A stretch of DNA of 64,000 nucleotides from Methylocystis sp. (GCA_022843405.1 JALHNQ010000011.1:1-64000), one strand, 5' to 3'. Counted from the first letter of the stretch, positions 1 through 64,000 are shown. Translations and numbers: made by a program. Notes: generated from the sequence alone by a model not told the origin.

Positions 1-101
1 TACAAGGCCCGTATCCACCGGGACCATCGAGTCTGAACCTGTGCCGCGCGCGTCGTCCTTCCGCGTGCGTCGCGACCGCGATGAAATCTAGGAGATCGGA
101 A

Positions 102-788
102 ATGGACAGGGCGATTTATATGGTCGGCGGCAGCAAGGGCGGCGTCGGCAAATCCATGGTGACAATGGCGCTTATCCACTTTCTGACGGCGCGCGACGAG
201 GCGGTTATCGTGGTCGACGCCGATACGTCAAATCCTGACGTCATGCAGAACTATGAAAAGGAGATCGAATGCGAGAGCGTCAATCTGGACGATGCCGACG
301 GCTGGATTCGACTCGTCAATCTATGCGATGAGAACACGGATAAGACCGTTATCGTCAACACGGCGGCGCGGAACAATCAGGGGGTTGGCGCCTATGGGGT
401 CACGCTGAGCGGCACGCTTGATGAGCTGAAGCGGCGATTGGTGACGTTGTGGGTCGTCAATCGGCAGCGGGACTCGCTGGAGCTGCTGCAAGACTATCTC
501 GACGCGATCCCCAATTCGACCGTGCACGTCGTCAAAAACGGCTACTTTGGCGCGGATGAGAAATTCGAGCTCTACAACGGCTCGAAAACGCGCAAGACGA
601 TCGAAGGGCGGGGCGGCAAGAGCCTGCTGTTCCCAGATATGGCGGATCGCGTGAGCGATGATCTTTACAGCAAGCGCCTCAGCATTCGGAAGGCGCTCGC
701 CGATATGCCGATTGGCAATCGCGCCGAATTGAAGCGGTGGCTGGCCCAGGTCGACGGCGTGTTTAAGGCGGTCACGGCGTATGAGTGA
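102..788 (+). CDS. traL: TraL-like conjugation ATPase (ParA/MinD superfamily)
   Basis: Predicted P-loop ATPase of the ParA/MinD superfamily, most like TraL of IncP-type transfer regions. The deviant Walker A motif GGSKGGVGKS lies at about residues 9-18, followed by a VVDAD strand near residue 39. I start it at 102 rather than 81 because AGGAGA lies about 7 bases before the second ATG. Length (228 aa) is close to RP4 TraL (about 240). Its stop overlaps the next gene by 8 bases, and that gene resembles TraM, giving the IncP order traL-traM. In IncP plasmids these are accessory transfer proteins transcribed away from oriT, so traK and oriT may lie just left of the window (inference). A MobD-type or general ParA-like ATPase is the alternative. 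Confidence 0.72.
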   Translation: MDRAIYMVGGSKGGVGKSMVTMALIHFLTARDEAVIVVDADTSNPDVMQNYEKEIECESVNLDDADGWIRLVNLCDENTDKTVIVNTAARNNQGVGAYGVTLSGTLDELKRRLVTLWVVNRQRDSLELLQDYLDAIPNSTVHVVKNGYFGADEKFELYNGSKTRKTIEGRGGKSLLFPDMADRVSDDLYSKRLSIRKALADMPIGNRAELKRWLAQVDGVFKAVTAYE

Positions 789-1209
789 GCGCCTGGAATG
801 GGAAGACGCGGGCGGCTTTGAGAAACTGATCGGCCGGGCCGCAACCGAAACCGAACGCCGCCAACTTCGTCGTGTCAAGGAAGTTCTCGGACTTCGCGAC
901 AATGATGCGCTGTGGCTCGTCATCTTCGCGCTTCAATACTACGACAGCCTTTATCGTCAGTTCCCGAGGGCGATCGCGACTGAGGCGGCGTCCGTAATGG
1001 CGCGCACGCGTGAGGCGGCGGAAGCGCAGATACGCGCCGGGGCCGAGACGGCGAAGGCTGATCTCGCACGGGCGGTCGCGCTCGCGGCGCAAGACGTGGC
1101 GCGTGACGTGGCGCGCCGCCAGACGACGCAATGGCTGATTTACGGGATGGCGGTCGGCGCGACGCTCGTCGTCGTTGGAATAGGTATCGGCCGCATACTG
1201 GCGCCGTAG
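781..1209 (+). CDS. traM: TraM-like conjugation accessory membrane protein
   Basis: A 142-aa protein resembling IncP TraM (about 145 aa). It has an N-terminal conserved block around FEKLIGR and DNDALW..ALQYYDSLYRQFP, an Ala/Glu-rich helical middle likely to form a coiled coil (residues 55-110), and one C-terminal membrane helix (about 119-140) with a very short tail. It overlaps traL by 8 bases, so translation is probably coupled. The role in IncP transfer is accessory and poorly defined. Identification rests on size, order and local motifs recalled from the family, not on a search. Confidence 0.65.
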   Translation: MSERLEWEDAGGFEKLIGRAATETERRQLRRVKEVLGLRDNDALWLVIFALQYYDSLYRQFPRAIATEAASVMARTREAAEAQIRAGAETAKADLARAVALAAQDVARDVARRQTTQWLIYGMAVGATLVVVGIGIGRILAP

Positions 1210-1480
1210 GCGCCGCGCGGCTCTGTCAGGCGTCGCCGTCTCGGACGCGCCGCAGCGCCCGAATTTCAGTCGCCGCGTGCGACGCGATGACGCTCGCGCG
1301 GCAGCGGAAGAGGCGACGAGCCTCACGCGTCTCGACGCAATCCGAGTTGCCCGGTGCAAAATGCTATTTCGCGGCTCGTCATGCGCGCCGCACCCGCAGG
1401 AGGCGCATTCACGGAGGTGGCATTTCGCGACGGTCACGAGCTTGTCCAGCGCGTCGGTTATGGCGTCGCCTCGTCGTGAG

Positions 1481-1508
1481 AGAGAGGGACCGCGCGCGGC
1501 CCCTCTCT
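1481..1508. terminator. Possible hairpin terminator between traM and ssb
   Basis: AGAGAGGG and CCCTCTCT form a perfect 8-bp stem around a GC-rich core that can pair with itself, just beyond the 3' end of the minus-strand ssb gene and 270 bases after traM. There is no clear T-run on either side, so this is only a candidate bidirectional terminator. The rest of 1210-1513 contains no gene I can support. Confidence 0.4.
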
Positions 1509-1513
1509 GGCGT

Positions 1514-1891
1514 TTAGCGGGCCTTCTTGCCCTGCGGTTTCGCGGCGGGAGCTTCCGTCTTCTTCACCGGCTTGTCCGCGAGGTGCTGAATGTCCTCCAC
1601 CGCGAAAGTGTAGCCGAACCGGCGCTCGCCGTTAGCTGCTTTCCATTCGGTCTGCTTCGGGCGTGAGGTGACTTGAACGAGGTGGCCAGATTCGAGTTTT
1701 TCGCGCGCCCATTTGATGCGCGATTCCTGCCTAGCGAAAATCGTATGTTCGATCCACTCGGGGTTGTCGATCCACTCGCCGTCGCCGTTCTTGTAGGGGT
1801 TGTTCGAGCAAACGGTGACGACGAGGTTGGCGCCGACTTCCTTGAGCTGACCGACCCGGCCGACCTGAATGTGCGTGTTGAGCTGCGACAT
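1514..1891 (-). CDS. ssb: Single-stranded DNA-binding protein (plasmid type)
   Basis: A short SSB of 125 aa with one OB-fold. It begins MSQLNTHIQVGRVG, has core strands with VVTVCSNN and WIEHTIFARQES, and ends in a basic/proline-rich tail (KPQGKKAR) rather than the acidic DDIPF-type tip of chromosomal SSBs. The start at 1891 is preceded by AGGAGAG about 7 bases upstream; the longer 152-aa track ORF adds an unconvincing Arg/Pro leader. It probably protects incoming single strands during transfer, given the adjacent traL/traM-like genes. It is one of three ssb loci within 6 kb (see 3885-4235 and 7010-7081). Confidence 0.8.
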   Translation of the reverse strand: MSQLNTHIQVGRVGQLKEVGANLVVTVCSNNPYKNGDGEWIDNPEWIEHTIFARQESRIKWAREKLESGHLVQVTSRPKQTEWKAANGERRFGYTFAVEDIQHLADKPVKKTEAPAAKPQGKKAR

Positions 1892-2024
1892 TTTCTCTCT
1901 CCTATCGTTGGGCCTCGGCCCGTTGCGATGGCGGTCTGAAAGCGCCGGGGTAAGGAGACCACAGAGCCGCAAGGCCGTAAGGCCGCAGCGGGCGAGCGAA
2001 GCGCTGCGCGCCGGCCGCGACGGG

Positions 2025-2089
2025 GAATTTTGGAGGGCGCAAAGCGCCCGTGCGCGAGGAATTGCCGCGTAGCGGCAAGGGGAAAATTC
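2025..2089. promoter_or_regulatory. Structured inverted-repeat element upstream of ssb
   Basis: About 135 bases upstream of the minus-strand ssb. An outer pair GAATTTT (2025-2031)/AAAATTC (2083-2089) encloses two perfect hairpins: GGGCGC-aaa-GCGCCC and TTGCCGC-gta-GCGGCAA (2062-2078). A related element lies at 7213-7260 upstream of the truncated ssb. It keeps the outer AATTTT/AAAATT and the flanks GAGGAATT...AAGGGGAAAATT, but has a different, still perfectly paired stem. Both loci also share a motif close to the ssb start (atcgttgg...ccgttgcgatggc). Such compensatory change points to a selected DNA or RNA structure; an Frpo-like single-strand promoter is one possibility (inference). Confidence 0.55.
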
Positions 2090-2576
2090 TTCGGCGCAGG
2101 CGCCGACGTGGCTCCGCCGGCGCTAGACAAGCCAGTCATGAGCAACGGGCGAAGGCCCGACATGGCAAGTGAGATCTTGTGCTGCGTCCGACACACAACC
2201 AAGTCAGCCGGATTTTCTGTCGAGACTCGGCCCGCATCGTTCTCATACCGTCGCGCAACCCCGCGAACTGAGTTGGCGATGGTCGATCCCGTGTGGCTGT
2301 GTCGATGGCGCCGAAAGCGCCTCGTTGCTCAAATGGGCCAATTGTGAGAAACCCGCCTCCTATTGAGTGACAGCCCCGCGCGCCACGCAAACGATGGACG
2401 CGGCTTTCGGCGCGGCGCACCCGAAGCGCAAGGAAGCGAGAGACAGAAATGTTGTCGCCGTGGCGTGCTCCCGTTGCGTGCAATCGAGGAACGGGCGACG
2501 TTGCATTGTGTCAGCGCAGCGCGCGGCGGGCGGGCGACCATCCGAATGTCGGACGATCGTATGCAAGTTGGAAGCG
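2090..2576. other. Gene-free stretch
   Basis: I see no supportable gene on either strand. The short overlapping ORFs here are Arg/Ala-rich reading-frame shadows typical of GC-rich DNA. The upstream part (1892-2024) holds the ssb leader, including the motif shared with the 7091-7125 leader. Confidence 0.4.
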
Positions 2577-2804
2577 ATGAACGAGATTATTTTAACGGAC
2601 GCCGATAGAGAGGGCGAAACGATGACGGCGCGCGTCGTTCGCTATGATCGAGAGCAACGTCGCCTCGAACTGGCGGTGCCGAATACCACTGTTGTTTTCA
2701 CGCTTCACGGCGATGGCGACCGGTTCACGGGAGCGCTTGGCGGCCGAAGCTTCTATTGGGATGCGCCGCGCGCCGAACCCGCGAAAAAACGAGTGAAGCG
2801 TTAA
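2577..2804 (+). CDS. Small hypothetical protein
   Basis: The 75-aa reading MNEIILTDADREGE... is the plausible coding part of a longer track ORF whose first 70 residues look non-coding. It alternates short beta-like strands (MTARVVRYD, RRLELAVP, TVVFTLHGD, FTGALGGRSFYW) and ends in a basic tail KKRVKR, suggesting a small beta-barrel nucleic-acid- or protein-binding protein. A start at the second ATG (2622) is also possible. No family recognised. It lies between ssb and a DUF2285-like gene, as expected of plasmid accessory genes. Confidence 0.45.
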   Translation: MNEIILTDADREGETMTARVVRYDREQRRLELAVPNTTVVFTLHGDGDRFTGALGGRSFYWDAPRAEPAKKRVKR

Positions 2805-2828
2805 CCCCGGCGCGCATCCCAATTGTCG

Positions 2829-3101
2829 TCACGAATTCGGCATTTTCAGCAGCTCCTTATAGCCCTGCTGCGTCATCCATCGCGCGCGGGCGTAATGGCT
2901 GTGATAGACGCGCCGCGCACGCTCACGTTCGACGTCGGGATCAATTTTGAGAACGATCCGGCTCGCCTCCTCCCAGCCAGCGCCATCGCGCGCAGCGTCG
3001 AGCAGGCGCAGATAAACGATCATATGCGTAAGATCGTAATCGGTGAGCGCAAGCGTTGTTGGCGCTGCGTCTGCAACCGTATCGGACTGATTGGGGATCA
3101 T
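2829..3101 (-). CDS. DUF2285-like small accessory protein
   Basis: A 90-aa protein with the pattern LTDYDLTHMIVYLRLLDA, a WEEASRIVL.IDP block and ARWMTQQGYKELL. From memory this matches small DUF2285-associated proteins found near replication and transfer genes on alphaproteobacterial plasmids and integrative elements. Start is well supported: AAGGAGG lies 6 bases before the ATG. It is predicted mostly helical and soluble. Molecular function is not established; a DNA-binding role is often assumed for the family. Confidence 0.6.
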   Translation of the reverse strand: MIPNQSDTVADAAPTTLALTDYDLTHMIVYLRLLDAARDGAGWEEASRIVLKIDPDVERERARRVYHSHYARARWMTQQGYKELLKMPNS

Positions 3102-3224
3102 GATTGGCCTCCTTGAAAGCGCAGACTACGCTTCGATCGCTCCGGGTAAGACTGCAGCCGCAAGGGAGCCGGTAGCGCCGATATGTGGCGGCATTCAGGG
3201 TGCACCGAGCGAGACCCCTGAGTG

Positions 3225-3464
3225 ATGGTTCGGCAAAGCCGCCAAGAGAGGGCAATGCGTATGGCCGAGCGAGAACCACGGCGTGCTATGCCTCGCGAGG
3301 TTCTGCAAGGAAAGTCGCAAGTGGTCGACGGCGCCTATTCGTCATCGGCTCAGGTGGCGCGGATGCGCCACATAGAGGCTTGCAACGCGAGCGCTAAGAA
3401 GGGCCATAGTTCCCGACGCGAGCTCTGCGAAGCCAAAGGCTATTGCCCTGCCTGCTTTCGGTAA
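3225..3464 (+). CDS. Possible small Cys-containing protein
   Basis: A 79-aa ORF with a basic middle and C-terminal cysteines (CNAS..., CEAKGYCPACF), which could form a small metal-binding site. There is no strong ribosome site and no recognised family, so it may be a chance ORF. The stretch after it (3465-3884) contains no supportable gene; its ORFs overlap one another and are low-complexity shadows. Confidence 0.25.
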   Translation: MVRQSRQERAMRMAEREPRRAMPREVLQGKSQVVDGAYSSSAQVARMRHIEACNASAKKGHSSRRELCEAKGYCPACFR

Positions 3465-3884
3465 TAGCGACCTCTGGTCCGAGTGAGCATAGCGACGGCG
3501 CGCGCCGCGCTCCGTCACGAGGCCAGTGCGAGCCCGAAAAGCGGGCGCCTCGACCGGCCCCGCACCCACGCCGAAGCGGGTAAGCGCATGACATACGCTA
3601 GCGGAATTGCGCGAACCGATCCGCTCGCAGAGGAAATGGGGGACCTTGATCCCTATCAAAGCAGTTTGTGCACGTAAGCAGCAAGCCTCTGACAAAGAAT
3701 ACTGTCGACGAGTTGTTCGATGCTCTTTTCGAAATTCTTGCGCACCACGCGAAATATGCGCGACCGCACTCAACGGAACGGTTGTCTCGGTCCAGCACAA
3801 CGCGCTCTCCGAGCCTTCGAGGCCTTCAAGGTCACCTTTTTCGCGGTGACACGGACGCCGAGCGCGCCCGCCTTTGTTGACTGA

Positions 3885-4235
3885 TTACGCGGCATCCTCT
3901 TCGCCGCTATCGGCGCGACTCAACAGGTCGAACACGCTGGCGACGACGTCGACGCCGTAATTCATCTTGCCTTCCTTTTCATAGGACGTTTCAGCGACAC
4001 GACATTCGGCATAGATCGGCGCGCCCTTCCTGACGTTTTTCAACACGAACGCCGCATCGCGCTCGTTCAAAATAGTGACCGTCACCCAGTCGGTTTTCTC
4101 AATGCGCTCGCGCGATTTCTTATCCGTCCAACTGCGGTTTGTCGCGACACTCACCTTGGCGATTTTACCGTTGTCGAACGCCTTCGGCTCTTGCCCGACA
4201 TAGCCTCGTAGAATGAAAAGATTGGTTGTTCTCAT
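3885..4235 (-). CDS. ssb: Single-stranded DNA-binding protein, second copy
   Basis: A 116-aa SSB with a clear OB-fold: N-terminal NLFILRGYVGQEPKAF, then KVSVATNRSW, KTDWVTVTI and SYEKEGKMNYGVDVVA. The C-terminus ends acidic (DSGEEDAA), unlike the basic tail of the 1514-1891 copy, so the two are different subfamilies rather than a recent duplication. GGAG lies about 8 bases before the start. A small hairpin CCTCG-agcg-CGAGG (4289-4302) flanked by AAAA/TTTT lies about 55 bases upstream of the start. Likely function: coating ssDNA in plasmid replication or transfer. Confidence 0.8.
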   Translation of the reverse strand: MRTTNLFILRGYVGQEPKAFDNGKIAKVSVATNRSWTDKKSRERIEKTDWVTVTILNERDAAFVLKNVRKGAPIYAECRVAETSYEKEGKMNYGVDVVASVFDLLSRADSGEEDAA

Positions 4236-4716
4236 CGCTTGACTCCAATGATGCGAAGCGGGCGCCGTCCACTTTCCGGGCTGAAAAGCCTCGAGCGCGA
4301 GGAAAGCATTTTATTAGAGGAATGGCGATAATAAGATTGTCTTGAAGGGGATTATGGCTTTAACATCGAGTCCTGCTACGGCATGCTTTGTTCGATCGGT
4401 CTGAAGGAAAGCGAAACAAAAAGGCGTTTCCTCGACACTTTCAGCGTCATGCGCGCGCCGCGTTCGTCGCGCGGAACACGCCGAAACGTGACGATGGACT
4501 TCTCACTTGACCAAGCGCGCACCCGGGAAGGCTGACGGAGTAAGGAGAGGGAATGAAGGTGCGCGCGAATGCGCGCGGCTGATCAACGGCGCAAGGGATC
4601 GTCAACCGCAAGTTCGGTGACGGCGAAAGGTGGCGCCAGTCGCTAACGCGATTAAGGCGCGGCCATAGGGTTCGCCCAACTGCCGCGCGCAATAAAACCG
4701 AGAGGAATTCAAGGGT
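4236..4716. other. Intergenic region without a clear gene
   Basis: About 480 bases between the divergent ssb and acyltransferase. It includes the 4289-4302 hairpin and a comparatively AT-rich patch (4300-4380) suitable for promoters of either gene. The minus-strand ORFs here are Arg/Ser-rich and have no ribosome sites. Confidence 0.4.
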
Positions 4717-5796
4717 TTGAAGGACCGGATTGAAACGCTCGATGAATTGAGGGCTTTGGCGATCGGCGCGGTAATGCTGTCGCATTTCGCGCTCGCCTTC
4801 GGGTCGCAATCGATCGTAGCGTTTTGGCTCAACCTCCCTGATCTCAGCGTCGGCGTCGATCTGTTCTTTGTGATTTCAGGTTTCCTGATTTTCCGGAATG
4901 TTACCGATCTGACGCAAGCCCACAGCTACACGCGCGGGATCGCGACCTTCTATGCGCGCCGACTAACGCGGATCGTGCTCCCGGCATGGGCGATCGTCGC
5001 GGCGCTTGCAATGGCCCATATTGAACATCCCGCGTCGAGCGTCACCGATCTTTGGACTGCCGCGGCGCTCATCGCAAACGTCCATTGGGCGCGCTGCGAA
5101 GTCGACGCCCGCTGCGGCGATCCGCTCGCGACATCACATTTCTGGTCGCTGGCGAGCGAAGCGCAATTCTATTTCCTGGCACCAGCGCTGCTGCTCGCGC
5201 GGGGACGTGCCGCGCTCTACGGGGTGTCCGCAGCCATTCTGCTGCTTGCCCCCGTTCCCCGCCCACACGGCTCCCTGCTGTGGGCGCTGCGCCCGGAAGC
5301 GCTCCTGCTTGGCGCGGCGCTCGCCAGCCAGTTGAGACGGAGCGCCTCCTGGCTGGCGAAGGCGCCGCCCGTGTCCACCGGATTGGCGGCATGGTGGATC
5401 CTTGTGGCGTCCATGGTGGCGAGCATTGGGATTGGCCCCTTCTCGGGGCTGGCGTGGACGCTTGTCGCATTTATCAGCGCCGGCGTCGTTTTCGGACGCC
5501 TCCAAGGAACGCCCATCGCCGGTAGTGCCGGCGAGGCCGTGCGAAGGATCGGCCGCGCGTCGTTCTCCGTCTATCTCGTCCATCTGCCGCTGATCGGTAT
5601 TGCCGCGGAATCGGTCGCCCCATGGATCGGGGCGCCCGCCGCCGCCCTTGGCGCTCTGGTGGCGATCGGCGCGGCGGCGATGGTGGTCGAGTTCACGATC
5701 GTGCGACCGGCGGCGCAACTCGGCCGCGCGTGGAGCATGGGCTTCGTATCTAATTATTTGCCAATCGCAGGCCGCGCGGCGAAAATCGGGGCTTAG
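4717..5796 (+). CDS. Acyltransferase 3 family membrane protein
   Basis: A 359-aa integral membrane acyltransferase of the OafA/YrhL (acyltransferase_3) family, which O-acylates surface sugars or lipids using a cytoplasmic acyl donor. The N-terminus holds the family hallmarks ETLDELRALAIGAVMLSHF (catalytic His region) and VGVDLFFVISGFL, followed by RRLTRIVLPAW and about ten hydrophobic segments. The start is TTG, with AGAGGA about 11 bases upstream; the frame is intact to the stop. It stands alone with no sugar-modification partners, so the substrate is unknown. Confidence 0.8.
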   Translation: MKDRIETLDELRALAIGAVMLSHFALAFGSQSIVAFWLNLPDLSVGVDLFFVISGFLIFRNVTDLTQAHSYTRGIATFYARRLTRIVLPAWAIVAALAMAHIEHPASSVTDLWTAAALIANVHWARCEVDARCGDPLATSHFWSLASEAQFYFLAPALLLARGRAALYGVSAAILLLAPVPRPHGSLLWALRPEALLLGAALASQLRRSASWLAKAPPVSTGLAAWWILVASMVASIGIGPFSGLAWTLVAFISAGVVFGRLQGTPIAGSAGEAVRRIGRASFSVYLVHLPLIGIAAESVAPWIGAPAAALGALVAIGAAAMVVEFTIVRPAAQLGRAWSMGFVSNYLPIAGRAAKIGA

Positions 5797-6092
5797 CAAA
5801 TTTACTCGGCATAGATCATAGGCCGAAACGCCAACTCGCAGACTTTTAATATGACCCCATATCGGTCAACCGACGTCGACGCATGGTGCCCACGAACGTT
5901 GTTGAGCAGCCTCGAGCGCCAATTTCTTCCAGAGCTTCAACAACATAGCGTCGTCGCGCTACCATAGCGGCGCCATCGCTGCCGCACATCGAACAAATGC
6001 CGAATTATCGCCTTAACAATTCGCAACGCTTGCGGCGCTTCCAATAAACACTCCGAGCTCGCGCTCAGAGCGCGAGATGACCGGAAAATCGT

Positions 6093-6620
6093 TTGATGCG
6101 GCACAATGTGAGCTTACGCAAAAGAAAGGCCGACCATGGACATGGTCGCATCTGGTGTCCACCGTTGCGCCTGTACTTTCCAAGAATTTTCGGAATTTCG
6201 TGGAAGGTCGCTAAACGACCGCGTCAGGACAAGGCGCCTGAACTTCAACATATCACTTACACGCTCGATCCAAGGGCTATTGCGGCAATCCGTGGCAGCA
6301 TTGTCGATGAAATCGATCACCTCGACCGCGACGCGCCGCATTCGCTCATCGTCCGCCATCACTGGTCAAGATCGCTCGCCAGTTCCTACCTCGAGGGCGT
6401 TGAAGATGTGACGGACATATCCAACAACACGGGAATTTTCGAAGTTGACGACGCAGTATTCACACTCACGGAACGGCCAACGCGCGCCGACTGGCCGGTG
6501 CCGATGATCATCTACGTCGCCGAAATTTACGCCTCAAAGAACGCGATGATCGACGCCGAACATTTTGAAGTTGTCGTCGGCCCGGACGGACGGCCCGTGC
6601 CCCGCGAATTGCTCGGCTGA
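6093..6620 (+). CDS. Hypothetical protein
   Basis: Up to 175 aa, unrecognised. The convincing part is the C-terminal two thirds (from about residue 50, HITYTLDPRAIAAIRGSIVDEID...), with mixed charged/hydrophobic character and a VPMIIYVAEIY strand. The first 45 residues are basic and may be non-coding, so the true start is uncertain. A 47-aa ORF follows 8 bases after the stop, suggesting a two-gene unit. Confidence 0.45.
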   Translation: MMRHNVSLRKRKADHGHGRIWCPPLRLYFPRIFGISWKVAKRPRQDKAPELQHITYTLDPRAIAAIRGSIVDEIDHLDRDAPHSLIVRHHWSRSLASSYLEGVEDVTDISNNTGIFEVDDAVFTLTERPTRADWPVPMIIYVAEIYASKNAMIDAEHFEVVVGPDGRPVPRELLG

Positions 6621-6628
6621 GGGGTGAT

Positions 6629-6772
6629 ATGGAAGACGAAGCGAAGAGAGGCTGGACGATTCAGCACGATGGCGGCGAACCGTTGCCAGCGTCAATAGCC
6701 GAGTTGGTCGAGCGCTGGCTTGCCGTGACCGACCGATGGCGATCCAATCGCGGCGCTGGTGATCGCCGCTGA
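6629..6772 (+). CDS. Small acidic hypothetical protein (47 aa)
   Basis: MEDEAKRGWTIQHDGGEPLP... 47 aa, too short for the ORF track. It starts 8 bases after the preceding stop, with GGGGTGAT directly upstream serving as ribosome site. A central predicted helix (SIAELVERWLAV) and a basic end are visible. Likely co-translated with the upstream hypothetical; no family recognised. Confidence 0.4.
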   Translation: MEDEAKRGWTIQHDGGEPLPASIAELVERWLAVTDRWRSNRGAGDRR

Positions 6773-7009
6773 AGAATTGACGCTTTTGGCGCCCGCCACG
6801 AGCCGCGGCTTTTCGCGTTTGCCGCCAATCGAAGGTCAGGCCATAATAACAGCGGTGAAATAGCCCGTAGCAGAAGGCGGACGTAAGTCGCCGATCTGGC
6901 GCGCAAACACGCGGTTTGGGAAGCTGTCAACGGCGGAGAGAATCCCGGCCACCAGGGCGGCGCAAAACCAAGCCAGTTGGGAGAGAACGCCGACATGCAA
7001 AGGTTCGGG

Positions 7010-7081
7010 CTACGACGGGATGATTTCGCCACGAACCTTGCCGATGCGGCCGAGGATCTGGAATTCCACGAAAGTCTTCAT
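7010..7081 (-). pseudogene. Truncated third ssb
   Basis: The 23-codon frame MKTFVEFQILGRIGKVRGEIIPS-stop matches the N-terminal OB-fold strand of SSB (compare QVGRVGQLKEVG in the intact copy at 1514-1891). It has a proper ssb-type leader: the sequence just upstream (ATCGTTGG...GGTTGCGATGGC) corresponds to the leader of the intact gene, and the 7213-7260 structured element lies further upstream. The rest of the gene is lost; 6773-7009 shows no continuing SSB homology that I can read. Confidence 0.55.
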
Positions 7082-7212
7082 CTTGCTCTCCATCGTTGGA
7101 GCGACTGCCCCGGTTGCGATGGCTGTCCGTGATGGCCGCGAAGGCGACGCCATAACCGAAGCGCCGACAAGGCGTGAGGCTGAAGCAGAGGGAAGGACCC
7201 GAAGGCCGCGTC

Positions 7213-7260
7213 AATTTTGTCTCGCGAGGAATTGGCGCGCAGCGCGCCAAGGGGAAAATT
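7213..7260. promoter_or_regulatory. Second covarying hairpin element (ssb leader)
   Basis: AATTTT (7213-7218) and AAAATT (7255-7260) enclose GAGGAA-TTGGCGCG-cag-CGCGCCAA-GGGG, a perfect 8-bp stem at 7232-7250. Relative to the element at 2025-2089 the flanks are conserved while stem bases changed on both sides with pairing kept. It lies 132 bases upstream of the truncated ssb start, a spacing like that of the first element. Confidence 0.55.
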
Positions 7261-7727
7261 ATCGCGGCCGCAGGGTTTTGGGCGACGACGGCGGCCATAG
7301 GACGAAACGCAATGCAAACGGAGGCGGACGTTCCCGCCAGAGAGGGAGGCGTAAAGACTCGAAGCGAATTCAGATCGTCGGGACGGCAGGCCCCGTGAAT
7401 CCGGGCGAATCGCCTGTTCGATGCCCCTAGGCCCAGCTATCTCTCAAATGTCTGGCGGAAAGACCGAGAATACCCCCCGGGAAATGAAATTCAACCTGGT
7501 TGGCGTCGAAAACGGAAAACCGCCAACGCGTAAAATCGGCCTATTGGAATCGGCTGGGATCGATAATGTGGAACGCGAAATTCGGCGTGGCGATCGGTCT
7601 TAAGAATGGCGCACTCCCGATGTCATGACTTGCGCCGCTAAGGATGATGGCGACGCCGGCGGAATCGCCACAGGAAGGAAAATATGCAGAAGCGCTAATT
7701 GCGACGCGACGAGAGATCGAGACGAGT
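7261..7727. other. Gene-free stretch
   Basis: No supportable gene. Short ORFs on the plus strand (7421-7603, 7644-7895) lack ribosome sites and recognisable content, and the latter is mainly antisense to the methyltransferase. Confidence 0.4.
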
Positions 7728-8345
7728 TCACGCCGTGGACCGAGCGCTTCCCGCATACATGTAGGTCATGATACGGGGACCATCCGCATACTCGTTTCTA
7801 AGTTCCGTCAGATCGAAGCCGGCGGCGCGCACGAGATCGTCCATCTTTCGATCCAGATGACAACCGCCGGCGACTTTGCGCCATATCGGGGTTAGTCGGT
7901 GTTGCCAACTTTCCACTCGAGGCTCCGGTGAAAGTCCATGCTCGACAAACATCAGCCTGCCGCCAGGCTTGAGAACCCGCCGCATTTCGCGCAGCGCGAT
8001 CAGCGGGTCGGGAATCGAACAAAGCGTCCAGGTCATCACGACCGTGTCTATTGTGTCGTCCCCGAGAGGGATCGCGGTTGCGGACGCTTGTATGAGTTGG
8101 GTTCTGACGGTGGCCGCGTCGGCGCGTCGGCTCCCCATCGCGAGCAAACGGGGCGAAGGATCGATTCCGATAACAATCTCGACCTGTTCGCCATAGAACG
8201 GGAAATTCAGTCCCGAGCCGACCCCGATTTCGAGCACCCGGCCGCTGGCGGCGGCCACAACCTCGCGACGATACCTCTCGAGTTGGCTCTGACGCATGAC
8301 CAGATCGAGCAGCGGCGGAAAAACCCAGCGATCATAGACGTTCAC
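7728..8345 (-). CDS. METTL7-like class I SAM methyltransferase
   Basis: A 205-aa SAM-dependent methyltransferase. Motif I is VLEIGVGSGLNFPFY, motif II GIDPSP, and the post-motif block is TWTLCSIPDPLIALREMRRVLKPGGRLMFVEH, followed by WRKVAGGCHLDRK. This arrangement closely recalls the METTL7/TMT1 (alkyl thiol methyltransferase) family, so a thiol or sulfide substrate is a reasonable guess but is inference. I start it at GTG 8345, which forms a GTGA overlap with the upstream stop and has GGAGG about 8 bases before it; the longer track ORF reads through the neighbouring gene. Last gene of the sulfur cluster. Confidence 0.75.
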   Translation of the reverse strand: MNVYDRWVFPPLLDLVMRQSQLERYRREVVAAASGRVLEIGVGSGLNFPFYGEQVEIVIGIDPSPRLLAMGSRRADAATVRTQLIQASATAIPLGDDTIDTVVMTWTLCSIPDPLIALREMRRVLKPGGRLMFVEHGLSPEPRVESWQHRLTPIWRKVAGGCHLDRKMDDLVRAAGFDLTELRNEYADGPRIMTYMYAGSARSTA

Positions 8346-9892
8346 AACGACGCCTCCGCGCGCCAACGCTCGGCGACCAGAGAAATCACCTTGAGCGACT
8401 CCTCTGCGCCATCCGCGATTCCTTTTTCGAAGTCTCCCTCGACCCGGCCCATCTGATTGGTCACATGGGCGAAGCAGATTACGGACCGATTGCACGCTTT
8501 CGCAAACGCATAGAGCGCGGCCGCCTCCATTTCGACAGCGAGAATCCCAGCCTCCAGCGCCGCATCGATCGCCGCTTGCGTTTCCCGAAAGGGGGCGTCG
8601 GTCGTCCAGGAGGCGCCGACCTGCGCCGAGATTCCCGCAACAGTGAGCGCCTCGCGCGAGAGCTCAATCAGTCGAGGGTCCGCCTCGCTGTAATCGGACG
8701 GCGGCAGATAGTGATAGCTTGCGCCTTCGTCGCGCAGCGCACGGTCGATGACGATGAAATGCGGCGGAGCTTGCACGGGAAGGATTTGCCCAGCCGAAGT
8801 CACGCTGATGAGCAGCCGACAGCCTGACGCGAACAGCTCTTCCGCGACCAGAACAGCAAAAGCGGCGCCGACGGCGCAACCGACGATTCCATATTCGTTC
8901 CCGTCACGATGGAAGACAAAAAGGTCGGTGTGATAGCAGGCCCAGCCGGGATGACGATCGGCGCAGCCCGTGGCGCGCAAGCGCCGCACGATGTCGCCAT
9001 CGGGATCGAGAACGCAGATTTCGGGAACGGCGGCGGCGGAAAGGCCTTTCTGGCGGCGCGCCTCGCGCAACAGGCTCTCGGGCGTGAAGGCGGACGGCGC
9101 GTCGCAATGCTTGTGAGAAAGGATCGGCGGCGGTTTCATTTCACTCCCCTGCATGGCGCTGGCTACGTCCCGCACTTTTCCGAAAGGTTTCGTCGCCGAT
9201 ACGGCGATGAAGGCCGCGCCGAGTGTCGTTCTCCGCCCGAACCACGGATCAATCGCCGCAAACAGCCGCGCAGCGGCGCCGCATGGCGGATAAAAGACAG
9301 CGCCGCGCATCTCGACGACATCGAGCCCGGCGCCTTCGACGAGCTGGCGCAATTCCGTCGCGGTCCAAAATCTGGCGACCCGCCAAGTCGGATGGCCGAG
9401 CCAGCCGCGGATGCGCCGATAGGCGGCCCACAGGCTCCAGCGCCCGAGTTCGCCGATGACCAGCCGGCCGCCAGGCTTCAGGACGCGAGCCATTTCCACC
9501 ACGGCTCGCTCGGCGTCGCGAACGAAGCAAAGCACCGCGACCGCGAGGACGGCATCGAAACTCGCGTCCGGGAATGGCAGCAACTCGGCCTTTGCTTCGA
9601 CGAGCCGCAATTGAGCACCCTCGATCCCGGCCTGTCGCTGCGCGGCGATCATCGCCGGGTCCGGATCGAGGCCGGTTACAATTGCCCCGCGCCGGGCAAG
9701 CTCCGAAGCAAGGGCGCCGTCGCCGCAGCCTACGTCGAGCGCTGTTTTGTCGGCGACCCGGCCGAGAAGTTCGAAGAGGAGCTGTTGCTCCAATGCGTCG
9801 GTGATCTGGCCGAGACGGTTCGATCGCCAGCGGGCGTAGGACTCGGCGAACCCCGTCGGCTGCTGCTTTTCATAAGGCTTTCCAGTCCTCAT
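8342..9892 (-). CDS. Fusion: SAM methyltransferase + nucleoside phosphorylase
   Basis: A single uninterrupted 516-aa frame. Residues about 1-245 are a class I methyltransferase (ALDVGCGDGALASELA, GLDPDPAM, MARVLKPGGRLVIGELG). After a linker of about 25 residues, residues about 270-516 are a PNP/UDP-phosphorylase-superfamily domain: GCAVGAAFAVLVAEEL, SVTSAGQ and VEMEAAALYAF. Where MTA/SAH nucleosidases carry a catalytic Asp, this has HVTNQM, more like uridine phosphorylases, so SAH hydrolysis is uncertain. An appealing idea is that the second domain removes or recycles the nucleoside product of the first. The start overlaps the cysteine desulfurase stop (ATGA), and its own stop overlaps the METTL7-like gene, indicating tight coupling. 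Confidence 0.78.
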   Translation of the reverse strand: MRTGKPYEKQQPTGFAESYARWRSNRLGQITDALEQQLLFELLGRVADKTALDVGCGDGALASELARRGAIVTGLDPDPAMIAAQRQAGIEGAQLRLVEAKAELLPFPDASFDAVLAVAVLCFVRDAERAVVEMARVLKPGGRLVIGELGRWSLWAAYRRIRGWLGHPTWRVARFWTATELRQLVEGAGLDVVEMRGAVFYPPCGAAARLFAAIDPWFGRRTTLGAAFIAVSATKPFGKVRDVASAMQGSEMKPPPILSHKHCDAPSAFTPESLLREARRQKGLSAAAVPEICVLDPDGDIVRRLRATGCADRHPGWACYHTDLFVFHRDGNEYGIVGCAVGAAFAVLVAEELFASGCRLLISVTSAGQILPVQAPPHFIVIDRALRDEGASYHYLPPSDYSEADPRLIELSREALTVAGISAQVGASWTTDAPFRETQAAIDAALEAGILAVEMEAAALYAFAKACNRSVICFAHVTNQMGRVEGDFEKGIADGAEESLKVISLVAERWRAEASL

Positions 9893-11016
9893 TTCGCGGC
9901 GCCGAGCGCGTCAGACAAACCTTCGACCACCGCATCGATTTCATCGCGGGTCGTGCCGCGCCCCAGACTGAAGCGGATTGCGCCCATGCCGACGTCGGGA
10001 GCGACGCCCATGGCTTCCAGCACCGACGACAACGTGATGCGGTCCGAGTGACACGCCGAGCCCGTGGAGGCCGCGACGCCGTCGAGCCGCGCCAGAATTT
10101 CGGCGCCGATCCGGCCGACGAAGGAAACGTTGAGCGTGTTGGGGAGGCGGCGCGTGGAGTGGCCGTTGAGAGCGACACGATCTCCAAATCGCGTTTGCAA
10201 CTCCCGCCAGAAATGGTCGCGCAATTCGCGTACGCGGTCCATGGACGAAAGATCGCGCGCAAGCTCGCAGGCCTTGCCAAGTCCGGCCGTAAGCAGCGCA
10301 CTCTCGGTGCCCGCTCGCCGCCCGCCTTCGTGCCCCGCGCCGTGAATGAGCGGTTCGAGCGAGACGCCCCTGCGCACGAACAGCGCGCCCACGCCCTTCG
10401 GCGCATAAAGCTTGTGCCCGGCGAGCGACAGCAGATCGACGCCGAGCGCATTCACGTCGGTGGCGACCTTGCCGACGGATTGGGCCGCGTCGGTGTGAAA
10501 CAGCACGCCATGCGCATGGGCGATTTGCGCGCAATCCTCGATCGGCTGGATAGTTCCGACCTCGTTGTTGGCATGCATGACGGAAACGAGGATCGTGCGC
10601 GGCGTGATCGCTTTGCGGAGGTCGTCGGGATCGACGAGGCCCGCGCCGTCGACCGGCAAATAGGTGACGCTTACGCCGAGGCGCTCCAGAAACCGGCATG
10701 GGTCGATGATCGCCGGATGTTCGATCTTGGTCGTGACGAAATGGTCGCCCCTATCGCGCAATGCGAAATACATGCCCTTAAGCGCGAAATTGTTGGCCTC
10801 GCTGCCGCCGCTCGTGAAGACGATTTCGTCGCTCTTACAGCCAAACAGCGCCGCCGTCTGGCCGCGCGCCGTCTCGATGCCGGCCTTCGCGCCGGTTGAC
10901 GCCCAATGGCCGCTCGACGGATTGCCGTAATGATCGTCGAGAAACGGCGCCATTGCGCGAGCGACCGCCGGGTCGACCGGCGTGCTGGCGTTGTAATCGA
11001 AATAGATGCGCCGCAT
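9889..11016 (-). CDS. Cysteine desulfurase (NifS/IscS type)
   Basis: A 375-aa class V PLP aminotransferase that converts cysteine to alanine and an enzyme-bound persulfide. Visible features: N-terminal YFDYNASTPVDP, TSGGSEANN, the HTDAAQS cofactor region, PLP lysine in SLAGHKLYAPKG, and the persulfide cysteine in STGSACHS. Length is normal. It lacks IscU/SufE partners here; instead it follows a DsrE-like gene by 3 bases and overlaps the methyltransferase fusion by 4. That suggests it supplies sulfane sulfur for a local sulfur-relay or thiol pathway rather than general Fe-S assembly (inference). Confidence 0.88.
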   Translation of the reverse strand: MRRIYFDYNASTPVDPAVARAMAPFLDDHYGNPSSGHWASTGAKAGIETARGQTAALFGCKSDEIVFTSGGSEANNFALKGMYFALRDRGDHFVTTKIEHPAIIDPCRFLERLGVSVTYLPVDGAGLVDPDDLRKAITPRTILVSVMHANNEVGTIQPIEDCAQIAHAHGVLFHTDAAQSVGKVATDVNALGVDLLSLAGHKLYAPKGVGALFVRRGVSLEPLIHGAGHEGGRRAGTESALLTAGLGKACELARDLSSMDRVRELRDHFWRELQTRFGDRVALNGHSTRRLPNTLNVSFVGRIGAEILARLDGVAASTGSACHSDRITLSSVLEAMGVAPDVGMGAIRFSLGRGTTRDEIDAVVEGLSDALGAAK

Positions 11017-11019
11017 GGC

Positions 11020-11373
11020 CTAAAACACCAAGACCTTGTCGGCTTCCACAGTCGCCGCTGCGAGCTCGTCGATCGTGCTGCGGCGCGCGCCCTCCAGCAG
11101 CGCGGTCTCGTCGAGGCCGCGAGCATCCATGCAGGTTCCGCATAGGATCACCACGCCCTTTCCGGCCAGCACGCGCTTGAGCATTTTCTCGACGTTGTAA
11201 TAGCCGTCCGGCGTCTTTTGCCCGGCCTTGGCCGCGACGACCGAGTCCGCCATCAGGAAGACGGTGACCTCCATCTGCGGATCTTTCTTGAGCAACGCAT
11301 GAGCGAGTCGCAGTGCGTTGTAGCAACGTTCAGTCCCGTAGGGTGGATCATTTAGAATGAATAGGGTCTTCAT
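11020..11373 (-). CDS. DsrE/YchN-family sulfur relay protein
   Basis: A 117-aa DsrE-fold protein: N-terminal MKTLFILNDPPYGTERCYNALRLA, VTVFLMADSV and a CGTCMDARG motif whose cysteines could carry persulfide, then VEADKVLVF. Start at 11373 has GGGAGG 8-9 bases upstream; the track's eight-residue N-terminal extension is unlikely. Family members (TusBCD, DsrEF) pass sulfur between proteins, fitting the cysteine desulfurase 3 bases downstream. Confidence 0.82.
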   Translation of the reverse strand: MKTLFILNDPPYGTERCYNALRLAHALLKKDPQMEVTVFLMADSVVAAKAGQKTPDGYYNVEKMLKRVLAGKGVVILCGTCMDARGLDETALLEGARRSTIDELAAATVEADKVLVF

Positions 11374-11517
11374 GGAGGCAACCTCCCCTTGTGGCAAAAC
11401 ATTTCCCGCATCGCTTCATGCATGAGTTGCATGGTCAAGCCACATGGCGTCGGTCGCGTCCCGCGATTATGGCCGAGTGCGGACTGTCCTTCCAAGACCC
11501 CTTCTGGCGTCAGCGGC

Positions 11518-11892
11518 TTATTGATCGAGCACGCGGCGGCGCTCTTCGAATTCTGCCTTGTCGATCTCGCCGCGGGCGAAACGCTCCTTGAGAATATCGA
11601 GCGGGGTGCGTCCTGGAGGCGGTTGGTATGGCGGCTGGACTCCAATCCACGAGCCGCCAATCCAACGGACGAGAAGAATGGCGACAGCGATCACCGCACC
11701 GAGCGCCAGGATCATGAATAGCGGGCCAAAGATCATGCCGTACCAGCCTCCGTCCCACATCATACGCGACATGTGTTCACCCCAATCATATTTGTCGGGC
11801 TCGGTTGGGGTTTGCGCCCAGCTCCAAGCGGGTCGCATGATCAGCGCGGCGCACGAAGTCGCCGCCGCCATAAGTGTCCCGTGACCGTTCAT
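11518..11892 (-). CDS. Exported/membrane SHOCT-domain protein
   Basis: A 124-aa protein with an N-terminal signal-like segment (residues 1-26), a Met/Trp-rich stretch (MSRMMWDGGWYGM), one strong membrane helix (about 55-77) and a C-terminal SHOCT motif (PLDILKERFARGEIDKAEFEERRRVL). AAGGAGGG lies about 6 bases before the ATG. SHOCT domains occur in short membrane proteins of unclear function. It sits 15 bases after the MFS gene in the same direction. Confidence 0.75.
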   Translation of the reverse strand: MNGHGTLMAAATSCAALIMRPAWSWAQTPTEPDKYDWGEHMSRMMWDGGWYGMIFGPLFMILALGAVIAVAILLVRWIGGSWIGVQPPYQPPPGRTPLDILKERFARGEIDKAEFEERRRVLDQ

Positions 11893-11907
11893 GTCTTCCC
11901 TCCTTGC

Positions 11908-13185
11908 TTACTTGTCTTTGGTTCGCCTCGAGTCCGGTTGAGAACCGCGCATCAGCAACGCTGCAATTAGGCCAGAGAGAAATGTGAGCGCGGCGATTGT
12001 CCCGATCGCCCATGACAGTCCCGCAAGATCAGCGATGACGCCCGCGGAGAGCGCGCCGATCGCGTAGCCGAGATCGCGCCAAAAGCGATAGACACTGAGC
12101 GAGCGAGCGCGCCACGATGGATGCGAAGCATCGGAGACGGCAGCGATCAGGCTCGGATACACCATCGCCGTTCCGACCCCGAGCAGCAGGCTGCCGATCA
12201 GCCAAAACTCAAACTCACGAGTTGCCGCGGTCAGAAACAGACCCGCCGCCTGGACCCACATCCCCGCGACGACCAGGCCTTTGCGTCCCCAGCGATCGCT
12301 CAACGGGCCGGTCGCGATCTGGAGAATGCCCCATGTCGCCGGATACACGGCCTTGAGAATGCCGATCCGCTCGACGCCGAGGCCGAAGGCGGCGAAGAAC
12401 AGCGGGAAAATGCCCCAGCTCATGCCGTCGTTCAGATTGTTGACGAGTCCGGCTTGGGATGCGGCGAAGAGATTGCGATCACGGAACGAGGTCAGTGCGA
12501 ACACCTCCCAAAAGCCGATCGCTGCGGCTTCACGCGGACTGTCGCCGATTTCCAGGCGAACGTGGTCGCGCGTGTCGCGGACGAGAAGGATGGAGAGTAG
12601 CGCGCCAGCAATCGCGTAGCCGACGCCCAGATAGATCGGCACTGGACGGAGCCCGTACTCCGCAGCGAGGTAACCCGTGAGAAAGGCGGTCACGCCGACC
12701 GCGAGATAGCCGGCGGACTCGTTGAGGCCGACCGCCAGGCCGCGCGACTTCGGCCCGACGAGGTCGACCTTCATGATGACGGTCATCGACCAGGCGAGGC
12801 CTTGATTTATGCCGAGCAGCGCATTGGCGGCGATAACCCATCCCCAGCTCGGCGCCCACATGATCATGAAGGGAACCGGAAGCCCGAATAGCCATCCGAG
12901 GATCAGCACACGTTTGCGGCCCCAAACATCGGCGAGGTGCCCAGAGACGAGATTGGCGAAGGCCTTGACCACGCCGAAACTGACGATGAAAGAGACCACG
13001 AGTGTGGTCGACTCAATTCTGAATTCCTCGGAACCGATCAGCGGCACGACCGTGCGCTCGATCCCGACCATGCCGCCGACGAAGGCGTTGATCAGAACGA
13101 GCAATGCGAACTGCGGCCAATTGGCGCGCAGCCCGAGGCTTATGGCGCTGGCTCGGAGCGACGGGTTGCGGTCGACCGCACTCAT
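11908..13185 (-). CDS. MFS transporter
   Basis: A 425-aa major facilitator with about 12 membrane segments. The loop 2-3 signature GHLADVWGRKRVLI and the repeat-half counterpart GPLSDRWGRKGLV are both visible. Its start overlaps the MBL hydrolase stop by 4 bases (ATGA), so the two are co-translated. In similar sulfide/persulfide operons such permeases are thought to move sulfur oxyanions or toxic sulfur compounds, but the substrate cannot be read from sequence. Confidence 0.85.
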   Translation of the reverse strand: MSAVDRNPSLRASAISLGLRANWPQFALLVLINAFVGGMVGIERTVVPLIGSEEFRIESTTLVVSFIVSFGVVKAFANLVSGHLADVWGRKRVLILGWLFGLPVPFMIMWAPSWGWVIAANALLGINQGLAWSMTVIMKVDLVGPKSRGLAVGLNESAGYLAVGVTAFLTGYLAAEYGLRPVPIYLGVGYAIAGALLSILLVRDTRDHVRLEIGDSPREAAAIGFWEVFALTSFRDRNLFAASQAGLVNNLNDGMSWGIFPLFFAAFGLGVERIGILKAVYPATWGILQIATGPLSDRWGRKGLVVAGMWVQAAGLFLTAATREFEFWLIGSLLLGVGTAMVYPSLIAAVSDASHPSWRARSLSVYRFWRDLGYAIGALSAGVIADLAGLSWAIGTIAALTFLSGLIAALLMRGSQPDSRRTKDK

Positions 13186-13922
13186 TCCGCCGCTGCCATC
13201 AATCCCGAGTTGATTGCGCGGATGTGGGCGGCTTGCGGCGGCGCTGGCGGCACGTCGACGACCATGGCGCGCACGAAGGCGTCCTCGTCGTCGATACGGA
13301 ACGCCTTGTTGTGGCGCTTCTCGAATCCGATCGTGGAGATCGGGCTGCCGCTCAGGCTGCGGCCGCAGACCGAACCGGAATACGCTCCGGGCAATACTTC
13401 GAGATAATCAGGCAGGGACTTGAGTCTTTGCGCGCTGCGGAACAAGGCGCGCGCGCCTTCTTCCGCGCTGGTGGCAAGCTCGGTTCTGCCGAGATCGCCC
13501 ACCATGAGCGTGTGACCGGTCAGCACGAACCATGGCTCGTCGGCGCGTGTTCGATCTGTAACGAAAAGCGAGATGTGCTCGGGCGTGTGACCTGGCGTGT
13601 GCAGGATTTGGATTGAGACGTTGCCGAGCTCCAGCGCTTCGCCGTCGCGAACGCCGCGGAATGAAAAGACCGCGGTCGCGTCGGCGAAAAGCACGTATTC
13701 CGCCCCGGCTGCTTCCGCGAGCGCGCGGCCCGCCGAGACGTGGTCGGCGTGTAGATGCGTATCGATGACGTAACGAATGCGCATGCCGGTCTCTTCGGCG
13801 GCGCCAAGATAGCGGGCGATGTCGCCGACAGGATCGACGACGGCCGCGGCGGCATGCCCCGCACAGCCGAATAAGTAAGAGGCAGCCACGGGGTCGGAGT
13901 GCAGGAATTGCCGCAAGATCAT
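13182..13922 (-). CDS. MBL-fold hydrolase, persulfide-dioxygenase/Blh-like
   Basis: A 246-aa metallo-beta-lactamase-fold protein. The metal motif THLHADHVSAG is present, with further ligands in HTPGHTPEHIS and GDLGRTEL. This arrangement is like ETHE1/Blh persulfide dioxygenases (GSSH + O2 to sulfite + GSH), which use a single iron. Start at 13922 is preceded by GGAGG; the track start 24 codons earlier is unlikely. It is divergent from an ArsR-rhodanese gene, a classic arrangement for BigR-type sulfide/persulfide response. A glyoxalase II-like role is the alternative. Confidence 0.8.
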   Translation of the reverse strand: MILRQFLHSDPVAASYLFGCAGHAAAAVVDPVGDIARYLGAAEETGMRIRYVIDTHLHADHVSAGRALAEAAGAEYVLFADATAVFSFRGVRDGEALELGNVSIQILHTPGHTPEHISLFVTDRTRADEPWFVLTGHTLMVGDLGRTELATSAEEGARALFRSAQRLKSLPDYLEVLPGAYSGSVCGRSLSGSPISTIGFEKRHNKAFRIDDEDAFVRAMVVDVPPAPPQAAHIRAINSGLMAAAE

Positions 13923-13987
13923 GGAAGACCTCCGTTTTTGCTCGAAGCCGGGGACGGGCCGACGCGGCTTGACAAAGCGTCGGCCTA

Positions 13988-14009
13988 CATTCAAATACTT
14001 AATTGAATG
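13988..14009. promoter_or_regulatory. Candidate ArsR-type operator
   Basis: CATTCAA-ATACTTAA-TTGAATG is a perfect 7-bp inverted repeat in the 105-base gap between the divergent MBL and ArsR-rhodanese genes, with a -35-like TTGACA at 13969-13974. AT-rich palindromes of this form are typical ArsR/BigR operators. It lies 18 bases before the ArsR start, so it could repress both directions. Confidence 0.6.
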
Positions 14010-14027
14010 AAATATGAAACGGAAGCG

Positions 14028-14693
14028 ATGTCAAGCCAGAGTCCGAAACATGCCCTGTTCGCCCAGTTCGCCCTTGTCGCGAAAACATTGGGACATGCCC
14101 ATCGTCTGGAATTGTTGGAACAGCTCGCCCAAGGCGAGCGCAGCGTCGAAGCGTTGGCCCAGAAGACGGGTCTGTCGATCGCCAATGCCTCGCAGCATCT
14201 CCAGCGCATGCGGCGAGCCGGCATGGTGACAGCAAGGCGAGACCGCAAATTCGTCTATTACCGCCTTGCCGACGACGCCGTTCTCGACTTGCTTGCGGCG
14301 CTGGGCAGGCTCGCGGAGCGCAACATGGCCGAAGTCGAACGGCTCATGCGCGACTATTTTCACGATCGCGACGCAATGGAAGCGATCTCTCGCGAGGGAC
14401 TGCTGCGGCGAATGCGCGCCGGGACGGTTACTGTTCTCGACGTGCGGCCCGAAGACGAATTCGCCCTGGGCCATCTGCCAGGAGCGATGAACATCCCGCT
14501 GCGCGCGCTTGAGGCGCGGCTCGCCGAACTCGATCCCTCGCGGGAAATCGTCGCCTATTGCCGTGGCCCCTACTGCGTATTGTCCTACGAAGCGGTCGCC
14601 GCCTTACGCGCTCGAGGATTCAAAGTTCGCCGTCTGCAAGACGGTCTTCCAGAATGGCGCGCCGCAGGGTTACCGATCGTCGCGCGTCAATAG
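14028..14693 (+). CDS. ArsR-family regulator fused to a rhodanese domain
   Basis: A 221-aa two-domain protein. Residues 1-95 form a winged HTH (LGHAHRLELLEQLAQGE, GLSIANASQHLQRMRRAGMVTARRDRKFVYYRL). Residues about 115-220 form a rhodanese with the active loop CRGPYC and the VLDVRPEDEFALGHLPGA block. The rhodanese cysteine may sense or carry sulfane sulfur. I choose ATG 14028 because GGAAG lies 7 bases upstream; the track start (14007) would place the operator inside the gene. Likely represses itself and the divergent MBL-MFS operon until persulfide accumulates (inference from BigR/SqrR-type systems). Confidence 0.85.
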   Translation: MSSQSPKHALFAQFALVAKTLGHAHRLELLEQLAQGERSVEALAQKTGLSIANASQHLQRMRRAGMVTARRDRKFVYYRLADDAVLDLLAALGRLAERNMAEVERLMRDYFHDRDAMEAISREGLLRRMRAGTVTVLDVRPEDEFALGHLPGAMNIPLRALEARLAELDPSREIVAYCRGPYCVLSYEAVAALRARGFKVRRLQDGLPEWRAAGLPIVARQ

Positions 14694-14957
14694 CAACGCG
14701 GGTAATGATCGATCGGGGAAATAACGCTTATCAAGCCAGTTTGCGAGCGGCTTCCGTGGGCGACGACGAGGTCGGGGTCACCTCACGATTTGTGCAAAAT
14801 CGTACGCTTCCGTGATGGCCTCCTCGGCGTCAAGTCCCTGGCATCAACTTCTCCCATCTGTCGCGGTTAGTGCGAACACCCCGCCCTTGCCTGCCGCCTT
14901 CTGTCATCGTCGCCGGTCTGTTGTTTCCGTCTGTGGCGTTTTTAGTCCACTCAAGAC

Positions 14958-15173
14958 TTATGAGCGGCCTTGAAGCCAGCGCCGCAGCGCGACCAGCGAC
15001 CAGACTCCTTCAACAACGCCGAAGGGCCACGCGCCTTGCAGAAAGCCGTAGGCCGATGCCAAAACGCAGCTTCCAGCGAAGGCCAGTATGAACCAACGGC
15101 TATGGCTTTCTAGCGCGTAGCACACCATCATTGCCGTTACAGCGAACAATCCAAAAAGCGTGAGGCTATCCAT
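14958..15173 (-). CDS. Small two-helix membrane protein
   Basis: A 71-aa protein with a membrane helix near residues 7-22, a second hydrophobic stretch (WFILAFAGSCVLASAYGFLQG) and the conserved tail WPFGVVEGVWSLVALRRW. A diverged, N-terminally shorter copy lies at 17286-17474 in the opposite orientation, so the two bracket the DMT and CDF transporter genes. Function unknown. The 264 bases between it and the ArsR gene contain nothing I can support. Confidence 0.6.
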   Translation of the reverse strand: MDSLTLFGLFAVTAMMVCYALESHSRWFILAFAGSCVLASAYGFLQGAWPFGVVEGVWSLVALRRWLQGRS

Positions 15174-15253
15174 CGGTCGACATCCTACAGAACATCGACC
15201 GAATTACATAACTCGGCGAAGCCGCCTCAAAGGCAACGTGGTAGACTGCCAGC

Positions 15254-16342
15254 ATGAAACTCTCGCATTTATCTCATCTGTGGCCCGGGGTGCCTCTGGC
15301 CCTCGCCTCGGCCATGCTGTTTGGCGCGACAGCTCCCCTCTCCAAGCTGCTGCTTGGCCAAATTGATCCGCAGCTGCTCGCGGGGCTACTCTATCTCGGG
15401 GCCGGACTCGGCCTCGCCGCCGGGCGCCTCACCCGGCACGCTTTCGGGCTTCCGGCTCCGGAAGCGCCCCTCCGGGGCGCCGATGCGCCATGGCTCGCAG
15501 CCGTCGTCCTGTTCGGCGGCGTGCTGGGGCCGCTATTTCTGATGCTCGGCCTCAATCTGACCGACGCTGCTTCGGGTTCGCTGCTGCTGAACCTCGAAGG
15601 GCTCGCCACGATGGCCATCGCGTGGGTGGTGTTTCGCGAAAACGTCGATCGCCAGCTGCTGCTTGGCGCGTTCGCCATCCTGCTGGGAGCTTGCATCCTT
15701 TCATGGGAGGGGAGAGGCGTTTCCGTGGATGCGGGTGCGGTCCTTATCGCAGTGGCCTGCCTCGCATGGGGTATCGACAACAACCTGACGTGCAAGCTTT
15801 CGTCGTCCGACCCCGTGCAAATCGCCATGGCCAAGGGCCTAGTGGCGGGGGCGGTCAACATCGCCATTGCGCTGATGCGCGGCGCAGCTCTGCCTGCGGG
15901 CGGCGCGGCGGGAGCGGCGGCAGTGCTGGGGTTCCTCGGGGTGGGCGTCAGCTTGGTGCTGTTCGTGCTCGCCTTGCGTCATCTCGGAACGGCCCGCACG
16001 GGAGCCTACTTTTCACTCGCGCCCTTTATTGGCGCGGTGGTCGCGATCGGACTGCTCCATGAGCCGTTGACCTTGAAACTGCTGTTCGCGGGAGGTCTCA
16101 TGGGCGTCGGACTCTGGCTGCATCTCTTCGAACGCCATGTTCACGATCATGAGCACGGCGCGTTGGAGCATGAACATAGTCATATGCATGACGAACACCA
16201 CCAGCATGCGCAGGCGGGCGCGGTGGTCGAGCCTCATCCGCATCGGCATCGCCACGAGCCGTTGCGTCACTCCCACGCGCACTATCCCGACCTGCATCAT
16301 CGCCATGAGCACGGGTCATTCGCGGCGCCACGTCTTCATTGA
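15254..16342 (+). CDS. DMT-superfamily (EamA) permease with His-rich tail
   Basis: A 362-aa protein with two EamA repeats and ten predicted membrane segments over residues 10-290 (ALASAMLFGATAPLSKLLL; LGFLGVGVSLVLFVLALRHLG). A cytoplasmic tail of about 65 residues is extremely histidine-rich (HVHDHEHG, HEHSHMHDEHHQHAQ, HPHRHRHEP). The tail suggests binding of Zn, Ni, Co or similar, and the adjacent downstream gene is a CDF metal exporter. EamA proteins are usually metabolite exporters, so metal transport is inference from tail and context. Confidence 0.82.
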   Translation: MKLSHLSHLWPGVPLALASAMLFGATAPLSKLLLGQIDPQLLAGLLYLGAGLGLAAGRLTRHAFGLPAPEAPLRGADAPWLAAVVLFGGVLGPLFLMLGLNLTDAASGSLLLNLEGLATMAIAWVVFRENVDRQLLLGAFAILLGACILSWEGRGVSVDAGAVLIAVACLAWGIDNNLTCKLSSSDPVQIAMAKGLVAGAVNIAIALMRGAALPAGGAAGAAAVLGFLGVGVSLVLFVLALRHLGTARTGAYFSLAPFIGAVVAIGLLHEPLTLKLLFAGGLMGVGLWLHLFERHVHDHEHGALEHEHSHMHDEHHQHAQAGAVVEPHPHRHRHEPLRHSHAHYPDLHHRHEHGSFAAPRLH

Positions 16343-16357
16343 CAACGGGAATTGATC

Positions 16358-17275
16358 ATGGGCGCGGGGCATTCACACGCGGCGGCAACTCCTTCCGGAA
16401 CCGCCGCGGGGCGGCACAAGAGCAGGCTTACGGGGGCGCTTGCTCTCACCACGACGTTCATGGCGATCGAGGTGATCGGCGGTCTGTGGACGGGGAGCCT
16501 CGCGCTTCTCGCGGATGCGGCGCATATGCTGACCGACGCCGGCGGTCTGGCGCTGGCGCTGATCGCCATTCGTTTCTCTGAACGCCCCGCGACGCCGCAG
16601 AAGACCTACGGCTATGTCCGCATGGAGGTGCTGTCGGCGCTGACGAATGCAGTCGTTCTCCTTCTGCTGACGATCTACATCTTCTATGAAGCCTACCAGC
16701 GTTTCCTGAACCCGCCGGAAATCCTGGGCAGTCCGATGCTGGCGGTGGCGGTGGTCGGCCTTGCGGTCAATCTGATCAGCATGAAGCTCCTCTCCGCGGG
16801 GTCGTCGGAAAGCCTCAATGTGAAGGGAGCCTATTTCGAGGTGCTGAGCGACATGCTCGGCTCGCTCGGGGTCATCGTCGCCGCGGCCGTCGTCATGCTC
16901 ACGGGCTGGACGCTCGCCGATCCGATCATCGGCGCCGGCATCGGGCTCTTCATCATTCCGCGCACCTGGATCCTACTGAAACAGACAATCCACATCCTCA
17001 TGGAGGGCACGCCGCCCGAAGTCGACATCGCGCTGCTGGAGCAAAAGCTGCTGGACATACCTAGCGTGACCGCCGTCCACGATGTTCATGTCTGGACAAT
17101 CACCTCCGGCATCGACGCCATGAGCTGCCACCTCGTCTTGGCGGACATGGCTCAAGCACGGGCGACCCTTGTCAGCGCCCATGAGGTGATGAAGACCGGC
17201 TTCGGCTTGACCCACACAACAATCCAGATCGAAGACCAGAGCCTGCGCGAGGCCGAGGATGAGATAAGGCTGTAG
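16358..17275 (+). CDS. Cation diffusion facilitator (CzcD/ZitB type)
   Basis: A 305-aa CDF transporter that exchanges cytoplasmic Zn/Cd/Co for protons. TM2 and TM5 carry the paired metal-site motifs (ADAAHMLTDAGG; EVLSDMLGSLGV), followed by the family C-terminal domain (VTAVHDVHVWTITSGIDAMSCHLVL). The N-terminus is His-containing. I start at ATG 16358; the track used a TTG six bases earlier. It follows the His-tailed permease by 15 bases and is probably co-transcribed with it. Confidence 0.9.
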   Translation: MGAGHSHAAATPSGTAAGRHKSRLTGALALTTTFMAIEVIGGLWTGSLALLADAAHMLTDAGGLALALIAIRFSERPATPQKTYGYVRMEVLSALTNAVVLLLLTIYIFYEAYQRFLNPPEILGSPMLAVAVVGLAVNLISMKLLSAGSSESLNVKGAYFEVLSDMLGSLGVIVAAAVVMLTGWTLADPIIGAGIGLFIIPRTWILLKQTIHILMEGTPPEVDIALLEQKLLDIPSVTAVHDVHVWTITSGIDAMSCHLVLADMAQARATLVSAHEVMKTGFGLTHTTIQIEDQSLREAEDEIRL

Positions 17276-17285
17276 TGGCAACGGC

Positions 17286-17474
17286 ATGGCACACAGCCCC
17301 TGGTTTATCTTGGCATTTGCCGCCTCGTGCGCCTTGGATTCGGCTTATGGGTTTCTTCAAGGCGCGTGGCCGTTTGGAGTGGTTGAGGCGATCTGGTCTC
17401 TGGTTGCTCTCCGGCGATGGTGGTTCGCGAGCCGCGCTAAATTCAAGAATTCCGGGGAAAAAGTCACGGCTTGA
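17286..17474 (+). CDS. Short paralogue of the 14958-15173 membrane protein
   Basis: A 62-aa reading (PWFILAFAASCALDSAYGFLQ..., WSLVALRRWW) that lines up with the C-terminal 50 residues of the protein at 14958-15173; the N-terminal helix is missing. Nucleotide identity over the shared part looks to be roughly 70 percent by eye, so this is an old duplication. It begins 11 bases after the CDF gene. It may be a degenerate fragment rather than a working gene. Confidence 0.45.
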   Translation: MAHSPWFILAFAASCALDSAYGFLQGAWPFGVVEAIWSLVALRRWWFASRAKFKNSGEKVTA

Positions 17475-17605
17475 ACGAGCGACGGCGCGATCCGCCTCGC
17501 CGCGTTGTGCGAGGAATGCTGTTGTTGGCTCCCGCTTCGACTGGCCGAAGCGAGTTCGGGGGACGAAGAGACGCTCGCCTTGCACCTCGAACCAAAGCCT
17601 CACGG

Positions 17606-18240
17606 TTACGCTGCGCACCGCTCCAACATTGGCGGCGAGGAGCCGATGAACATGACGAGCTTGCGGCGACTTTGCGCGATTGCCGCGAGCGTGCACGCGT
17701 CGCGCGCGCCGGTGACGCCACGCAGCCGAAGGCGGCGGAAATTGAGATTACGCTTCAAATGCGCGAACAGCATCTCGACCTTGCGGCGTTCACGCGCGGA
17801 GTGCTTAAACGCCTCGATTCCCCCAAGGCCGGCGGCATGTTGGCGCACATCTTCATGGGCGTTGACCGACAAGGAGCGATACGCCGGGCGTGGCGCATTG
17901 TGATTTGAAGGGGCAATGGCCGCCATCGGTGCGACTGGCGCGATAGATCAGCATCCTGTTGTCGCGCCGTTCGCAGGCTAGCAGGACGGACTTGCCGCCG
18001 GGACAAAAAAGGCGTTGTTCTCACATTCGAGGGCAAACTCGTTGCGCGTGACGACGCCATAAGTTTGCGCGTCGCGATCGAGCACCGGAATATGCGATTC
18101 GAATCCGCGCTCCGTCAGCCACGCCTACATGTCGCGGGGACCATTTGCGGCGTCCGCCGCCAGTGGCTCGGTCTGCCGACGCTTGCAGCCATAGCTCTTG
18201 ATCAGCCACCGAACATCCCGCGCATCGCTTCCGGCGCAGT
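17606..18240 (-). pseudogene. IS1182-like transposase remnant
   Basis: The minus strand reads as the C-terminal half of an IS1182/IS5-type DDE transposase: AWLTERGFESHIPVLDRDAQTYG, a zinc-binding-type stretch (CPFKSQCATP), then SARERRKVEMLFAHLKRNLNFRRLRLRG. It is broken by in-frame stops and at least one frameshift (the GGKSVLLACERRDNRMLIYRAS part is in another frame). No N-terminus or terminal repeats found. The neighbouring 17475-17605 and 18241-18447 hold no supportable gene. Confidence 0.65.
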
Positions 18241-18447
18241 TCAAGAAGTCGATGGCTTTGCGCCTCGCTCATGGGCCGATTGCGATATCCGTCGATTTTC
18301 CGGTTCGGAAATCGATTTACTGCGAGCAAACTGGCGCAGAAAATTTGGATAAATGGCCGTAAATACTGATAGCAACGGGCTAATCGAGGAGGGGCTCCGG
18401 CAAGGAGCGCCGACCCGAAGGAGTTTGGGCTCGCGACGAGAAAGATC

Positions 18448-21400
18448 ATGAAGGAACAAGGCGTCCCTGCTCGGCGTGACCGGGAAACCCAGACGGCATT
18501 GACCGCGAATAACGACATTCGCCAGAAGCCGTCTGCGGGAGGCGGCGATCGCTATAGCTTCAAGATCCAAGGCCTGGATTGCGCCGAGGAAGTGGCGGTC
18601 TTGCGCGGCGAGATCGGCCCACTCGTCGGCGGCGAGGATAATCTCGCGTTCGACGTCTTGAGCGGCCGTATGACCGTGTTGGACAGCGCCCCGCCCGTCT
18701 CGACTGATGAGATTATCAATGCTGTCCGCCGTACCGGCATGACCTCTAAGGAATGGCGTCGTGAGGAGAAGGAGTCATCGGAAGCCGGCGATCGGCGCCG
18801 TCGCCAGCAAGTTTGGTTCACCAGCCTGAGTGGACTGTCGGTGGCGGCGGGATTTGCCATTCATGTCTGGCTTGCTGGCGGTTTCGGCGAAGGCCTGCGG
18901 CTTCTGGCTGGTCACGACGAGCGGGCCGTTCCTCTGCCGGAGATGATCGCCTACGCATCCGCGGTCGCCTTCGGTATTCGTTTCGTTATCGTCAAGGCTT
19001 GGTCTGCGATACGTGGCCTGCGGGCCGACATGAATCTCCTGATGGTGGTCGCCGTCGCTGGCGCCATCGCGATTGACCAGTGGTTCGAGGCCGCGACCGT
19101 ATCGTTCCTCTTCGCACTCTCGCTGACGCTGGAGAGTTGGAGCGTGGCGCGCGCGCGCCGCGCCATTGCCGCCCTTCTCGATCTCGCGCCGCCGACAGTC
19201 AGGCTTGTGCGCGCCGATCGATCGGAGGCGGACGTATCGGTAGCCGAAATTAACCCCGGCGACTGCTTTATCGTTCGCGCCGGCGAGCGCATCGCGCTGG
19301 ACGGACGCGTCGCGGCAGGCAGCAGCTCCGTCAACCAGGCGCCCATCACCGGCGAGAGCGTCCCGGTCGAAAAGGCGCCCGGCGCTGAAGTTTTCGCGGG
19401 CACAGTCAACGGTGACGGCACGCTGACTGTGGAGGCCACCAAGGCGGCCGAGAACACGATGCTCGCCCGCATCATTCGCCTCGTCGAAGAAGCGCATGCG
19501 GGACGCGCTCCTTCGGAGCAATGGGTGGAACGTTTCGCGCGCGTCTATACGCCGACGGTGATGGTTCTCGCGATTCTGGTTTTCCTAGGGCCGCCGCTGG
19601 CGCTCGGCGGAGCATGGGACGACTGGTTCTATCGCGCACTCGTCCTGCTCGTGATCGCCTGCCCATGCGCGTTAGTCATCTCGACACCCGTGTCGATCGT
19701 CGCGGCGTTGGCCTCGTCAGCCCGGGCAGGCGTGCTGGTCAAAGGCGGCGCCTATGTCGAACTTCCGGCTCGTCTCAAAGCAATCGCCATGGACAAGACC
19801 GGCACCATCACGCGCGGCGAACCCGAGGTGGTGCGCGTCGTGCCATTCGGCAACCACACGGAGGCCGAACTCTTGGCCCGTGCTGTAGCGCTCGAAGCCA
19901 GATCCACGCACCCGCTTGCGCGCGCCATTCTTCGTTATGCCAAAGAGCAGGGGATTGCCCCGGCGCCGGCCACAGACGTGCAAGCACTCAGAGGAAAGGG
20001 GCTCACCGGAACCTTTGACGGCGAACCATTCTGGCTCGGCTCCCATCGTTACGTCGTCGAGCGCGGCCAGAATACCCTCGAGTCCGCGGAACAAACTGAA
20101 GCATTAGAGGCGGATGGCAAGACGGTCATCGCTGTCGGCAATCCTCGACATATCTGCGGCCTCATCGCCGTTGCCGACACGATACGACCCGAAGCACGCG
20201 CCATCGTGCAGCAGCTGCACGCCGTCGGGATCGCGCACGTCGTTATGCTGACGGGCGACAATCGGGTCACTGCTGAATCTATCGCGCGTATGGTTGGTAT
20301 GGACGAGGTGTACGCCGAGCTGTTGCCTGAGGACAAGGTCAAGAAAGTCGAAGAGCTCGTCGGCCGCTACGGTACAGTTGCCATGGTAGGCGATGGCGTG
20401 AATGACGCACCAGCGTTGGCGCGCGCTAACTTAGGAATCGCCATGGGCGCAATCGGCTCTGATGCCGCAATTGAAACGGCCGATATCGCGCTAATGACCG
20501 ATGATATTGCGAAGTTGCCCTGGCTAGTGCGTCACGCCAAACGGACACTCGCTATCATCCGTCAGAACATCGTGTTCTCGCTCGGCGTCAAGGCGATCTT
20601 CATGGCGCTCACTCTTGGGGGGTTCGCCACCTTATGGGGCGCGATCGCCGCCGATGTCGGCGCCTCGCTCGTCGTGGTCACAAACGCGCTGCGCCTCTTG
20701 CGACCCCGCGATGTGAAAACGGAAGCAGAACCAATTGCCGAGCGATCCCATCCAATCGTTCAGAGTCGAAGAGGCGTTGCGTGGACCGTGTTGGCGGCCG
20801 TGGTGGCGATTTCGTTCGGCGCAATCTTCGTCGCCTACGCGCCGAATTTCCTCCCCCCTGAGCCGAAGCCGGTAGAGAAAACGGAGCCGGCTTCGCCGGA
20901 ACAGGCGGCGCCCATGCCGTCTGTCGTCCCTATGCCGCCTAAAGAAATGGCCGGAGAACGCGAGGCGACAACGAAACCGACGGCCGCCACTCCTGACGAC
21001 TACTTCAAAAAGAATCTGCCGAATGGCTCGGAATTGAACATTCCGAAGTCCGGCGTCGAAGCGAAATTACTTGCGTTCATCGAGAATAGGGCGAAGCCGG
21101 AAAAGGTTGGCTGGTTCGATTTCGACCGTGTGACATTCGAGACGGGCAAGACGAAACCACTGCCGTCTGCGGACGAGCAACTGCACAATGTCGCCAAAAT
21201 ACTCGTCGCCTATCCGAATGTAAGGGCGATCATTGGCGGCCACACCGATAGTCTCGGCAATGCGGGCGCGACTAAGAGGCTGTCACAAGCACGCGCCATC
21301 TTCGTTCTGCGCGAACTGAGTCGTATGGGCGTCGACGCTTCACGCATTCGGGCGAAGGGCTATGGCGGAGACCATCCTGTCGCAACCAACGACACCAAAG

Positions 21401-21450
21401 AAGGGCGAGCGAAAAATCGCCGGATTTCCTTGGGCGTGATCCGAAAATAG
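18448..21450 (+). CDS. P1B-type heavy-metal ATPase fused to OmpA-like domain
   Basis: A 1000-aa single frame. Residues about 30-95 are an HMA-like domain (FKIQGLDCAEEVAVL). Residues about 120-760 form a Zn/Cd/Pb-type P-ATPase: TGES phosphatase loop, CPCALVIS in the transmembrane site, DKTGTITRGE phosphorylation site (about 449), HP motif (STHPLARA) and GDGVNDAPA. Then comes an extra membrane helix (WTVLAAVVAISFGAIFVAY, about 779-797), a Pro-rich linker and, at about 886-1000, an OmpA/MotB peptidoglycan-binding domain (GGHTDSLGN, LSQARAIFVLREL, NRRISLGV). The extra helix would place the OmpA domain in the periplasm, so the fusion is topologically sensible. CadA/ZntA relatives end after the ATPase core, making this about 250 residues longer. 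Confidence 0.88.
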   Translation: MKEQGVPARRDRETQTALTANNDIRQKPSAGGGDRYSFKIQGLDCAEEVAVLRGEIGPLVGGEDNLAFDVLSGRMTVLDSAPPVSTDEIINAVRRTGMTSKEWRREEKESSEAGDRRRRQQVWFTSLSGLSVAAGFAIHVWLAGGFGEGLRLLAGHDERAVPLPEMIAYASAVAFGIRFVIVKAWSAIRGLRADMNLLMVVAVAGAIAIDQWFEAATVSFLFALSLTLESWSVARARRAIAALLDLAPPTVRLVRADRSEADVSVAEINPGDCFIVRAGERIALDGRVAAGSSSVNQAPITGESVPVEKAPGAEVFAGTVNGDGTLTVEATKAAENTMLARIIRLVEEAHAGRAPSEQWVERFARVYTPTVMVLAILVFLGPPLALGGAWDDWFYRALVLLVIACPCALVISTPVSIVAALASSARAGVLVKGGAYVELPARLKAIAMDKTGTITRGEPEVVRVVPFGNHTEAELLARAVALEARSTHPLARAILRYAKEQGIAPAPATDVQALRGKGLTGTFDGEPFWLGSHRYVVERGQNTLESAEQTEALEADGKTVIAVGNPRHICGLIAVADTIRPEARAIVQQLHAVGIAHVVMLTGDNRVTAESIARMVGMDEVYAELLPEDKVKKVEELVGRYGTVAMVGDGVNDAPALARANLGIAMGAIGSDAAIETADIALMTDDIAKLPWLVRHAKRTLAIIRQNIVFSLGVKAIFMALTLGGFATLWGAIAADVGASLVVVTNALRLLRPRDVKTEAEPIAERSHPIVQSRRGVAWTVLAAVVAISFGAIFVAYAPNFLPPEPKPVEKTEPASPEQAAPMPSVVPMPPKEMAGEREATTKPTAATPDDYFKKNLPNGSELNIPKSGVEAKLLAFIENRAKPEKVGWFDFDRVTFETGKTKPLPSADEQLHNVAKILVAYPNVRAIIGGHTDSLGNAGATKRLSQARAIFVLRELSRMGVDASRIRAKGYGGDHPVATNDTKEGRAKNRRISLGVIRK

Positions 21451-21519
21451 CTGCTCCAAGAAAAGAGATGTTTCCAGCTTCGCGCAATCGAGAAAATCGC
21501 GGCGGTAGCGCGTCGTCAG

Positions 21520-21840
21520 CTACGGGAAGGTCGCTATGGTGTGACGGTGCGAATCAGGCGCCCGCGTTTGCCCGCGCCTGATTTAGGAATTGCCATGGCG
21601 CAATCTGCTCCGACGCCGCAATAGAAGGGGCTGACGCCGCGCTGTTGATGAACGACATTTCCGAGTCGCCTTGGCTGGCGACCCAGTCCAAACGGCATCA
21701 TCCGCTATAACAACGTGTTCTCGCGCGGCGCCAAGACGATCTTCATTGCGTTAACCCTTGCCGGCTTCGCCACTTTGTGAGGCTCGATCTCGACCAGTTG
21801 CGTCCCGAACATCGCGGCGTCGATCGAGTGGCGCCCACAG
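21520..21840 (+). pseudogene. Decayed 3' part of a second P1B ATPase
   Basis: The DNA after the ATPase-OmpA gene resembles the ATPase hinge-to-TM7/8 region again. GTCGCTATGG..., TTAGGAATTGCCATGG, GACGCCGCAATAGAA and CAAGACGATCTTCATTGCG...GGCTTCGCCACTTTG correspond in order to the intact copy around 20380-20640. It has in-frame stops, frameshifts and small deletions. It is therefore an old tandem relative, not a working gene. An inverted repeat at 21552-21583 lies within it. 21841-21932 holds nothing I recognise. Confidence 0.7.
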
Positions 21841-21932
21841 TCGGGGCTCGACCTGGGAGCGGAGATCCTCCGCTCGATCGAGGCTAAGCGATGTGTTTGG
21901 GAGTGGAGGCGTGCGGCCAAATCAGCCGCGCG

Positions 21933-23318
21933 TCAATGTCTCGAGGCATTCTCGGCTCGTCTTGCGCGCCCACATAAAGTGACCACCACTTGAAACCCCT
22001 GTGGAGCGCAAGCTCCAAAATGCATCTGGCCGCCATAGGCTTCGACGATGTCGGCCGCAATAGAGAGACCGAGCCCCGAACCTTCGGTGGCTTCGTCGAG
22101 CCTGACGCCTCGCTGCCCGAGTTTGGCGATTTGATCCACCGAAACTCCGGGACCGTCGTCTTCGATGACGATGCGCAAGCCGTTTTCGCCCTCTGCGGCG
22201 ATGCGAACCTCGGTGTTCGACCATTTGACAGCATTGTCGAGGAGAACGCCAAGCAGCTCGGTCGCGTCCTCTGGGGAAATGTAAGCTACTGCTTCCGTCG
22301 AGACCTCGATGCGCCAGGAGATCCTCGATCCCTTTGGACTGCGCGAGAGCGTCCTGATGACACTTTCGATTACGTTGCGGATTGCAATCCCTTCCTTGGC
22401 CATCCCGGGGGCAAATTGCAAGCGCGCCCTGGAAAGCTCATGGTTGATGAGGCGACGCATGCCGAATGCGAGGTCTTGCAGTTCGTCAGCGATCTCCGTC
22501 TCGCCTTTTCGCCGCAACCTTTCTGCGTCTGTTGCCAAGACTGTCAGCGGCGTCTTGAGGCCATGCGCTAAATCGGCCGCGCGGGCTTTTGCGCTTTCGA
22601 TGGCCTTGGCTTTGGCGTCGAGAAGAGAATTGACTTCGGCGACGAGAGGCATGATTTCTTCCGGCTCGTCGACAGCGATAGCCTTCTGCTCGCCGGCGCG
22701 AACGGCGTTTACGCTTCGACGCAGAGCTTCCAGCGGTCTGAGCCCAATAGCAATCTGTCCCCAGGCTGCAACCAGCAGAACCACGGCCAGGATTGCAAGA
22801 GACAGGCCGACGTCGCCGGAGAATTCGCGACGCGCTTCGACGATCTCTTTGCGATCGAGCGCCGCCGTCATCCGTAACCGCCGCGTGGCGCCGCCGACCG
22901 TGTAAATCACCCGGCGCTCGCTGACGAATAGCGTTTCGCCGCTCGGTCCGGGCAAATCGTGATGGTGCACGACCCCAGGCTCCAAGACATCCTGGGGGAG
23001 GTCGATGACGTGATCCCACAGCGAGCGCGACCGCAGCTTGACGCCGCTGGCGTCATCAACGATCTGCCAATAGAGGCCGCTCAATGGCTGATCAAAGCGC
23101 GGATCGGCCAACGGTCGATTGAGCTGAAGCGAACCATCGGAAATTACAGAAACGTTCGCCGCAAGCTGTCGGACATAAGTATCGAGTTCGATCCCGATGC
23201 GACGGACCACGTAACGCTCAAAGACGCTAACCAGCCCCGTGCCGGCAACAAAAAGGGCGATAATCAGCGATATGGCCGCCGCAACAAAGAGACGCAGCCG
23301 TAAGGACTTGGCGCTCAT
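21933..23318 (-). CDS. Sensor histidine kinase of metal-response type
   Basis: A 461-aa membrane kinase with an N-terminal helix (9-30), a periplasmic sensor of about 140 residues, a second helix (about 172-192) and HAMP. The H-box is DLAHGLKTPLTVL, followed by an HATPase domain (LGVLLDNAVKWS, IEDDGPGVS, GSGLGLSIA). Its start overlaps the response regulator stop (ATGA). It lies between the ATPase-OmpA gene and a divergent RND efflux operon, so it probably senses periplasmic metal and controls one or both. The periplasmic domain lacks obvious His/Cys clusters, leaving the ligand open. Confidence 0.88.
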   Translation of the reverse strand: MSAKSLRLRLFVAAAISLIIALFVAGTGLVSVFERYVVRRIGIELDTYVRQLAANVSVISDGSLQLNRPLADPRFDQPLSGLYWQIVDDASGVKLRSRSLWDHVIDLPQDVLEPGVVHHHDLPGPSGETLFVSERRVIYTVGGATRRLRMTAALDRKEIVEARREFSGDVGLSLAILAVVLLVAAWGQIAIGLRPLEALRRSVNAVRAGEQKAIAVDEPEEIMPLVAEVNSLLDAKAKAIESAKARAADLAHGLKTPLTVLATDAERLRRKGETEIADELQDLAFGMRRLINHELSRARLQFAPGMAKEGIAIRNVIESVIRTLSRSPKGSRISWRIEVSTEAVAYISPEDATELLGVLLDNAVKWSNTEVRIAAEGENGLRIVIEDDGPGVSVDQIAKLGQRGVRLDEATEGSGLGLSIAADIVEAYGGQMHFGACAPQGFQVVVTLCGRARRAENASRH

Positions 23319-23977
23319 CCGTCCCTGCCAATGAAGTAGCCGAATCCGCGGCGTGTTTCGATACAGTCGAGGCCAATTTTCTTGCGTACGCGCCCAATAA
23401 GAACTTCGATTGCGTTGCTGTCCTTGTCAAAATCATGAGAAAAGAGTTGTTCTAGGAGCTCGGAATGCGGCACGACTCGGCCAGAATGGTGCATCAAATA
23501 ACTAAGCAGCCGATATTCTTGCGGGGTGAGATTGATAGGTGCGCCGTCGCGCGTCACTCGCATTTGCCGAGTGTCGAGGCTCAAAGCGCCAATCGTAATA
23601 ATCGGCGCGGAAAGTCCTGCCGATCGACGCACAATGGCGCGAAGACGCGCCAGCAATTCCTCCATTTTGAAAGGTTTGGGCAAATAATCGTCGGCGCCGC
23701 AATTGATGCCTTCCACCCTTTCCATCCAGGTATCTCGCGAGGTGAGGATGAGGATGGGCATGGCGCGGCCGTTGGCGCGCCATCTCTTCAATATCGAGAG
23801 GCCATCCATGCGGGGTAGGCCGAGATCGAGAATGACCGCCGCGTAGTCCTCGGTATCGCCTTTGAACCAAGCTTCTTCTCCATCGCATTCGCGGTCGATC
23901 AAATAGCCTGCATCGGTGAGCGCCTCCTCGACGTTGCGGGCGATCCTATCGTCATCTTCCACCAGCAGAATACGCAT
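23315..23977 (-). CDS. OmpR/PhoB-family response regulator
   Basis: A 220-aa response regulator. The receiver begins MRILLVEDDDRIARNVEEAL with the phospho-acceptor in VILDLGLPRMDG, the switch Thr in ILILTSRD and Lys in YLPKPF; the winged-helix DNA-binding domain carries LTPQEYRLLSYLMHHSGRVV and IEVLIGRVRKKIG. I start at 23977, where the receiver begins; the track adds 33 non-homologous residues. The stop overlaps the kinase start, and the start overlaps the PepSY-gene stop by one base, giving a three-gene unit. Confidence 0.9.
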   Translation of the reverse strand: MRILLVEDDDRIARNVEEALTDAGYLIDRECDGEEAWFKGDTEDYAAVILDLGLPRMDGLSILKRWRANGRAMPILILTSRDTWMERVEGINCGADDYLPKPFKMEELLARLRAIVRRSAGLSAPIITIGALSLDTRQMRVTRDGAPINLTPQEYRLLSYLMHHSGRVVPHSELLEQLFSHDFDKDSNAIEVLIGRVRKKIGLDCIETRRGFGYFIGRDG

Positions 23978-24309
23978 TATTTGCCTCTGGTTTCGAGAAC
24001 CTTGGCCGTTCGTGCGTCGACAAGTACCTCGATCATGGAATTTCCAGGCGCAATAATCTTGATTTGGTATAGCCAAGTTTCGCGCTCTCGCTCCAGCTCA
24101 ATACCAACGATTTCGCCATGAATTGTCTTGCGCACCTCCGACAGCACGGTTTCCAGCGGCAAAATTTCGCCACGCTCGAGCGCCCCGAGCGCGACGTCGT
24201 GATCATCGCGGCGCTTGCCGATCTCATTGCCGAACGTGACGCTCGCGGCAAGGCTAGCGGAAAGCGCGAAGACCACGCCGACAGACGTTCCTCGAAAATT
24301 TTTGCGCAT
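23977..24309 (-). CDS. Exported PepSY-domain protein
   Basis: A 110-aa protein with a signal peptide (RGTSVGVVFALSASLAASVTFG) and one PepSY domain (LPLETVLSEVRKTIHGEIVGIELERERETWLYQIKII, VLVDARTAKVLETRGK). PepSY proteins of this size often precede metal-responsive two-component genes and are thought to modulate the sensor. An alternative start three codons earlier (24318) is equally possible. First gene of the PepSY-regulator-kinase operon, divergent from the CzcBAC-type operon. Confidence 0.8.
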   Translation of the reverse strand: MRKNFRGTSVGVVFALSASLAASVTFGNEIGKRRDDHDVALGALERGEILPLETVLSEVRKTIHGEIVGIELERERETWLYQIKIIAPGNSMIEVLVDARTAKVLETRGK

Positions 24310-24739
24310 GAGCGACATATCCGCGACTGTTGCTGTCAAATCGCTAACAAGCTCGGATAGCAAATCGACAGGCGCGAGTTGTTACTGTCGCCCCGTCGCC
24401 CTGGATATTCTGGGCCCGCCAATCAACAGAAGATTACAACAATGCTTCACATCCTGAAAATATTGGGCTTTGTCGCGACTTCGGCACGGGCCCCTTTGCA
24501 CTCGTCGGTGAAAATCACCCCCGCGAAAATGGTCATTGCGGTGATGCGGCGCGCACAAATGGCTACCTGAAGCCGCGATCAAGGCCAGAATGGACGACTT
24601 AGGATATGACGCGCGCAAGACTTGCATATCGCATGAGGATTGTTCGGGCTTCGGCGCATCGGCATTTTCCGACTGACGCCGACGCTCTCTCAAATTATTC
24701 AAACCCCTTTGCTTTCGCATCTGAAGGCAGGTTGGGGAC
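24310..24739. other. Divergent promoter region of regulator and efflux operons
   Basis: About 430 bases between the PepSY gene and the RND adaptor gene. No convincing gene: a 42-codon reading at 24442-24570 has no ribosome site or recognisable content. Both promoters should lie here, along with the binding site of the response regulator, but I cannot point to a clear direct repeat. Confidence 0.4.
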
Positions 24740-26029
24740 ATGCACATGACAAAACCAAACGGCGATGAGGCTACGGGGCTCCAGTCCGACGCCTTCGCCA
24801 CGCGTCTGCGGAAAAGCACTGCGAAACTGTCGTCTCGCACGTTCCTGCTCGTTATTATCATCATTGCAAGCGCCGTGATCGGTTCATGGTTCCCGCAAAT
24901 ATCGGCGCCACTACGATTCTTATTCTCGTCCAAGACAGAAGTCGTGCAACCGGCGGAGCAGCAGAGCGCTGAAGGCCTCGTCAAGCTTACACTTGAGCAG
25001 ATCGAAGCGGCCAAGATCGAGACGGCGCCGGCCGGTCCCGGAACGCTCACGAAACGCCTTGTGGCTCCCGCTTCCGTGACGCCCGATCCCGACCGAATCG
25101 GCCGCGTCGCCGCGAAGGTGGCGGGCACAATCGCCGAATTGCGCAAGAGGCTCGGCGACAATGTCGCCTTGAACGAGGTGATCGCCGTTATCGACAGCCG
25201 CGAGGTGGCCGACGCCAAGAGCGGCTATCTCGCCGCCGCCGTGCAATATGATTTGCAGAACCAGCTCTTCCTGCGCGAGAAAGGCCTGTTCGACAAGAAG
25301 ATCACCGCGGAGCAGTTATTCCTCAAGGCCAAGACGAGTTTCGCCGAGGCCAAGCTGCGCCTCGATCTCGCGCGGCAAAAGCTCGCCGCGCTCGATCTCT
25401 CCGAATCGGAAATCACCAATCTTTCGTCACAGCCGATCTCCAGCCTGCGGCGCAAGGAAATCCGCGCGCCGATCGCCGGCCGAGTCATCGAGCGACTCGT
25501 CAGCCTGGGCCAGCCGGTGGGCGGCGAGGGGCAAGCGAAGGAGCTCTATGTGCTCTCAGATCTCTCGGTCGTGCAGGCGGATATTTCCGTTCCGATCAGT
25601 GATCTCGCCGCCATACGCGAAGGGCAGCTCGTCCTGTTAAAAACGCCGGACGAGCGCGTCTTCGAGGGGAAGGTCGTCGTCGTCAACGCCATGATCACGC
25701 AGGAGACGCGCTCAGGCCATGTGATCGCCAGTTTCGGCAATCCCGATTTCGCCCTGCATCCGGGCGTTCTGCTCAACGCCGAAATCGCGCTGGCGCGGAC
25801 GCCCGTGAAGGTCAGAATTCCGCGCGCGGCGATGCAGATGATCGACAATGAGCCGACCGTCTTCGTGCGCGCGCCAGACGGCTTTGTGAAACGGAAGATC
25901 GTCATTGGCGCGACCGACGACGTGTCGGTCGAGGTGACGGCGGGATTATCGCCGGGCGAGGCGATCGCCGTTTCCAACACATTCGTGCTCAAGGCCGAGT
26001 CAGGTAAGAGCAACATTCCGGAAGAGTGA
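24740..26029 (+). CDS. RND efflux periplasmic adaptor (CzcB-like)
   Basis: A 429-aa membrane-fusion protein linking an RND pump to an outer-membrane channel. It has an N-terminal cytoplasmic stretch, an anchor helix (FLLVIIIIASAVIGSWF, about 35-51), a barrel-sandwich domain (RVAAKVAGTIAELRKRLGDNV), a helical hairpin (about 165-240), the second lipoyl half (EIRAPIAGRVIERLVSLGQPV) and beta-barrel/MP domains. No His-rich N-terminal metal domain as in classic CzcB. GGGG lies just before the ATG. First gene of a three-gene operon. Confidence 0.88.
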   Translation: MHMTKPNGDEATGLQSDAFATRLRKSTAKLSSRTFLLVIIIIASAVIGSWFPQISAPLRFLFSSKTEVVQPAEQQSAEGLVKLTLEQIEAAKIETAPAGPGTLTKRLVAPASVTPDPDRIGRVAAKVAGTIAELRKRLGDNVALNEVIAVIDSREVADAKSGYLAAAVQYDLQNQLFLREKGLFDKKITAEQLFLKAKTSFAEAKLRLDLARQKLAALDLSESEITNLSSQPISSLRRKEIRAPIAGRVIERLVSLGQPVGGEGQAKELYVLSDLSVVQADISVPISDLAAIREGQLVLLKTPDERVFEGKVVVVNAMITQETRSGHVIASFGNPDFALHPGVLLNAEIALARTPVKVRIPRAAMQMIDNEPTVFVRAPDGFVKRKIVIGATDDVSVEVTAGLSPGEAIAVSNTFVLKAESGKSNIPEE

Positions 26030-26041
26030 AGACGCCGGCCC

Positions 26042-29000
26042 ATGATGAAGCGGATCATCGCCTTTTCGGTCCATCAGCGCTGGCTGATCGTGCTGCTCGT
26101 GGCCTTGGCCGGCGCGTTCGGCGCATGGTCCATGACGCGTCTGCCGATCGACGCCGTCCCCGACATCACCAACGTTCAGGTACAGGTCAACGCGCTGGCG
26201 CCGGCGCTTTCCCCCATTGAGATGGAGAAACAGGTCGCCTATCCGATCGAGAACGCGCTCGCCGGCATTCCCGGGCTCGAATATACGCGCTCGCTGTCGC
26301 GCAACGGCTTTGCGCAGGTGACGGCGGTGTTCGGCGACGGGATCGACATTTATTTCGCGCGGCAGCAGATCAATGAGCGGCTGACGCAGGTGAAGGAGGA
26401 TTTTCCGCCGCGGGTCGAGGTCCGCATGGGGCCGATCGCCACTGGCCTCTCCGAAATCTATATGTGGGTCGTTAGCTATAAGAAAAACGGCGGCGGCGCC
26501 CTGCCGCTGGACGGCGAGCCGGGCTGGCAGCGGGACGGAAGCTATCTGACGCCCGAGGGTGCACTGCTGCGCACCGACCTGGAAAAAACCGCCTATCTGC
26601 GCACGGTGCAGGACTGGATCATCAGGCCGCAACTGCGCACCGTACCGGGCGTCGCCGGCGTCGACTCGCTCGGCGGCTACGTCAAGCAATATCATGTGCA
26701 GCCCGATCCTGCGAAACTCATGGCGCTCGGCCTCTCCTTCGGCGACCTGGCCGCCGTCATAGAGCGCAACAATGTCAGCCGCGGCGCCGGCTATGTCGAA
26801 CGCAATGGCGATGGGCTCGTCGTCAGAAGCGGCGGGCGGCTAGAGACGATCGACGACATCCGCAATGTGGTGGCGACGACGCGCAGCGGCGTGCCGGTGA
26901 AGATCGGCGAGATCGCCACGGTCGGCATCGGCCGCGAATTGCGCATGGGCAGCGCCAGCATGAACGGCGAAGAAATCGTCAGCGGCTCCGCGTTCATGCT
27001 GATCGGCGCCAACAGCCGCACCGTGTCGGCCGCGGTCGACCAGAAGATGAAGGAGATCTCCAAATCATTGCCGGCGGGGATCGAAGCGCGCACCGTGCTC
27101 AATCGTACCGTCCTGGTTGACGCGACGATCTGGACGGTCGCCAAGAATCTTTCCGAAGGCGCGGCTTTGGTCATTCTCGTGCTTTTCCTGCTGCTCGGCA
27201 ATTTCCGCGCGGCGTTCATCACGGCGCTCGTCATTCCTGTCACCATGCTGTTGCTGGCGATTGGAATGCTCTACGGCAAAATCAGCGCCAATCTGATGAG
27301 TCTTGGCGCCCTCGACTTCGGCCTCATCGCCGACGGCGCGATCATCGTCGTCGAGAACTGCCTGCGCCATCTCGCCGAGCGCCAGCATTTCCTCGGCCGC
27401 GACTTGTTGCGGGAGGAGCGGCTGGACACGATCGTCGAATCCGCCGTCGAGATGCGAAAACCCACGGTCTACGGCCAGGCGATCATCATCCTCGTCTATT
27501 TCCCGGTGCTCACCTTCACGGGGGTCGAGGGCAAAATGTTCCACCCCATGGCGATGACGGTCATCATCGCCTTGGCGTGCGAGTTCGTTCTTTCGCTCAC
27601 TTTCTTTCCGGCGATGATCGCGATTTTTGTTTCGGGTCCCGTGCAGGAAAAGGAGAACGCGATCGTCGCGGCGATGAAGCGCGTCTATCGGCCTTTGCTC
27701 ATGTGGGCGAATGACGCTCCGGCGAAGACGATTGCGATTGGAGCCGGCGTGTTCGCGCTCGCGATTCTGCTGTTCTTGAGTATGGGCGAGGAGTTCATCC
27801 CGACGCTCGACGAGCAGAACATTCTCATGCAAGCCAATCGCATTCCGAGTGCGTCCCTGACCCAGTCCCAGGCCATGCAGTTCCAGGTCGAGAACGTTGT
27901 TCGCGCCGTCCCGGAAGTCGCTTATGTCTTCTCCAAGACCGGAACCTCCGACGTGGCGACCGATCCGATGCCGCCCAATTTGGCCGACACTTTCATTATG
28001 CTCAAACCTCGGAGCGAATGGTCCGATCCATATTTGCCGAAGCCGGCCCTTATTAGCGCCATTCAGCGGCAGGTCGATCGGCTTGCCGGCAATGTTTATG
28101 ATTTCAGTCAACCCATTCAGGTTCGGTTCAACGAATTGCTGGCCGGCGTGCGCGGCGACGTCGCCGTCAAAGTGTTCGGCGAAGACTTCGACGCGATGCT
28201 CAAGGCCGCCAATCACATCGCCGCCATCCTGCGGGGCGTGCCCGGCGCGGAGGACGTGAAGGTGGAGCAGGTCGAGGGCCTGCCGCTGCTCGATATCAAG
28301 ATCGACAAGGGCGCCATCGCGCGGCTGGGCCTCTCCCTCGCCTCGGTGCAGGATGTAATCGGCGCGGCGATCGGCGGCCAGCGGGCGGGCGTCATATTCG
28401 AGGGCGACCGCCGATTTCCGATTTTCGTGCGACTGGGCGACAATCTGCGCGAAGATACGGGAGCGCTCGAGACCCTTCCGGTGTCGCTGCCCTCTAGCGG
28501 CGCCACGCCCGGTCCGGTGATTCAACTTAAGCAGGTCGCGAGATTTTCGATCGTCGAGGGGCAGAATCAGATTTCGCGCGAGAATGGCAAGCGCCGCGTC
28601 GTGGTAAGCGCCAATGTGCGCGGTCGCGACATCGCCTCGGTCGTCGCCGAGGCACAGGCGAAGGTCGAGGCGAAGGTCGCGATTCCGCCGGGCTATTGGA
28701 TCACCTGGGGCGGGCAGTTCGAAAACCTGATGGCCGCGCGCGCGCGTCTGATGCTCGTCGTGCCGGTGTGTTTCTTCATGATCTTCCTGCTGCTCTATTC
28801 GGCGCTCAGCGGTGCGCGCGGCGCGCTGCTGGTGTTTTCTGCCGTGCCTTTGGCGCTTTCGGGCGGCGTCGCCGCCTTGTGGCTGCGCGGCATGCCGATG
28901 TCGGTGTCGGCCGCCGTCGGGTTCATCGCGCTCTCCGGCGTCGCCGTTCTCAACGGGCTGGTGATGCTCACCTATATTCGCCAACTCCTCAACGCAGGCC

Positions 29001-29260
29001 TTTGCTCGCGCGAGGCGATCTTTCAAGGCGCCATGACGCGACTGCGTCCGGTGGCGATGACCGCGCTTGTCGCTTCGCTCGGCTTCGTTCCGATGGCGCT
29101 CGCGACCGGCACCGGCGCGGAAGTGCAAAGGCCGATCGCGACAGTGGTCATCGGGGGCCTCATCAGCGCCACGCTTCTCACGCTCGTGGTGCTGCCGGCG
29201 CTTTACATGCTGTTCAGCGGTTCTCGTTCGCCAACGGCGGCGGAACAAGGCGGGGGCTAG
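26042..29260 (+). CDS. Heavy-metal RND pump (CzcA/HME family)
   Basis: A 1072-aa inner-membrane proton-driven exporter with 12 membrane segments and two large periplasmic loops. The TM4 signature DFGLIADGAIIVVEN is of the HME1 type that handles Co/Zn/Cd or Ni, rather than the CusA type. Other landmarks: N-terminal LPIDAVPDITNVQVQVNALAP, PIENALAGIPGLEYTRSLS, and GVAVLNGLVMLTYIRQLL near the end. It starts 12 bases after the adaptor and ends 3 bases before the outer-membrane factor. A 727-aa antisense ORF over its 3' part is a reading-frame shadow. Confidence 0.92.
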   Translation: MMKRIIAFSVHQRWLIVLLVALAGAFGAWSMTRLPIDAVPDITNVQVQVNALAPALSPIEMEKQVAYPIENALAGIPGLEYTRSLSRNGFAQVTAVFGDGIDIYFARQQINERLTQVKEDFPPRVEVRMGPIATGLSEIYMWVVSYKKNGGGALPLDGEPGWQRDGSYLTPEGALLRTDLEKTAYLRTVQDWIIRPQLRTVPGVAGVDSLGGYVKQYHVQPDPAKLMALGLSFGDLAAVIERNNVSRGAGYVERNGDGLVVRSGGRLETIDDIRNVVATTRSGVPVKIGEIATVGIGRELRMGSASMNGEEIVSGSAFMLIGANSRTVSAAVDQKMKEISKSLPAGIEARTVLNRTVLVDATIWTVAKNLSEGAALVILVLFLLLGNFRAAFITALVIPVTMLLLAIGMLYGKISANLMSLGALDFGLIADGAIIVVENCLRHLAERQHFLGRDLLREERLDTIVESAVEMRKPTVYGQAIIILVYFPVLTFTGVEGKMFHPMAMTVIIALACEFVLSLTFFPAMIAIFVSGPVQEKENAIVAAMKRVYRPLLMWANDAPAKTIAIGAGVFALAILLFLSMGEEFIPTLDEQNILMQANRIPSASLTQSQAMQFQVENVVRAVPEVAYVFSKTGTSDVATDPMPPNLADTFIMLKPRSEWSDPYLPKPALISAIQRQVDRLAGNVYDFSQPIQVRFNELLAGVRGDVAVKVFGEDFDAMLKAANHIAAILRGVPGAEDVKVEQVEGLPLLDIKIDKGAIARLGLSLASVQDVIGAAIGGQRAGVIFEGDRRFPIFVRLGDNLREDTGALETLPVSLPSSGATPGPVIQLKQVARFSIVEGQNQISRENGKRRVVVSANVRGRDIASVVAEAQAKVEAKVAIPPGYWITWGGQFENLMAARARLMLVVPVCFFMIFLLLYSALSGARGALLVFSAVPLALSGGVAALWLRGMPMSVSAAVGFIALSGVAVLNGLVMLTYIRQLLNAGLCSREAIFQGAMTRLRPVAMTALVASLGFVPMALATGTGAEVQRPIATVVIGGLISATLLTLVVLPALYMLFSGSRSPTAAEQGGG

Positions 29261-29263
29261 GAC

Positions 29264-30673
29264 GTGAGCGCGCGCGGCGTCGCCTTGGTTTTAGTCTGCG
29301 CCCTTGCGAGCGCCGGGACGGCGCGCGCCGAAACCCTCATGGGCGCAATGCGCCGCGCTTATGGGGTCAGTCCGGTTCTTAACGCCAGCAGGGCACAGCT
29401 GCGCGCGATCGACGAAACCGTGCCGCAGGCGCAAGCCGGCATGCGCCCGCGCGTGACGGGCGACGGCTATCTCGGCGTGCAGCGCAATCGCCTCGTCACA
29501 AAGCAGCGCGACGTCAATATCAATGACCCGACCGATACCGCCATCACGAAAAACATCCAGAACGGCGCCAGCGTTCCCCGCTCCGCCCATCTAACGTTCG
29601 AGCAGCCGATATTCGACGGGTTCAAGGCGCAAAACGAAACGCGCGCCGCGGAGTCGGGCGTCTTCGCCGGGCGCGAGCGGCTGCGTCTCACCGAGCAGCG
29701 CATATTATTCGACGCCGTCACGGCCTACATGAACGTCCTGCGCGACACGGCGGCGCTCAAACTTCAGGAAAGCAATGTCGCGGTCCTGAAAGAGCAATTG
29801 CGCCAGACGCGGGAGCGCTATCAGTACGGACAGATCACGTTGACGGATGTCGCGCAGGTCGAGGCGCGGCTCGCGGGCGGCAAGTCTCTCGCCGGAGCCG
29901 CGCGCGCCACGCTCGACGCCAGCATCGGCGTCTATCGCAAGACCGTCGGCGTCGAGCCGACGAAGCTCGCGCCGGGCGCGCCGATCGACCGATTGCTGCC
30001 GAAGTCGCGCGAAGAAGCGGAACACATCGCGCAGAGCGAACATCCGTTCATTCTCGCAGCGCTTCATGACGCCGACGTCGCCGATCTCGACATTAAGGCG
30101 CTCGAAGCCGACTTCATGCCCAAACTGTCGATTACCGGCGACGTTTTTACGCAGACCGATATTTCCGGCATCGGCAACCGCAACGTCGGCGCGAAAGTCC
30201 TCGGACATCTCAACGTGCCGATCTACGAGGGCGGGCTGACGTCCTCCCGCGTGCGGCAAGCGAAAGAAACCGCCGGGCAGCGACGGTTCGACGCCGACGT
30301 CGCGCGCGCCGAAATTCTCTCGCTGGTGCGCGCCTATTGGGGCGCGCTGCAGGCGGCGAAAACTCAGATTTCGGCAGCGCAAACGCAAATCGCCGCGGCC
30401 GAGCGCGCGCTTTACGGCATAAGAGAAGAAGCCAAGGCCGGTCAGCGGACGACGCTCGAAATTCTTATCGCGCAACAGGAGTTGCTCTACGCCCGCATCG
30501 CGCTCGTCTTCGCTCAGCGCGACCGCGTCGTCGCCTCCTACGCCATGCTCGCGGCGATCGGACGCCTATCGACGGCGTCGCTTGGTTTCGATGGGTTTGG
30601 GTATGATCCCCGCGTCCATTTCGAGCAGGTGAAGGATCTATGGGGCGGCATACAGACGCCGAGCGGCCAATAG
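29264..30673 (+). CDS. TolC-family outer-membrane efflux protein
   Basis: A 469-aa outer-membrane factor with a GTG start and a signal peptide (GVALVLVCALASAGTARA). It has two OEP repeats (FDAVTAYMNVLRDTAALKLQESNVAVLKEQL; AYWGALQAAKTQISAAQTQIAAAERAL) forming the periplasmic helical barrel, and beta-strand segments such as HLNVPIYEGGLTSSRVRQ. It completes a tripartite pump with the preceding two genes. The sequence looks more like TolC of type I/AcrAB systems than like CzcC, an unusual pairing with an HME pump. Confidence 0.87.
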   Translation: MSARGVALVLVCALASAGTARAETLMGAMRRAYGVSPVLNASRAQLRAIDETVPQAQAGMRPRVTGDGYLGVQRNRLVTKQRDVNINDPTDTAITKNIQNGASVPRSAHLTFEQPIFDGFKAQNETRAAESGVFAGRERLRLTEQRILFDAVTAYMNVLRDTAALKLQESNVAVLKEQLRQTRERYQYGQITLTDVAQVEARLAGGKSLAGAARATLDASIGVYRKTVGVEPTKLAPGAPIDRLLPKSREEAEHIAQSEHPFILAALHDADVADLDIKALEADFMPKLSITGDVFTQTDISGIGNRNVGAKVLGHLNVPIYEGGLTSSRVRQAKETAGQRRFDADVARAEILSLVRAYWGALQAAKTQISAAQTQIAAAERALYGIREEAKAGQRTTLEILIAQQELLYARIALVFAQRDRVVASYAMLAAIGRLSTASLGFDGFGYDPRVHFEQVKDLWGGIQTPSGQ

Positions 30674-31107
30674 AACCGTGAGATCGCGTCAGGTTTTCCG
30701 ACCACCTTAAAATTTCCCAAAGTTGAAACGAGGGCCGGCGTCGAATAACACGGCGCCGTCGCAAATCATTGTGCGTGCAATCATTTCACGGTCGATCGCC
30801 AATTTGTCCGGAAACTATGTCTGACAATGGCAAGCCGGGCAGGATGATTGCCGGACAAGAAAGCGGACATGTCCGGGAAAATCGCGATGGCGCCGCCCCG
30901 GCCGCGTAAACGCCGTTGCGGATGGTCTGCATATGCTGATCGTTCACGATCCTGCCAATCGCGGCGAGCTTCACGTCCAGTTCCTAAAGGCCGAGGCCGT
31001 CGCAGTTCGGCGTGCGCAGGCGTGAGGCAAGCGGCTCGCACCAAAAAAGAAGGACAGCCCATGAGCAGGCCGCCGCATGAGTTGGAGCGAGGAAAAATGT
31101 ACCGACG
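30674..31107. other. Intergenic region between efflux and mercury modules
   Basis: No supportable gene. Several TGTCCGG/CCGGACA copies occur between about 30800 and 30880 (TTGTCCGGAAAC, TTGCCGGACAAG, CATGTCCGGG), partly as inverted pairs. They could be a recombination or regulatory site, but I cannot assign them. The short ORFs are Arg-rich shadows. Confidence 0.35.
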
Positions 31108-31587
31108 CTACCGCCGCCTCATGACTGAGGTTGCCGTCGGCATTGGCGGTTGACGCCCGGAGGGTTCAACGGCTGGCGGCCGCGTATCGAAGAGAGCGTC
31201 GATGACCGCGCATTCAGGCGCCCAGTCCCCGCTGCACTGAGCCGCCATTTCCGCCATCACCCTTTCGAGCCGCTTCAAATCCGCGATCTTGCGGCGAATC
31301 TCCGCCAGGTGATCCAGCGTCAGCTCACGAACTTGCGCGCAGGTGTAAGCGTGTCCATCCACGAGGCGAAGCAGGCCGCGAATTTCATCGAGACTGAACC
31401 CAAGTTGCCGGCTGCGTCGCACGAAGCTCAAGCGCTTGAGGTGGTCGGCGCCGTAAACGCGGTAGCCACTTGCGCTGCGATCAGGCGCCGGCATGACGCC
31501 GATCTTCTCGTAATAGCGGATCGTCTCGATGTTGACGCCGCTTTGCTTCGACAATTCGCCAATCGAGAGCCCATCCTTTTGCTTCAT
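31108..31587 (-). CDS. merR: MerR mercury-responsive regulator
   Basis: A 159-aa MerR-family regulator. The HTH is SIGELSKQSGVNIETIRYYEKIGVMP, followed by a dimerisation helix. Three cysteines stand at the positions expected for Hg(II) binding (YTCAQVRE, AAQCSGDW, PECAVID). AGGAGG is 6 bases before the ATG at 31587; the track's 39-residue extension is unlikely. It is divergent from merT-P-A with a MerR-type operator between. It should hold the promoter repressed and, on binding Hg, twist it to activate transcription. Confidence 0.85.
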   Translation of the reverse strand: MKQKDGLSIGELSKQSGVNIETIRYYEKIGVMPAPDRSASGYRVYGADHLKRLSFVRRSRQLGFSLDEIRGLLRLVDGHAYTCAQVRELTLDHLAEIRRKIADLKRLERVMAEMAAQCSGDWAPECAVIDALFDTRPPAVEPSGRQPPMPTATSVMRRR

Positions 31588-31619
31588 GTCGGGCCTCCTC
31601 GCGCTCGCTAAAAATCCTC

Positions 31620-31650
31620 TTGACCCTGTAGCGGCTACAGGCCCTAGGGT
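31620..31650 (+). promoter_or_regulatory. MerR-type promoter/operator
   Basis: TTGACC (31620-31625), a 19-base spacer and TAGGGT (31645-31650). The spacer is overlapped by the perfect dyad CCTGTAG-cgg-CTACAGG (31625-31641). A 19-base spacing with a central dyad is the hallmark of promoters activated by MerR-family proteins. It points toward the merT-P-A genes and lies 33 bases upstream of merR on the other strand. Confidence 0.8.
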
Positions 31651-31703
31651 CTGATTACTCCGGCCGAACGGCGCTGGCAAGCAACACGATGGGGGTAGCG
31701 GCA

Positions 31704-31820
31704 ATGTGTGACGGCGAAGGTCTTGGTCTCATCCAGATGGCGATGACGCCGATGGGGCTCGCGGCGACGGCAGGCATTGCCGCCCTGTTTTTCCTTTTCA
31801 TACGTTGGGTTCGCGCCTGA
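31704..31820 (+). CDS. 38-aa membrane ORF at the head of the mer operon
   Basis: MCDGEGLGLIQMAMTPMGLA... 38 aa, too short for the ORF track. It has one membrane helix (GLAATAGIAALFFLFIRWV) and a preceding GGGGGT at ribosome-site distance. It is the first reading frame after the MerR-type promoter, 55 bases before merT. It may be a small accessory membrane protein comparable in position to MerE/MerF, but it lacks their paired cysteines. Only one cysteine (residue 2) is present, so the function is open. Confidence 0.45.
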   Translation: MCDGEGLGLIQMAMTPMGLAATAGIAALFFLFIRWVRA

Positions 31821-31875
31821 GGTTGGCGCGGGCCAAACCCGAAGGGGCTTCCGGAACGAAACGAGGAAAACCTCC

Positions 31876-32283
31876 ATGTCCGAACAGATCATGTCCGAGA
31901 CAGCATCCGACCGATCAGCATCCGGCCAACGGGCGGCAGATCGAGCGTCCGGCCGCAAGGCGCTGGCCGCCGGCGGCGTCGCCGCCATCCTGGCGTCGGC
32001 CTGCTGCCTTGGGCCGCTGGTGCTGGTGAGCCTCGGATTCAGCGGCGCCTGGCTCGGCAATTTTAAAGTGTTCGAGCCATTTCGGCCGCTGTTCCTTAGC
32101 GCGGCGTTCGTCGCGCTGTTCTTCGCCTGGCGTCGAATCTATCGCCCCGCCGCAGCCTGCAAACCAGGAGAGGCCTGCGCCGCGCCGCGGGTGAGGTCGG
32201 CCTACAAAATGATCTTCTGGGGCATCGCGGCGCTGATCGGGGCGTCGACCGTCTTCCCCTATGTGCTTCCGCTGTTCTACTGA
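31876..32283 (+). CDS. merT: MerT mercuric ion transporter
   Basis: A 135-aa inner-membrane protein that takes Hg(II) from MerP into the cytoplasm. Three hydrophobic segments are visible, the first with the vicinal cysteine pair in LASACCLGPLVLVSLGFSG and a cytoplasmic loop pair (ACKPGEAC). The start at 31876 gives an N-terminal extension of about 20 polar residues compared with Tn21 MerT. Followed by merP after 15 bases. Confidence 0.88.
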   Translation: MSEQIMSETASDRSASGQRAADRASGRKALAAGGVAAILASACCLGPLVLVSLGFSGAWLGNFKVFEPFRPLFLSAAFVALFFAWRRIYRPAAACKPGEACAAPRVRSAYKMIFWGIAALIGASTVFPYVLPLFY

Positions 32284-32298
32284 AAGAGGACCGCGAAC

Positions 32299-32577
32299 AT
32301 GAAAAAGCTCGCCGCAGTCATCGCTATGGCCGCCGTTTTCAGCATGTCGGCCTTTGCCGCAACGAAGACGGTCACTTTGTCAGTGGCTAACATGACCTGC
32401 GCCGCCTGCCCGATCACGGTCAAGAAGGCGTTGAGCAAGGTCGAGGGCGTGCAATCAGCCGAAGTGAGCTACGAGAAGAAGGAAGCGGTGGTGACCTACG
32501 ACGACGCGAAAACAAACGTCGAAGCGCTCACTAAGGCGACCGAAGGGGCCGGTTATCCTTCCGAACTGAAGAAGTGA
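32299..32577 (+). CDS. merP: MerP periplasmic mercury-binding protein
   Basis: A 92-aa protein: signal peptide (MKKLAAVIAMAAVFSMSAFA) then a single HMA domain with the metal motif NMTCAACPITVKKAL. Length and motif are normal for MerP. It sequesters Hg(II) in the periplasm and hands it to MerT. Three bases separate it from merA. Confidence 0.92.
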   Translation: MKKLAAVIAMAAVFSMSAFAATKTVTLSVANMTCAACPITVKKALSKVEGVQSAEVSYEKKEAVVTYDDAKTNVEALTKATEGAGYPSELKK

Positions 32578-34419
<1,842 letters not shown>

Positions 34420-34422
34420 GCG

Positions 34423-34735
34423 ATGAAAGAACGCATGGCGCCCTGTTGCTGCCGACTGGCGTCCGCTGAACGCCGCGCAGCGCTGGGCGCGATTGATCGT
34501 TGGCGTCGCGCTACTCTCGCTGGCATTGGCGCTACCGTCGTCCGCCGCCGTTTGGATCGCGCTGGCTATCGTCGCAGGTTGGCTCGGCGCGACCCATGTC
34601 CTGGCGGCGGCGATGGCCTATCCGGGCTGCCCAGAACTGGGGGCGGCGCCCAGTCTTCTGCTCGGCCGCTGGGTGAAGATCAGCTGCAGCCCTTGGCGAT
34701 GGTTGGACGTGAGATTTCGCCTGGCAGCGCAATGA
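34423..34735 (+). pseudogene. DUF2892-like membrane protein, apparently frameshifted at start
   Basis: The frame LNAAQRWARLIVGVALLSLALALPSSAAV...WLGATHVLAAAMAYPGCPELGA encodes a small two-helix membrane protein of DUF2892 type, ending at 34735. Its natural ATG (34423) is in a different frame: ATGAAAGAACGCATGG would read correctly as ATG AAG AAC GCA TGG if one A were absent. Either a one-base insertion has disabled it, there is a sequence error, or translation starts at TTG 34493. An 81-codon frame starting at 34732 overlaps its end (ATGA) and may be spurious. Confidence 0.5.
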
Positions 34736-34880
34736 GCGCCGCCGCAAGTGTTCGACGCCTTGATGTTACCCGCTTTGATCGGTCAAGCGGCTTGGCCAAG
34801 GTCGCCCTCGCGAGACTTGGCGGGCGCGCTATATGCTGGGGGATCGTCATCAACCTCGACAGGCAGTTCCAGGCTCAGAA

Positions 34881-35399
34881 TTGGCTCAGACGGCAGAGGC
34901 TCAACCAAACCGCCGCGACATACTTTACGTCGCCACAGGCGCAGCCGCCGCCGCGGGCATGGCCGGAACCGTCTGGCCGCTGATCGCGCAGATGAGTCCC
35001 GACGCCTCGACTTCGGCCTTGTCTTCCGTAGAGGTCGATATCTCCGGCATTGCTGAGGGGCAGATTGTCACGGTGAAATGGCGCGGCAGGCCAGTCTTCG
35101 TGCGTCATCGCACGAGGCAGGAGATCGAGGCGGCGCAAAATACGCCGCTCTCGGACCTTAGCGATCCCCAGCCTGACTCCGCGCGCGTAAAAAAGCCAGA
35201 ATGGCTCATCGTCGTCGGCGTCTGCACGCATCTCGGCTGCATACCTATCGGTTACGAGGGCGAATATGGCGGATGGCTCTGCCCCTGCCATGGCTCCGTC
35301 TTCGACACATCCGGGCGAATTCGCGCCGGCCCCGCGCCAACCAATCTCGAAGTGCCCAATTACTCCTTCATCGGCGCCACCCGAGTCAAGATCGGCTGA
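34881..35399 (+). CDS. Orphan Rieske iron-sulfur protein (bc1 type)
   Basis: A protein of about 172 aa like the Rieske subunit of ubiquinol-cytochrome c reductase. It has a twin-arginine-like N-terminus (QPNRRDILYVATGAAAAAGMAG) with one membrane helix, then the [2Fe-2S] boxes CTHLGCIP and CPCHGS. The start is uncertain; TTG 34881 matches the usual family N-terminus (AQTAEAQPNRRD) better than the track start at 34833. No cytochrome b or c1 genes are nearby. Being downstream of merA suggests a spare subunit kept under metal stress (inference). Confidence 0.8.
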   Translation: MAQTAEAQPNRRDILYVATGAAAAAGMAGTVWPLIAQMSPDASTSALSSVEVDISGIAEGQIVTVKWRGRPVFVRHRTRQEIEAAQNTPLSDLSDPQPDSARVKKPEWLIVVGVCTHLGCIPIGYEGEYGGWLCPCHGSVFDTSGRIRAGPAPTNLEVPNYSFIGATRVKIG

Positions 35400-35544
35400 G
35401 AACGGGCGTCCGATCGCTCCTCACGTCTCAGTCAATTCTCGTCAGCGGAGGCTCCGAACAGTGCGCGCTTGCGACACAAAATCGTACTGCTTGAAGCGGG
35501 ATGCGGCGCGAACTATGTCTGTTTCCTCTTCGAGCGAGGAGACC

Positions 35545-35880
35545 ATGCTTCGTTGGGCTCGACCGCTGATTGTCGTTCTTACCGTGCTGGCCCTACTGGC
35601 CGGGGGGACCAGCGGAGCTTGGGCCGGAAAAGCCGCTCACGCGTGCGATGGCATGACAGCGTCCATGGTCATGGAAGATTGCATGAGAGGCGGCGGCGAC
35701 GGCGGGGCGACACCCGGTTGCCCGCCGCTGACTTGCGTATCGGCGCAGATTTTTTTGCCTCCCGCAGGCAATTTTGTTTCCCCCATTGTCATCCAGTTCG
35801 TGTCTGCCTCCCTGCCGCGCGACGATCTTGATCTCGACGGACTTTCCGGGCCACCCAACCTTCGACCTCCCATCGCCTGA
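35545..35880 (+). CDS. Secreted Cys/Met-containing hypothetical protein
   Basis: A 111-aa protein with a clear signal peptide (PLIVVLTVLALLAGGTSGAWAGK), then ACDGMTASMVMEDCMRGGG, a small Cys loop (PGCPPLTCVSAQIFLPP) and a Pro-rich end. AGGAG lies 4-5 bases before ATG 35545. The His/Cys/Met content and location between mer and copper-type genes suggest a periplasmic metal-related protein, possibly like DUF2946 proteins; not a firm match. Confidence 0.55.
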   Translation: MLRWARPLIVVLTVLALLAGGTSGAWAGKAAHACDGMTASMVMEDCMRGGGDGGATPGCPPLTCVSAQIFLPPAGNFVSPIVIQFVSASLPRDDLDLDGLSGPPNLRPPIA

Positions 35881-36223
35881 AGCCGCGACATTCGGCTGCA
35901 GCCGCGCCACGCCGAGCAATCGGACGCGCTGCTCGACAGCGCACCTCTCGCTGATGAGGGCGCCGTCACGGATTCAAGTTGCGGGAAAACCAGCAAGAAA
36001 TATCACAAATGCTGCAAGCGCCACCCCTGTGCAATAATAAGCGCTAGGAGAACAAGTTTATTTGTTATTCTATACGCGAGACAATACTTGATATTTATTT
36101 TTATTGCCTACTTTATTCGTTTACTACTTAGACATATATTGATGCGTGTCGACGGCAACGGCAGACCCATAATGTGCAGAAGTCATAAGCTCGCTTTTCC
36201 GTCGCCCAAGAGGAGTTAAACCA
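35881..36223. other. AT-rich intergenic region
   Basis: No gene. Positions about 36040-36150 are strikingly AT-rich for this window (TTTATTTGTTATTC, ATATTTATTTTTATTGCC), with several TATA-like -10 candidates facing the downstream CusF-like gene. Base composition unlike its surroundings suggests an acquired junction or a strong promoter region. Confidence 0.45.
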
Positions 36224-36655
36224 ATGAGGAAAATCCTAAATTCTTTGACATTGACGGTCACCGTCTTGGCGGCGACTTCGCTATTCGGCCAAGCTCGTGC
36301 AGAAAATCGTGATGGCTGCTTCGTGACGCTTAGCCCAACGGAGGCCACACGCGGCATCCGCCACTGGCGTCCGTTATGCGCCGACTGGTATAAACGCATC
36401 GAAGCGCTGCGGCCGTCCCAAGATAACCCTGAGGAAGCGCCGTGGGTGCATGTCGTCGTTCGGAAAATCAACCTTCCCGCGAGTCGCATTACGGTTTCGC
36501 ATGGGGCCATCCCGCAAATTCGCATGCCGGCGATGACGATAAACTTCCCCGTCGCGGATACGGCCCGTCTCGCCACACTCCACGAAGGCGATGAAGTCGA
36601 TATCCAGTGCGAGCATCGCGGTGGCGTGGTGAGAGTCGTCAACTTCCGTATGTAG
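36224..36655 (+). CDS. CusF-like periplasmic copper/silver-binding protein
   Basis: A 143-aa exported protein (signal MRKILNSLTLTVTVLAATSLFGQARA). The C-terminal half is a CusF fold: VVVRKINLPASRITVSHGAIPQIRMPAMTINFPV followed by LHEGDEVDI. The His and the two Met residues (RMPAM) are the Cu/Ag ligands of that family. The N-terminal half (ENRDGCFVTLSP...) is extra compared with E. coli CusF. AGAGGAG precedes the ATG. It probably shuttles Cu(I)/Ag(I) in the periplasm. No CusA-type pump is adjacent. Confidence 0.78.
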   Translation: MRKILNSLTLTVTVLAATSLFGQARAENRDGCFVTLSPTEATRGIRHWRPLCADWYKRIEALRPSQDNPEEAPWVHVVVRKINLPASRITVSHGAIPQIRMPAMTINFPVADTARLATLHEGDEVDIQCEHRGGVVRVVNFRM

Positions 36656-36809
36656 CGGTGAGTTTCGGGCTTGATGAACCTGCGGTGATTGTCATCGACG
36701 ATTGTGGCCGGCTCCACGCCGAACGCCCCAACGCCTGTTCGTTCATTCCAGTGATCGCTGCCAAGATCGTCTGAAATGGCAGGCGCGGTCCAAATCAGGA
36801 GAATAAAGC

Positions 36810-37094
36810 ATGTCGCATGACCATGAGCATTACGTCGCTGATAGCCGGCCATTTCTGAAGACGCTAGCTGGGTGGGCGCTGATCGCTTTTCTCGCGATCG
36901 GCGGGTTCTATCTCGTCACGGAGCATACAGCGCATCTCTTCGGCTTTCTGCCTTATGCGCTCCTTCTCGCTTGTCCGCTGATGCACATGTTCATGCACGG
37001 AGGCCATTCCGGGCATGGCGGCCATCATCCTCGCGAGCGTGACCCAGCGAACGGCGGCGACCGGTCCTCACGAAACGAAACGGAAGAAAATTAG
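36810..37094 (+). CDS. DUF2933-type His-rich membrane protein
   Basis: A 94-aa protein: N-terminal MSHDHEHY, two membrane helices (LIAFLAIGGFYLVTEHTAH; FGFLPYALLLACPLMHMFMHG) and a His/Gly stretch (MHGGHSGHGGHHP). This matches the DUF2933 pattern found in copper-resistance islands. It ends 2 bases before the isoprenylcysteine methyltransferase-like gene, a recurring pair. Confidence 0.75.
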   Translation: MSHDHEHYVADSRPFLKTLAGWALIAFLAIGGFYLVTEHTAHLFGFLPYALLLACPLMHMFMHGGHSGHGGHHPRERDPANGGDRSSRNETEEN

Positions 37095-37096
37095 CC

Positions 37097-37762
37097 ATGA
37101 GCCACGACACTCCTGCTTACGGCCTTTGGTCGCTCGTCATCATCAACACAATATTCTTCATCTTCTTCGCCGCGAGCTTCAGCGTCGGCGGATGGAAAAA
37201 GAACTGGCGATCGCTTGGGCCCTATTCGGCTTTTATCCTGGCGCTCTTCGCGGAAATGTATGGCTTTCCGTTGACGATCTATTTCCTATCGGGATGGCTC
37301 GCAACGCGTTACCCGAACCTAGACTTGTATTCCCACGAGGCCGGCCATCTATGGTCCACCATCTTTGGACTGAAAGGCGACCCGCATTTTAGCCTTCTCC
37401 ATATTTTCAGCCTGGTAGCGATCGCCGGCGGGTTCATCCTTCTCGCCCAATCGTGGAGGCGACTCTATGACGCGCAAAAACGCGGCGTCGTGGCGACGAC
37501 CGGACCTTATGCCCATATCCGTCACCCGCAATATGTCGGGTTCGTCGCCATTATGTTTGGCTTCCTGTTGCAATGGCCAACAATCCCGACCCTCGTCATG
37601 TTCCCGATCATGACGTTCGTTTACGCGCGGCTGGCGCGCCGCGAGGAGCAAGATTCACTCGAACGTTACGGAGACCCCTACCGCGTCTACATGGAACGCG
37701 TGCCGGCGTTCATTCCAAAATTGTCGGGAACGCGATCCCCTCAACGCAGACGCCTCCCTTGA
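37097..37762 (+). CDS. Isoprenylcysteine/phospholipid methyltransferase-like membrane protein
   Basis: A 221-aa integral membrane protein with 5-6 helices and the ICMT/PEMT C-terminal signature: TTGPYAHIRHPQYVGFVAIMFGFLLQWPT, then RREEQDSLERYGDPYRVYMERVPAFIP. In this family that region binds SAM. In bacterial metal islands such proteins accompany DUF2933; the substrate is unknown. It is translated directly after the DUF2933 gene. Confidence 0.82.
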   Translation: MSHDTPAYGLWSLVIINTIFFIFFAASFSVGGWKKNWRSLGPYSAFILALFAEMYGFPLTIYFLSGWLATRYPNLDLYSHEAGHLWSTIFGLKGDPHFSLLHIFSLVAIAGGFILLAQSWRRLYDAQKRGVVATTGPYAHIRHPQYVGFVAIMFGFLLQWPTIPTLVMFPIMTFVYARLARREEQDSLERYGDPYRVYMERVPAFIPKLSGTRSPQRRRLP

Positions 37763-37803
37763 CTGAACCCGACGCTATCGGCGCGTCCTGACGGAGTACG
37801 GCT

Positions 37804-39708
37804 ATGACCGCCAATCAGAAAGCCATGAGCTGCGAGCATTCCAAAGAAGGCGTGCGCGCGCTCGCCACACCAATCGGCGCTTCGTCGGGCATTACTAACG
37901 GGGACGCGATCCCGAGGTTCACGGCCCACGATCAAAGCGACGCGTCCGCAAGCCTGATCGCCTACCAGCGCGATTTCGCCGAGCGCTCAATCCTCTTCTT
38001 GGACGCTCTACGCCAGCGCGCGGACAATCTGCTCGAACACGAACGCCTCGGCTTGCCTGCGCTGCTCGACTTCAAATGGGAGATGCTCATCGATGCGCGC
38101 GCTTTCGAGCATCCGGCCAATTACGCGCTTCTAAGAATTACGGAGGCGCATGGGCATCATGCCGAGACATGCCTCCAGACTGAAAAACCCCCCGTCCTGA
38201 TTGTCGACCCGCGCGCGGGGCACGGACCGGGCATTGGCGGGTTCAAGCGCGAGTCCGAAGTCGGCATGGCGCTGCTCGAAGGCCATCCCGTCTATTTTGT
38301 AATCTTCTTTCCGGAGCCTTGCGAAGGACAGACGCTCGCCGACGTGCTGCATGCGCTGCGGCGCTTCGTCGAAGAGGTCGCGCGTCGTCATCCGGGCAAG
38401 CCGCCGATCCTCTATGGTAATTGCCAGGCCGGCTGGGCCATTACGCTGCTATCGGCCGACTGTCATGGCCTTGTGGGGCCGGCTGTTCTCAACGGCTCGC
38501 CGGTTTCCTATTGGGCCGGTGAATCCGGCTTCAATCCGGCGCGACTCGCCGCTGGTCTGCTCGGCGGCGTGTGGCTGACACATTTTCTGGCCGATCTCGG
38601 CAACGGGCGCCTCGACGGCGCCTGGCTCGCGCAGAATTTCGAGACGTTGAAGCCTGGAAATGCGCTTTGGGACAAATACGCTAATCTTTTTTCGCACATC
38701 GACACGGAGCGCGAGCGCTTCCTAGATTTCGAGCGCTGGTGGAGCGGGTTTCATAGCCTGAGCCGCGAGGAAATCCTTGCGATTGTCGAGAATCTATTCA
38801 TTGGCGATCAACTCGAGCAAGGCGTGTTTCGCGTTTGCGCCAATTGCTTCGCGGATCTGCGCAAAATCAAAAATCCTCTGGTGATCTTTGCCTCCTATGG
38901 CGACAATATCACGCCGCCGCATCAGGCGCTCGGCTGGATCCCGTTCGTCTATAAGAACACGGAAGATCTCAAGGCCGCCGGGCAGCGAATTATCTACCTC
39001 ACCAACCCTCACGTCGGCCACCTCGGCATATTTGTCTCAGCGTCAATCGCCCGCTTCGAGCATCGCGCTATTTTGGAGGGCCTCGACGACATCGCGGCGC
39101 TGCCGCCGGGTCTTTATGAAATGAAGATAGAAAACCCGGGTGGCGATCCTGATTGCCACAGGCCAAAATATTCGGTCCGCTTCGAACCCCGCGACGTCTC
39201 AGAGCTGAAGTTCGATTACCCAGTCGAGGCATTCGAACGCGTCCGCGCCGTCTCACAAATCGGGAATTTGTTCTACTCCACATTCGTCAGCCCGTGGGTG
39301 AAAGCGCTATCGAACCCCTGGACAGCGAATTATTTGCGCTGGATGCATCCAATGCGGACAAGCCGCTACTTGCTGTCGGAGCAATTCTCGCCTTGGATGT
39401 ATGGAGTCGCGGAACTTGCACGGATGGTCGAGAAGGGGAGAGCGCCGCTGGCCGAGACGAACTCTTTTCTCGTTCGCGAACGGGAGGTGGCGGGACGAAT
39501 ATCAACCGCTCTCGATGAATTTCGGGCGTGGCGAGACGTAGCCGAGGAACAGGTCTTCGCGCTGCTCTATGGCTCCCAGCCAGGGATAAGGCGGCAGCGA
39601 AAGGAATCTGCCAACCGTGAACATGTTCACGTCGCGGATGGCGCGGCCTTGGTCATTCAGGACATGCAACCGATTCTGGCCGCCGAAGGCAAGATGGCGG
39701 AGCCGTAG
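37804..39708 (+). CDS. DUF3141 protein (PHA-synthase-like alpha/beta hydrolase)
   Basis: A 634-aa protein of the DUF3141 family, distantly related to class III PHA synthase/depolymerase. The hydrolase-like core shows PVLIVDPRAGHGPGIGGFK, PPILYGNCQAGWAITLLSADC (nucleophile elbow GNCQAG with Cys in place of Ser) and ASYGDNITPPHQAL, HVGHLGIF for the acid/His regions. Family members I recall are about 100 residues longer, and the last 40 residues here (RRQRKESANREHVHV...) look unlike the family. The 3' end may therefore be rearranged, consistent with the phosphotransacetylase remnant that follows. Confidence 0.8.
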   Translation: MTANQKAMSCEHSKEGVRALATPIGASSGITNGDAIPRFTAHDQSDASASLIAYQRDFAERSILFLDALRQRADNLLEHERLGLPALLDFKWEMLIDARAFEHPANYALLRITEAHGHHAETCLQTEKPPVLIVDPRAGHGPGIGGFKRESEVGMALLEGHPVYFVIFFPEPCEGQTLADVLHALRRFVEEVARRHPGKPPILYGNCQAGWAITLLSADCHGLVGPAVLNGSPVSYWAGESGFNPARLAAGLLGGVWLTHFLADLGNGRLDGAWLAQNFETLKPGNALWDKYANLFSHIDTERERFLDFERWWSGFHSLSREEILAIVENLFIGDQLEQGVFRVCANCFADLRKIKNPLVIFASYGDNITPPHQALGWIPFVYKNTEDLKAAGQRIIYLTNPHVGHLGIFVSASIARFEHRAILEGLDDIAALPPGLYEMKIENPGGDPDCHRPKYSVRFEPRDVSELKFDYPVEAFERVRAVSQIGNLFYSTFVSPWVKALSNPWTANYLRWMHPMRTSRYLLSEQFSPWMYGVAELARMVEKGRAPLAETNSFLVREREVAGRISTALDEFRAWRDVAEEQVFALLYGSQPGIRRQRKESANREHVHVADGAALVIQDMQPILAAEGKMAEP

Positions 39709-39712
39709 CGTC

Positions 39713-40042
39713 ATGCCCACGTCTGCTAAGTCTCTCGAGCATCTCATCGAGACGGCGAAAGAACTGGGACCGATCGGAGTCGCGGTGGCGGATGCCGCGC
39801 AAGGCCTGGTCGTTGAGACGCTGAAGAAAGCTCAGCAATTGGGCTTCGCCTGCGCGGCTCGCTTCGCTCGCCCTCGCGGCGCTGATCCATCACCGGATGC
39901 CGCGGCAGCCGATGCATCTCCGGGTTTCCGCGTCGAAGCCTCCCCTGCGCTCCACAACCTGAGCAGGACTGCTGTCCGATGTTGGAGTGACGATCTCCGC
40001 CAACGAAGATTGCGAGATCGCCAGAGGAGCGGCGCCCGATAA
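39713..40042 (+). pseudogene. Phosphate acetyl/butyryltransferase remnant
   Basis: The first 45 codons (LEHLIETAKELGPIGVAVADAAQGLVVETLKKAQQLGF) match the N-terminus of the phosphotransacetylase family as encoded beside DUF3141 genes. After the Gly-Phe the sequence becomes Ala/Arg-rich with no family resemblance and stops at 110 codons (normal about 300 or more). The gene is a 5' fragment fused to unrelated sequence. It suggests the ancestral module once had Pta and perhaps acetate kinase. Confidence 0.6.
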
Positions 40043-40063
40043 GTGTTATCCTGGGAGGAAACG

Positions 40064-40870
40064 ATGGCAAAGAAAAATCATGATGCCGAACCCGTGGGGG
40101 TTGCTCCCGAGATCAGCAAGGATGAGTATCGGGCGACACTGCACGTCCTGCAGGTGGAGCTGGTCAAGTTGCAGAAACACTTCATCGAATGCAACGACAA
40201 GATCTTGGTTCTGATCGAGGGTCGCGACGCCGCCGGCAAAGATGGAGTGATCAAACGGATTGTCCAGCATCTGAGCCCACGCGAAACGCGTGTCGTGGCG
40301 CTGGGAAGGCCATCCGATCGCGATCGCACGGCTTGGTACTTCCAGCGTTACGCGCCTCATTTGCCGGCGGCTCAGGAATTCGTGCTGTTCAACCGCAGTT
40401 GGTACAATCGGGCCGGCGTCGAACGCGTGATGAATTTCTGCACCGACGTGGAATACGAGGAGTTTATGGACACCGTTCTCGACTTCGAGCACATGCTAGT
40501 ACGGTCGGGAATAAAGCTTCTCAAATACTATCTCGATATCAGTCGAGATGAACAAAAGAAACGACTGAAAGATCGCCACGAAGATCCGCTCAAGCAATGG
40601 AAAGTGAGCCCGATCGACGCGCAAGCTATCAAGCACTGGGACGACTACAGCATCGCGCGAAATGAGATGTTCGCGCGTACGCACAATCCAGTCACGCCTT
40701 GGACTGTTGTACGGGCCGACGTCAAGCGGTTGGCGCGTTTGAACCTAATCAAGGATCTGCTGTCGCGATTGCATTACTGCGATAAGGATGCGGCGGCGCT
40801 TCTGGTAAATCCCCAAATCGTTTTCCAATATGAGGAAACATATATCCGAAACCGCATGATCTCCGCCTGA
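40064..40870 (+). CDS. ppk2: Polyphosphate kinase 2
   Basis: A 268-aa PPK2-family kinase that moves phosphate between polyphosphate and nucleoside di- or monophosphates. The P-loop-like Walker A is LIEGRDAAGKDGVIKRI, the Walker B region includes FNRSWYNRAGVERVM, and the lid segment SRDEQKKRLKDRHEDPLKQWKVSPID is complete. Start at 40064 follows GGGAGG at 7 bases. One-domain length indicates class I or III rather than the two-domain class II. Located before PEP synthase, suggesting ATP regeneration under energy limitation. Confidence 0.92.
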   Translation: MAKKNHDAEPVGVAPEISKDEYRATLHVLQVELVKLQKHFIECNDKILVLIEGRDAAGKDGVIKRIVQHLSPRETRVVALGRPSDRDRTAWYFQRYAPHLPAAQEFVLFNRSWYNRAGVERVMNFCTDVEYEEFMDTVLDFEHMLVRSGIKLLKYYLDISRDEQKKRLKDRHEDPLKQWKVSPIDAQAIKHWDDYSIARNEMFARTHNPVTPWTVVRADVKRLARLNLIKDLLSRLHYCDKDAAALLVNPQIVFQYEETYIRNRMISA

Positions 40871-40934
40871 ACCGGAAATTTCGTCGAAAGAGCGCCCGAA
40901 ATGAGCAGATGACAGCTCGATATGGAGGAACTCC

Positions 40935-41081
40935 ATGGCCGCTCCGGCCGCTGAGAGTAAAACTTCGGGCGACGGCCGTGTCCGGCGACGAGTCTATCAG
41001 CAGAGCGCCCGCGCAACGTTTCGATTTGCGCAGAGGGGAATGATCCGCGGTCAATATGCTCTAATATCGAATAGGCCCTGA
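40935..41081 (+). CDS. Small basic ORF with strong ribosome site
   Basis: A 48-aa reading, MAAPAAESKTSGDGRVRRRV..., absent from the ORF track. GGAGGAA lies about 5 bases upstream of the ATG. It is basic (VRRRVYQQSARATFRFAQRG) with no membrane helix and no family known to me. It fills the gap between ppk2 and ppsA; a short leader peptide is another possibility. Confidence 0.35.
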   Translation: MAAPAAESKTSGDGRVRRRVYQQSARATFRFAQRGMIRGQYALISNRP

Positions 41082-41121
41082 CGAAGTCAGAGGGCGCACA
41101 ACCTTCGCGCGGGAGGATCCA

Positions 41122-43527
41122 ATGGCTGCTGACGCCCAACACATCGTATGGTTCGAAGAGATTACGCGTCACGATGTTGCGCGCGTTGGCGGCAAGAACG
41201 CCTCGCTGGGCGAAATGGTCGCCAATCTCGTCGCAAAGGGCGTCAAGGTCCCGCCCGGATTTGCGACGACGGCCGACGCTTATTGGCGCTTCATCGACAG
41301 CAATGGATTGAGGACCGTCATAGCCGAGACGCTTGCCGATCTCGAAGCCGGCGGCCTATCGCTCGCCGAAGCAGGCCAAACCATCCGCCGCGCCATTTTG
41401 CGCGGCAGTTGGTCGCCCGAAATGGCTGATGCGATCACGAGCGCCTACCGCGACCTCTGCCGACGCCTAGGCAAGGCGGAAGCCGACGTCGCCGTCCGTT
41501 CGAGCGCGACGGCGGAGGACCTTCCCGACGCCAGCTTCGCGGGACAACAAGAGACCTATCTCAATATTCGGGGAGAACAGGCCCTGCTCGATGCTTGTCG
41601 GCGCTGCTACGCCTCGCTCTTCACCGATCGGGCGATCAGCTACCGCAAAGCGAAAGGGTTTGACCATATGAAGGTCGCGCTTTCTGTCGGGGTTCAGAGC
41701 ATGGCGCGTTCCGACATCGGCGGCGCAGGCGTGATGTTTTCGATCGACACTGAAACCGGCTTCGACAAGGTGGTTTTGATCAACGCGGCCTGGGGTCTTG
41801 GCGAGAATGTCGTTCAGGGTGCCGTCGACCCGGACGAATATCTGACGTTCAAGCCATTTCTCTTCGACGCCGCGCTGTCGCCGATCGTGGAGAAAAAGCG
41901 CGGCGACAAGGCGGTCAAGATGATCTACGCCAGCGACGGCGACCATCCGACGCACAACGTTCCGACCTCCAAGGCCGAACGCGCCGCTTTTGTCCTCAGC
42001 GACCAGGATATCCTGACCTTGTCGCGCTGGGCCTGCGTCATCGAAAACCATTACGGCCAGCCCATGGACATGGAATGGGCCAAGGACGGCGAGACCAGCG
42101 AACTTTTCATCGTGCAGGCGCGCCCGGAGACCGTGCAGTCGCGACGCGAAGCGAGCGCCCTGAAGACATATCGGATCAAGAACAAAGGCCGAAAGATCGT
42201 TTCAGGACTCGCCATCGGCGACGCCGTGGTGGCGGGCAAGGTTTGCGTGATCGAAAGCGCTCGCGACATCGCGCGCTTCGTCGACGGCGCCATTCTGGTC
42301 ACGCAAACGACCGATCCAGATTGGGTGCCGATCATGAAACGGGCCGCAGCGATCATTACCGATCACGGCGGTCGGACGTCACATGCGGCCATCGTCAGTC
42401 GCGAGCTTGGTCTGCCAGCGATTGTCGGGGCCGGCAACGCGACGCATGTCCTGCATGATGAACAGCTCGTAACCGTGTCCTGTGCAGAGGGCGATCTGGG
42501 GTTCGTCTATGAAGGCGTGGCCGATTATGAAACCGAAGGTCTCGACCTTGCCGCTATTCCAATGACGCGCACCAAGATCATGCTCAACCTTGCCGATCCA
42601 GCGGCGGCGTTTCGCTGGTGGCGCATACCTGCCGATGGAGTCGGTCTTGCCCGCATGGAGTTCGTCATCAACAACCACATCAAGATTCATCCCATGGCTC
42701 TCGTCCACTATGACACGCAAAAGAACGAAGACGCCAAAAGCAGCATCGCGCAATTGACCTTCGGATATGACGATAAGACCGAATATTTTGTGGATCGGCT
42801 CGCCCAGGCGCTCGCGCGCATCGCAGCCTCGCGCCATCCGGCTCCCGTGATTGTGCGGATGAGCGACTTTAAAACCAACGAATACGCCAATCTGATCGGC
42901 GGCGCCGAGTTCGAGCCTAAGGAAGAAAATCCAATGCTCGGTTTTCGCGGCGCCTCCCGCTATTACTCTCCGCGTTACCGAGAAGGGTTCGCGCTCGAAT
43001 GCCGCGCCATCCGCCGCGTGCGCGAGCAGATGGGATTCAAGAATGTCATCGTGATGATCCCTTTCTGCCGTTCAACAAAGGAAGCAGACCGCGTCCTCGA
43101 GGTCATGGCGGCCAATGGTTTGAAGCGTGGCGACGACGGCCTTCAAGTCTATGTGATGTGCGAAATCCCTTCCAACGTGATTTTGGCGAAAGCCTTCGCC
43201 GAGCGGTTCGACGGCTTCTCGATCGGCAGCAACGACCTGACCCAGCTCACGCTCGGCGTCGACCGCGATTCGACAGATTTGGCGAATCTCTTCGACGAAC
43301 AGGATGAGGCGGTGAAATGGATGATTCAAACGGTCATCGCCGAAGCGCGTAAGGCCGGGGCAAAGGTTGGGCTATGCGGACAAGCGCCCAGCGACCATCC
43401 CGAGTTCGCCGAGTTTCTCGTCGCATGTGGGATCGACTCCATGTCGGTCACGCCGGACAGTTTCATCGCGGTGAAGCGCCACGTGGCGGCGGCGGAAGCC
43501 GCAGAGTTAGAGATGAAGATCAATTAG
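41122..43527 (+). CDS. ppsA: Phosphoenolpyruvate synthase
   Basis: An 801-aa PEP synthase (pyruvate + ATP + H2O to PEP + AMP + Pi). N-terminal ATP-grasp domain: VGGKNASLGEMV, VRSSATAEDLPDASFAGQQETYLN. The central swivelling domain carries the catalytic His in DHGGRTSHAAIVSRELGLPAIVG. The C-terminal PEP-binding barrel has VGLARMEF, MLGFRGASRYY and GSNDLTQLTLGVDRDS, with the active Cys region GLCGQAPSD. Length is standard. GGGAGGA lies about 5 bases before the ATG. It allows gluconeogenic carbon flow and links to PPK2 through AMP/ATP balance. Confidence 0.95.
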   Translation: MAADAQHIVWFEEITRHDVARVGGKNASLGEMVANLVAKGVKVPPGFATTADAYWRFIDSNGLRTVIAETLADLEAGGLSLAEAGQTIRRAILRGSWSPEMADAITSAYRDLCRRLGKAEADVAVRSSATAEDLPDASFAGQQETYLNIRGEQALLDACRRCYASLFTDRAISYRKAKGFDHMKVALSVGVQSMARSDIGGAGVMFSIDTETGFDKVVLINAAWGLGENVVQGAVDPDEYLTFKPFLFDAALSPIVEKKRGDKAVKMIYASDGDHPTHNVPTSKAERAAFVLSDQDILTLSRWACVIENHYGQPMDMEWAKDGETSELFIVQARPETVQSRREASALKTYRIKNKGRKIVSGLAIGDAVVAGKVCVIESARDIARFVDGAILVTQTTDPDWVPIMKRAAAIITDHGGRTSHAAIVSRELGLPAIVGAGNATHVLHDEQLVTVSCAEGDLGFVYEGVADYETEGLDLAAIPMTRTKIMLNLADPAAAFRWWRIPADGVGLARMEFVINNHIKIHPMALVHYDTQKNEDAKSSIAQLTFGYDDKTEYFVDRLAQALARIAASRHPAPVIVRMSDFKTNEYANLIGGAEFEPKEENPMLGFRGASRYYSPRYREGFALECRAIRRVREQMGFKNVIVMIPFCRSTKEADRVLEVMAANGLKRGDDGLQVYVMCEIPSNVILAKAFAERFDGFSIGSNDLTQLTLGVDRDSTDLANLFDEQDEAVKWMIQTVIAEARKAGAKVGLCGQAPSDHPEFAEFLVACGIDSMSVTPDSFIAVKRHVAAAEAAELEMKIN

Positions 43528-43699
43528 GCGTTAGGGACCAGATGCCGAAGGCTGAACCCTATCGGCCATATCAAATGAACTGGCGAAACGTTGATGCGCG
43601 AATTTCGCTAAGACGACGAAAGTGAAGTCGGGGGTTTTCGCGGTTCGCGAGACGACCTCAATCGCGCGTCTCTCAGCTGTCAAGACACAGGGGGCGGAC

Positions 43700-44722
43700 A
43701 TGAAAATCGTGATCTTTGAAGCCGAATCGCGCGAACGAGCAGCATTCGATAGCTTGACCTCTACCGCTGAACTGCGGCTCGTCGCCGAGCCGCTTGCCGC
43801 CGCGAATGTACATAGCTTCTCGGATGCAGAATTGATTTCAACATTCATCTATTCGGAGCTCAGCCGCGGGATCCTCGAACAGCTCCCATCCCTGAAGCTG
43901 ATCTCGACTCGATCGACCGGATACGATCACATCGACATGGCCTATTGCGCGGAGCGCGGAATCACCGTCTGCAACGTCCCAAGTTACGGCGAAAACACGG
44001 TTGCCGAGCACGTCTTCGCGCTTCTGCTTGCTCTCAGCCATCGCCTCTTCGAGGCCGTGGAACGCGCGCGTTCCGGCCGATTCTCGCCTGAAGGCCTGCA
44101 AGGCTTCGATCTCGCGAGCAAGACGATCGGCGTCGTTGGCGCAGGAAGCATTGGCCGCCATGTGATTCGCATCGCCAAAGGATTCGGAATGAATGTGCTC
44201 GCTTACGACGTGACGACCGATTCGCAGCTCGTCGAGCATCTCGGATTCCGCTACGCGACCTTTGATGAGCTGCTCGCGCACTCGGATGTGATCACGCTCC
44301 ACGCTCCGGCGACACCCGCGACTTATCATCTGCTCTCGGCCAAGACGTTCGCACGGATGAAGAACGGCGTCATCATCGTCAACACGGCGCGCGGAAGCCT
44401 GATCGATTCTCTTGCGCTGATCCAAGCGCTCCGCTCGGGCAAGGTGGCTGGCGCCGGACTCGACGTCTTGCCCGACGAGCCTTTGATCCGCGAGGAGGCC
44501 GAACTTATCTGCTCGATCTTCTGCAATCAGCACGACCTGCGCGATCTCGTGGCGGATCATGTACTGCTGCGGATGCCAAACGTAATCGTTACGCCGCATA
44601 GCGCTTTCAATACAAGGGAAGCCGTAGGTCGAATAGTCGAGACCACGGTCGCAAATATCCACGCCTTCCTCGAAGGCCATCCGCAGAACATCGTTAGCAA
44701 ATCGCCATCGCGCATGAACTAA
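43700..44722 (+). CDS. D-2-hydroxyacid (D-lactate) dehydrogenase
   Basis: A 340-aa NAD-dependent D-isomer dehydrogenase. Start is moved to 43700, where family homology begins (MKIVIFEAESRERAAF). The NAD site is TIGVVGAGSIGRHVIRIAKGFGM. The catalytic Arg, Glu and His lie in VNTARGSLID, LDVLPDEP and VIVTPHSAFNTREAVGR. Closest by eye to fermentative D-lactate dehydrogenases (LdhA). It would reoxidise NADH during fermentation. A C-terminal fragment of a paralogue lies at 61447-61557. Confidence 0.87.
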   Translation: MKIVIFEAESRERAAFDSLTSTAELRLVAEPLAAANVHSFSDAELISTFIYSELSRGILEQLPSLKLISTRSTGYDHIDMAYCAERGITVCNVPSYGENTVAEHVFALLLALSHRLFEAVERARSGRFSPEGLQGFDLASKTIGVVGAGSIGRHVIRIAKGFGMNVLAYDVTTDSQLVEHLGFRYATFDELLAHSDVITLHAPATPATYHLLSAKTFARMKNGVIIVNTARGSLIDSLALIQALRSGKVAGAGLDVLPDEPLIREEAELICSIFCNQHDLRDLVADHVLLRMPNVIVTPHSAFNTREAVGRIVETTVANIHAFLEGHPQNIVSKSPSRMN

Positions 44723-44795
44723 GCGTCGAGCTATTGATCATCGAAGTCCGCCGGGCCAATGTCATGGCGAAAGCGGGAAGCTTTAGGTCTTGCGG

Positions 44796-45004
44796 ATGCT
44801 GATCGAGCTTAAAGGGTCGGCGGGAGACGGGTTATTGTCTCACTCGGAATTTTTGGCGGTCGGAGTTGATCCCACGCTCGCGCAAGAACTCCTAGCCGCT
44901 AAGGTCACGTTTTCCGGAACGTCAATTACACCGGAATATCGCCGCTGCTCTCCTGGCTCATCCTCGTTATGATCTTCATTCTCGTCTATGGACTGTTTGT
45001 CTAG
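44796..45004 (+). pseudogene. Small membrane protein interrupted by a frameshift
   Basis: MLIELKGSAGDGLLSHSEFLAVGVDPTLAQ... reads well for about 40 codons. At AAGGTCACGTTTTCCGG the sensible frame changes to FRNVNYTGISPLLSWLILVMIFILVYGLFV-stop, a membrane helix. The T-run suggests a one-base slip. Unshifted it would be a protein of about 70 aa with one C-terminal helix. Family unknown. The interval 45005-45208 shows nothing further. Confidence 0.4.
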
Positions 45005-45208
45005 ACGAGCGGGGCAAGGCGATCATGTCGGTCGCCAGAACAAGGCTAAGGTCTTGGTCCGCAGCATGCAGTGGCAAGTGAGGAATCCAATACGGATATC
45101 GACAATCGCATAAGCGGCGCCTTCGACGAGTCGATCTCGAATCGGTTCACGTGGCAGGCGTTTCCACGGAGGCGATGGATGACAGCGGCTTCATTGCCCG
45201 CCAAAAGG

Positions 45209-46003
45209 TCAGCGACTTCCACCACCGCCCCTCGACTGTGACTGGTTCAACCCAGCCTCACGCAGATAGATCGGTATCTTTCCTTCGAAGGCGTCGGCCG
45301 AGGTCTCGACGTGCGACAGCGGCCGCAGGACAATCCGCCACAGCACGCTGTCGGACCGGTCTAAGTCGACTACAATCAACCGTCCGCCCGGCCGAAGGAC
45401 ACGGCCAATTTCCTTGAGGCCGCTTCGCTTCACTTCGGCTGGCAGGTGATGGAGGACCAAGCTCAATAGTGCCGCGTCGAAGCTGGCTTCCTCGAAAGGA
45501 AGCTCTTCGACAGCAGCCAATTCGAAGGTCGCCCGACTTCCTTCCTGAGCGGCATTGCGGCGGGCGATCCCCATCATCCTCGGACCAGGATCGAAGCCGA
45601 TGACTCGACCCGAAGAGCCGACCGCCTCGGCGGCAAGACGGGTCCATACGCCAGTTCCGCAACCGGCATCGAGGACGCGCTCGCCGGCCTTTAGGGCAGC
45701 CACCTCGAGAATTTGCCTCCGGAAAGCGCGACCCAATCCGAGCAACGTGCATAAACGGTCGTAAAAGGGCGCGATCCACTCGATGGTCACGCCATCGGTT
45801 TCCGGCGCTAGCTCACTTCCGGCCTCCGGTTGGGACCAACTGAAAATCAAGCCCCATAATATGACGAGCGGACATCCAAGCAGCGCCGTAACGGCCAATG
45901 CATGCCACCAGGTGAGTCCGAAAGCGAGCAGAATGGTGACGGCGACCGCCAAGGATAGTATCGGGTAGAGCCAGGCGTGGTCACGTCTCGATGTTCTCCG
46001 CAT
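45209..46003 (-). CDS. Membrane-anchored class I methyltransferase
   Basis: A 264-aa protein with two N-terminal membrane helices (YPILSLAVAVTILLAFGLTWW; ALAVTALLGCPLVILWGLIFSW). The SAM-methyltransferase domain follows: VLDAGCGTGVWTRLAAEAVGSSGRVIGFDPGPRMM, LSLVLHHLPAEVK and VLRPGGRLIVVDL. The C-terminus (SRGGGGSR) is odd and may be frameshifted or truncated. It faces away from the D-LDH gene. Methyl acceptor unknown; ubiquinone- or lipid-type substrates are common for such anchored enzymes. Confidence 0.78.
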   Translation of the reverse strand: MRRTSRRDHAWLYPILSLAVAVTILLAFGLTWWHALAVTALLGCPLVILWGLIFSWSQPEAGSELAPETDGVTIEWIAPFYDRLCTLLGLGRAFRRQILEVAALKAGERVLDAGCGTGVWTRLAAEAVGSSGRVIGFDPGPRMMGIARRNAAQEGSRATFELAAVEELPFEEASFDAALLSLVLHHLPAEVKRSGLKEIGRVLRPGGRLIVVDLDRSDSVLWRIVLRPLSHVETSADAFEGKIPIYLREAGLNQSQSRGGGGSR

Positions 46004-46337
46004 GTCGTTCGTCCCATCAAGTTTTGAAAACCTGCTCCAGTTTCAGCGGCCCGATCTCGCTATCATACAAAAGGGGCTTAATGAATGCCGGCAGCGACGA
46101 TCGGGTTCCGGGACGATCGGGGCTACACGCCCACACGCGGCAGCCTGGCTTATCGATGGCTTTCATGGCTGTGCTCTCTAGCTTGTGTCGAACCGGCCAT
46201 CCGTTCCAGACGGGACGTTGGCGATCAGTCAAATTTCACCCGATCCGGCGAGCGGAAGTAGAAAAAATGGTCCTCGCACTTGGACTGCACCGCTATGATC
46301 GAGTGCCCTACCGCACGTTTCAAAGCCGCAGCGCTAA

Positions 46338-46637
46338 CACCTGACGCATATCGGCAAGCTATATAACATCGCCGCCGGTCTGAATGCGCAGCGTCTGATA
46401 GAGGACGTGGCGGACATTGCCGAAGCTCAATGCCTGATCGTTAGCCAAATAGACAGTCCTGTGGATCAGCCTCAGGCGATCGAGGTCTCCGTGCGCGGTT
46501 CCGGTCGGGCGAGCGAGTTGGGGAACGAGATCACGGCGACTGTTGCGGATGAGCTTTCCCGTCTCGAATCCGTCACCGAGGAGCTAACCAGGGGCGCCTT
46601 GGCGGTCGGGCGCTGGCCGCTGCGGCAAGACCGCTGA
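46338..46637 (+). pseudogene. 3' fragment of an archaeal-type methionine adenosyltransferase
   Basis: The open frame HLTHIGKLYNIAAGLNAQRLIEDVADIAEAQCLIVSQIDSPVDQP... followed by NEITATVADELSRL matches the C-terminal part of the archaeal MAT (PF01941-type) family, which makes SAM from methionine and ATP. It begins right after an in-frame TAA, with no start codon or upstream domains. 46080-46140 may contain a further scrambled piece (GSDDRVPGRSG). Length would be about 400 in an intact gene. The rest of 46004-46337 has no supportable gene. Confidence 0.55.
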
Positions 46638-46694
46638 CGCTCCACGGCGCGGCGCCTATTCAGGCGTCTTGACACCCCCCGCGAGCTTGCGACA

Positions 46695-48164
46695 TCAGCA
46701 CGCCATCAAACGGCGGGCCGCTCTCCTGCTCGCAACCGCAGCGACAAAAGCAGCATAGCTCCAGGCTAGGTTCGTTGCGGACGTTTGCGCGCCAGTCGTC
46801 TGATCGAATTGCTCGGACAATTCTCCCGAGGCCGGCGTATGCGTTCGCACCATGGCCATGAACATATCGCCGCGATCGAGAAATGCTTCGAAGAGCCTCT
46901 CTCTGAACGGTGGTTCGACCGACGCAGCCGCGAGCGCCACGGGCGGCATGGCGAGCATATAGGCCAAAATAGTCCGGTTTTGTTGCGAAACCGGAATCAT
47001 TGCCCCTCTGCCGATTGCTTCCGCGAAGCGAAAGTAAAATTGTGCCGCTCCGAGCGTTGAAAAATAATAGGCTCCGCCGCTGTAATATGAATCGCCGGCA
47101 TAGCGTCCCATCGCAGGAGCGCAATCTGACGCACGCTCCTGGTTGATCCGATATTCTTTTGCAAAAAGCTGCTTGAGCCGCGCCAGCGTGGCAAGCGCCT
47201 TCGGATCGAGGACGCTGTGAGGCCCCTCCGCCCGCGCCGCATGAATCACGCCAAGAGGCACGGCCATGTCGAGCAGCCTCCCAGGCTCGGCGTTCTGCCT
47301 ATTCGCCGCGTTGGCGAAGCGGCAGACATAAACGCCTTCATCCGGATCAAAATGGGCGTCGAGACGCTGACGGATTTCTTGCGCAGCCGCGCGATAGGCT
47401 TGCGCACGCGTCACGTCGCCAGCCGCCTCCATCCATGCCGACCCATCGGCAAGCGCCGCATATTGCACGAGGCGCGTGTGATAATGATGACCCGCAACTT
47501 CTTCCCAAAGATCGAAACAGGGCTCTCGCCAATGCTGAAGCGTATAGTCGAGATCGAATTGGAGCAACGTTGTTACCGACGCCTGGTCTATGCGATCACG
47601 AAACGCGTCAAGCAGGAAAAAGCGCAAGACGGCGAGTGCGCGCAACGCTGGTCCATCATTTTGCGGACGGGCCCAATTGAGAATGTCGAGCGTCCCGTCC
47701 GCATTGTAACGCGCTTCGCCGAGGACGCGGTCACCATAGACTTGGCTAAGATCACGGTCGCTGCGCGCGTGAGGGAGGTAAGCCGGATCAATCGCTTGGC
47801 GATAATCGCCACGACGCAAAAAAGCGCGGCCATCGAGTTGACAAAGACCAAGGCTGAAATTGACAAAATCGACGAGATAACGGGTCGCATCCGATCCCAG
47901 CGTCTGCTCCGCGAGCAATACGCGTAAAGCGTCAATGACAATCGCTGAATCGCGCACCCAATGGAAAAAATAGTCCGGATTTGGATCGTAAGAAGCGAAC
48001 TCGGGAGACGCCAGGACGGACCCAGGCGCTGGCCGAATGGTCTGCCCAAAATGGCGGCGAACTTTGACGAGTTCGGTTGCTGAAACCGCCCTGAGCATGG
48101 CGGCGGCGGAGAGCAGATATTGCCGCTCCATCCATTCCAAAAGCGTGCCCGCATTGTCGCTCAT
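46695..48164 (-). CDS. GH15 glucoamylase-type glucosidase
   Basis: A 489-aa glycoside hydrolase family 15 enzyme that releases glucose from alpha-glucan ends by inversion. Visible: DPNPDYFFHWVRDSAIVIDAL (substrate site), NADGTLDILNWARPQNDGPALRALAVL with the catalytic acid region downstream (CFDLWEEVAGHHYHTRLVQ), and the second carboxylate in SGELSEQFDQTTGAQTSATNLAWSYAAF. No signal peptide, so probably cytoplasmic, acting on glycogen or maltodextrin. It is followed 44 bases upstream in the genome by the GH144-like gene in the same direction. Confidence 0.88.
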   Translation of the reverse strand: MSDNAGTLLEWMERQYLLSAAAMLRAVSATELVKVRRHFGQTIRPAPGSVLASPEFASYDPNPDYFFHWVRDSAIVIDALRVLLAEQTLGSDATRYLVDFVNFSLGLCQLDGRAFLRRGDYRQAIDPAYLPHARSDRDLSQVYGDRVLGEARYNADGTLDILNWARPQNDGPALRALAVLRFFLLDAFRDRIDQASVTTLLQFDLDYTLQHWREPCFDLWEEVAGHHYHTRLVQYAALADGSAWMEAAGDVTRAQAYRAAAQEIRQRLDAHFDPDEGVYVCRFANAANRQNAEPGRLLDMAVPLGVIHAARAEGPHSVLDPKALATLARLKQLFAKEYRINQERASDCAPAMGRYAGDSYYSGGAYYFSTLGAAQFYFRFAEAIGRGAMIPVSQQNRTILAYMLAMPPVALAAASVEPPFRERLFEAFLDRGDMFMAMVRTHTPASGELSEQFDQTTGAQTSATNLAWSYAAFVAAVASRRAARRLMAC

Positions 48165-48208
48165 CGCATTTTCTTTGACCGCTGGCTTTTACAGCTACCT
48201 GCGGGGTC

Positions 48209-49618
48209 CTATTTGAGATGCGGGCTTTGAAATCCGAGGCGACGCAATCCGACCTGCACATCGGGATCCTTCATGAAAAGATCCCACAACAGACCCGTGC
48301 GGTGATTTTCGATCATCGCGACGATAGGTCCCTGGTCGATTGCAAGATAGGTATGGGAGAACCAATCGGCGTCCTCGCTGAACGCATCGGTAAAACCAAA
48401 ACGACCCCAAAGCCTGTCGCCGAGCTTATCGTAAAAATGCCGCATGGCGCGAAGCGCCGCTTCCGGCGCATATGGGAAACTCGACAATGCCGCGGTCGGC
48501 GCAATCACGCCATTGTCTTCATCTGGCGCATGCCGCTTGCAACATTGCACGCTGACGTGCCCGCTCCCGCACGCACGAGCGCATTTATCGTCTCCCGGCG
48601 CGTGCACGTAGTACCCCCCCGGATCGTCGCTCGCCGTGAGGCCCCAGCAGGATGGTCCATAACCCTTGTGATTCCCGGGATTGCGGACGCAATGTTCAAT
48701 ATTGATCCGCACATGATGCGTATTCTGTCGCAAGTAGTTGGCGTAGACATCCTCGAGCCCACGCGGATCGAGGCCGCAGAAGGAATAATGGCAAAAGAAT
48801 AAGGGCCCGCCATAAGGAGGGCCGAGCGGCAATTCGATGTCGTAATAAAAATGGCCGTTCAAAAAGCTCCGGCTCTGCGCCCAGCCGTCGTGATAGACTG
48901 ACGAGTCGATTGGATAGCGCGGCGAGGCGGCCGCAAGGACATAAGTCAATAGGCATTCGTTCCAGCCGCGGATTTCATGAGCAAGGCTGAAGCCGTTATT
49001 GGGGCTCCAATGCCAAGTCAGTACGCTATGTCCTTCGCGAACGTGCCAGTTCCATTCCACATCGAGCCACAGGCAAGTGATCCGATCGCGCAGGCTTTTC
49101 TCGGCGGACGTATCGCGATCGAAATATTGTCGCGCGCACAACAGGCCCTGAAACAAAAGCGCGGTCTCGACGATATCGCCGCCGTCGTCTTTCCGACTGA
49201 AGGGTATGGTCGCGCCGCCGGCGCCGCCGCAGCTGTAGCACGACACTCCGGCTCGGGGCGCGCAACAGGCGCCGGTTCGGCCATTCATGAAGTGCGGAAA
49301 ATGACCGTGATAACAGGGCGCGCGTTCCAGGAGATTGAGCATGAGCGCAAGACGCGTCAGAGCTTCATCCCGAGTGAGCCATCCCCTTTCCGTCGCGGCG
49401 ATGATGGCCATGACGCCAAAGCCGGAACCTCCGATCGCGACGCAATCATCCTGTGGCTCTTCAAGGAGGCTGATGTGATCACGCGCAAGGCCGCTCGCGG
49501 GATGCGCGCCCTCCCAAAAATAGAGGAACGTTTGCCGCTGCACGAGATCAAGCAGCGCCTCATCCGATAAGACCGGCCTTTGTTGGGGGATGATCCGGTT
49601 GTTTTGAGCGATTGTCAT
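48209..49618 (-). CDS. GH144-like glucanase (glycoamylase PF10091) with Cys-rich inserts
   Basis: A 469-aa protein matching the PF10091 glycoamylase family, whose studied members are endo-beta-1,2-glucanases (GH144). Core motifs: QRQTFLYFWEGAHPASGLARD, CVAIGGSGFGVMAIIAATERGW, GGDIVETALLFQGLL, WLDVEWNWH, GPSCWGLTASDDPGGY and NGVIAPTAALSSFPYAPE. Two insertions rich in cysteine, CCAPRAGVSCYSCGG and CARACGSGHVSVQCC, interrupt blocks that are contiguous in relatives I recall. No signal peptide is obvious. It is probably co-transcribed with the GH15 gene. Confidence 0.82.
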   Translation of the reverse strand: MTIAQNNRIIPQQRPVLSDEALLDLVQRQTFLYFWEGAHPASGLARDHISLLEEPQDDCVAIGGSGFGVMAIIAATERGWLTRDEALTRLALMLNLLERAPCYHGHFPHFMNGRTGACCAPRAGVSCYSCGGAGGATIPFSRKDDGGDIVETALLFQGLLCARQYFDRDTSAEKSLRDRITCLWLDVEWNWHVREGHSVLTWHWSPNNGFSLAHEIRGWNECLLTYVLAAASPRYPIDSSVYHDGWAQSRSFLNGHFYYDIELPLGPPYGGPLFFCHYSFCGLDPRGLEDVYANYLRQNTHHVRINIEHCVRNPGNHKGYGPSCWGLTASDDPGGYYVHAPGDDKCARACGSGHVSVQCCKRHAPDEDNGVIAPTAALSSFPYAPEAALRAMRHFYDKLGDRLWGRFGFTDAFSEDADWFSHTYLAIDQGPIVAMIENHRTGLLWDLFMKDPDVQVGLRRLGFQSPHLK

Positions 49619-49660
49619 CGGCTAACGATCCTACGGAGCATGGACGCCATGCGGGTTTAT

Positions 49661-51487
49661 TTATTGTCTATCTGCAAGGATGGCCCTCCGCCTTCGGGCT
49701 TCTGGATCACATGGCAAGCAGGGAGCCCTTAGTCGCTGACCTTGAGGATTCATGGTCAAGTAAAGAACACGCGTATAGAACTCGTCCTTAGCCTGCGGTC
49801 CGCTGATGTGAACGAGGGTTGTTGCCGCCCAATCCTGCTCGAAGATGTCGAAAAGCGTTTTGCGCGCCTGCGGAGCAAGTGACTCGATCGCCTCATCGAC
49901 AAAGACCCAACGCGGCTTGTGAAGCAAAACGCGCGCGAAAGCGAGACCTTGTTGTTCCGGCTCGCTCAGTTCCCTGTCCCATCGCGCGATACGATCGAGC
50001 CAGCGCGATAGATGTGACAGGCCCATTTTCGTTAAAGCTGCGATGAACTCCTGATCCGAGAAGCTGCGTGGCGGAGCCGGATACGAGAGAGCGTCGCGCA
50101 GAGCGCCATCAGGTATATAAGGTCGCTTGGGCATGAACATGACGCTCTGCGCCGGCGGCAGGCAGATCCTGCCGCTTCCCCATGGCCATAAGCCCGCCAT
50201 CGCGCAGAAAAGAGTCGTTTTTCCTGAACCGGGCTCGCCGACGATCAAGACGCGGTCTCCCGGCATGATCTCGACATGCGGTTCATTCAAACTGGTGCAC
50301 CCCGAAGGAGAAATGACGCCAAAGTCATCCAGGCGGAGCTTGTCATCCGATGTCGTAACGAGTTCGATACGGCTCGCCTCGTCACCGAGCTTGTCCATTT
50401 CGATCAATGCCTGGCGAAAGCCGCCGACACGAAAGAGCGTCGCGCGCCAATCCGCAATCACGCCGAAATTATCGACGAACCACCGCAGCGACTGCTGTAC
50501 TTGATTGAACGCGCCAACGGCCATGAGCAACCCACCAAAAGAAAGATCCCCGGCGAAGTAAGCGGGCGCTGCTACGATGATCGGCGCGACGATCGTGAAC
50601 CATCCATAGCCGGCCGTGATCCAAGTCAGGCCCGTCGTTGCGCCGACGAGCCGACGCAAAATGAGGAGAAGGCGATCAAGCTCTCGATGCAGCCTATCGC
50701 TCGCTTCTGCCTCGCCGCGGTAGACGGCGATCGCATCGCTATGCTCATTGACGTGAACGAGGGCGAAGCGCAGATCGGACTCACGGGCATAACGTTCGCC
50801 GTTCAGGGCGATCAGCGGTCGGCCTACGCGCCAACTCGCCCAAGATCCCGCGCCCGCATAGAGAAGCGCGCACCAGACCATATAACCGGGGATAGCAAAG
50901 CTTTTTCCTTGGAACTCGAACACCACGCCCGCCGACAGAATCCACAGGACGCCGATGAAGCTCGCTAAGAGAAGCGTCGCTTGGACGAGCCCGACGCCCA
51001 GATCAGTGGAGAGTTCGGCTAGATGCTGGGCGTCCGCATGGATGCGCTGGTCCGGATTCTCTCCAACTTCCTTAGCGCCGGCGAGGAGAAAGGCGCGTTT
51101 GGGCGCGAGCCATTGCGCGAAAAGGTCCCGTGTCAGCGCTTCGCGCAATTTCATCTTCGTCATCTGGTTGAGCCAAGTCTGGGCCACGTTCAGAATCAAC
51201 AGAGCGCCTGCGATATAGACGAAAACGATAAGTTGGGAGCCGAAGGCCGGAAGATCTTTGCGGGAAAGCGCATCGTAAAACGGTTGGTTCCAGGCGTTGA
51301 GCCTGATCTGTCCATAAGCGGTCGCAGCGACGACGACCACGAGACCAACGCCGAGCCAAAGCAGCATCGCGCGGTCGCGCGAAATGTAGAACGCCTCCAA
51401 AAGCATTTTCAGTTGCGGCGCGAATTCGTCGCCTCCCGTTCGCCGTTCGGCGACGGCTTCACACGTCGTGTTGGCCCGCTCCACCAT
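49661..51487 (-). CDS. ABC transporter of the SbmA/BacA-YddA type, permease-ATPase
   Basis: A 608-aa protein with an N-terminal ABC_membrane_2 domain (NAWNQPFYDALSRKD, six helices, residues about 30-330) fused to an ATPase. Walker A is VGEPGSGKTTL and Walker B RWVFVDEAIESL. The signature is LSEPEQQ instead of the usual LSGGEQQ, a notable change. Relatives (YddA, Rv1819c, BacA-like) import cobalamin, peptides or very-long-chain fatty acids. I start at 51487, where the family N-terminus begins; the track adds 50 residues. It lies between two glycoside hydrolase genes, but a sugar substrate is not implied. Confidence 0.85.
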   Translation of the reverse strand: MVERANTTCEAVAERRTGGDEFAPQLKMLLEAFYISRDRAMLLWLGVGLVVVVAATAYGQIRLNAWNQPFYDALSRKDLPAFGSQLIVFVYIAGALLILNVAQTWLNQMTKMKLREALTRDLFAQWLAPKRAFLLAGAKEVGENPDQRIHADAQHLAELSTDLGVGLVQATLLLASFIGVLWILSAGVVFEFQGKSFAIPGYMVWCALLYAGAGSWASWRVGRPLIALNGERYARESDLRFALVHVNEHSDAIAVYRGEAEASDRLHRELDRLLLILRRLVGATTGLTWITAGYGWFTIVAPIIVAAPAYFAGDLSFGGLLMAVGAFNQVQQSLRWFVDNFGVIADWRATLFRVGGFRQALIEMDKLGDEASRIELVTTSDDKLRLDDFGVISPSGCTSLNEPHVEIMPGDRVLIVGEPGSGKTTLFCAMAGLWPWGSGRICLPPAQSVMFMPKRPYIPDGALRDALSYPAPPRSFSDQEFIAALTKMGLSHLSRWLDRIARWDRELSEPEQQGLAFARVLLHKPRWVFVDEAIESLAPQARKTLFDIFEQDWAATTLVHISGPQAKDEFYTRVLYLTMNPQGQRLRAPCLPCDPEARRRRAILADRQ

Positions 51488-51826
51488 CAAATCTCGACCC
51501 TTTTTGTTGAACTGGATTATAGCATCACTTGCATCCTTGATCGGCAAGATCGATCGCGGGAGGTCATCTCCTGACCGGATGAGCCATGCCGTCAGGGAAT
51601 CTGGCGCTTGGCGCCTTTGGCGGGATACGAATCTCAAGCTTGGCTGGACGCGACCTAGAGCTGAGTTGTTTCTGATCTCGCGGAATCGCGTCGCGACGAC
51701 CTCATCGTGAAAATCGGCTATGCTCCCATGAAATATGCCGCGGATTTAGTCATCAAGACGGGTCCTTCCATGCTTCCGCCGCGATGGTGGCCGCTCTGGA
51801 AGACGTCATTTTATTCGAACGCCACG

Positions 51827-53962
51827 ATGAACCTCATCGATTCGCTTCTTACAGCTATGACACTCGAAGAAAAAATTGGCCAACTCAACATGGCGGCGAC
51901 TGGATATGCCATTACCGGGCCGATCCTCGGCGACGAAGTGGCCGAAAACATTCGCGCGGGGCGCGTCGGCGGCCTCTTGAACCTCTGGGGTCGGGAGGCG
52001 ATTGCGGGCCTTCAGAAGCTTGCAGTCAAGGAGAGTAAGCTCGCGATTCCGCTACTTTTTGGCCTCGACGTGCTTCATGGACATAAGACTATCTTTCCTA
52101 TTCCGCTGGCCGAAGCAGGCTTGTTCGACCCTCTCCTATGGGAGCGCACGGCGCGCGCGGCAGCCATTGAGGCGGCAGGCGACGGAATTACGTTGACTTT
52201 TGCTCCCATGCTCGACATCGCGCGTGATCCGCGTTGGGGACGGATCGCTGAAGGCCCCGGCGAGGATCCTCTAGTCGGCGCACGATTCGCCGAAGCGAAA
52301 ATCCGCGGTTTTCAGGGGCCGGACTTAGCCGCGGGAACTTCAGTCGCCGCGACCGCCAAACATTTTTGCGCGGGCGGCGCCGCCACGGCAGGACGCGACT
52401 ATGCAGCGGTCGATATTTCCGAACGCACCCTAATCGAGGTCTACCTACCCCCATTTCGAGCGGCAGTCGCCGCCGGCTGCGCCGCCATCATGCCTGCCTT
52501 TAATAGCGTGGCCGGCGTTCCCATGACCGCGCATGCCGCTCTCCTGCGCGACTATCTGCGACGCAAACTCGGTTTCGAGGGGCTCATCATCAGCGATTAC
52601 AATGCGATCACGGAATTGATGCAACATGGCGTCGCCGCCGATCTCACCGAGGCGGCGGCGCTCTCGCTAAAAGCGGGCGTCGACATGGACATGATGAGCG
52701 GCGCCTATGTTCGCTGTCTTCCTGACGCCCTTGCGCGCGGGCTCGTCGCTCAGGAAGACGTTGACGCCGCCGTACGTCGCGTCCTCAAGCTCAAGCAAAA
52801 CCTCGGCCTATTTGACGATCCCTGCCGACGCGTCGCTCCAGCCGAATATTTGGCGGAAGCGCAAAGGGAGCTGGCGTTGGATGTGGCTCGACGCGCGATC
52901 ACGCTTCTCTCCAATCGCGATATTTTGCCGCTTCCCGCCAATCTGCGCCGCATCGCCGTCATTGGTCCACTCGCCGACGCCCGCGCCGAGATGCTAGGTC
53001 CCTGGTCAGCGGCCGGAAGCCCGGACAATTGCGTAACAATCCTTGACGGTTTGAAAGCCGCTCTGCCGTATTGCGAGATTGCTTTCAACGCGGGCGTGAG
53101 CATTGACGGTGTTGACAAGGGCGGGATCGAACCGGCCCGCGCCTTGACCGCTGACGCGGACGTTGTTGTCCTCTGTCTTGGAGAAGCCGCAGGCATGAGC
53201 GGCGAGGCGGCAAGTCGGGCGGCGCCAGGTCTGCCAGGCCGCCAGCGCGAACTCGCCGAAGCGGTTCTGGCGACCGGCGCTCCGGTTGTCGCCCTTCTCT
53301 CCTCGGGCCGCCCGCTGATGGTGACATGGCTTGTGGAACGGGCGCAAGCAGTGCTCGCCACGTGGTTTCTCGGCGATATGGCGGGAAATGCGATCGCTGA
53401 AGTACTAACCGGGCGTTTCAACCCGACCGGGCGGCTGCCTGTCACGTGGCCGCGCGAAATCGGCCAGATCCCGATCTTTTACGCGGCGCAGTCTTCGGGC
53501 CGGCCCGCTGATGCTGGTCATCGTTTCACCAGCAGATATCTCGACGTTCCCGTAGAGCCGCTTTTTCCCTTCGGACATGGGCTCTCCTTCTGCAAAGTCA
53601 AATTGGAAAATCTTCGTGCAATCCCGAAAGAATTCAACTTGAAGGATCAAATCGAAGTCGAAATCGACGCTGTCAACGAGGGGCAGCTTACGACAGAAGA
53701 AACAATATTTCTGTTTGTTCACGACCTCGTGGCAAGCGTGACGCGTCCACTCTTGGAATTGAAAGCCTGGGAGAAAGTCGCATTGGCGCCCGGCCAAACC
53801 AAGACCGTCGGTTTTAAGCTTGCGGCCGAGTGCTTTTGCTTTCCCGACGAGAATTTCAAGCCGGTTGTGGAATCGGGCGCTTTCGACATCCTAGTCGGCC
53901 TCAATGCCGATCAAAAGTCAATGTTCACAACCCGCTTGGTTTTCGTTGGCGGCGGTGCTTAG
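51827..53962 (+). CDS. bglX: GH3 beta-glucosidase
   Basis: A protein of about 711 aa of the BglX-type GH3 family, cleaving terminal beta-glucosides with retention. N-terminal barrel: MTLEEKIGQLNM, LFGLDVLHGHKTIFPIPL, APMLDIARDPRWGRIAEGPGEDP, and the nucleophile Asp in GLIISDYNAITELM. Then the alpha/beta sandwich (ALTADADVVVLCLGEAAGMSGE) and a fibronectin-III-like C-terminal domain (ELKAWEKVALAPGQTKTVGF). The track start at 51707 adds 40 residues; no clear ribosome site favours either. No export signal. With the GH144-like enzyme it could degrade beta-1,2-glucans to glucose. Confidence 0.9.
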   Translation: MNLIDSLLTAMTLEEKIGQLNMAATGYAITGPILGDEVAENIRAGRVGGLLNLWGREAIAGLQKLAVKESKLAIPLLFGLDVLHGHKTIFPIPLAEAGLFDPLLWERTARAAAIEAAGDGITLTFAPMLDIARDPRWGRIAEGPGEDPLVGARFAEAKIRGFQGPDLAAGTSVAATAKHFCAGGAATAGRDYAAVDISERTLIEVYLPPFRAAVAAGCAAIMPAFNSVAGVPMTAHAALLRDYLRRKLGFEGLIISDYNAITELMQHGVAADLTEAAALSLKAGVDMDMMSGAYVRCLPDALARGLVAQEDVDAAVRRVLKLKQNLGLFDDPCRRVAPAEYLAEAQRELALDVARRAITLLSNRDILPLPANLRRIAVIGPLADARAEMLGPWSAAGSPDNCVTILDGLKAALPYCEIAFNAGVSIDGVDKGGIEPARALTADADVVVLCLGEAAGMSGEAASRAAPGLPGRQRELAEAVLATGAPVVALLSSGRPLMVTWLVERAQAVLATWFLGDMAGNAIAEVLTGRFNPTGRLPVTWPREIGQIPIFYAAQSSGRPADAGHRFTSRYLDVPVEPLFPFGHGLSFCKVKLENLRAIPKEFNLKDQIEVEIDAVNEGQLTTEETIFLFVHDLVASVTRPLLELKAWEKVALAPGQTKTVGFKLAAECFCFPDENFKPVVESGAFDILVGLNADQKSMFTTRLVFVGGGA

Positions 53963-54133
53963 CGAGAGCAATTGTCGTCTTCGAGATGCCCCGCGACGAT
54001 ATCTTACTCTGGAAACCTCCTTCCGAGAGTGGGTTGCGACACCCAATCCTCTCAACCGGAATAATTCCCGATTGCGAATACTCGTCATGGCATTTCTATT
54101 GCGAATATTTCGCGAGAGGGAGAACTAATGCCT

Positions 54134-54324
54134 TGATGGAATGGAATAACTGGGACGCTCCTGAGAACGACGACCTTGTCTACGTGCGCGCCGAGGATCA
54201 GCGCGGTCAATATGAGGTTCCGTTCCCGGTCGTTTTTCGCGACGAACGTTGGTGGAATGTGGAATGCTCACACTGGCGAAAAAACTCGACATCTATGTCG
54301 CGGCAGGGCCGCCCTAGCGAATAG
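54134..54324 (+). CDS. Small hypothetical, probably frameshifted at 3' end
   Basis: MEWNNWDAPENDDLVYVRAEDQ... EVPFPVVFRDERWWNVE is a coherent small domain with an acidic N-terminus and a strand-rich centre. After WNVE the frame degenerates, while another frame offers KLDIYVAAGPP-stop, suggesting indels in GGCGAAAAAACTCG. Family not named. Upstream 53963-54133 has only weak reading frames. Confidence 0.35.
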
Positions 54325-54742
54325 TACGACGCTTCACACAACATCTTTCTTGGGCCGAACTTCATTGGCTCGCCGACTTAATCGGCCAGCCGCACGATCT
54401 GAAGCCGCGTTACAGTATCGCGACAATGACCAGGAAAGAAGTCGCTCGGCTTGCTGGTGCTGCCCGATGACCTTGCCGAAGCTATTGGATGCCCATGGCC
54501 CCGGTGTTGAGCCCGACGGCCTCTTTCTGCGCGCCCAGAAGCTGGTCCGCTCGCCGCAGGCGCACGCGGAGCTCAAGACCTCCTGCCGCCGCGCTTGACA
54601 AAGCGCCGTTCAATCCAACTTACCCCGCAATCTCGGTGCGATCTCAACGCCGCGGTGGTGACACCGAGCAGGGATTTATGGCCCTCGGGATCTCGTTTGG
54701 CAGGAGGAGCAGATGTCCTCGAACCGCATCAAAAGTCTGGCC
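54325..54742. other. Gene-free stretch
   Basis: About 420 bases with no supportable gene; all frames contain stops or low-complexity Ala/Arg runs. It may include decayed sequence from the truncated GH94-like gene to its right, but I could not align it by eye. Confidence 0.35.
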
Positions 54743-55207
54743 TTAGTGATCGAGATACTGACATGCATAGGCTTCGTTGCTCATTAGAAAGCGATGGTCG
54801 CCGAGGCCGAGATCCTGAATGAACACGGCATCGCAAGGCAACGTTCGGCGGCGCTTGCTGATGAGCTCAACGCGCCATAGCCACAAGTTCATCCCAGGAT
54901 GCAACCAAAGAGCGACCCGGTGGCTTATGCCAGATGTTTCGCCTTCCCAAACAAACCGATCATGCGCTGCGCCGATGCGGCATCCAGCCTCGGGGCCGAT
55001 AATGGGCAGGAGCCTCGGCTCGATACCGCCGAGGCGTAGATAAAAACGCGTCATTCCGCCGGCGATGGGCGAGGCGAGCGAATGGTTGATCAGAATCCGC
55101 CCGTGCTGCATGGCGAAGATCGCGCCATTGGGCTGGACGCTGATCGACAACCCTAGCTCATTGACAATCCGCAAAAGACCGAGATCATGTTGACGCGGGG
55201 TTCTCAT
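54743..55207 (-). pseudogene. N-terminal fragment of a GH94/GH36-type glycosyl phosphorylase-like protein
   Basis: A 154-aa fragment starting MRTPRQHDLGLLRIVNELGLSISVQPNGAIFAM, continuing SLASPIAGGMTRFYLRLG and ending RFLMSNEAYACQYLDH-stop. This is the start of the large cellobiose-phosphorylase/cyclic-glucan-synthase-like proteins (normally over 1000 aa), cut after about 150 residues. A GAGAG ribosome site is present. It belongs functionally with the nearby GH15, GH144-like and GH3 genes and shows that the glucan module is partly decayed. Confidence 0.6.
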
Positions 55208-55546
55208 GCTCTCTATCGGCAAATGTTACACCTTTTTTTCATTGACTGGCCCAGTCTCACTCGAAACCAGCCGTCCAACATATTCCCTTGTCGACGTTGT
55301 GTCGTGTTCAATCGCTAAAAGTCTGTGTTCGACTTCGTCAACTAAGAAAAGCTCTCGCAAGACCGCCCACGCGCAGCGTTTCGGCGTTGGCCAATTCACG
55401 ATGTTCAAGGAGCGCTGCGTAACCATCGTTGTCGAGTAAGCCCACTCACCTCGTTGAGGCGCGAATCGTGAAGGAAGGCAGTGGTCCCCTAATTCAAAAT
55501 TCTCTCACACGAGCGCCCATGCTGATTCCGACGAAGGCACCCGTCT
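55208..55546. other. Intergenic region left of the IS21 end
   Basis: Relatively AT-rich, no supportable gene. A minus-strand 66-codon ORF (55226-55426) has a plausible charged composition but no ribosome site or family. The region separates the truncated GH94-like gene from the IS21-type terminal repeats. Confidence 0.35.
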
Positions 55547-55618
55547 GTAACGGGATAATGCCGCCCGGGGATTCCGGGATAATGGCGCCCCTCCGTAACG
55601 GAATGATCCCGCCCGGGC
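55547..55618. repeat. Three tandem 24-bp imperfect repeats (IS21-type end)
   Basis: GTAACGGGATAATGCCGCCCGGGG, ATTCCGGGATAATGGCGCCCCTCC and GTAACGGAATGATCCCGCCCGGGC follow each other with exactly 24-base period. They lie 50 bases outside the 3' end of the istB fragment. IS21-family elements carry multiple terminal repeats that bind the transposase, so this is probably the right-hand (istB-side) end of an IS21 relative. Confidence 0.6.
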
Positions 55619-55667
55619 GCCGCGTTCATTGACCAACGAGATTTGTCTCACCTCCGATTGTTTTTGG

Positions 55668-55919
55668 TCAAGCCGTTTTGGCGTGTTTTCCGCGGGCGCG
55701 GCGCAGGCTCTCGCCGACGAGTTCAATGCGATGCGCGTTATGAACGAGCCGATCGAGGATGGCGTCGGCGTAGGTGGGGTCGCCGATAACCTCATGCCAT
55801 GAGGTCACGGGAAGCTGGGAGGTGACGATCGTCGATCGGCGCCCGTATCGCTCTTCGAGGATTTCGAGGAGGTCATGACGGGCGCCGGCGTCGAGCGGCT
55901 CGAGGCCGAAGTCGTCGAG
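55668..55919 (-). pseudogene. istB: istB 3' part (IS21 family helper ATPase), interrupted
   Basis: The minus strand encodes DFGLEPLDAGARHDLLEILEERYGRRSTIVTSQLPVTSWHEVIGDPTYADAILDRLVHNAHRIEL... the C-terminal part of IstB, including sensor/arginine-finger regions. The gene is cut exactly at the Walker B (LLILDD) by the RIT element; the preceding LLILD is found at 59390 onward. Joining 55919 to 59390 restores the frame (GTCGAG being the duplicated target). Confidence 0.85.
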
Positions 55920-55945
55920 TAATGTTGAGCACAACATTACTCGAC
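55914..55945. repeat. 32-bp palindrome at the left RIT junction
   Basis: GTCGAGTAATGTTG-agca-CAACATTACTCGAC is a perfect 14-bp inverted repeat with a 4-base loop. It begins with the 6-bp target GTCGAG and ends with its inverse CTCGAC, immediately before the terminal repeat tip TAATGTGCAG. The right end has only one GTCGAG. The TAATGT part echoes the terminal repeat tip, suggesting a by-product of recombinase-mediated strand exchange. Confidence 0.75.
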
Positions 55946-56029
55946 TAATGTGCAGTGTGCAGATATGTGGAGCTGCGCCGCCAACTGCCGCAATCGCGCG
56001 GGTTTCCCGCCATACGACTCCACATAACT
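55946..56029. repeat. RIT left terminal inverted repeat
   Basis: TAATGTGCAGTGTGC... 62 bases matching the right end with one mismatch, then a 10-base variable segment, then CTCCACATAACT shared exactly. Within the repeat, ATGTGGAG and CTCCACAT form an internal inverted pair, probably paired recombinase-binding sites. Confidence 0.85.
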
Positions 56030-56078
56030 TAGCACCTTCGCACCGAGAATGACCTCCCCATTCCCAAAGGAGGGCGTC

Positions 56079-57284
56079 ATGTTGAAGGTGCTGTTTCCGA
56101 GGTTTTTCCATCATTATGAAAGCTCGCGCTCCGGCGCTGAACTGGCGGCTTTCGCCCGATGGCTGCAGGCGACGGGATATCTTCGTGCTGTGACGCGGCG
56201 TCACGTCTATCGCCTGAGGCGCGTCTTCGAGGCCTCTGCGACCCTTCAATGTAGGCAGACACTGACCGAAGCCCAATTGCGGGAAGCGTTTGCTCTTGTT
56301 CCCTGCAGTCAGCGTCACGCATCCACTGAGCGCGTGTATCGCCGCTTCCTGAAGGCGGAAGGGCGGCTGGAAGGATCAACGCCGACAGAGCATATCGGGC
56401 AGCTGCGGCTGCGATATCGGCAATATCTTCAGGATGTGAGGGGATTGGCTCCGACGACGATCGCTCAGCATCTGGAGACGATCGACGCCTTTCTGGCGAC
56501 GTCTCTGGGACCAACGGGCCATCTTTCGAGGCTTACGTCCGAGCATGTTGAAACCTTCGTCCAGGCCACATCCCGTCAGGTTCGGCGCCAGACGCTTCAG
56601 CACAAAGTGGCGCGCCTGCGCGCCTTTCTGCGCTATTGCGCAGATCGCGGAGAGACTTCGCGCGGACTCGACCGCATCGATACGTCCAAGACCTATCGTG
56701 GTGAGCTGCCGCCCCGCGCGCTCAGCTGGGATTTGATTGAAAAGCTGCTGGCTTCGATCGACAGGAGCGACAATCTTGGTCGGCGCGACCACGCCATTCT
56801 GCACCTCATGGCCTATTATGGTTTGCGAGCCTCTGAAGTCGCGAGTCTGACGTTGGACGCCGTCAATTGGAAGACGGGCGCGTTGCGCGTCGAATAGCGC
56901 AAGACGCGTTCGATCCTCATCCTTCCCTTGGCTGAGCAGACGCGGCACATCCTGGAGCAATATCTCGCCAATAGGCTTTCTTGCGATCGGACACCCGTTC
57001 TGTTCCCCAAGTCGCGCAGCCCCATCGGAGGCATGACGAGCTGGGGGATATGCGACGTCTTCGCCAAGCGCGCGCGGGAAAGCGGGCTGCCGCTCGAGGG
57101 CGTATCATCCTATGCGCTGCGGCATTCGTTCGCCATGCGGTTGTTGAGGCAGGGCGTCGGTGTGAAGACGATCGGCGATCTGCTTGGTCATCACTGCCTC
57201 GAGAGCACCTGCGTATATCTCCGCATCGAAACCGACATGCTGCGCACGGTGGCCTTGCCCGTGCCTGCCGACACCGCACACTGA
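56079..57284 (+). pseudogene. RIT tyrosine recombinase A with in-frame amber codon
   Basis: First of three phage-integrase-type recombinases. AAGGAGGG stands 5-6 bases before ATG 56079. The N-terminal SAM-like core-binding domain (residues about 90-190) is followed by the catalytic domain: Arg I in YYGLRASEVASL, then LRVE-TAG-RKTRS at 56895, then LRHSFAMRLL, GDLLGHHCLEST and the Tyr in TCVYLRI. The frame continues cleanly through the TAG, where relatives usually have Q/E/S. One point mutation thus splits an otherwise intact gene of about 400 codons. ritB starts 11 bases later. Confidence 0.8.
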
Positions 57285-57295
57285 GGAGGATGGTC

Positions 57296-58273
57296 ATGAC
57301 AACAACCATCTCTTCGACGCCGCTCGATCAACCGGTTGCGGCGTGGCTCGCTCATCAGCGCGCCCTTGGCCGCCGCTATGATCCTGAAGAGTGGATCCTG
57401 AAATCCTTGCGGGCGTTCATCGGCCGGACTCCGGGACTGGATATCGATCAGGCGAGTTTTGATCAATGGTGCGCGGCGTTTCCGCATCTGGCGAGCAACA
57501 CGCTCCTCTATCGCCAGCGCGTTGTCCGCAGGTTTTGCCTGCATCGTCGGCGCAAGGAGCCGGCCTGCTTCGTGCCCGATCCCTTACGCTTCGCCCGGCG
57601 CGAGCCGTTCCGACGGCCCGTTATCATCGAGCCGGAACAAATAGCCAGAATGCTGACGGCCGCGGACAGCATGCCCGTCACGTCGGGATCGCCTCTGCGA
57701 TCCGCCGTATATCGGATGGCTGTCATACTGTTGTACACAACCGGATTGCGCCGTGGCGAGCTGCTGCGCCTCACCCTTGCCGACTGCGAGCCCGAAAGCG
57801 GCGTGTTGCGCGTTCGGGAATCCAAGTTCCACAAATCGAGGATATTGCCCCTCTCCCCCGACGCGCACGCCGAATTGCGGGGCTACCTGCAAAAGCGTCT
57901 CGCTGCGCCGTTCAGCAAGAATCCCGACACGCCTCTTCTCATCAACACGGAGGGCGGTCTTCGTCCCTATACCGGCACGGGCATCAGCGGGGGGCTCCAA
58001 GCCCTGTTCAAGGCGGCAGGTGTCGAGGACAGCGAAGGCCGGCGTCCGCGGGTTCATGATCTCAGACACAGCTTTGCGGTCGGCGCGCTTGTCCGCTGGT
58101 ATCTCGAAGGCGCCGACGTGCAATCGAATCTCCCGAAGCTGGCCCTGTACATGGGCCATGTCTCCATCGCGTCGACGGCGCATTACCTGCACTTCCTTCC
58201 GAAGCTGCAAGCGATCGCCAGCGACCGCTTCGAAAGCGCGTTCGGCAATCTCGTCAGGGAGGCCGTGGCATGA
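57296..58273 (+). CDS. RIT tyrosine recombinase B
   Basis: A 325-aa recombinase starting MTTTISSTPLDQP with AGGAGG 6 bases before ATG 57296 (the track's long N-terminal extension overlaps recombinase A and is spurious). Catalytic residues: Arg in YTTGLRRGELLRL, Lys region VRESKFHKSRILPL, HDLRHSFAVGAL, YMGHVSIASTAHYLHF with the tyrosine nucleophile. Full length. Its stop overlaps the next start (ATGA). Confidence 0.9.
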   Translation: MTTTISSTPLDQPVAAWLAHQRALGRRYDPEEWILKSLRAFIGRTPGLDIDQASFDQWCAAFPHLASNTLLYRQRVVRRFCLHRRRKEPACFVPDPLRFARREPFRRPVIIEPEQIARMLTAADSMPVTSGSPLRSAVYRMAVILLYTTGLRRGELLRLTLADCEPESGVLRVRESKFHKSRILPLSPDAHAELRGYLQKRLAAPFSKNPDTPLLINTEGGLRPYTGTGISGGLQALFKAAGVEDSEGRRPRVHDLRHSFAVGALVRWYLEGADVQSNLPKLALYMGHVSIASTAHYLHFLPKLQAIASDRFESAFGNLVREAVA

Positions 58274-59295
58274 CACAGCAGCAATCCACGGCATTGGGCC
58301 GAAGCATCGCGCGCTTCTTCCAGGAATATCTTCCCGATCTTCGCGGCATGAGCCCCCAAACGATCCGAAGCTACCGCGACACAATGGTATTGTTCCTGCG
58401 CTTTGCAGCGGCGAAATCCGGCAGATCGATCGAGAATCTCGTTGTCCGCGACATCAATGCAGATCGGCTTGGCGACTTTCTCACCTCCCTGGAGGTCGAG
58501 CGTGGCAACAGCGTCGCGACCCGCAACGCAAGGCTTGCGGCGATGCACAGCTTCGCCCGGTTCTTGATCGCCGAGCATCCCGAACATATGGACGCCCTGC
58601 AGCAGGTTGTCGGGCTTCCCTTCAAGCGCGGACGGCGGGCTGCGCCTGTCGAATATCTCGAGGAGCCCGAGATCAAGGGCATTCTGGAGAGCATCAACCG
58701 CGACACGACCTCAGGGCGTCGGGACTACGCGCTGTTCTCCCTGATGTTCAATACGGGGGCGCGGGTTCAGGAAATCCTGGACCTTCGCGTTTGTGACCTT
58801 CGACTTGCATCGCCCTGTCAGGTGCGGCTGCATGGCAAAGGCGCCAAAATCCGGCTTTGTCCAATCTGGCGACGCACGGCGCAGCTTCTCCAAGACCTCA
58901 TCAGCACGCATCCGCCCTCCGACAACCCAGCTGATCAAAGGGTCTTTCTGAACGACCGCGGCACCCCGCTGACCCGGTTCGGCGTTCGGTATCTGCTGCG
59001 GAAATACGTCGCTCTTGCCAAGGCCGCGCCTACGCTGGCGGACAAAAGAATCCACCCCCACTCGCTTCGACACTCGACCGCCATTCACCTTCTCAAGGCC
59101 GGCGTTGACATAGCCACTATCAGTCAATGGCTCGGTCACTCGGGGCTGAACGTGACGATGCGATATGCACGAGCTGACATCGACATGAAACGGCAAGCGC
59201 TCGAACAGGTCTTCCCCAACGTGGCGCCTTTTGCAAACGACAAGGTGATCGTCGGCCACGACAGCGGTCTGCTGGGCTGGCTCAGCAGCCTGTAG
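58270..59295 (+). CDS. RIT tyrosine recombinase C
   Basis: A 341-aa recombinase. N-terminal LGRSIARFFQEYLPDLRGMSPQTIRSYRDTM (core-binding), then NTGARVQEILDLRVCDL with Arg I, HGKGAKIRLCPIW, HPHSLRHSTAIHLLKAG, QWLGHSGLNVTMRYAR with the catalytic Tyr. ATGA overlap with recombinase B indicates coupled translation. Ends 5 bases before the right terminal repeat. All catalytic residues present. Confidence 0.9.
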   Translation: MTQQQSTALGRSIARFFQEYLPDLRGMSPQTIRSYRDTMVLFLRFAAAKSGRSIENLVVRDINADRLGDFLTSLEVERGNSVATRNARLAAMHSFARFLIAEHPEHMDALQQVVGLPFKRGRRAAPVEYLEEPEIKGILESINRDTTSGRRDYALFSLMFNTGARVQEILDLRVCDLRLASPCQVRLHGKGAKIRLCPIWRRTAQLLQDLISTHPPSDNPADQRVFLNDRGTPLTRFGVRYLLRKYVALAKAAPTLADKRIHPHSLRHSTAIHLLKAGVDIATISQWLGHSGLNVTMRYARADIDMKRQALEQVFPNVAPFANDKVIVGHDSGLLGWLSSL

Positions 59296-59299
59296 GCAC

Positions 59300-59383
59300 A
59301 GTTATGTGGAGTGGCATCGTCGGAAACCCGCGCGATTGCGGCAGTTGGCGGCGCAGCTCCACATATCCGCACACTGCACATTA
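59300..59383. repeat. RIT right terminal inverted repeat
   Basis: Reverse complement begins TAATGTGCAGTGTGCGG..., matching the left repeat for 62 bases with one difference, then 10 variable bases and the shared AGTTATGTGGAG. It is followed by GTCGAG (59384-59389), the direct repeat of the left flank. Confidence 0.85.
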
Positions 59384-59389
59384 GTCGAG

Positions 59390-59461
59390 GATCAGGAGAT
59401 CGGCGCGGCCGAGGGATTTGATGAGACGCGGGTGGCGCCCACCGGCGGGCTTTTTTCGTCT
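59390..59461 (-). pseudogene. istB internal fragment right of the RIT element
   Basis: On the minus strand KKPAGGRHPRLIKSLGRADLLILD leads directly into the DFGLEPLDAG half at 55668-55919 across the RIT insertion. Only about 24 codons remain; upstream of about 59461 the sequence changes abruptly to a plus-strand istA, so the istB copy was already truncated by a rearrangement. Confidence 0.7.
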
Positions 59462-60767
59462 CCGGTGTGAGATCGCGTGCAATGTTGCCCACTCTGGAGC
59501 GTCGCTCGACCATCCGGCTATTCGAAGAACTCCGCGGCCGCGGCTATGACGGCGCGCCTGACAGCGTGCATCGATATGTGAAGAGCTGGCGAGCTGCGCG
59601 CGGCCCGGGCTCCGGCGCAGGCGTTTGTGCCGCTGCGGTTTGATCCTGGCGAGGCCTATCAGTTCGATTGGAGCCATGAAGGGATCGAACTTCACGGTCT
59701 GCCGCTGACGGTGAAGCTGGCGCAGATGCGGCTCGCCTACAGCCGCATGCCGTTCGTGCGCGCTTATTTCCGCGACACGCAGGAGATGGTGTTCGACGCG
59801 CATGATCGCGCCTTCGCTTTTATGGTGGGGTCTGCCGGCGCGGGATTTACGACAATATGCGCACGGCGGTGGAGGTCGTCTCCCTCGGCCGCGCCCGCAC
59901 TTATAACCGGCGTTTCCTCCGGCTTTGCTCGCATCATCTGGTGGATCCGGTCGCCTGCACGCCGGCCTCGGGCTGGGAGAAGGGCCAGGCCGAGAACCAG
60001 GTCGGCACGATGCGCGACGTGTTGTTCCGCCCAAAGCCGAAGGTGAAGTCGCTTGAGGAGCTGAACGATTGGCTCGCTGAGCAATGCGTCGCCTACGCCA
60101 AGCGAATGAAGCATCCGGAGTTCAAGGATCGAACGATCTTCGAGGTTTTTGAAGAGGAGCGACCGCGCCTCATGCCCTTCCTCGGCCCCTTCGCCGGCTT
60201 CATTGAGAAGCCGATCGGAACAAATACAGCGTCGACGCCAAGGCGGCCGGACGCGCGGTGCTGGTGCGCGTTTTCGCCGATCGCATCGTGGTCCTGCTCG
60301 GCGAGGAGGTCGTCGCCGATCACGCGCGCAGCTTCAAGCGCGATCAGGTCGTCTACGACCCCTGGCATTACCTGCCCGTACTAATGCGCAAGCCGGGCGC
60401 CCTCAGGAACGGCGCGCCGTTCAAGGACTGGGATTTGCCGGCGCCGCTGTCGGCGATCCGGGCCAGGCTCCAGCATCACGCCGACGGCGATCGGCAGTTC
60501 GTCAAGATTCTCGGTCGCGTGCCGGAAGACGGCGTCGAGGCCGTGGCGCAGGCCTGCGCCGAAGCGCTGGAGGCCGGAATCGCCAATGGCGACGTCGTCC
60601 TCGCGATCCTCGCCCGCAAGCGGCAGCCGCCGGCGCCGCCGAGCATCACGACGCCAGAGGCGCTCAAACTCAGAACAGAACCGATCGCCGACTGCGCCCG
60701 CTACGACAATCTGCGCAAAGGAACGAAAGACGCGCCATGGAACGGCATCCGATCATCGATGCCATGA
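59462..60767 (+). pseudogene. istA: istA (IS21 transposase) remnant, frameshifted
   Basis: Consecutive frames together read most of IstA: PTLERRSTIRLFEELRGRGYDGAPDSVHRYVKSW, then FVPLRFDPGEAYQFDWSHEGIEL (DDE core Asp), then YDNMRTAV, TPASGWEKGQAENQVGTMRDVLF (catalytic Glu), then GRAVLVRVFADRIVVLLGEEVVADHARSF and ARYDNLRKGTKDAP. Shifts occur near 59620, 59830 and 60220, and the N-terminal HTH is missing. It is oriented opposite to the istB fragment on its left, so two IS21 relatives or an inversion are involved. Confidence 0.8.
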
Positions 60768-60913
60768 CCGGACTGAAGCTGAAGGATCTCGACGCCTTCG
60801 TCTTCAAAGACACCCCGGTCGATAAAGGACAAATCCGCGAACTCGACGCGGGCGACTTCATCGACGCCAAGCGCAATCTCATTCTGATCGGCGGCACCGA
60901 GCCCGCGTCATAA
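60737..60913 (+). pseudogene. istB 5' part with internal deletion
   Basis: MERHPIIDAMTGLKLK is the IstB N-terminus as usually positioned just after istA. It jumps directly to DLDAFVFKDTPVDKGQIREL and RNLILIGGTE, normally some 50 residues further on, and stops before the Walker A is complete. So it is a deletion derivative of 58 codons. It belongs with the plus-strand istA. Confidence 0.7.
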
Positions 60914-60929
60914 TGCTCACCTCACCATC

Positions 60930-61232
60930 TCATTGAAAATCTATGGGTAAATCCGGCTGATTTGCAGACGGCGGAGGTCGCGATGAACGTTTCCTTCGCG
61001 CAGCGGCCTCTTTGACGACATCGGTGCGTCGCAGGTCCGCGGCGAGGATCGCGTAGGGCGCGCCCTTGCAGTGCTGACTTGCGGGAAGTGCGCCGTCGGC
61101 GATCAAACGGCGGATGGTTGCGGAGCTGACATTGAGCGCTTCGGCGGCCTCGTCAAGCGTCGCCCCGCCGCGCTCGGCGCGCTCGCCCTCTCGATAGACG
61201 GCGATGTCACTGTGTTTCCGCAGAGAGGCGAC
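60930..61232 (-). pseudogene. C-terminal fragment of a serine recombinase-like protein
   Basis: A minus-strand open frame without a start codon: AERGGATLDEAAEALNVSSATIRRLIADGALPASQHCKGAPYAILAADL followed by a basic tail and stop. This HTH plus CKGAP segment is typical of the extreme C-terminus of alphaproteobacterial site-specific recombinases. Everything upstream is missing. Confidence 0.5.
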
Positions 61233-61301
61233 TCATGAGCGCGTCCAGGAGTTGCCCTTGCCGGTCGACCTTCCGGAGCGGTTGAGGTGTGAATTCTCCC
61301 G

Positions 61302-61431
61302 AAGCCGCATCAAGCTTATTTCGGAGACATTCAGGACGCTGAAATCGACGCTCTCGCCACCGCGCCGCAAAATGCTCTCGTACGTCTGAACGCCGCCTTT
61401 GGAGACCCGCCCTATAATTATGTAATCGACA
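61302..61431 (+). pseudogene. galT-like C-terminal fragment
   Basis: The frame HQAYFGDIQDAEIDALATAPQNALVRLNAAFGDPPYNYVIDTA resembles the C-terminal region of galactose-1-phosphate uridylyltransferase, where DPPYN..V.HTAP is conserved. No start and no remaining catalytic part. Judged from a short motif only. Confidence 0.35.
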
Positions 61432-61446
61432 CGGCCTCGAAGGGCG

Positions 61447-61557
61447 AATCTGGATCGCCGCGAGGCCATCGGACGCATCATCGACACAACGATCGAGAAC
61501 ATCATGAGCTTTGTCGATGGTCAGCCGCGAAACGTCGTCACCGCCTTGCGTCGATGA
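61447..61557 (+). pseudogene. C-terminal fragment of a second D-2-hydroxyacid dehydrogenase
   Basis: NLDRREAIGRIIDTTIENIMSFVDGQPRNVVTALRR-stop aligns with NTREAVGRIVETTVANIHAFLEGHPQNIVS at the end of the intact gene at 43700-44722. It is joined out of frame to the galT-like fragment, so both are debris of a carbohydrate module like the 37.8-55 kb one. Confidence 0.6.
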
Positions 61558-61678
61558 GTCTGACGAGGAACGCCAATAGTTTAAAGCCTCTCACCGAATA
61601 CGAACGTTTTCGAAGCGATAGATGGACGATGCGGAAGCATCAACTGTAGCGCCACAATCAACAGAAGGAGCGCGAGAC

Positions 61679-62725
61679 ATGACTGCACAGACTGGAAAGA
61701 TTCGTGTCGCGTTGAATGGATATGGGGTTATCGGCAAACGGGTCGCCGACGCGATCGCTTGCCAGGATGATATGGAGCTGGTCGGCGTCGCCGATATCGC
61801 GATGGACTGGCGGTTGCGAGTCGCCGCTCGGAAAGGGTTCAAGCTATTTGCGGCGTTAGAAGGCAGCATCGAGGCAATGCGTGCGGCTGGTCTCGAGGTG
61901 GCAGGCGCGCTCGACGAGCTGTTGCGCACGGCCGAGATCGTCGTCGACTGCACACCGAAGGGGATCGGGGCGAGGAACGCGGAACGTTATCGAGAACTCG
62001 GCATCAAATTTATCGTGCAAGGGGGCGAGAAACACGAGGTGACGGGGCACTCGTTCGTCGCCGAGGCAAGCTATGCGGGGGCTGTTGGGCGAGAGTCGAC
62101 GCGCGTAGTCTCGTGCAACACCACCTCGGTGGTGCGAACCCTGATCGCGTTGAAGCATGCCGGGCTTCTGCGGCGGGCGCGCGGCACTCTGATCCGGCGC
62201 GCCACGGACCCATGGGAGAGTCACAAAGGGGGCATCATGAACACGCTCGTTCCTGAGAGCGAAATCCCTAGCCATCAGGGCCCCGACGCGCAGACCGTCG
62301 ATCCGGATCTCGACGTCGTCACGATAGCGGTCAAGGCCCCCGAAACGATTGCTCATCTTCACTGCTGGGCGATTGGGCTTACACGTAACGCAAGCAAAGA
62401 GGAACTTATCGACGCATTCCGATCATCGCCTCGCATTGCCTTGATCCGCACGAGCGACGGACTGATGGCGATCAATAGCGTCAAGGAACTCATGGCGGAC
62501 ATTGGGAGGCCCCGCGACAATCTCTACGAGGTAGCTTTATGGGAAAACTTGGTGACGGTACGGGGCGACGAAGCTTATTACGTCTACATGGTCGACAACC
62601 AAGCAATTGTTATTCCCGAAACAATTGATGCGATCCGTGCCCTTACCGGAAGAGAGAAGAATGCAGACAGCTCGACCACCAAAACCGATGCGGCGCTGGG
62701 AATCGGCGCTCCGTTTGTCTCGTAG
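61679..62725 (+). CDS. Type II (archaeal) glyceraldehyde-3-phosphate dehydrogenase
   Basis: A 348-aa enzyme of the archaeal GAPDH family rather than the usual bacterial GapA. N-terminal IRVALNGYGVIGKRVADAIACQDDMELVGVADI (NAD(P) site), DCTPKGIGARN, ILQGGEK-like FIVQGGEKHEV, the catalytic Cys in VVSCNTTSVVRTL, RRATDPWESHKGGIMNTLVP, HQGPDAQTV and the VIPETIDAIRAL end. Start at 61679 follows AAGGAG at 8 bases; the track start is 19 codons earlier. It would phosphorylate GAP to 1,3-bisphosphoglycerate or the reverse, usually with relaxed NAD/NADP use. Rare in bacteria, suggesting transfer. Confidence 0.9.
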   Translation: MTAQTGKIRVALNGYGVIGKRVADAIACQDDMELVGVADIAMDWRLRVAARKGFKLFAALEGSIEAMRAAGLEVAGALDELLRTAEIVVDCTPKGIGARNAERYRELGIKFIVQGGEKHEVTGHSFVAEASYAGAVGRESTRVVSCNTTSVVRTLIALKHAGLLRRARGTLIRRATDPWESHKGGIMNTLVPESEIPSHQGPDAQTVDPDLDVVTIAVKAPETIAHLHCWAIGLTRNASKEELIDAFRSSPRIALIRTSDGLMAINSVKELMADIGRPRDNLYEVALWENLVTVRGDEAYYVYMVDNQAIVIPETIDAIRALTGREKNADSSTTKTDAALGIGAPFVS

Positions 62726-62776
62726 ACATGTTGTGTGTGGTCAGTTCGTCGACGACAGCCCTCGCCATTTTATATC

Positions 62777-62950
62777 TCAAGCAGCGTCGATTTCGATGAG
62801 GTCGGCGCGCGGAAGATGAAAAAGGCCCGCTGCATCGAACTCGCCGGCGAAAGCATGCGCGGGATCAAAGGCGAACAGAACCGGAAGTCTTGACCCAATG
62901 CCACCGCCGGCGGCAAAATCCAAGGACCCGAGAAACTTGCAGTACAGGCG
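62777..62950 (-). CDS. Unrecognised gene end on the minus strand
   Basis: The frame SLDFAAGGGIGSRLPVLFAFDPAHAFAGEFDAAGLFHLPRADLIEIDAA-stop has the look of a real protein C-terminus (Gly-rich turn, alternating hydrophobic residues, clean stop). The upstream part of the 109-aa track ORF does not. I cannot name the family. It is either a 3' gene fragment or a small protein with an unseen start. Confidence 0.3.
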   Translation of the reverse strand, partial: RLYCKFLGSLDFAAGGGIGSRLPVLFAFDPAHAFAGEFDAAGLFHLPRADLIEIDAA

Positions 62951-63097
62951 GCATCGTTCTGTTAGTGTGGGCGGCGTTATTCCGCTATGCGCCGGCGCGT
63001 TGGGAGGGAGCGGCACAGGAGGCTCCGATCCACTGATGCGGCCAATGGAACAGTCGCGCTGCAAGCAAACGATCCATCGTTTCCGCGGGAGCCTCAC

Positions 63098-64000
63098 ATG
63101 ACGCATATTTCGCGTTTTCGCGTTTTCGCTAAATCGGAGATGCTCTTACTCCTCCGCGTGACGCTCGTAGGACCGTTTTGCGTTTGCCTCAGTACGGCGG
63201 GCTTTGCCGAAAGCGGTCGTTGGGCGCGTTGTCGCGGCGCCGACCCGGGTGCGGATCGCGGGGTGTACGGAGGTCATCGTCCGTGGGAGTCGGGAAAGCA
63301 AACGCAATCAGCTCAGAGCATATGTCAATCGGGGCGCCGCCTATCGAGCCAAGGGCGCTTTCGATCGCGCCTTGGCCGATTTTGACAGGGCGCTGCAGCT
63401 CGATCCGAGGTCGGCTCTCGCCCTTACCGAACGCGCGTCGACCTATCGGGCAAAAGGCGAGCTCGAGCATGCGATCGCCGATTACGACAGGGCGCTACGG
63501 CTCGACGAGAATTCGACGGCGGCTTATGACGGCCGCGCCAAGGCCTATCGCGCCAAGGGCGATCTAGACAAGGCTTTGGCCGATTTCAATGAGGCCGTGA
63601 GACTCGATCCGAGATCGGCCGCATTTCACGTCGATCGCGGAGCCGTTTATCAGGCGCAAGGTGATTTCGATCGCGCCATCGCCGATTACGACGAGGCGAT
63701 CGAACGTGATCCCAAGCTGGCGAGCGCTTACAATGATCGCGGTTTGGCGTTCTCCGCCAAAGGCGATTTCGACAAGGCTCTCGCGGATTTCAGCACGGCT
63801 CTCGAACTCGATCTCAAATTTACGGACGCGTTCGTCAGCCGGGCCCACGTCTATCGCGCCAAGCAGGACCTCGATCATGCAAGACGGGACCTCGAAGCCG
63901 CGTTGAGGCTCGACCCACAGCTCGCGTCGGCGAAAGATGCGCTCGACGAGGTGAACAGGCTCCCTGCCGAGAGGGCGGCGCCTTTGCCACGTACGACTCC
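63098..64000 (+). pseudogene. Exported TPR protein, frameshifted and open at window end
   Basis: ATG 63098 (GGGAG upstream) opens a signal-peptide frame (MLLLLRVTLVGPFCVCLSTAGFAE). Near 63245-63255 the sensible frame shifts by one base to RIAGCTEVIVRGSRESKRNQLRAYVNRGAAYRAKG. From there at least six TPR units follow with the repeat AYRAKGDLDKALADFNEAVRLDP, with no stop to 64000. Intact homologues read C..ADP..RIAACT..I across that join. Either a real frameshift or a base error. Such alphaproteobacterial proteins are periplasmic TPR scaffolds of unknown partner. Confidence 0.7.

Follow-up and report, generated by a model that had tools for sequence, protein, structure and literature searches.

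What joint function could bring a metallo-β-lactamase (MBL) fold enzyme, a transporter, sulfur-handling proteins and methyltransferases together in one compact operon? The question is raised by a locus in a 64,000-nt stretch of Methylocystis sp. DNA, which we refer to as the window. A preliminary description recognised seven minus-strand genes there, divergent from an ArsR-rhodanese gene, with three 4-base overlaps, one 3-base gap and a 144-base gap before the DsrE gene. We found every gene in the order and place described, and Pfam and NCBIfam scans agree with the family names given (MBL, MFS, SHOCT, DsrE, NifS-type desulfurase and two class I methyltransferases; Table 1). The spacings hold as well. 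The MBL and MFS genes overlap by 4 bases, 15 bases separate MFS from SHOCT, 144 separate SHOCT from DsrE and 3 separate DsrE from the desulfurase; the desulfurase and fusion genes overlap by 4 bases, as do the fusion and the last methyltransferase gene, whose GTG start lies inside a GTGA. The description's overall interpretation, a pathway that generates, relays, oxidises or methylates sulfane sulfur, is supported in part; it had overlooked a nucleoside phosphorylase (PNP)-like domain, the operator, the changes at the metal site of the MBL and the position of the operon among metal-resistance genes. The reading we prefer, and think somewhat probable on balance, is a mobile, inducible cassette for the homeostasis of reactive sulfur (sulfane sulfur and sulfide) carried inside metal-resistance islands and using methylation as a side outlet.

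Table 1 Features of the operon and its divergent regulator, in window coordinates
Feature	Position	Strand	Matches and remarks
Class I SAM methyltransferase, METTL7/Mdd-like, 205 aa, GTG start	7728..8345	-	Methyltransf_11 E 8.8e-22
SAM methyltransferase and PNP-like fusion	8342..9892	-	Methyltransf_11 E 5.6e-29; PNP_UDP_1 E 1.1e-26
NifS/IscS-type cysteine desulfurase	9889..11016	-	Aminotran_5 E 2.7e-71; NifS E 4e-131, below equivalog cut-off
DsrE-family sulfur carrier	11020..11373	-	DsrE E 6.7e-23; ~42% identity to E. coli YchN
Small membrane protein, SHOCT domain	11518..11892	-	SHOCT E 7e-10
MFS transporter	11908..13185	-	MFS_1 E 2.4e-45
MBL-fold protein, persulfide dioxygenase superfamily	13182..13922	-	3tp9 E 9.9e-51; 3r2u E 7.3e-46
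Predicted operator, inverted repeat CATTCAA-N8-TTGAATG	13988..14009		In divergent promoter
ArsR-rhodanese regulator	14007..14693	+	HTH_5 E 3.9e-9; Rhodanese E 1.1e-17

The 144-base gap before DsrE had been proposed as the likeliest point at which the operon might break. It contains neither a terminator-like site nor a second operator, the only promoter-like match in it is no better than chance, and gene order is conserved across it. A promoter of DsrE under its own control is also made less likely by the single predicted operator that would serve the whole divergent unit. The core of the operator repeat, TTCAA-N8-TTGAA with a spacing of exactly 8, lies upstream of 24 of 45 ArsR-rhodanese genes against 0.055 expected in shuffled sequence; the 24 loci are related rather than independent, their regulators spanning 50–100% identity. 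ATTCAA-N8-TTGAAT is matched perfectly just once in the strain's genome, at 13989–14008 in the divergent gap. In a class-wide draw the exact CATTCAA-N8-TTGAATG occurs in 7 of the 12 genomes that have the regulator and in 5 of the 277 that lack it (Fisher p 2e-8). Because the operator overlaps the ATG at 14007, the ATG at 14028 is possibly the true start of the ArsR-rhodanese gene.

Sulfane-sulfur-responsive ArsR repressors of the SqrR/BigR/sHdrR type are marked by a pair of cysteines conserved within the ArsR domain (Cys50 and Cys116 of sHdrR; PMC12423496). The window regulator has no cysteine in its DNA-binding part and carries a CRGPYC loop in its rhodanese part. Its relatives keep the cysteine pair of this loop, CRG[PAR][YFW]C, and most of them also lack cysteines in the DNA-binding part. 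With conserved cysteines in the rhodanese loop only, the protein falls outside the definition of SqrR/BigR-type sensors. An inverted repeat does lie in its divergent gap and its neighbours are sulfur-related, as expected of a regulator that controls sulfur genes from a nearby operator, and it may work like such a sensor despite the missing ArsR-domain cysteines.

Conserved linkage of the gene set, which the preliminary description put forward for a survey, is found: the genes are linked, share one operator and have sulfur as their common theme; the unit keeps its order in other genomes and has its core on plasmids. The same order occurs in Methylocystis sp. H62, on the Methylocystis rosea plasmid pGW6_1 and in a Bradyrhizobium MAG, and the complete set, including the METTL7-like gene, was seen only in the window and these three genomes. 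pGW6_1 is also the closest plasmid DNA, with 86% identity across the entire operon and regulator. On the regulator's side, pGW6_1 (positions 4370–7357 of locus L081) bears a second set running in the opposite direction, which consists of an ArsR-rhodanese, a methyltransferase, a DsrE and a second PNP-like gene. Rhizobium sullae retains the MBL-MFS-SHOCT-DsrE-desulfurase stretch in the same order.

We also surveyed the linkage from individual members of the set. Among 399 genomes of the phylum the MFS transporter has seven other strong homologues, each with an MBL and/or ArsR-rhodanese neighbour (six adjoin MBL and six adjoin ArsR-rhodanese). The ArsR-rhodanese gene, present in 11 other genomes of 289 in the class, some of them on short contigs, neighbours a fatty-acid hydroxylase in 7, DsrE in 4, PNP in 3, MFS in 2 and MBL in 1. 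The hydroxylase, the commonest partner in this sample, is OlsE-like and divergent, and shares the operator at most of its seven loci. At least one of ArsR-rhodanese, MBL, MFS, DsrE and desulfurase accompanies the PNP-like gene at 32 of 80 loci. Plasmids from four phyla (Acidithiobacillus, Acidiphilium, Cytobacillus, Deinococcus and Leptospirillum) combine an ArsR regulator with the MBL and the MFS. The regulator of Leptospirillum, however, carries the annotation of a short ArsR and is a weak match only. Accessory DsrE, cysteine desulfurase, PNP and methyltransferase genes are present in some lineages. We therefore regard the unit as modular, with a mobile core and accessory blocks.

The variability of the accessory content is high, IS elements are frequent in related loci and METTL7-like homologues usually lie elsewhere. 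These observations would fit a chance pile-up of unrelated plasmid stress genes in which the ArsR-MBL-MFS core is the only functional unit. Such an accumulation is hard to reconcile, however, with the MBL-MFS-SHOCT-DsrE-desulfurase order, which recurs in Rhizobium and Bradyrhizobium at 65–83% identity, with the DsrE-desulfurase and methyltransferase-PNP pairs that recur among related loci, or with the overlaps and domain fusion, which imply selection for co-expression. We consider it very unlikely.

The MBL-fold protein had been called a hydrolase. We rejected an ordinary hydrolase as the default reading, because the Asp and His usual at a two-metal site are missing from the clade and its nearest proteins are of the CstB type, with which sequence comparison places the window protein in the persulfide dioxygenase superfamily. 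The iron ligands of the A. caldus persulfide dioxygenase are H57, H113 and D130, with H171 hydrogen-bonded to D130; its D130H mutant has 0.5–2% activity left and H171A none (PMC6060420). The window protein retains the two histidines as H56 and H112, but has H137 in place of the Asp and A180 in place of the second-sphere His, a triple-His site instead of the 2-His-1-Asp iron site. This H,H,H,A pattern defines the window clade and is found in 13 of 18 aligned proteins, the window's included; the other five have H,H,D,H, and gammaproteobacterial relatives retain Asp and His. The His/Ala pair is present in eight of nine plasmid records (Bosea and seven further ones), covering Pseudomonadota, Bacillota and Deinococcota, and only Leptospirillum has Asp/His. 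The strain's own genome encodes a separate ETHE1-like homologue with the usual Asp. The joint change of Asp to His and His to Ala across the clade argues for a different, selected chemistry, dioxygenase or other, and not for decay.

The desulfurase has the PLP lysine motif GHKLYAPKG and the catalytic cysteine loop STGSAC in both the window protein and its relatives, as a cysteine desulfurase should, and the CGTCMDARG motif of DsrE is likewise retained in relatives. Cysteine desulfurases produce sulfane sulfur. This is a poor fit with pure disposal and our main doubt about the preferred reading.

The genomic setting bears on this doubt. The ParA-like and SSB-like proteins at its left end (one SSB confirmed by Pfam, the others read from sequence) make the window look plasmid-like. 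It also encodes CDF, P-type ATPase, CusA-type RND, MerR, MerT, MerP-like HMA and MerA-like reductase proteins, and the run of Cus-type efflux genes followed by MerR, MerT, the MerP-like HMA protein and the MerA-like reductase at 24740–34419 marks it as a metal-resistance island. The P-type ATPase (18448–21450) has an unusual domain combination, its C-terminal part matching the OmpA family (E 4.8e-16). Plasmid core loci often adjoin mercury or copper resistance genes, and the metal-gene neighbours of related loci are merA, merR1, MerT with a GDCCVxC protein, MerC-like proteins and copper genes. At four loci a MerC-like membrane protein is encoded a short distance upstream of the PNP-like gene, with DsrE or desulfurase adjoining in some.

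The operon could therefore be read as a metal-resistance module that supplies sulfide on demand: the desulfurase and DsrE would make sulfide or persulfide as a trap for soft metals such as mercury or copper, any excess would be cleared by the MBL and MFS proteins, and the methyltransferases would act on the metal or on metal-released thiols. The metal genes of the window (Cus-type efflux, P-type ATPase, CDF and mer operon) and of the related loci would suit it, and it accounts for the desulfurase better than disposal does. The shared neighbourhood may, however, merely reflect that islands collect stress genes; the minimal plasmid cassette lacks the desulfurase, and several copies accompany SQR, TauE or soxB. 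We judge this module unlikely. The sulfur-gene neighbours in relatives comprise an SQR-like flavoprotein with TauE, soxB, and a TSUP transporter with rhodanese, and the Cytobacillus locus has rhodanese, TusA, DsrE, a second MBL and TauE beside it. In two distant genomes a class II glutamine amidotransferase (GATase_4) sits between an SQR-like flavoprotein and a SHOCT protein (L112, 10217–14012; L122, 4586–6767).

The last methyltransferase carries the SAM motif EIGVGSG, of the GxGxG form, and EHG, WQ, PxW and GC motifs, all invariant in 24 relatives. By its motifs it is a putative METTL7-like enzyme. It resembles MddH, MddM1, MddM2 and human TMT1A/B (METTL7A/B) in length (~205 aa), in its UbiE/UbiG-type class I fold and in METTL7-like motifs; the window gene differs in sitting in an operon with sulfur carriers. 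The preliminary description had treated this gene as a defining feature. We rejected it as a hallmark: an unbiased draw gave 19 further homologues, and not one is linked to MBL, MFS or DsrE. The family is common (46 of 298 genomes of the order), and in the operon the gene is an occasional recruit. Other operon copies have unrelated methyltransferases (clusters c14 and c35), with several families recurring, in keeping with a capping role of a general kind. Methylation of H2S, MeSH or persulfides is known for bacterial as well as human enzymes (PMC12904073, PMC13089183).

The neighbouring gene had been named a methyltransferase fusion. Its N-terminal half (~9140–9892) is indeed a SAM methyltransferase; the C-terminal half (8342–9139), which went unnoticed, is a PNP_UDP_1 phosphorylase-superfamily domain. 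The two are fused in the window and in two further loci, both Methylocystis (H62 and pGW6_1), and are separate neighbours 42–57 bases apart in eight others. An internal ATG at 9139, with a Shine-Dalgarno-like AGGGGAG in front, may be a relic of a formerly separate PNP gene. The structure model of the domain (pLDDT 90.6) has a uridine/purine phosphorylase fold, and Foldseek matches it to the NP-I fold (E 2.2e-18, TM ~0.7). Its family counts 45 relatives from Proteobacteria to haloarchaea, with a mean column identity of 69%.

In E. coli PNP, R87 binds phosphate and D204 protonates the base. The domain has Ser (S112) and Asn (N228) at these positions, both invariant across the 45-member family, and on these Arg-to-Ser and Asp-to-Asn changes we rejected an ordinary purine nucleoside phosphorylase. 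With the NP-I phosphorylases (uridine phosphorylase, DeoD PNP and MTA phosphorylase) it shares the fold and the ribose-binding motif VEMEAAALY, but identity is ~20%, and the window domain differs further in being fused to a methyltransferase. In its simplest reading the domain is a nucleosidase, or else a highly specific lyase, and its union with a methyltransferase points to SAH, the methylation by-product, or to a related nucleoside as the substrate.

Since the operon combines a desulfurase and a sulfur carrier with two methyltransferases, a nucleoside enzyme and an exporter, it could also be a small biosynthetic cluster. Cysteine sulfur would then pass via DsrE to a nucleoside-derived molecule, which two enzymes would methylate, the PNP-like domain would cleave and the MFS protein would export. 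In keeping with this, the PNP family in Bradyrhizobium accompanies radical SAM proteins and TIGR04282 arsenosugar-type glycosyltransferases. The conserved core of regulator, MBL and MFS includes no scaffold-building enzyme, however, the methyltransferases are swapped for unrelated ones between lineages, and the PNP is missing from most core loci, and we find such a cluster quite unlikely. At the nine loci concerned, mostly in Bradyrhizobium, the PNP-like gene stands with the TIGR04282 glycosyltransferase, a radical SAM/SPASM protein and often a family 2 glycosyltransferase, and sulfur genes are absent. Arsenosugar biosynthesis, considered from these TIGR04282 neighbours, was rejected, as no protein there or in the operon reaches the ArsS or ArsM equivalog cut-off.

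For the preferred reading, that of a reactive-sulfur homeostasis cassette, we infer the inducer, the substrates and the direction of sulfur flow as follows. The ArsR-rhodanese repressor would sit on CATTCAA-N8-TTGAATG until its CRGPYC loop accepts sulfane sulfur or is attacked by a soft metal or an oxidant; the repressor would then be released and the divergent operon expressed. DsrE would carry persulfide sulfur, partly supplied by the cysteine desulfurase, the MBL enzyme would act on persulfide and the MFS protein would export the product. The methyltransferases would cap a sulfur nucleophile, yielding a methyl-sulfur dead end, and the PNP-like domain would degrade the nucleoside left over, SAH or a relative, and so account for being fused to a methyltransferase. 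This reading is supported by the linkage of the core on plasmids of four phyla, the sulfur-gene neighbours, the CstB-type MBL, the single operator, the retained catalytic motifs of DsrE and desulfurase, and the recurring methyltransferases. Besides the desulfurase, what speaks against it is that the MBL clade lacks the iron-ligand Asp and the second-sphere His, that the regulator lacks the two helix-domain cysteines, and that in 7 of the 11 sampled genomes the regulator adjoins the fatty-acid hydroxylase instead.

Among known systems, the bigR operon (BigR-Blh) and the cst operon (CstR, CstA, CstB, SQR and TauE), which serve sulfide and persulfide stress, are alike in placing a repressor over an MBL-fold persulfide enzyme, sulfur carriers and exporters; the window MBL is nearest to CstB-type proteins, and some relatives have TauE and SQR-like neighbours. 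The window differs in its ArsR-rhodanese fusion sensor without helix-domain cysteines, its MFS exporter and an MBL that has a triple-His site and no rhodanese domain, and it adds the desulfurase, the methyltransferases and the PNP-like domain. With the persulfide (sulfur) dioxygenases of types I–III and SdoS, the window clade shares the sequence family, the THxHADH motif, two of three iron ligands and a DsrE neighbour, whereas it has His for the Asp ligand and Ala at the position of H171. A dsrE-like gene adjoins sdo1 in the Acidithiobacillus SdoS group (PMC5584763).

The preliminary description knew of no system with this gene combination, and our search of the open-access literature found no description of the combination, the operator, the triple-His clade or the fused nucleosidase-like domain. 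The individual parts are of known kinds. That they add up to an undescribed plasmid-borne, multi-phylum sulfur-stress cassette, in which the rhodanese loop would sense, the triple-His MBL would oxidise or split persulfides, and the fusion would both methylate sulfur species and destroy the product inhibitor SAH, is a tentative and rather unlikely proposal.

If the preferred reading is true, the operon would be a widespread mobile cassette for sensing and disposing of reactive sulfur in metal- and sulfide-rich places, and its sensor, its oxygenase site and its recourse to methylation would set it apart from the bigR and cst systems. The operator offers a simple reporter for the inducer. A triple-His site is known from cysteine dioxygenases, and the natural Asp-to-His clade is a ready test of whether such a site can work in an MBL fold. 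Methylation, finally, would link plasmid genes to volatile sulfur emission.
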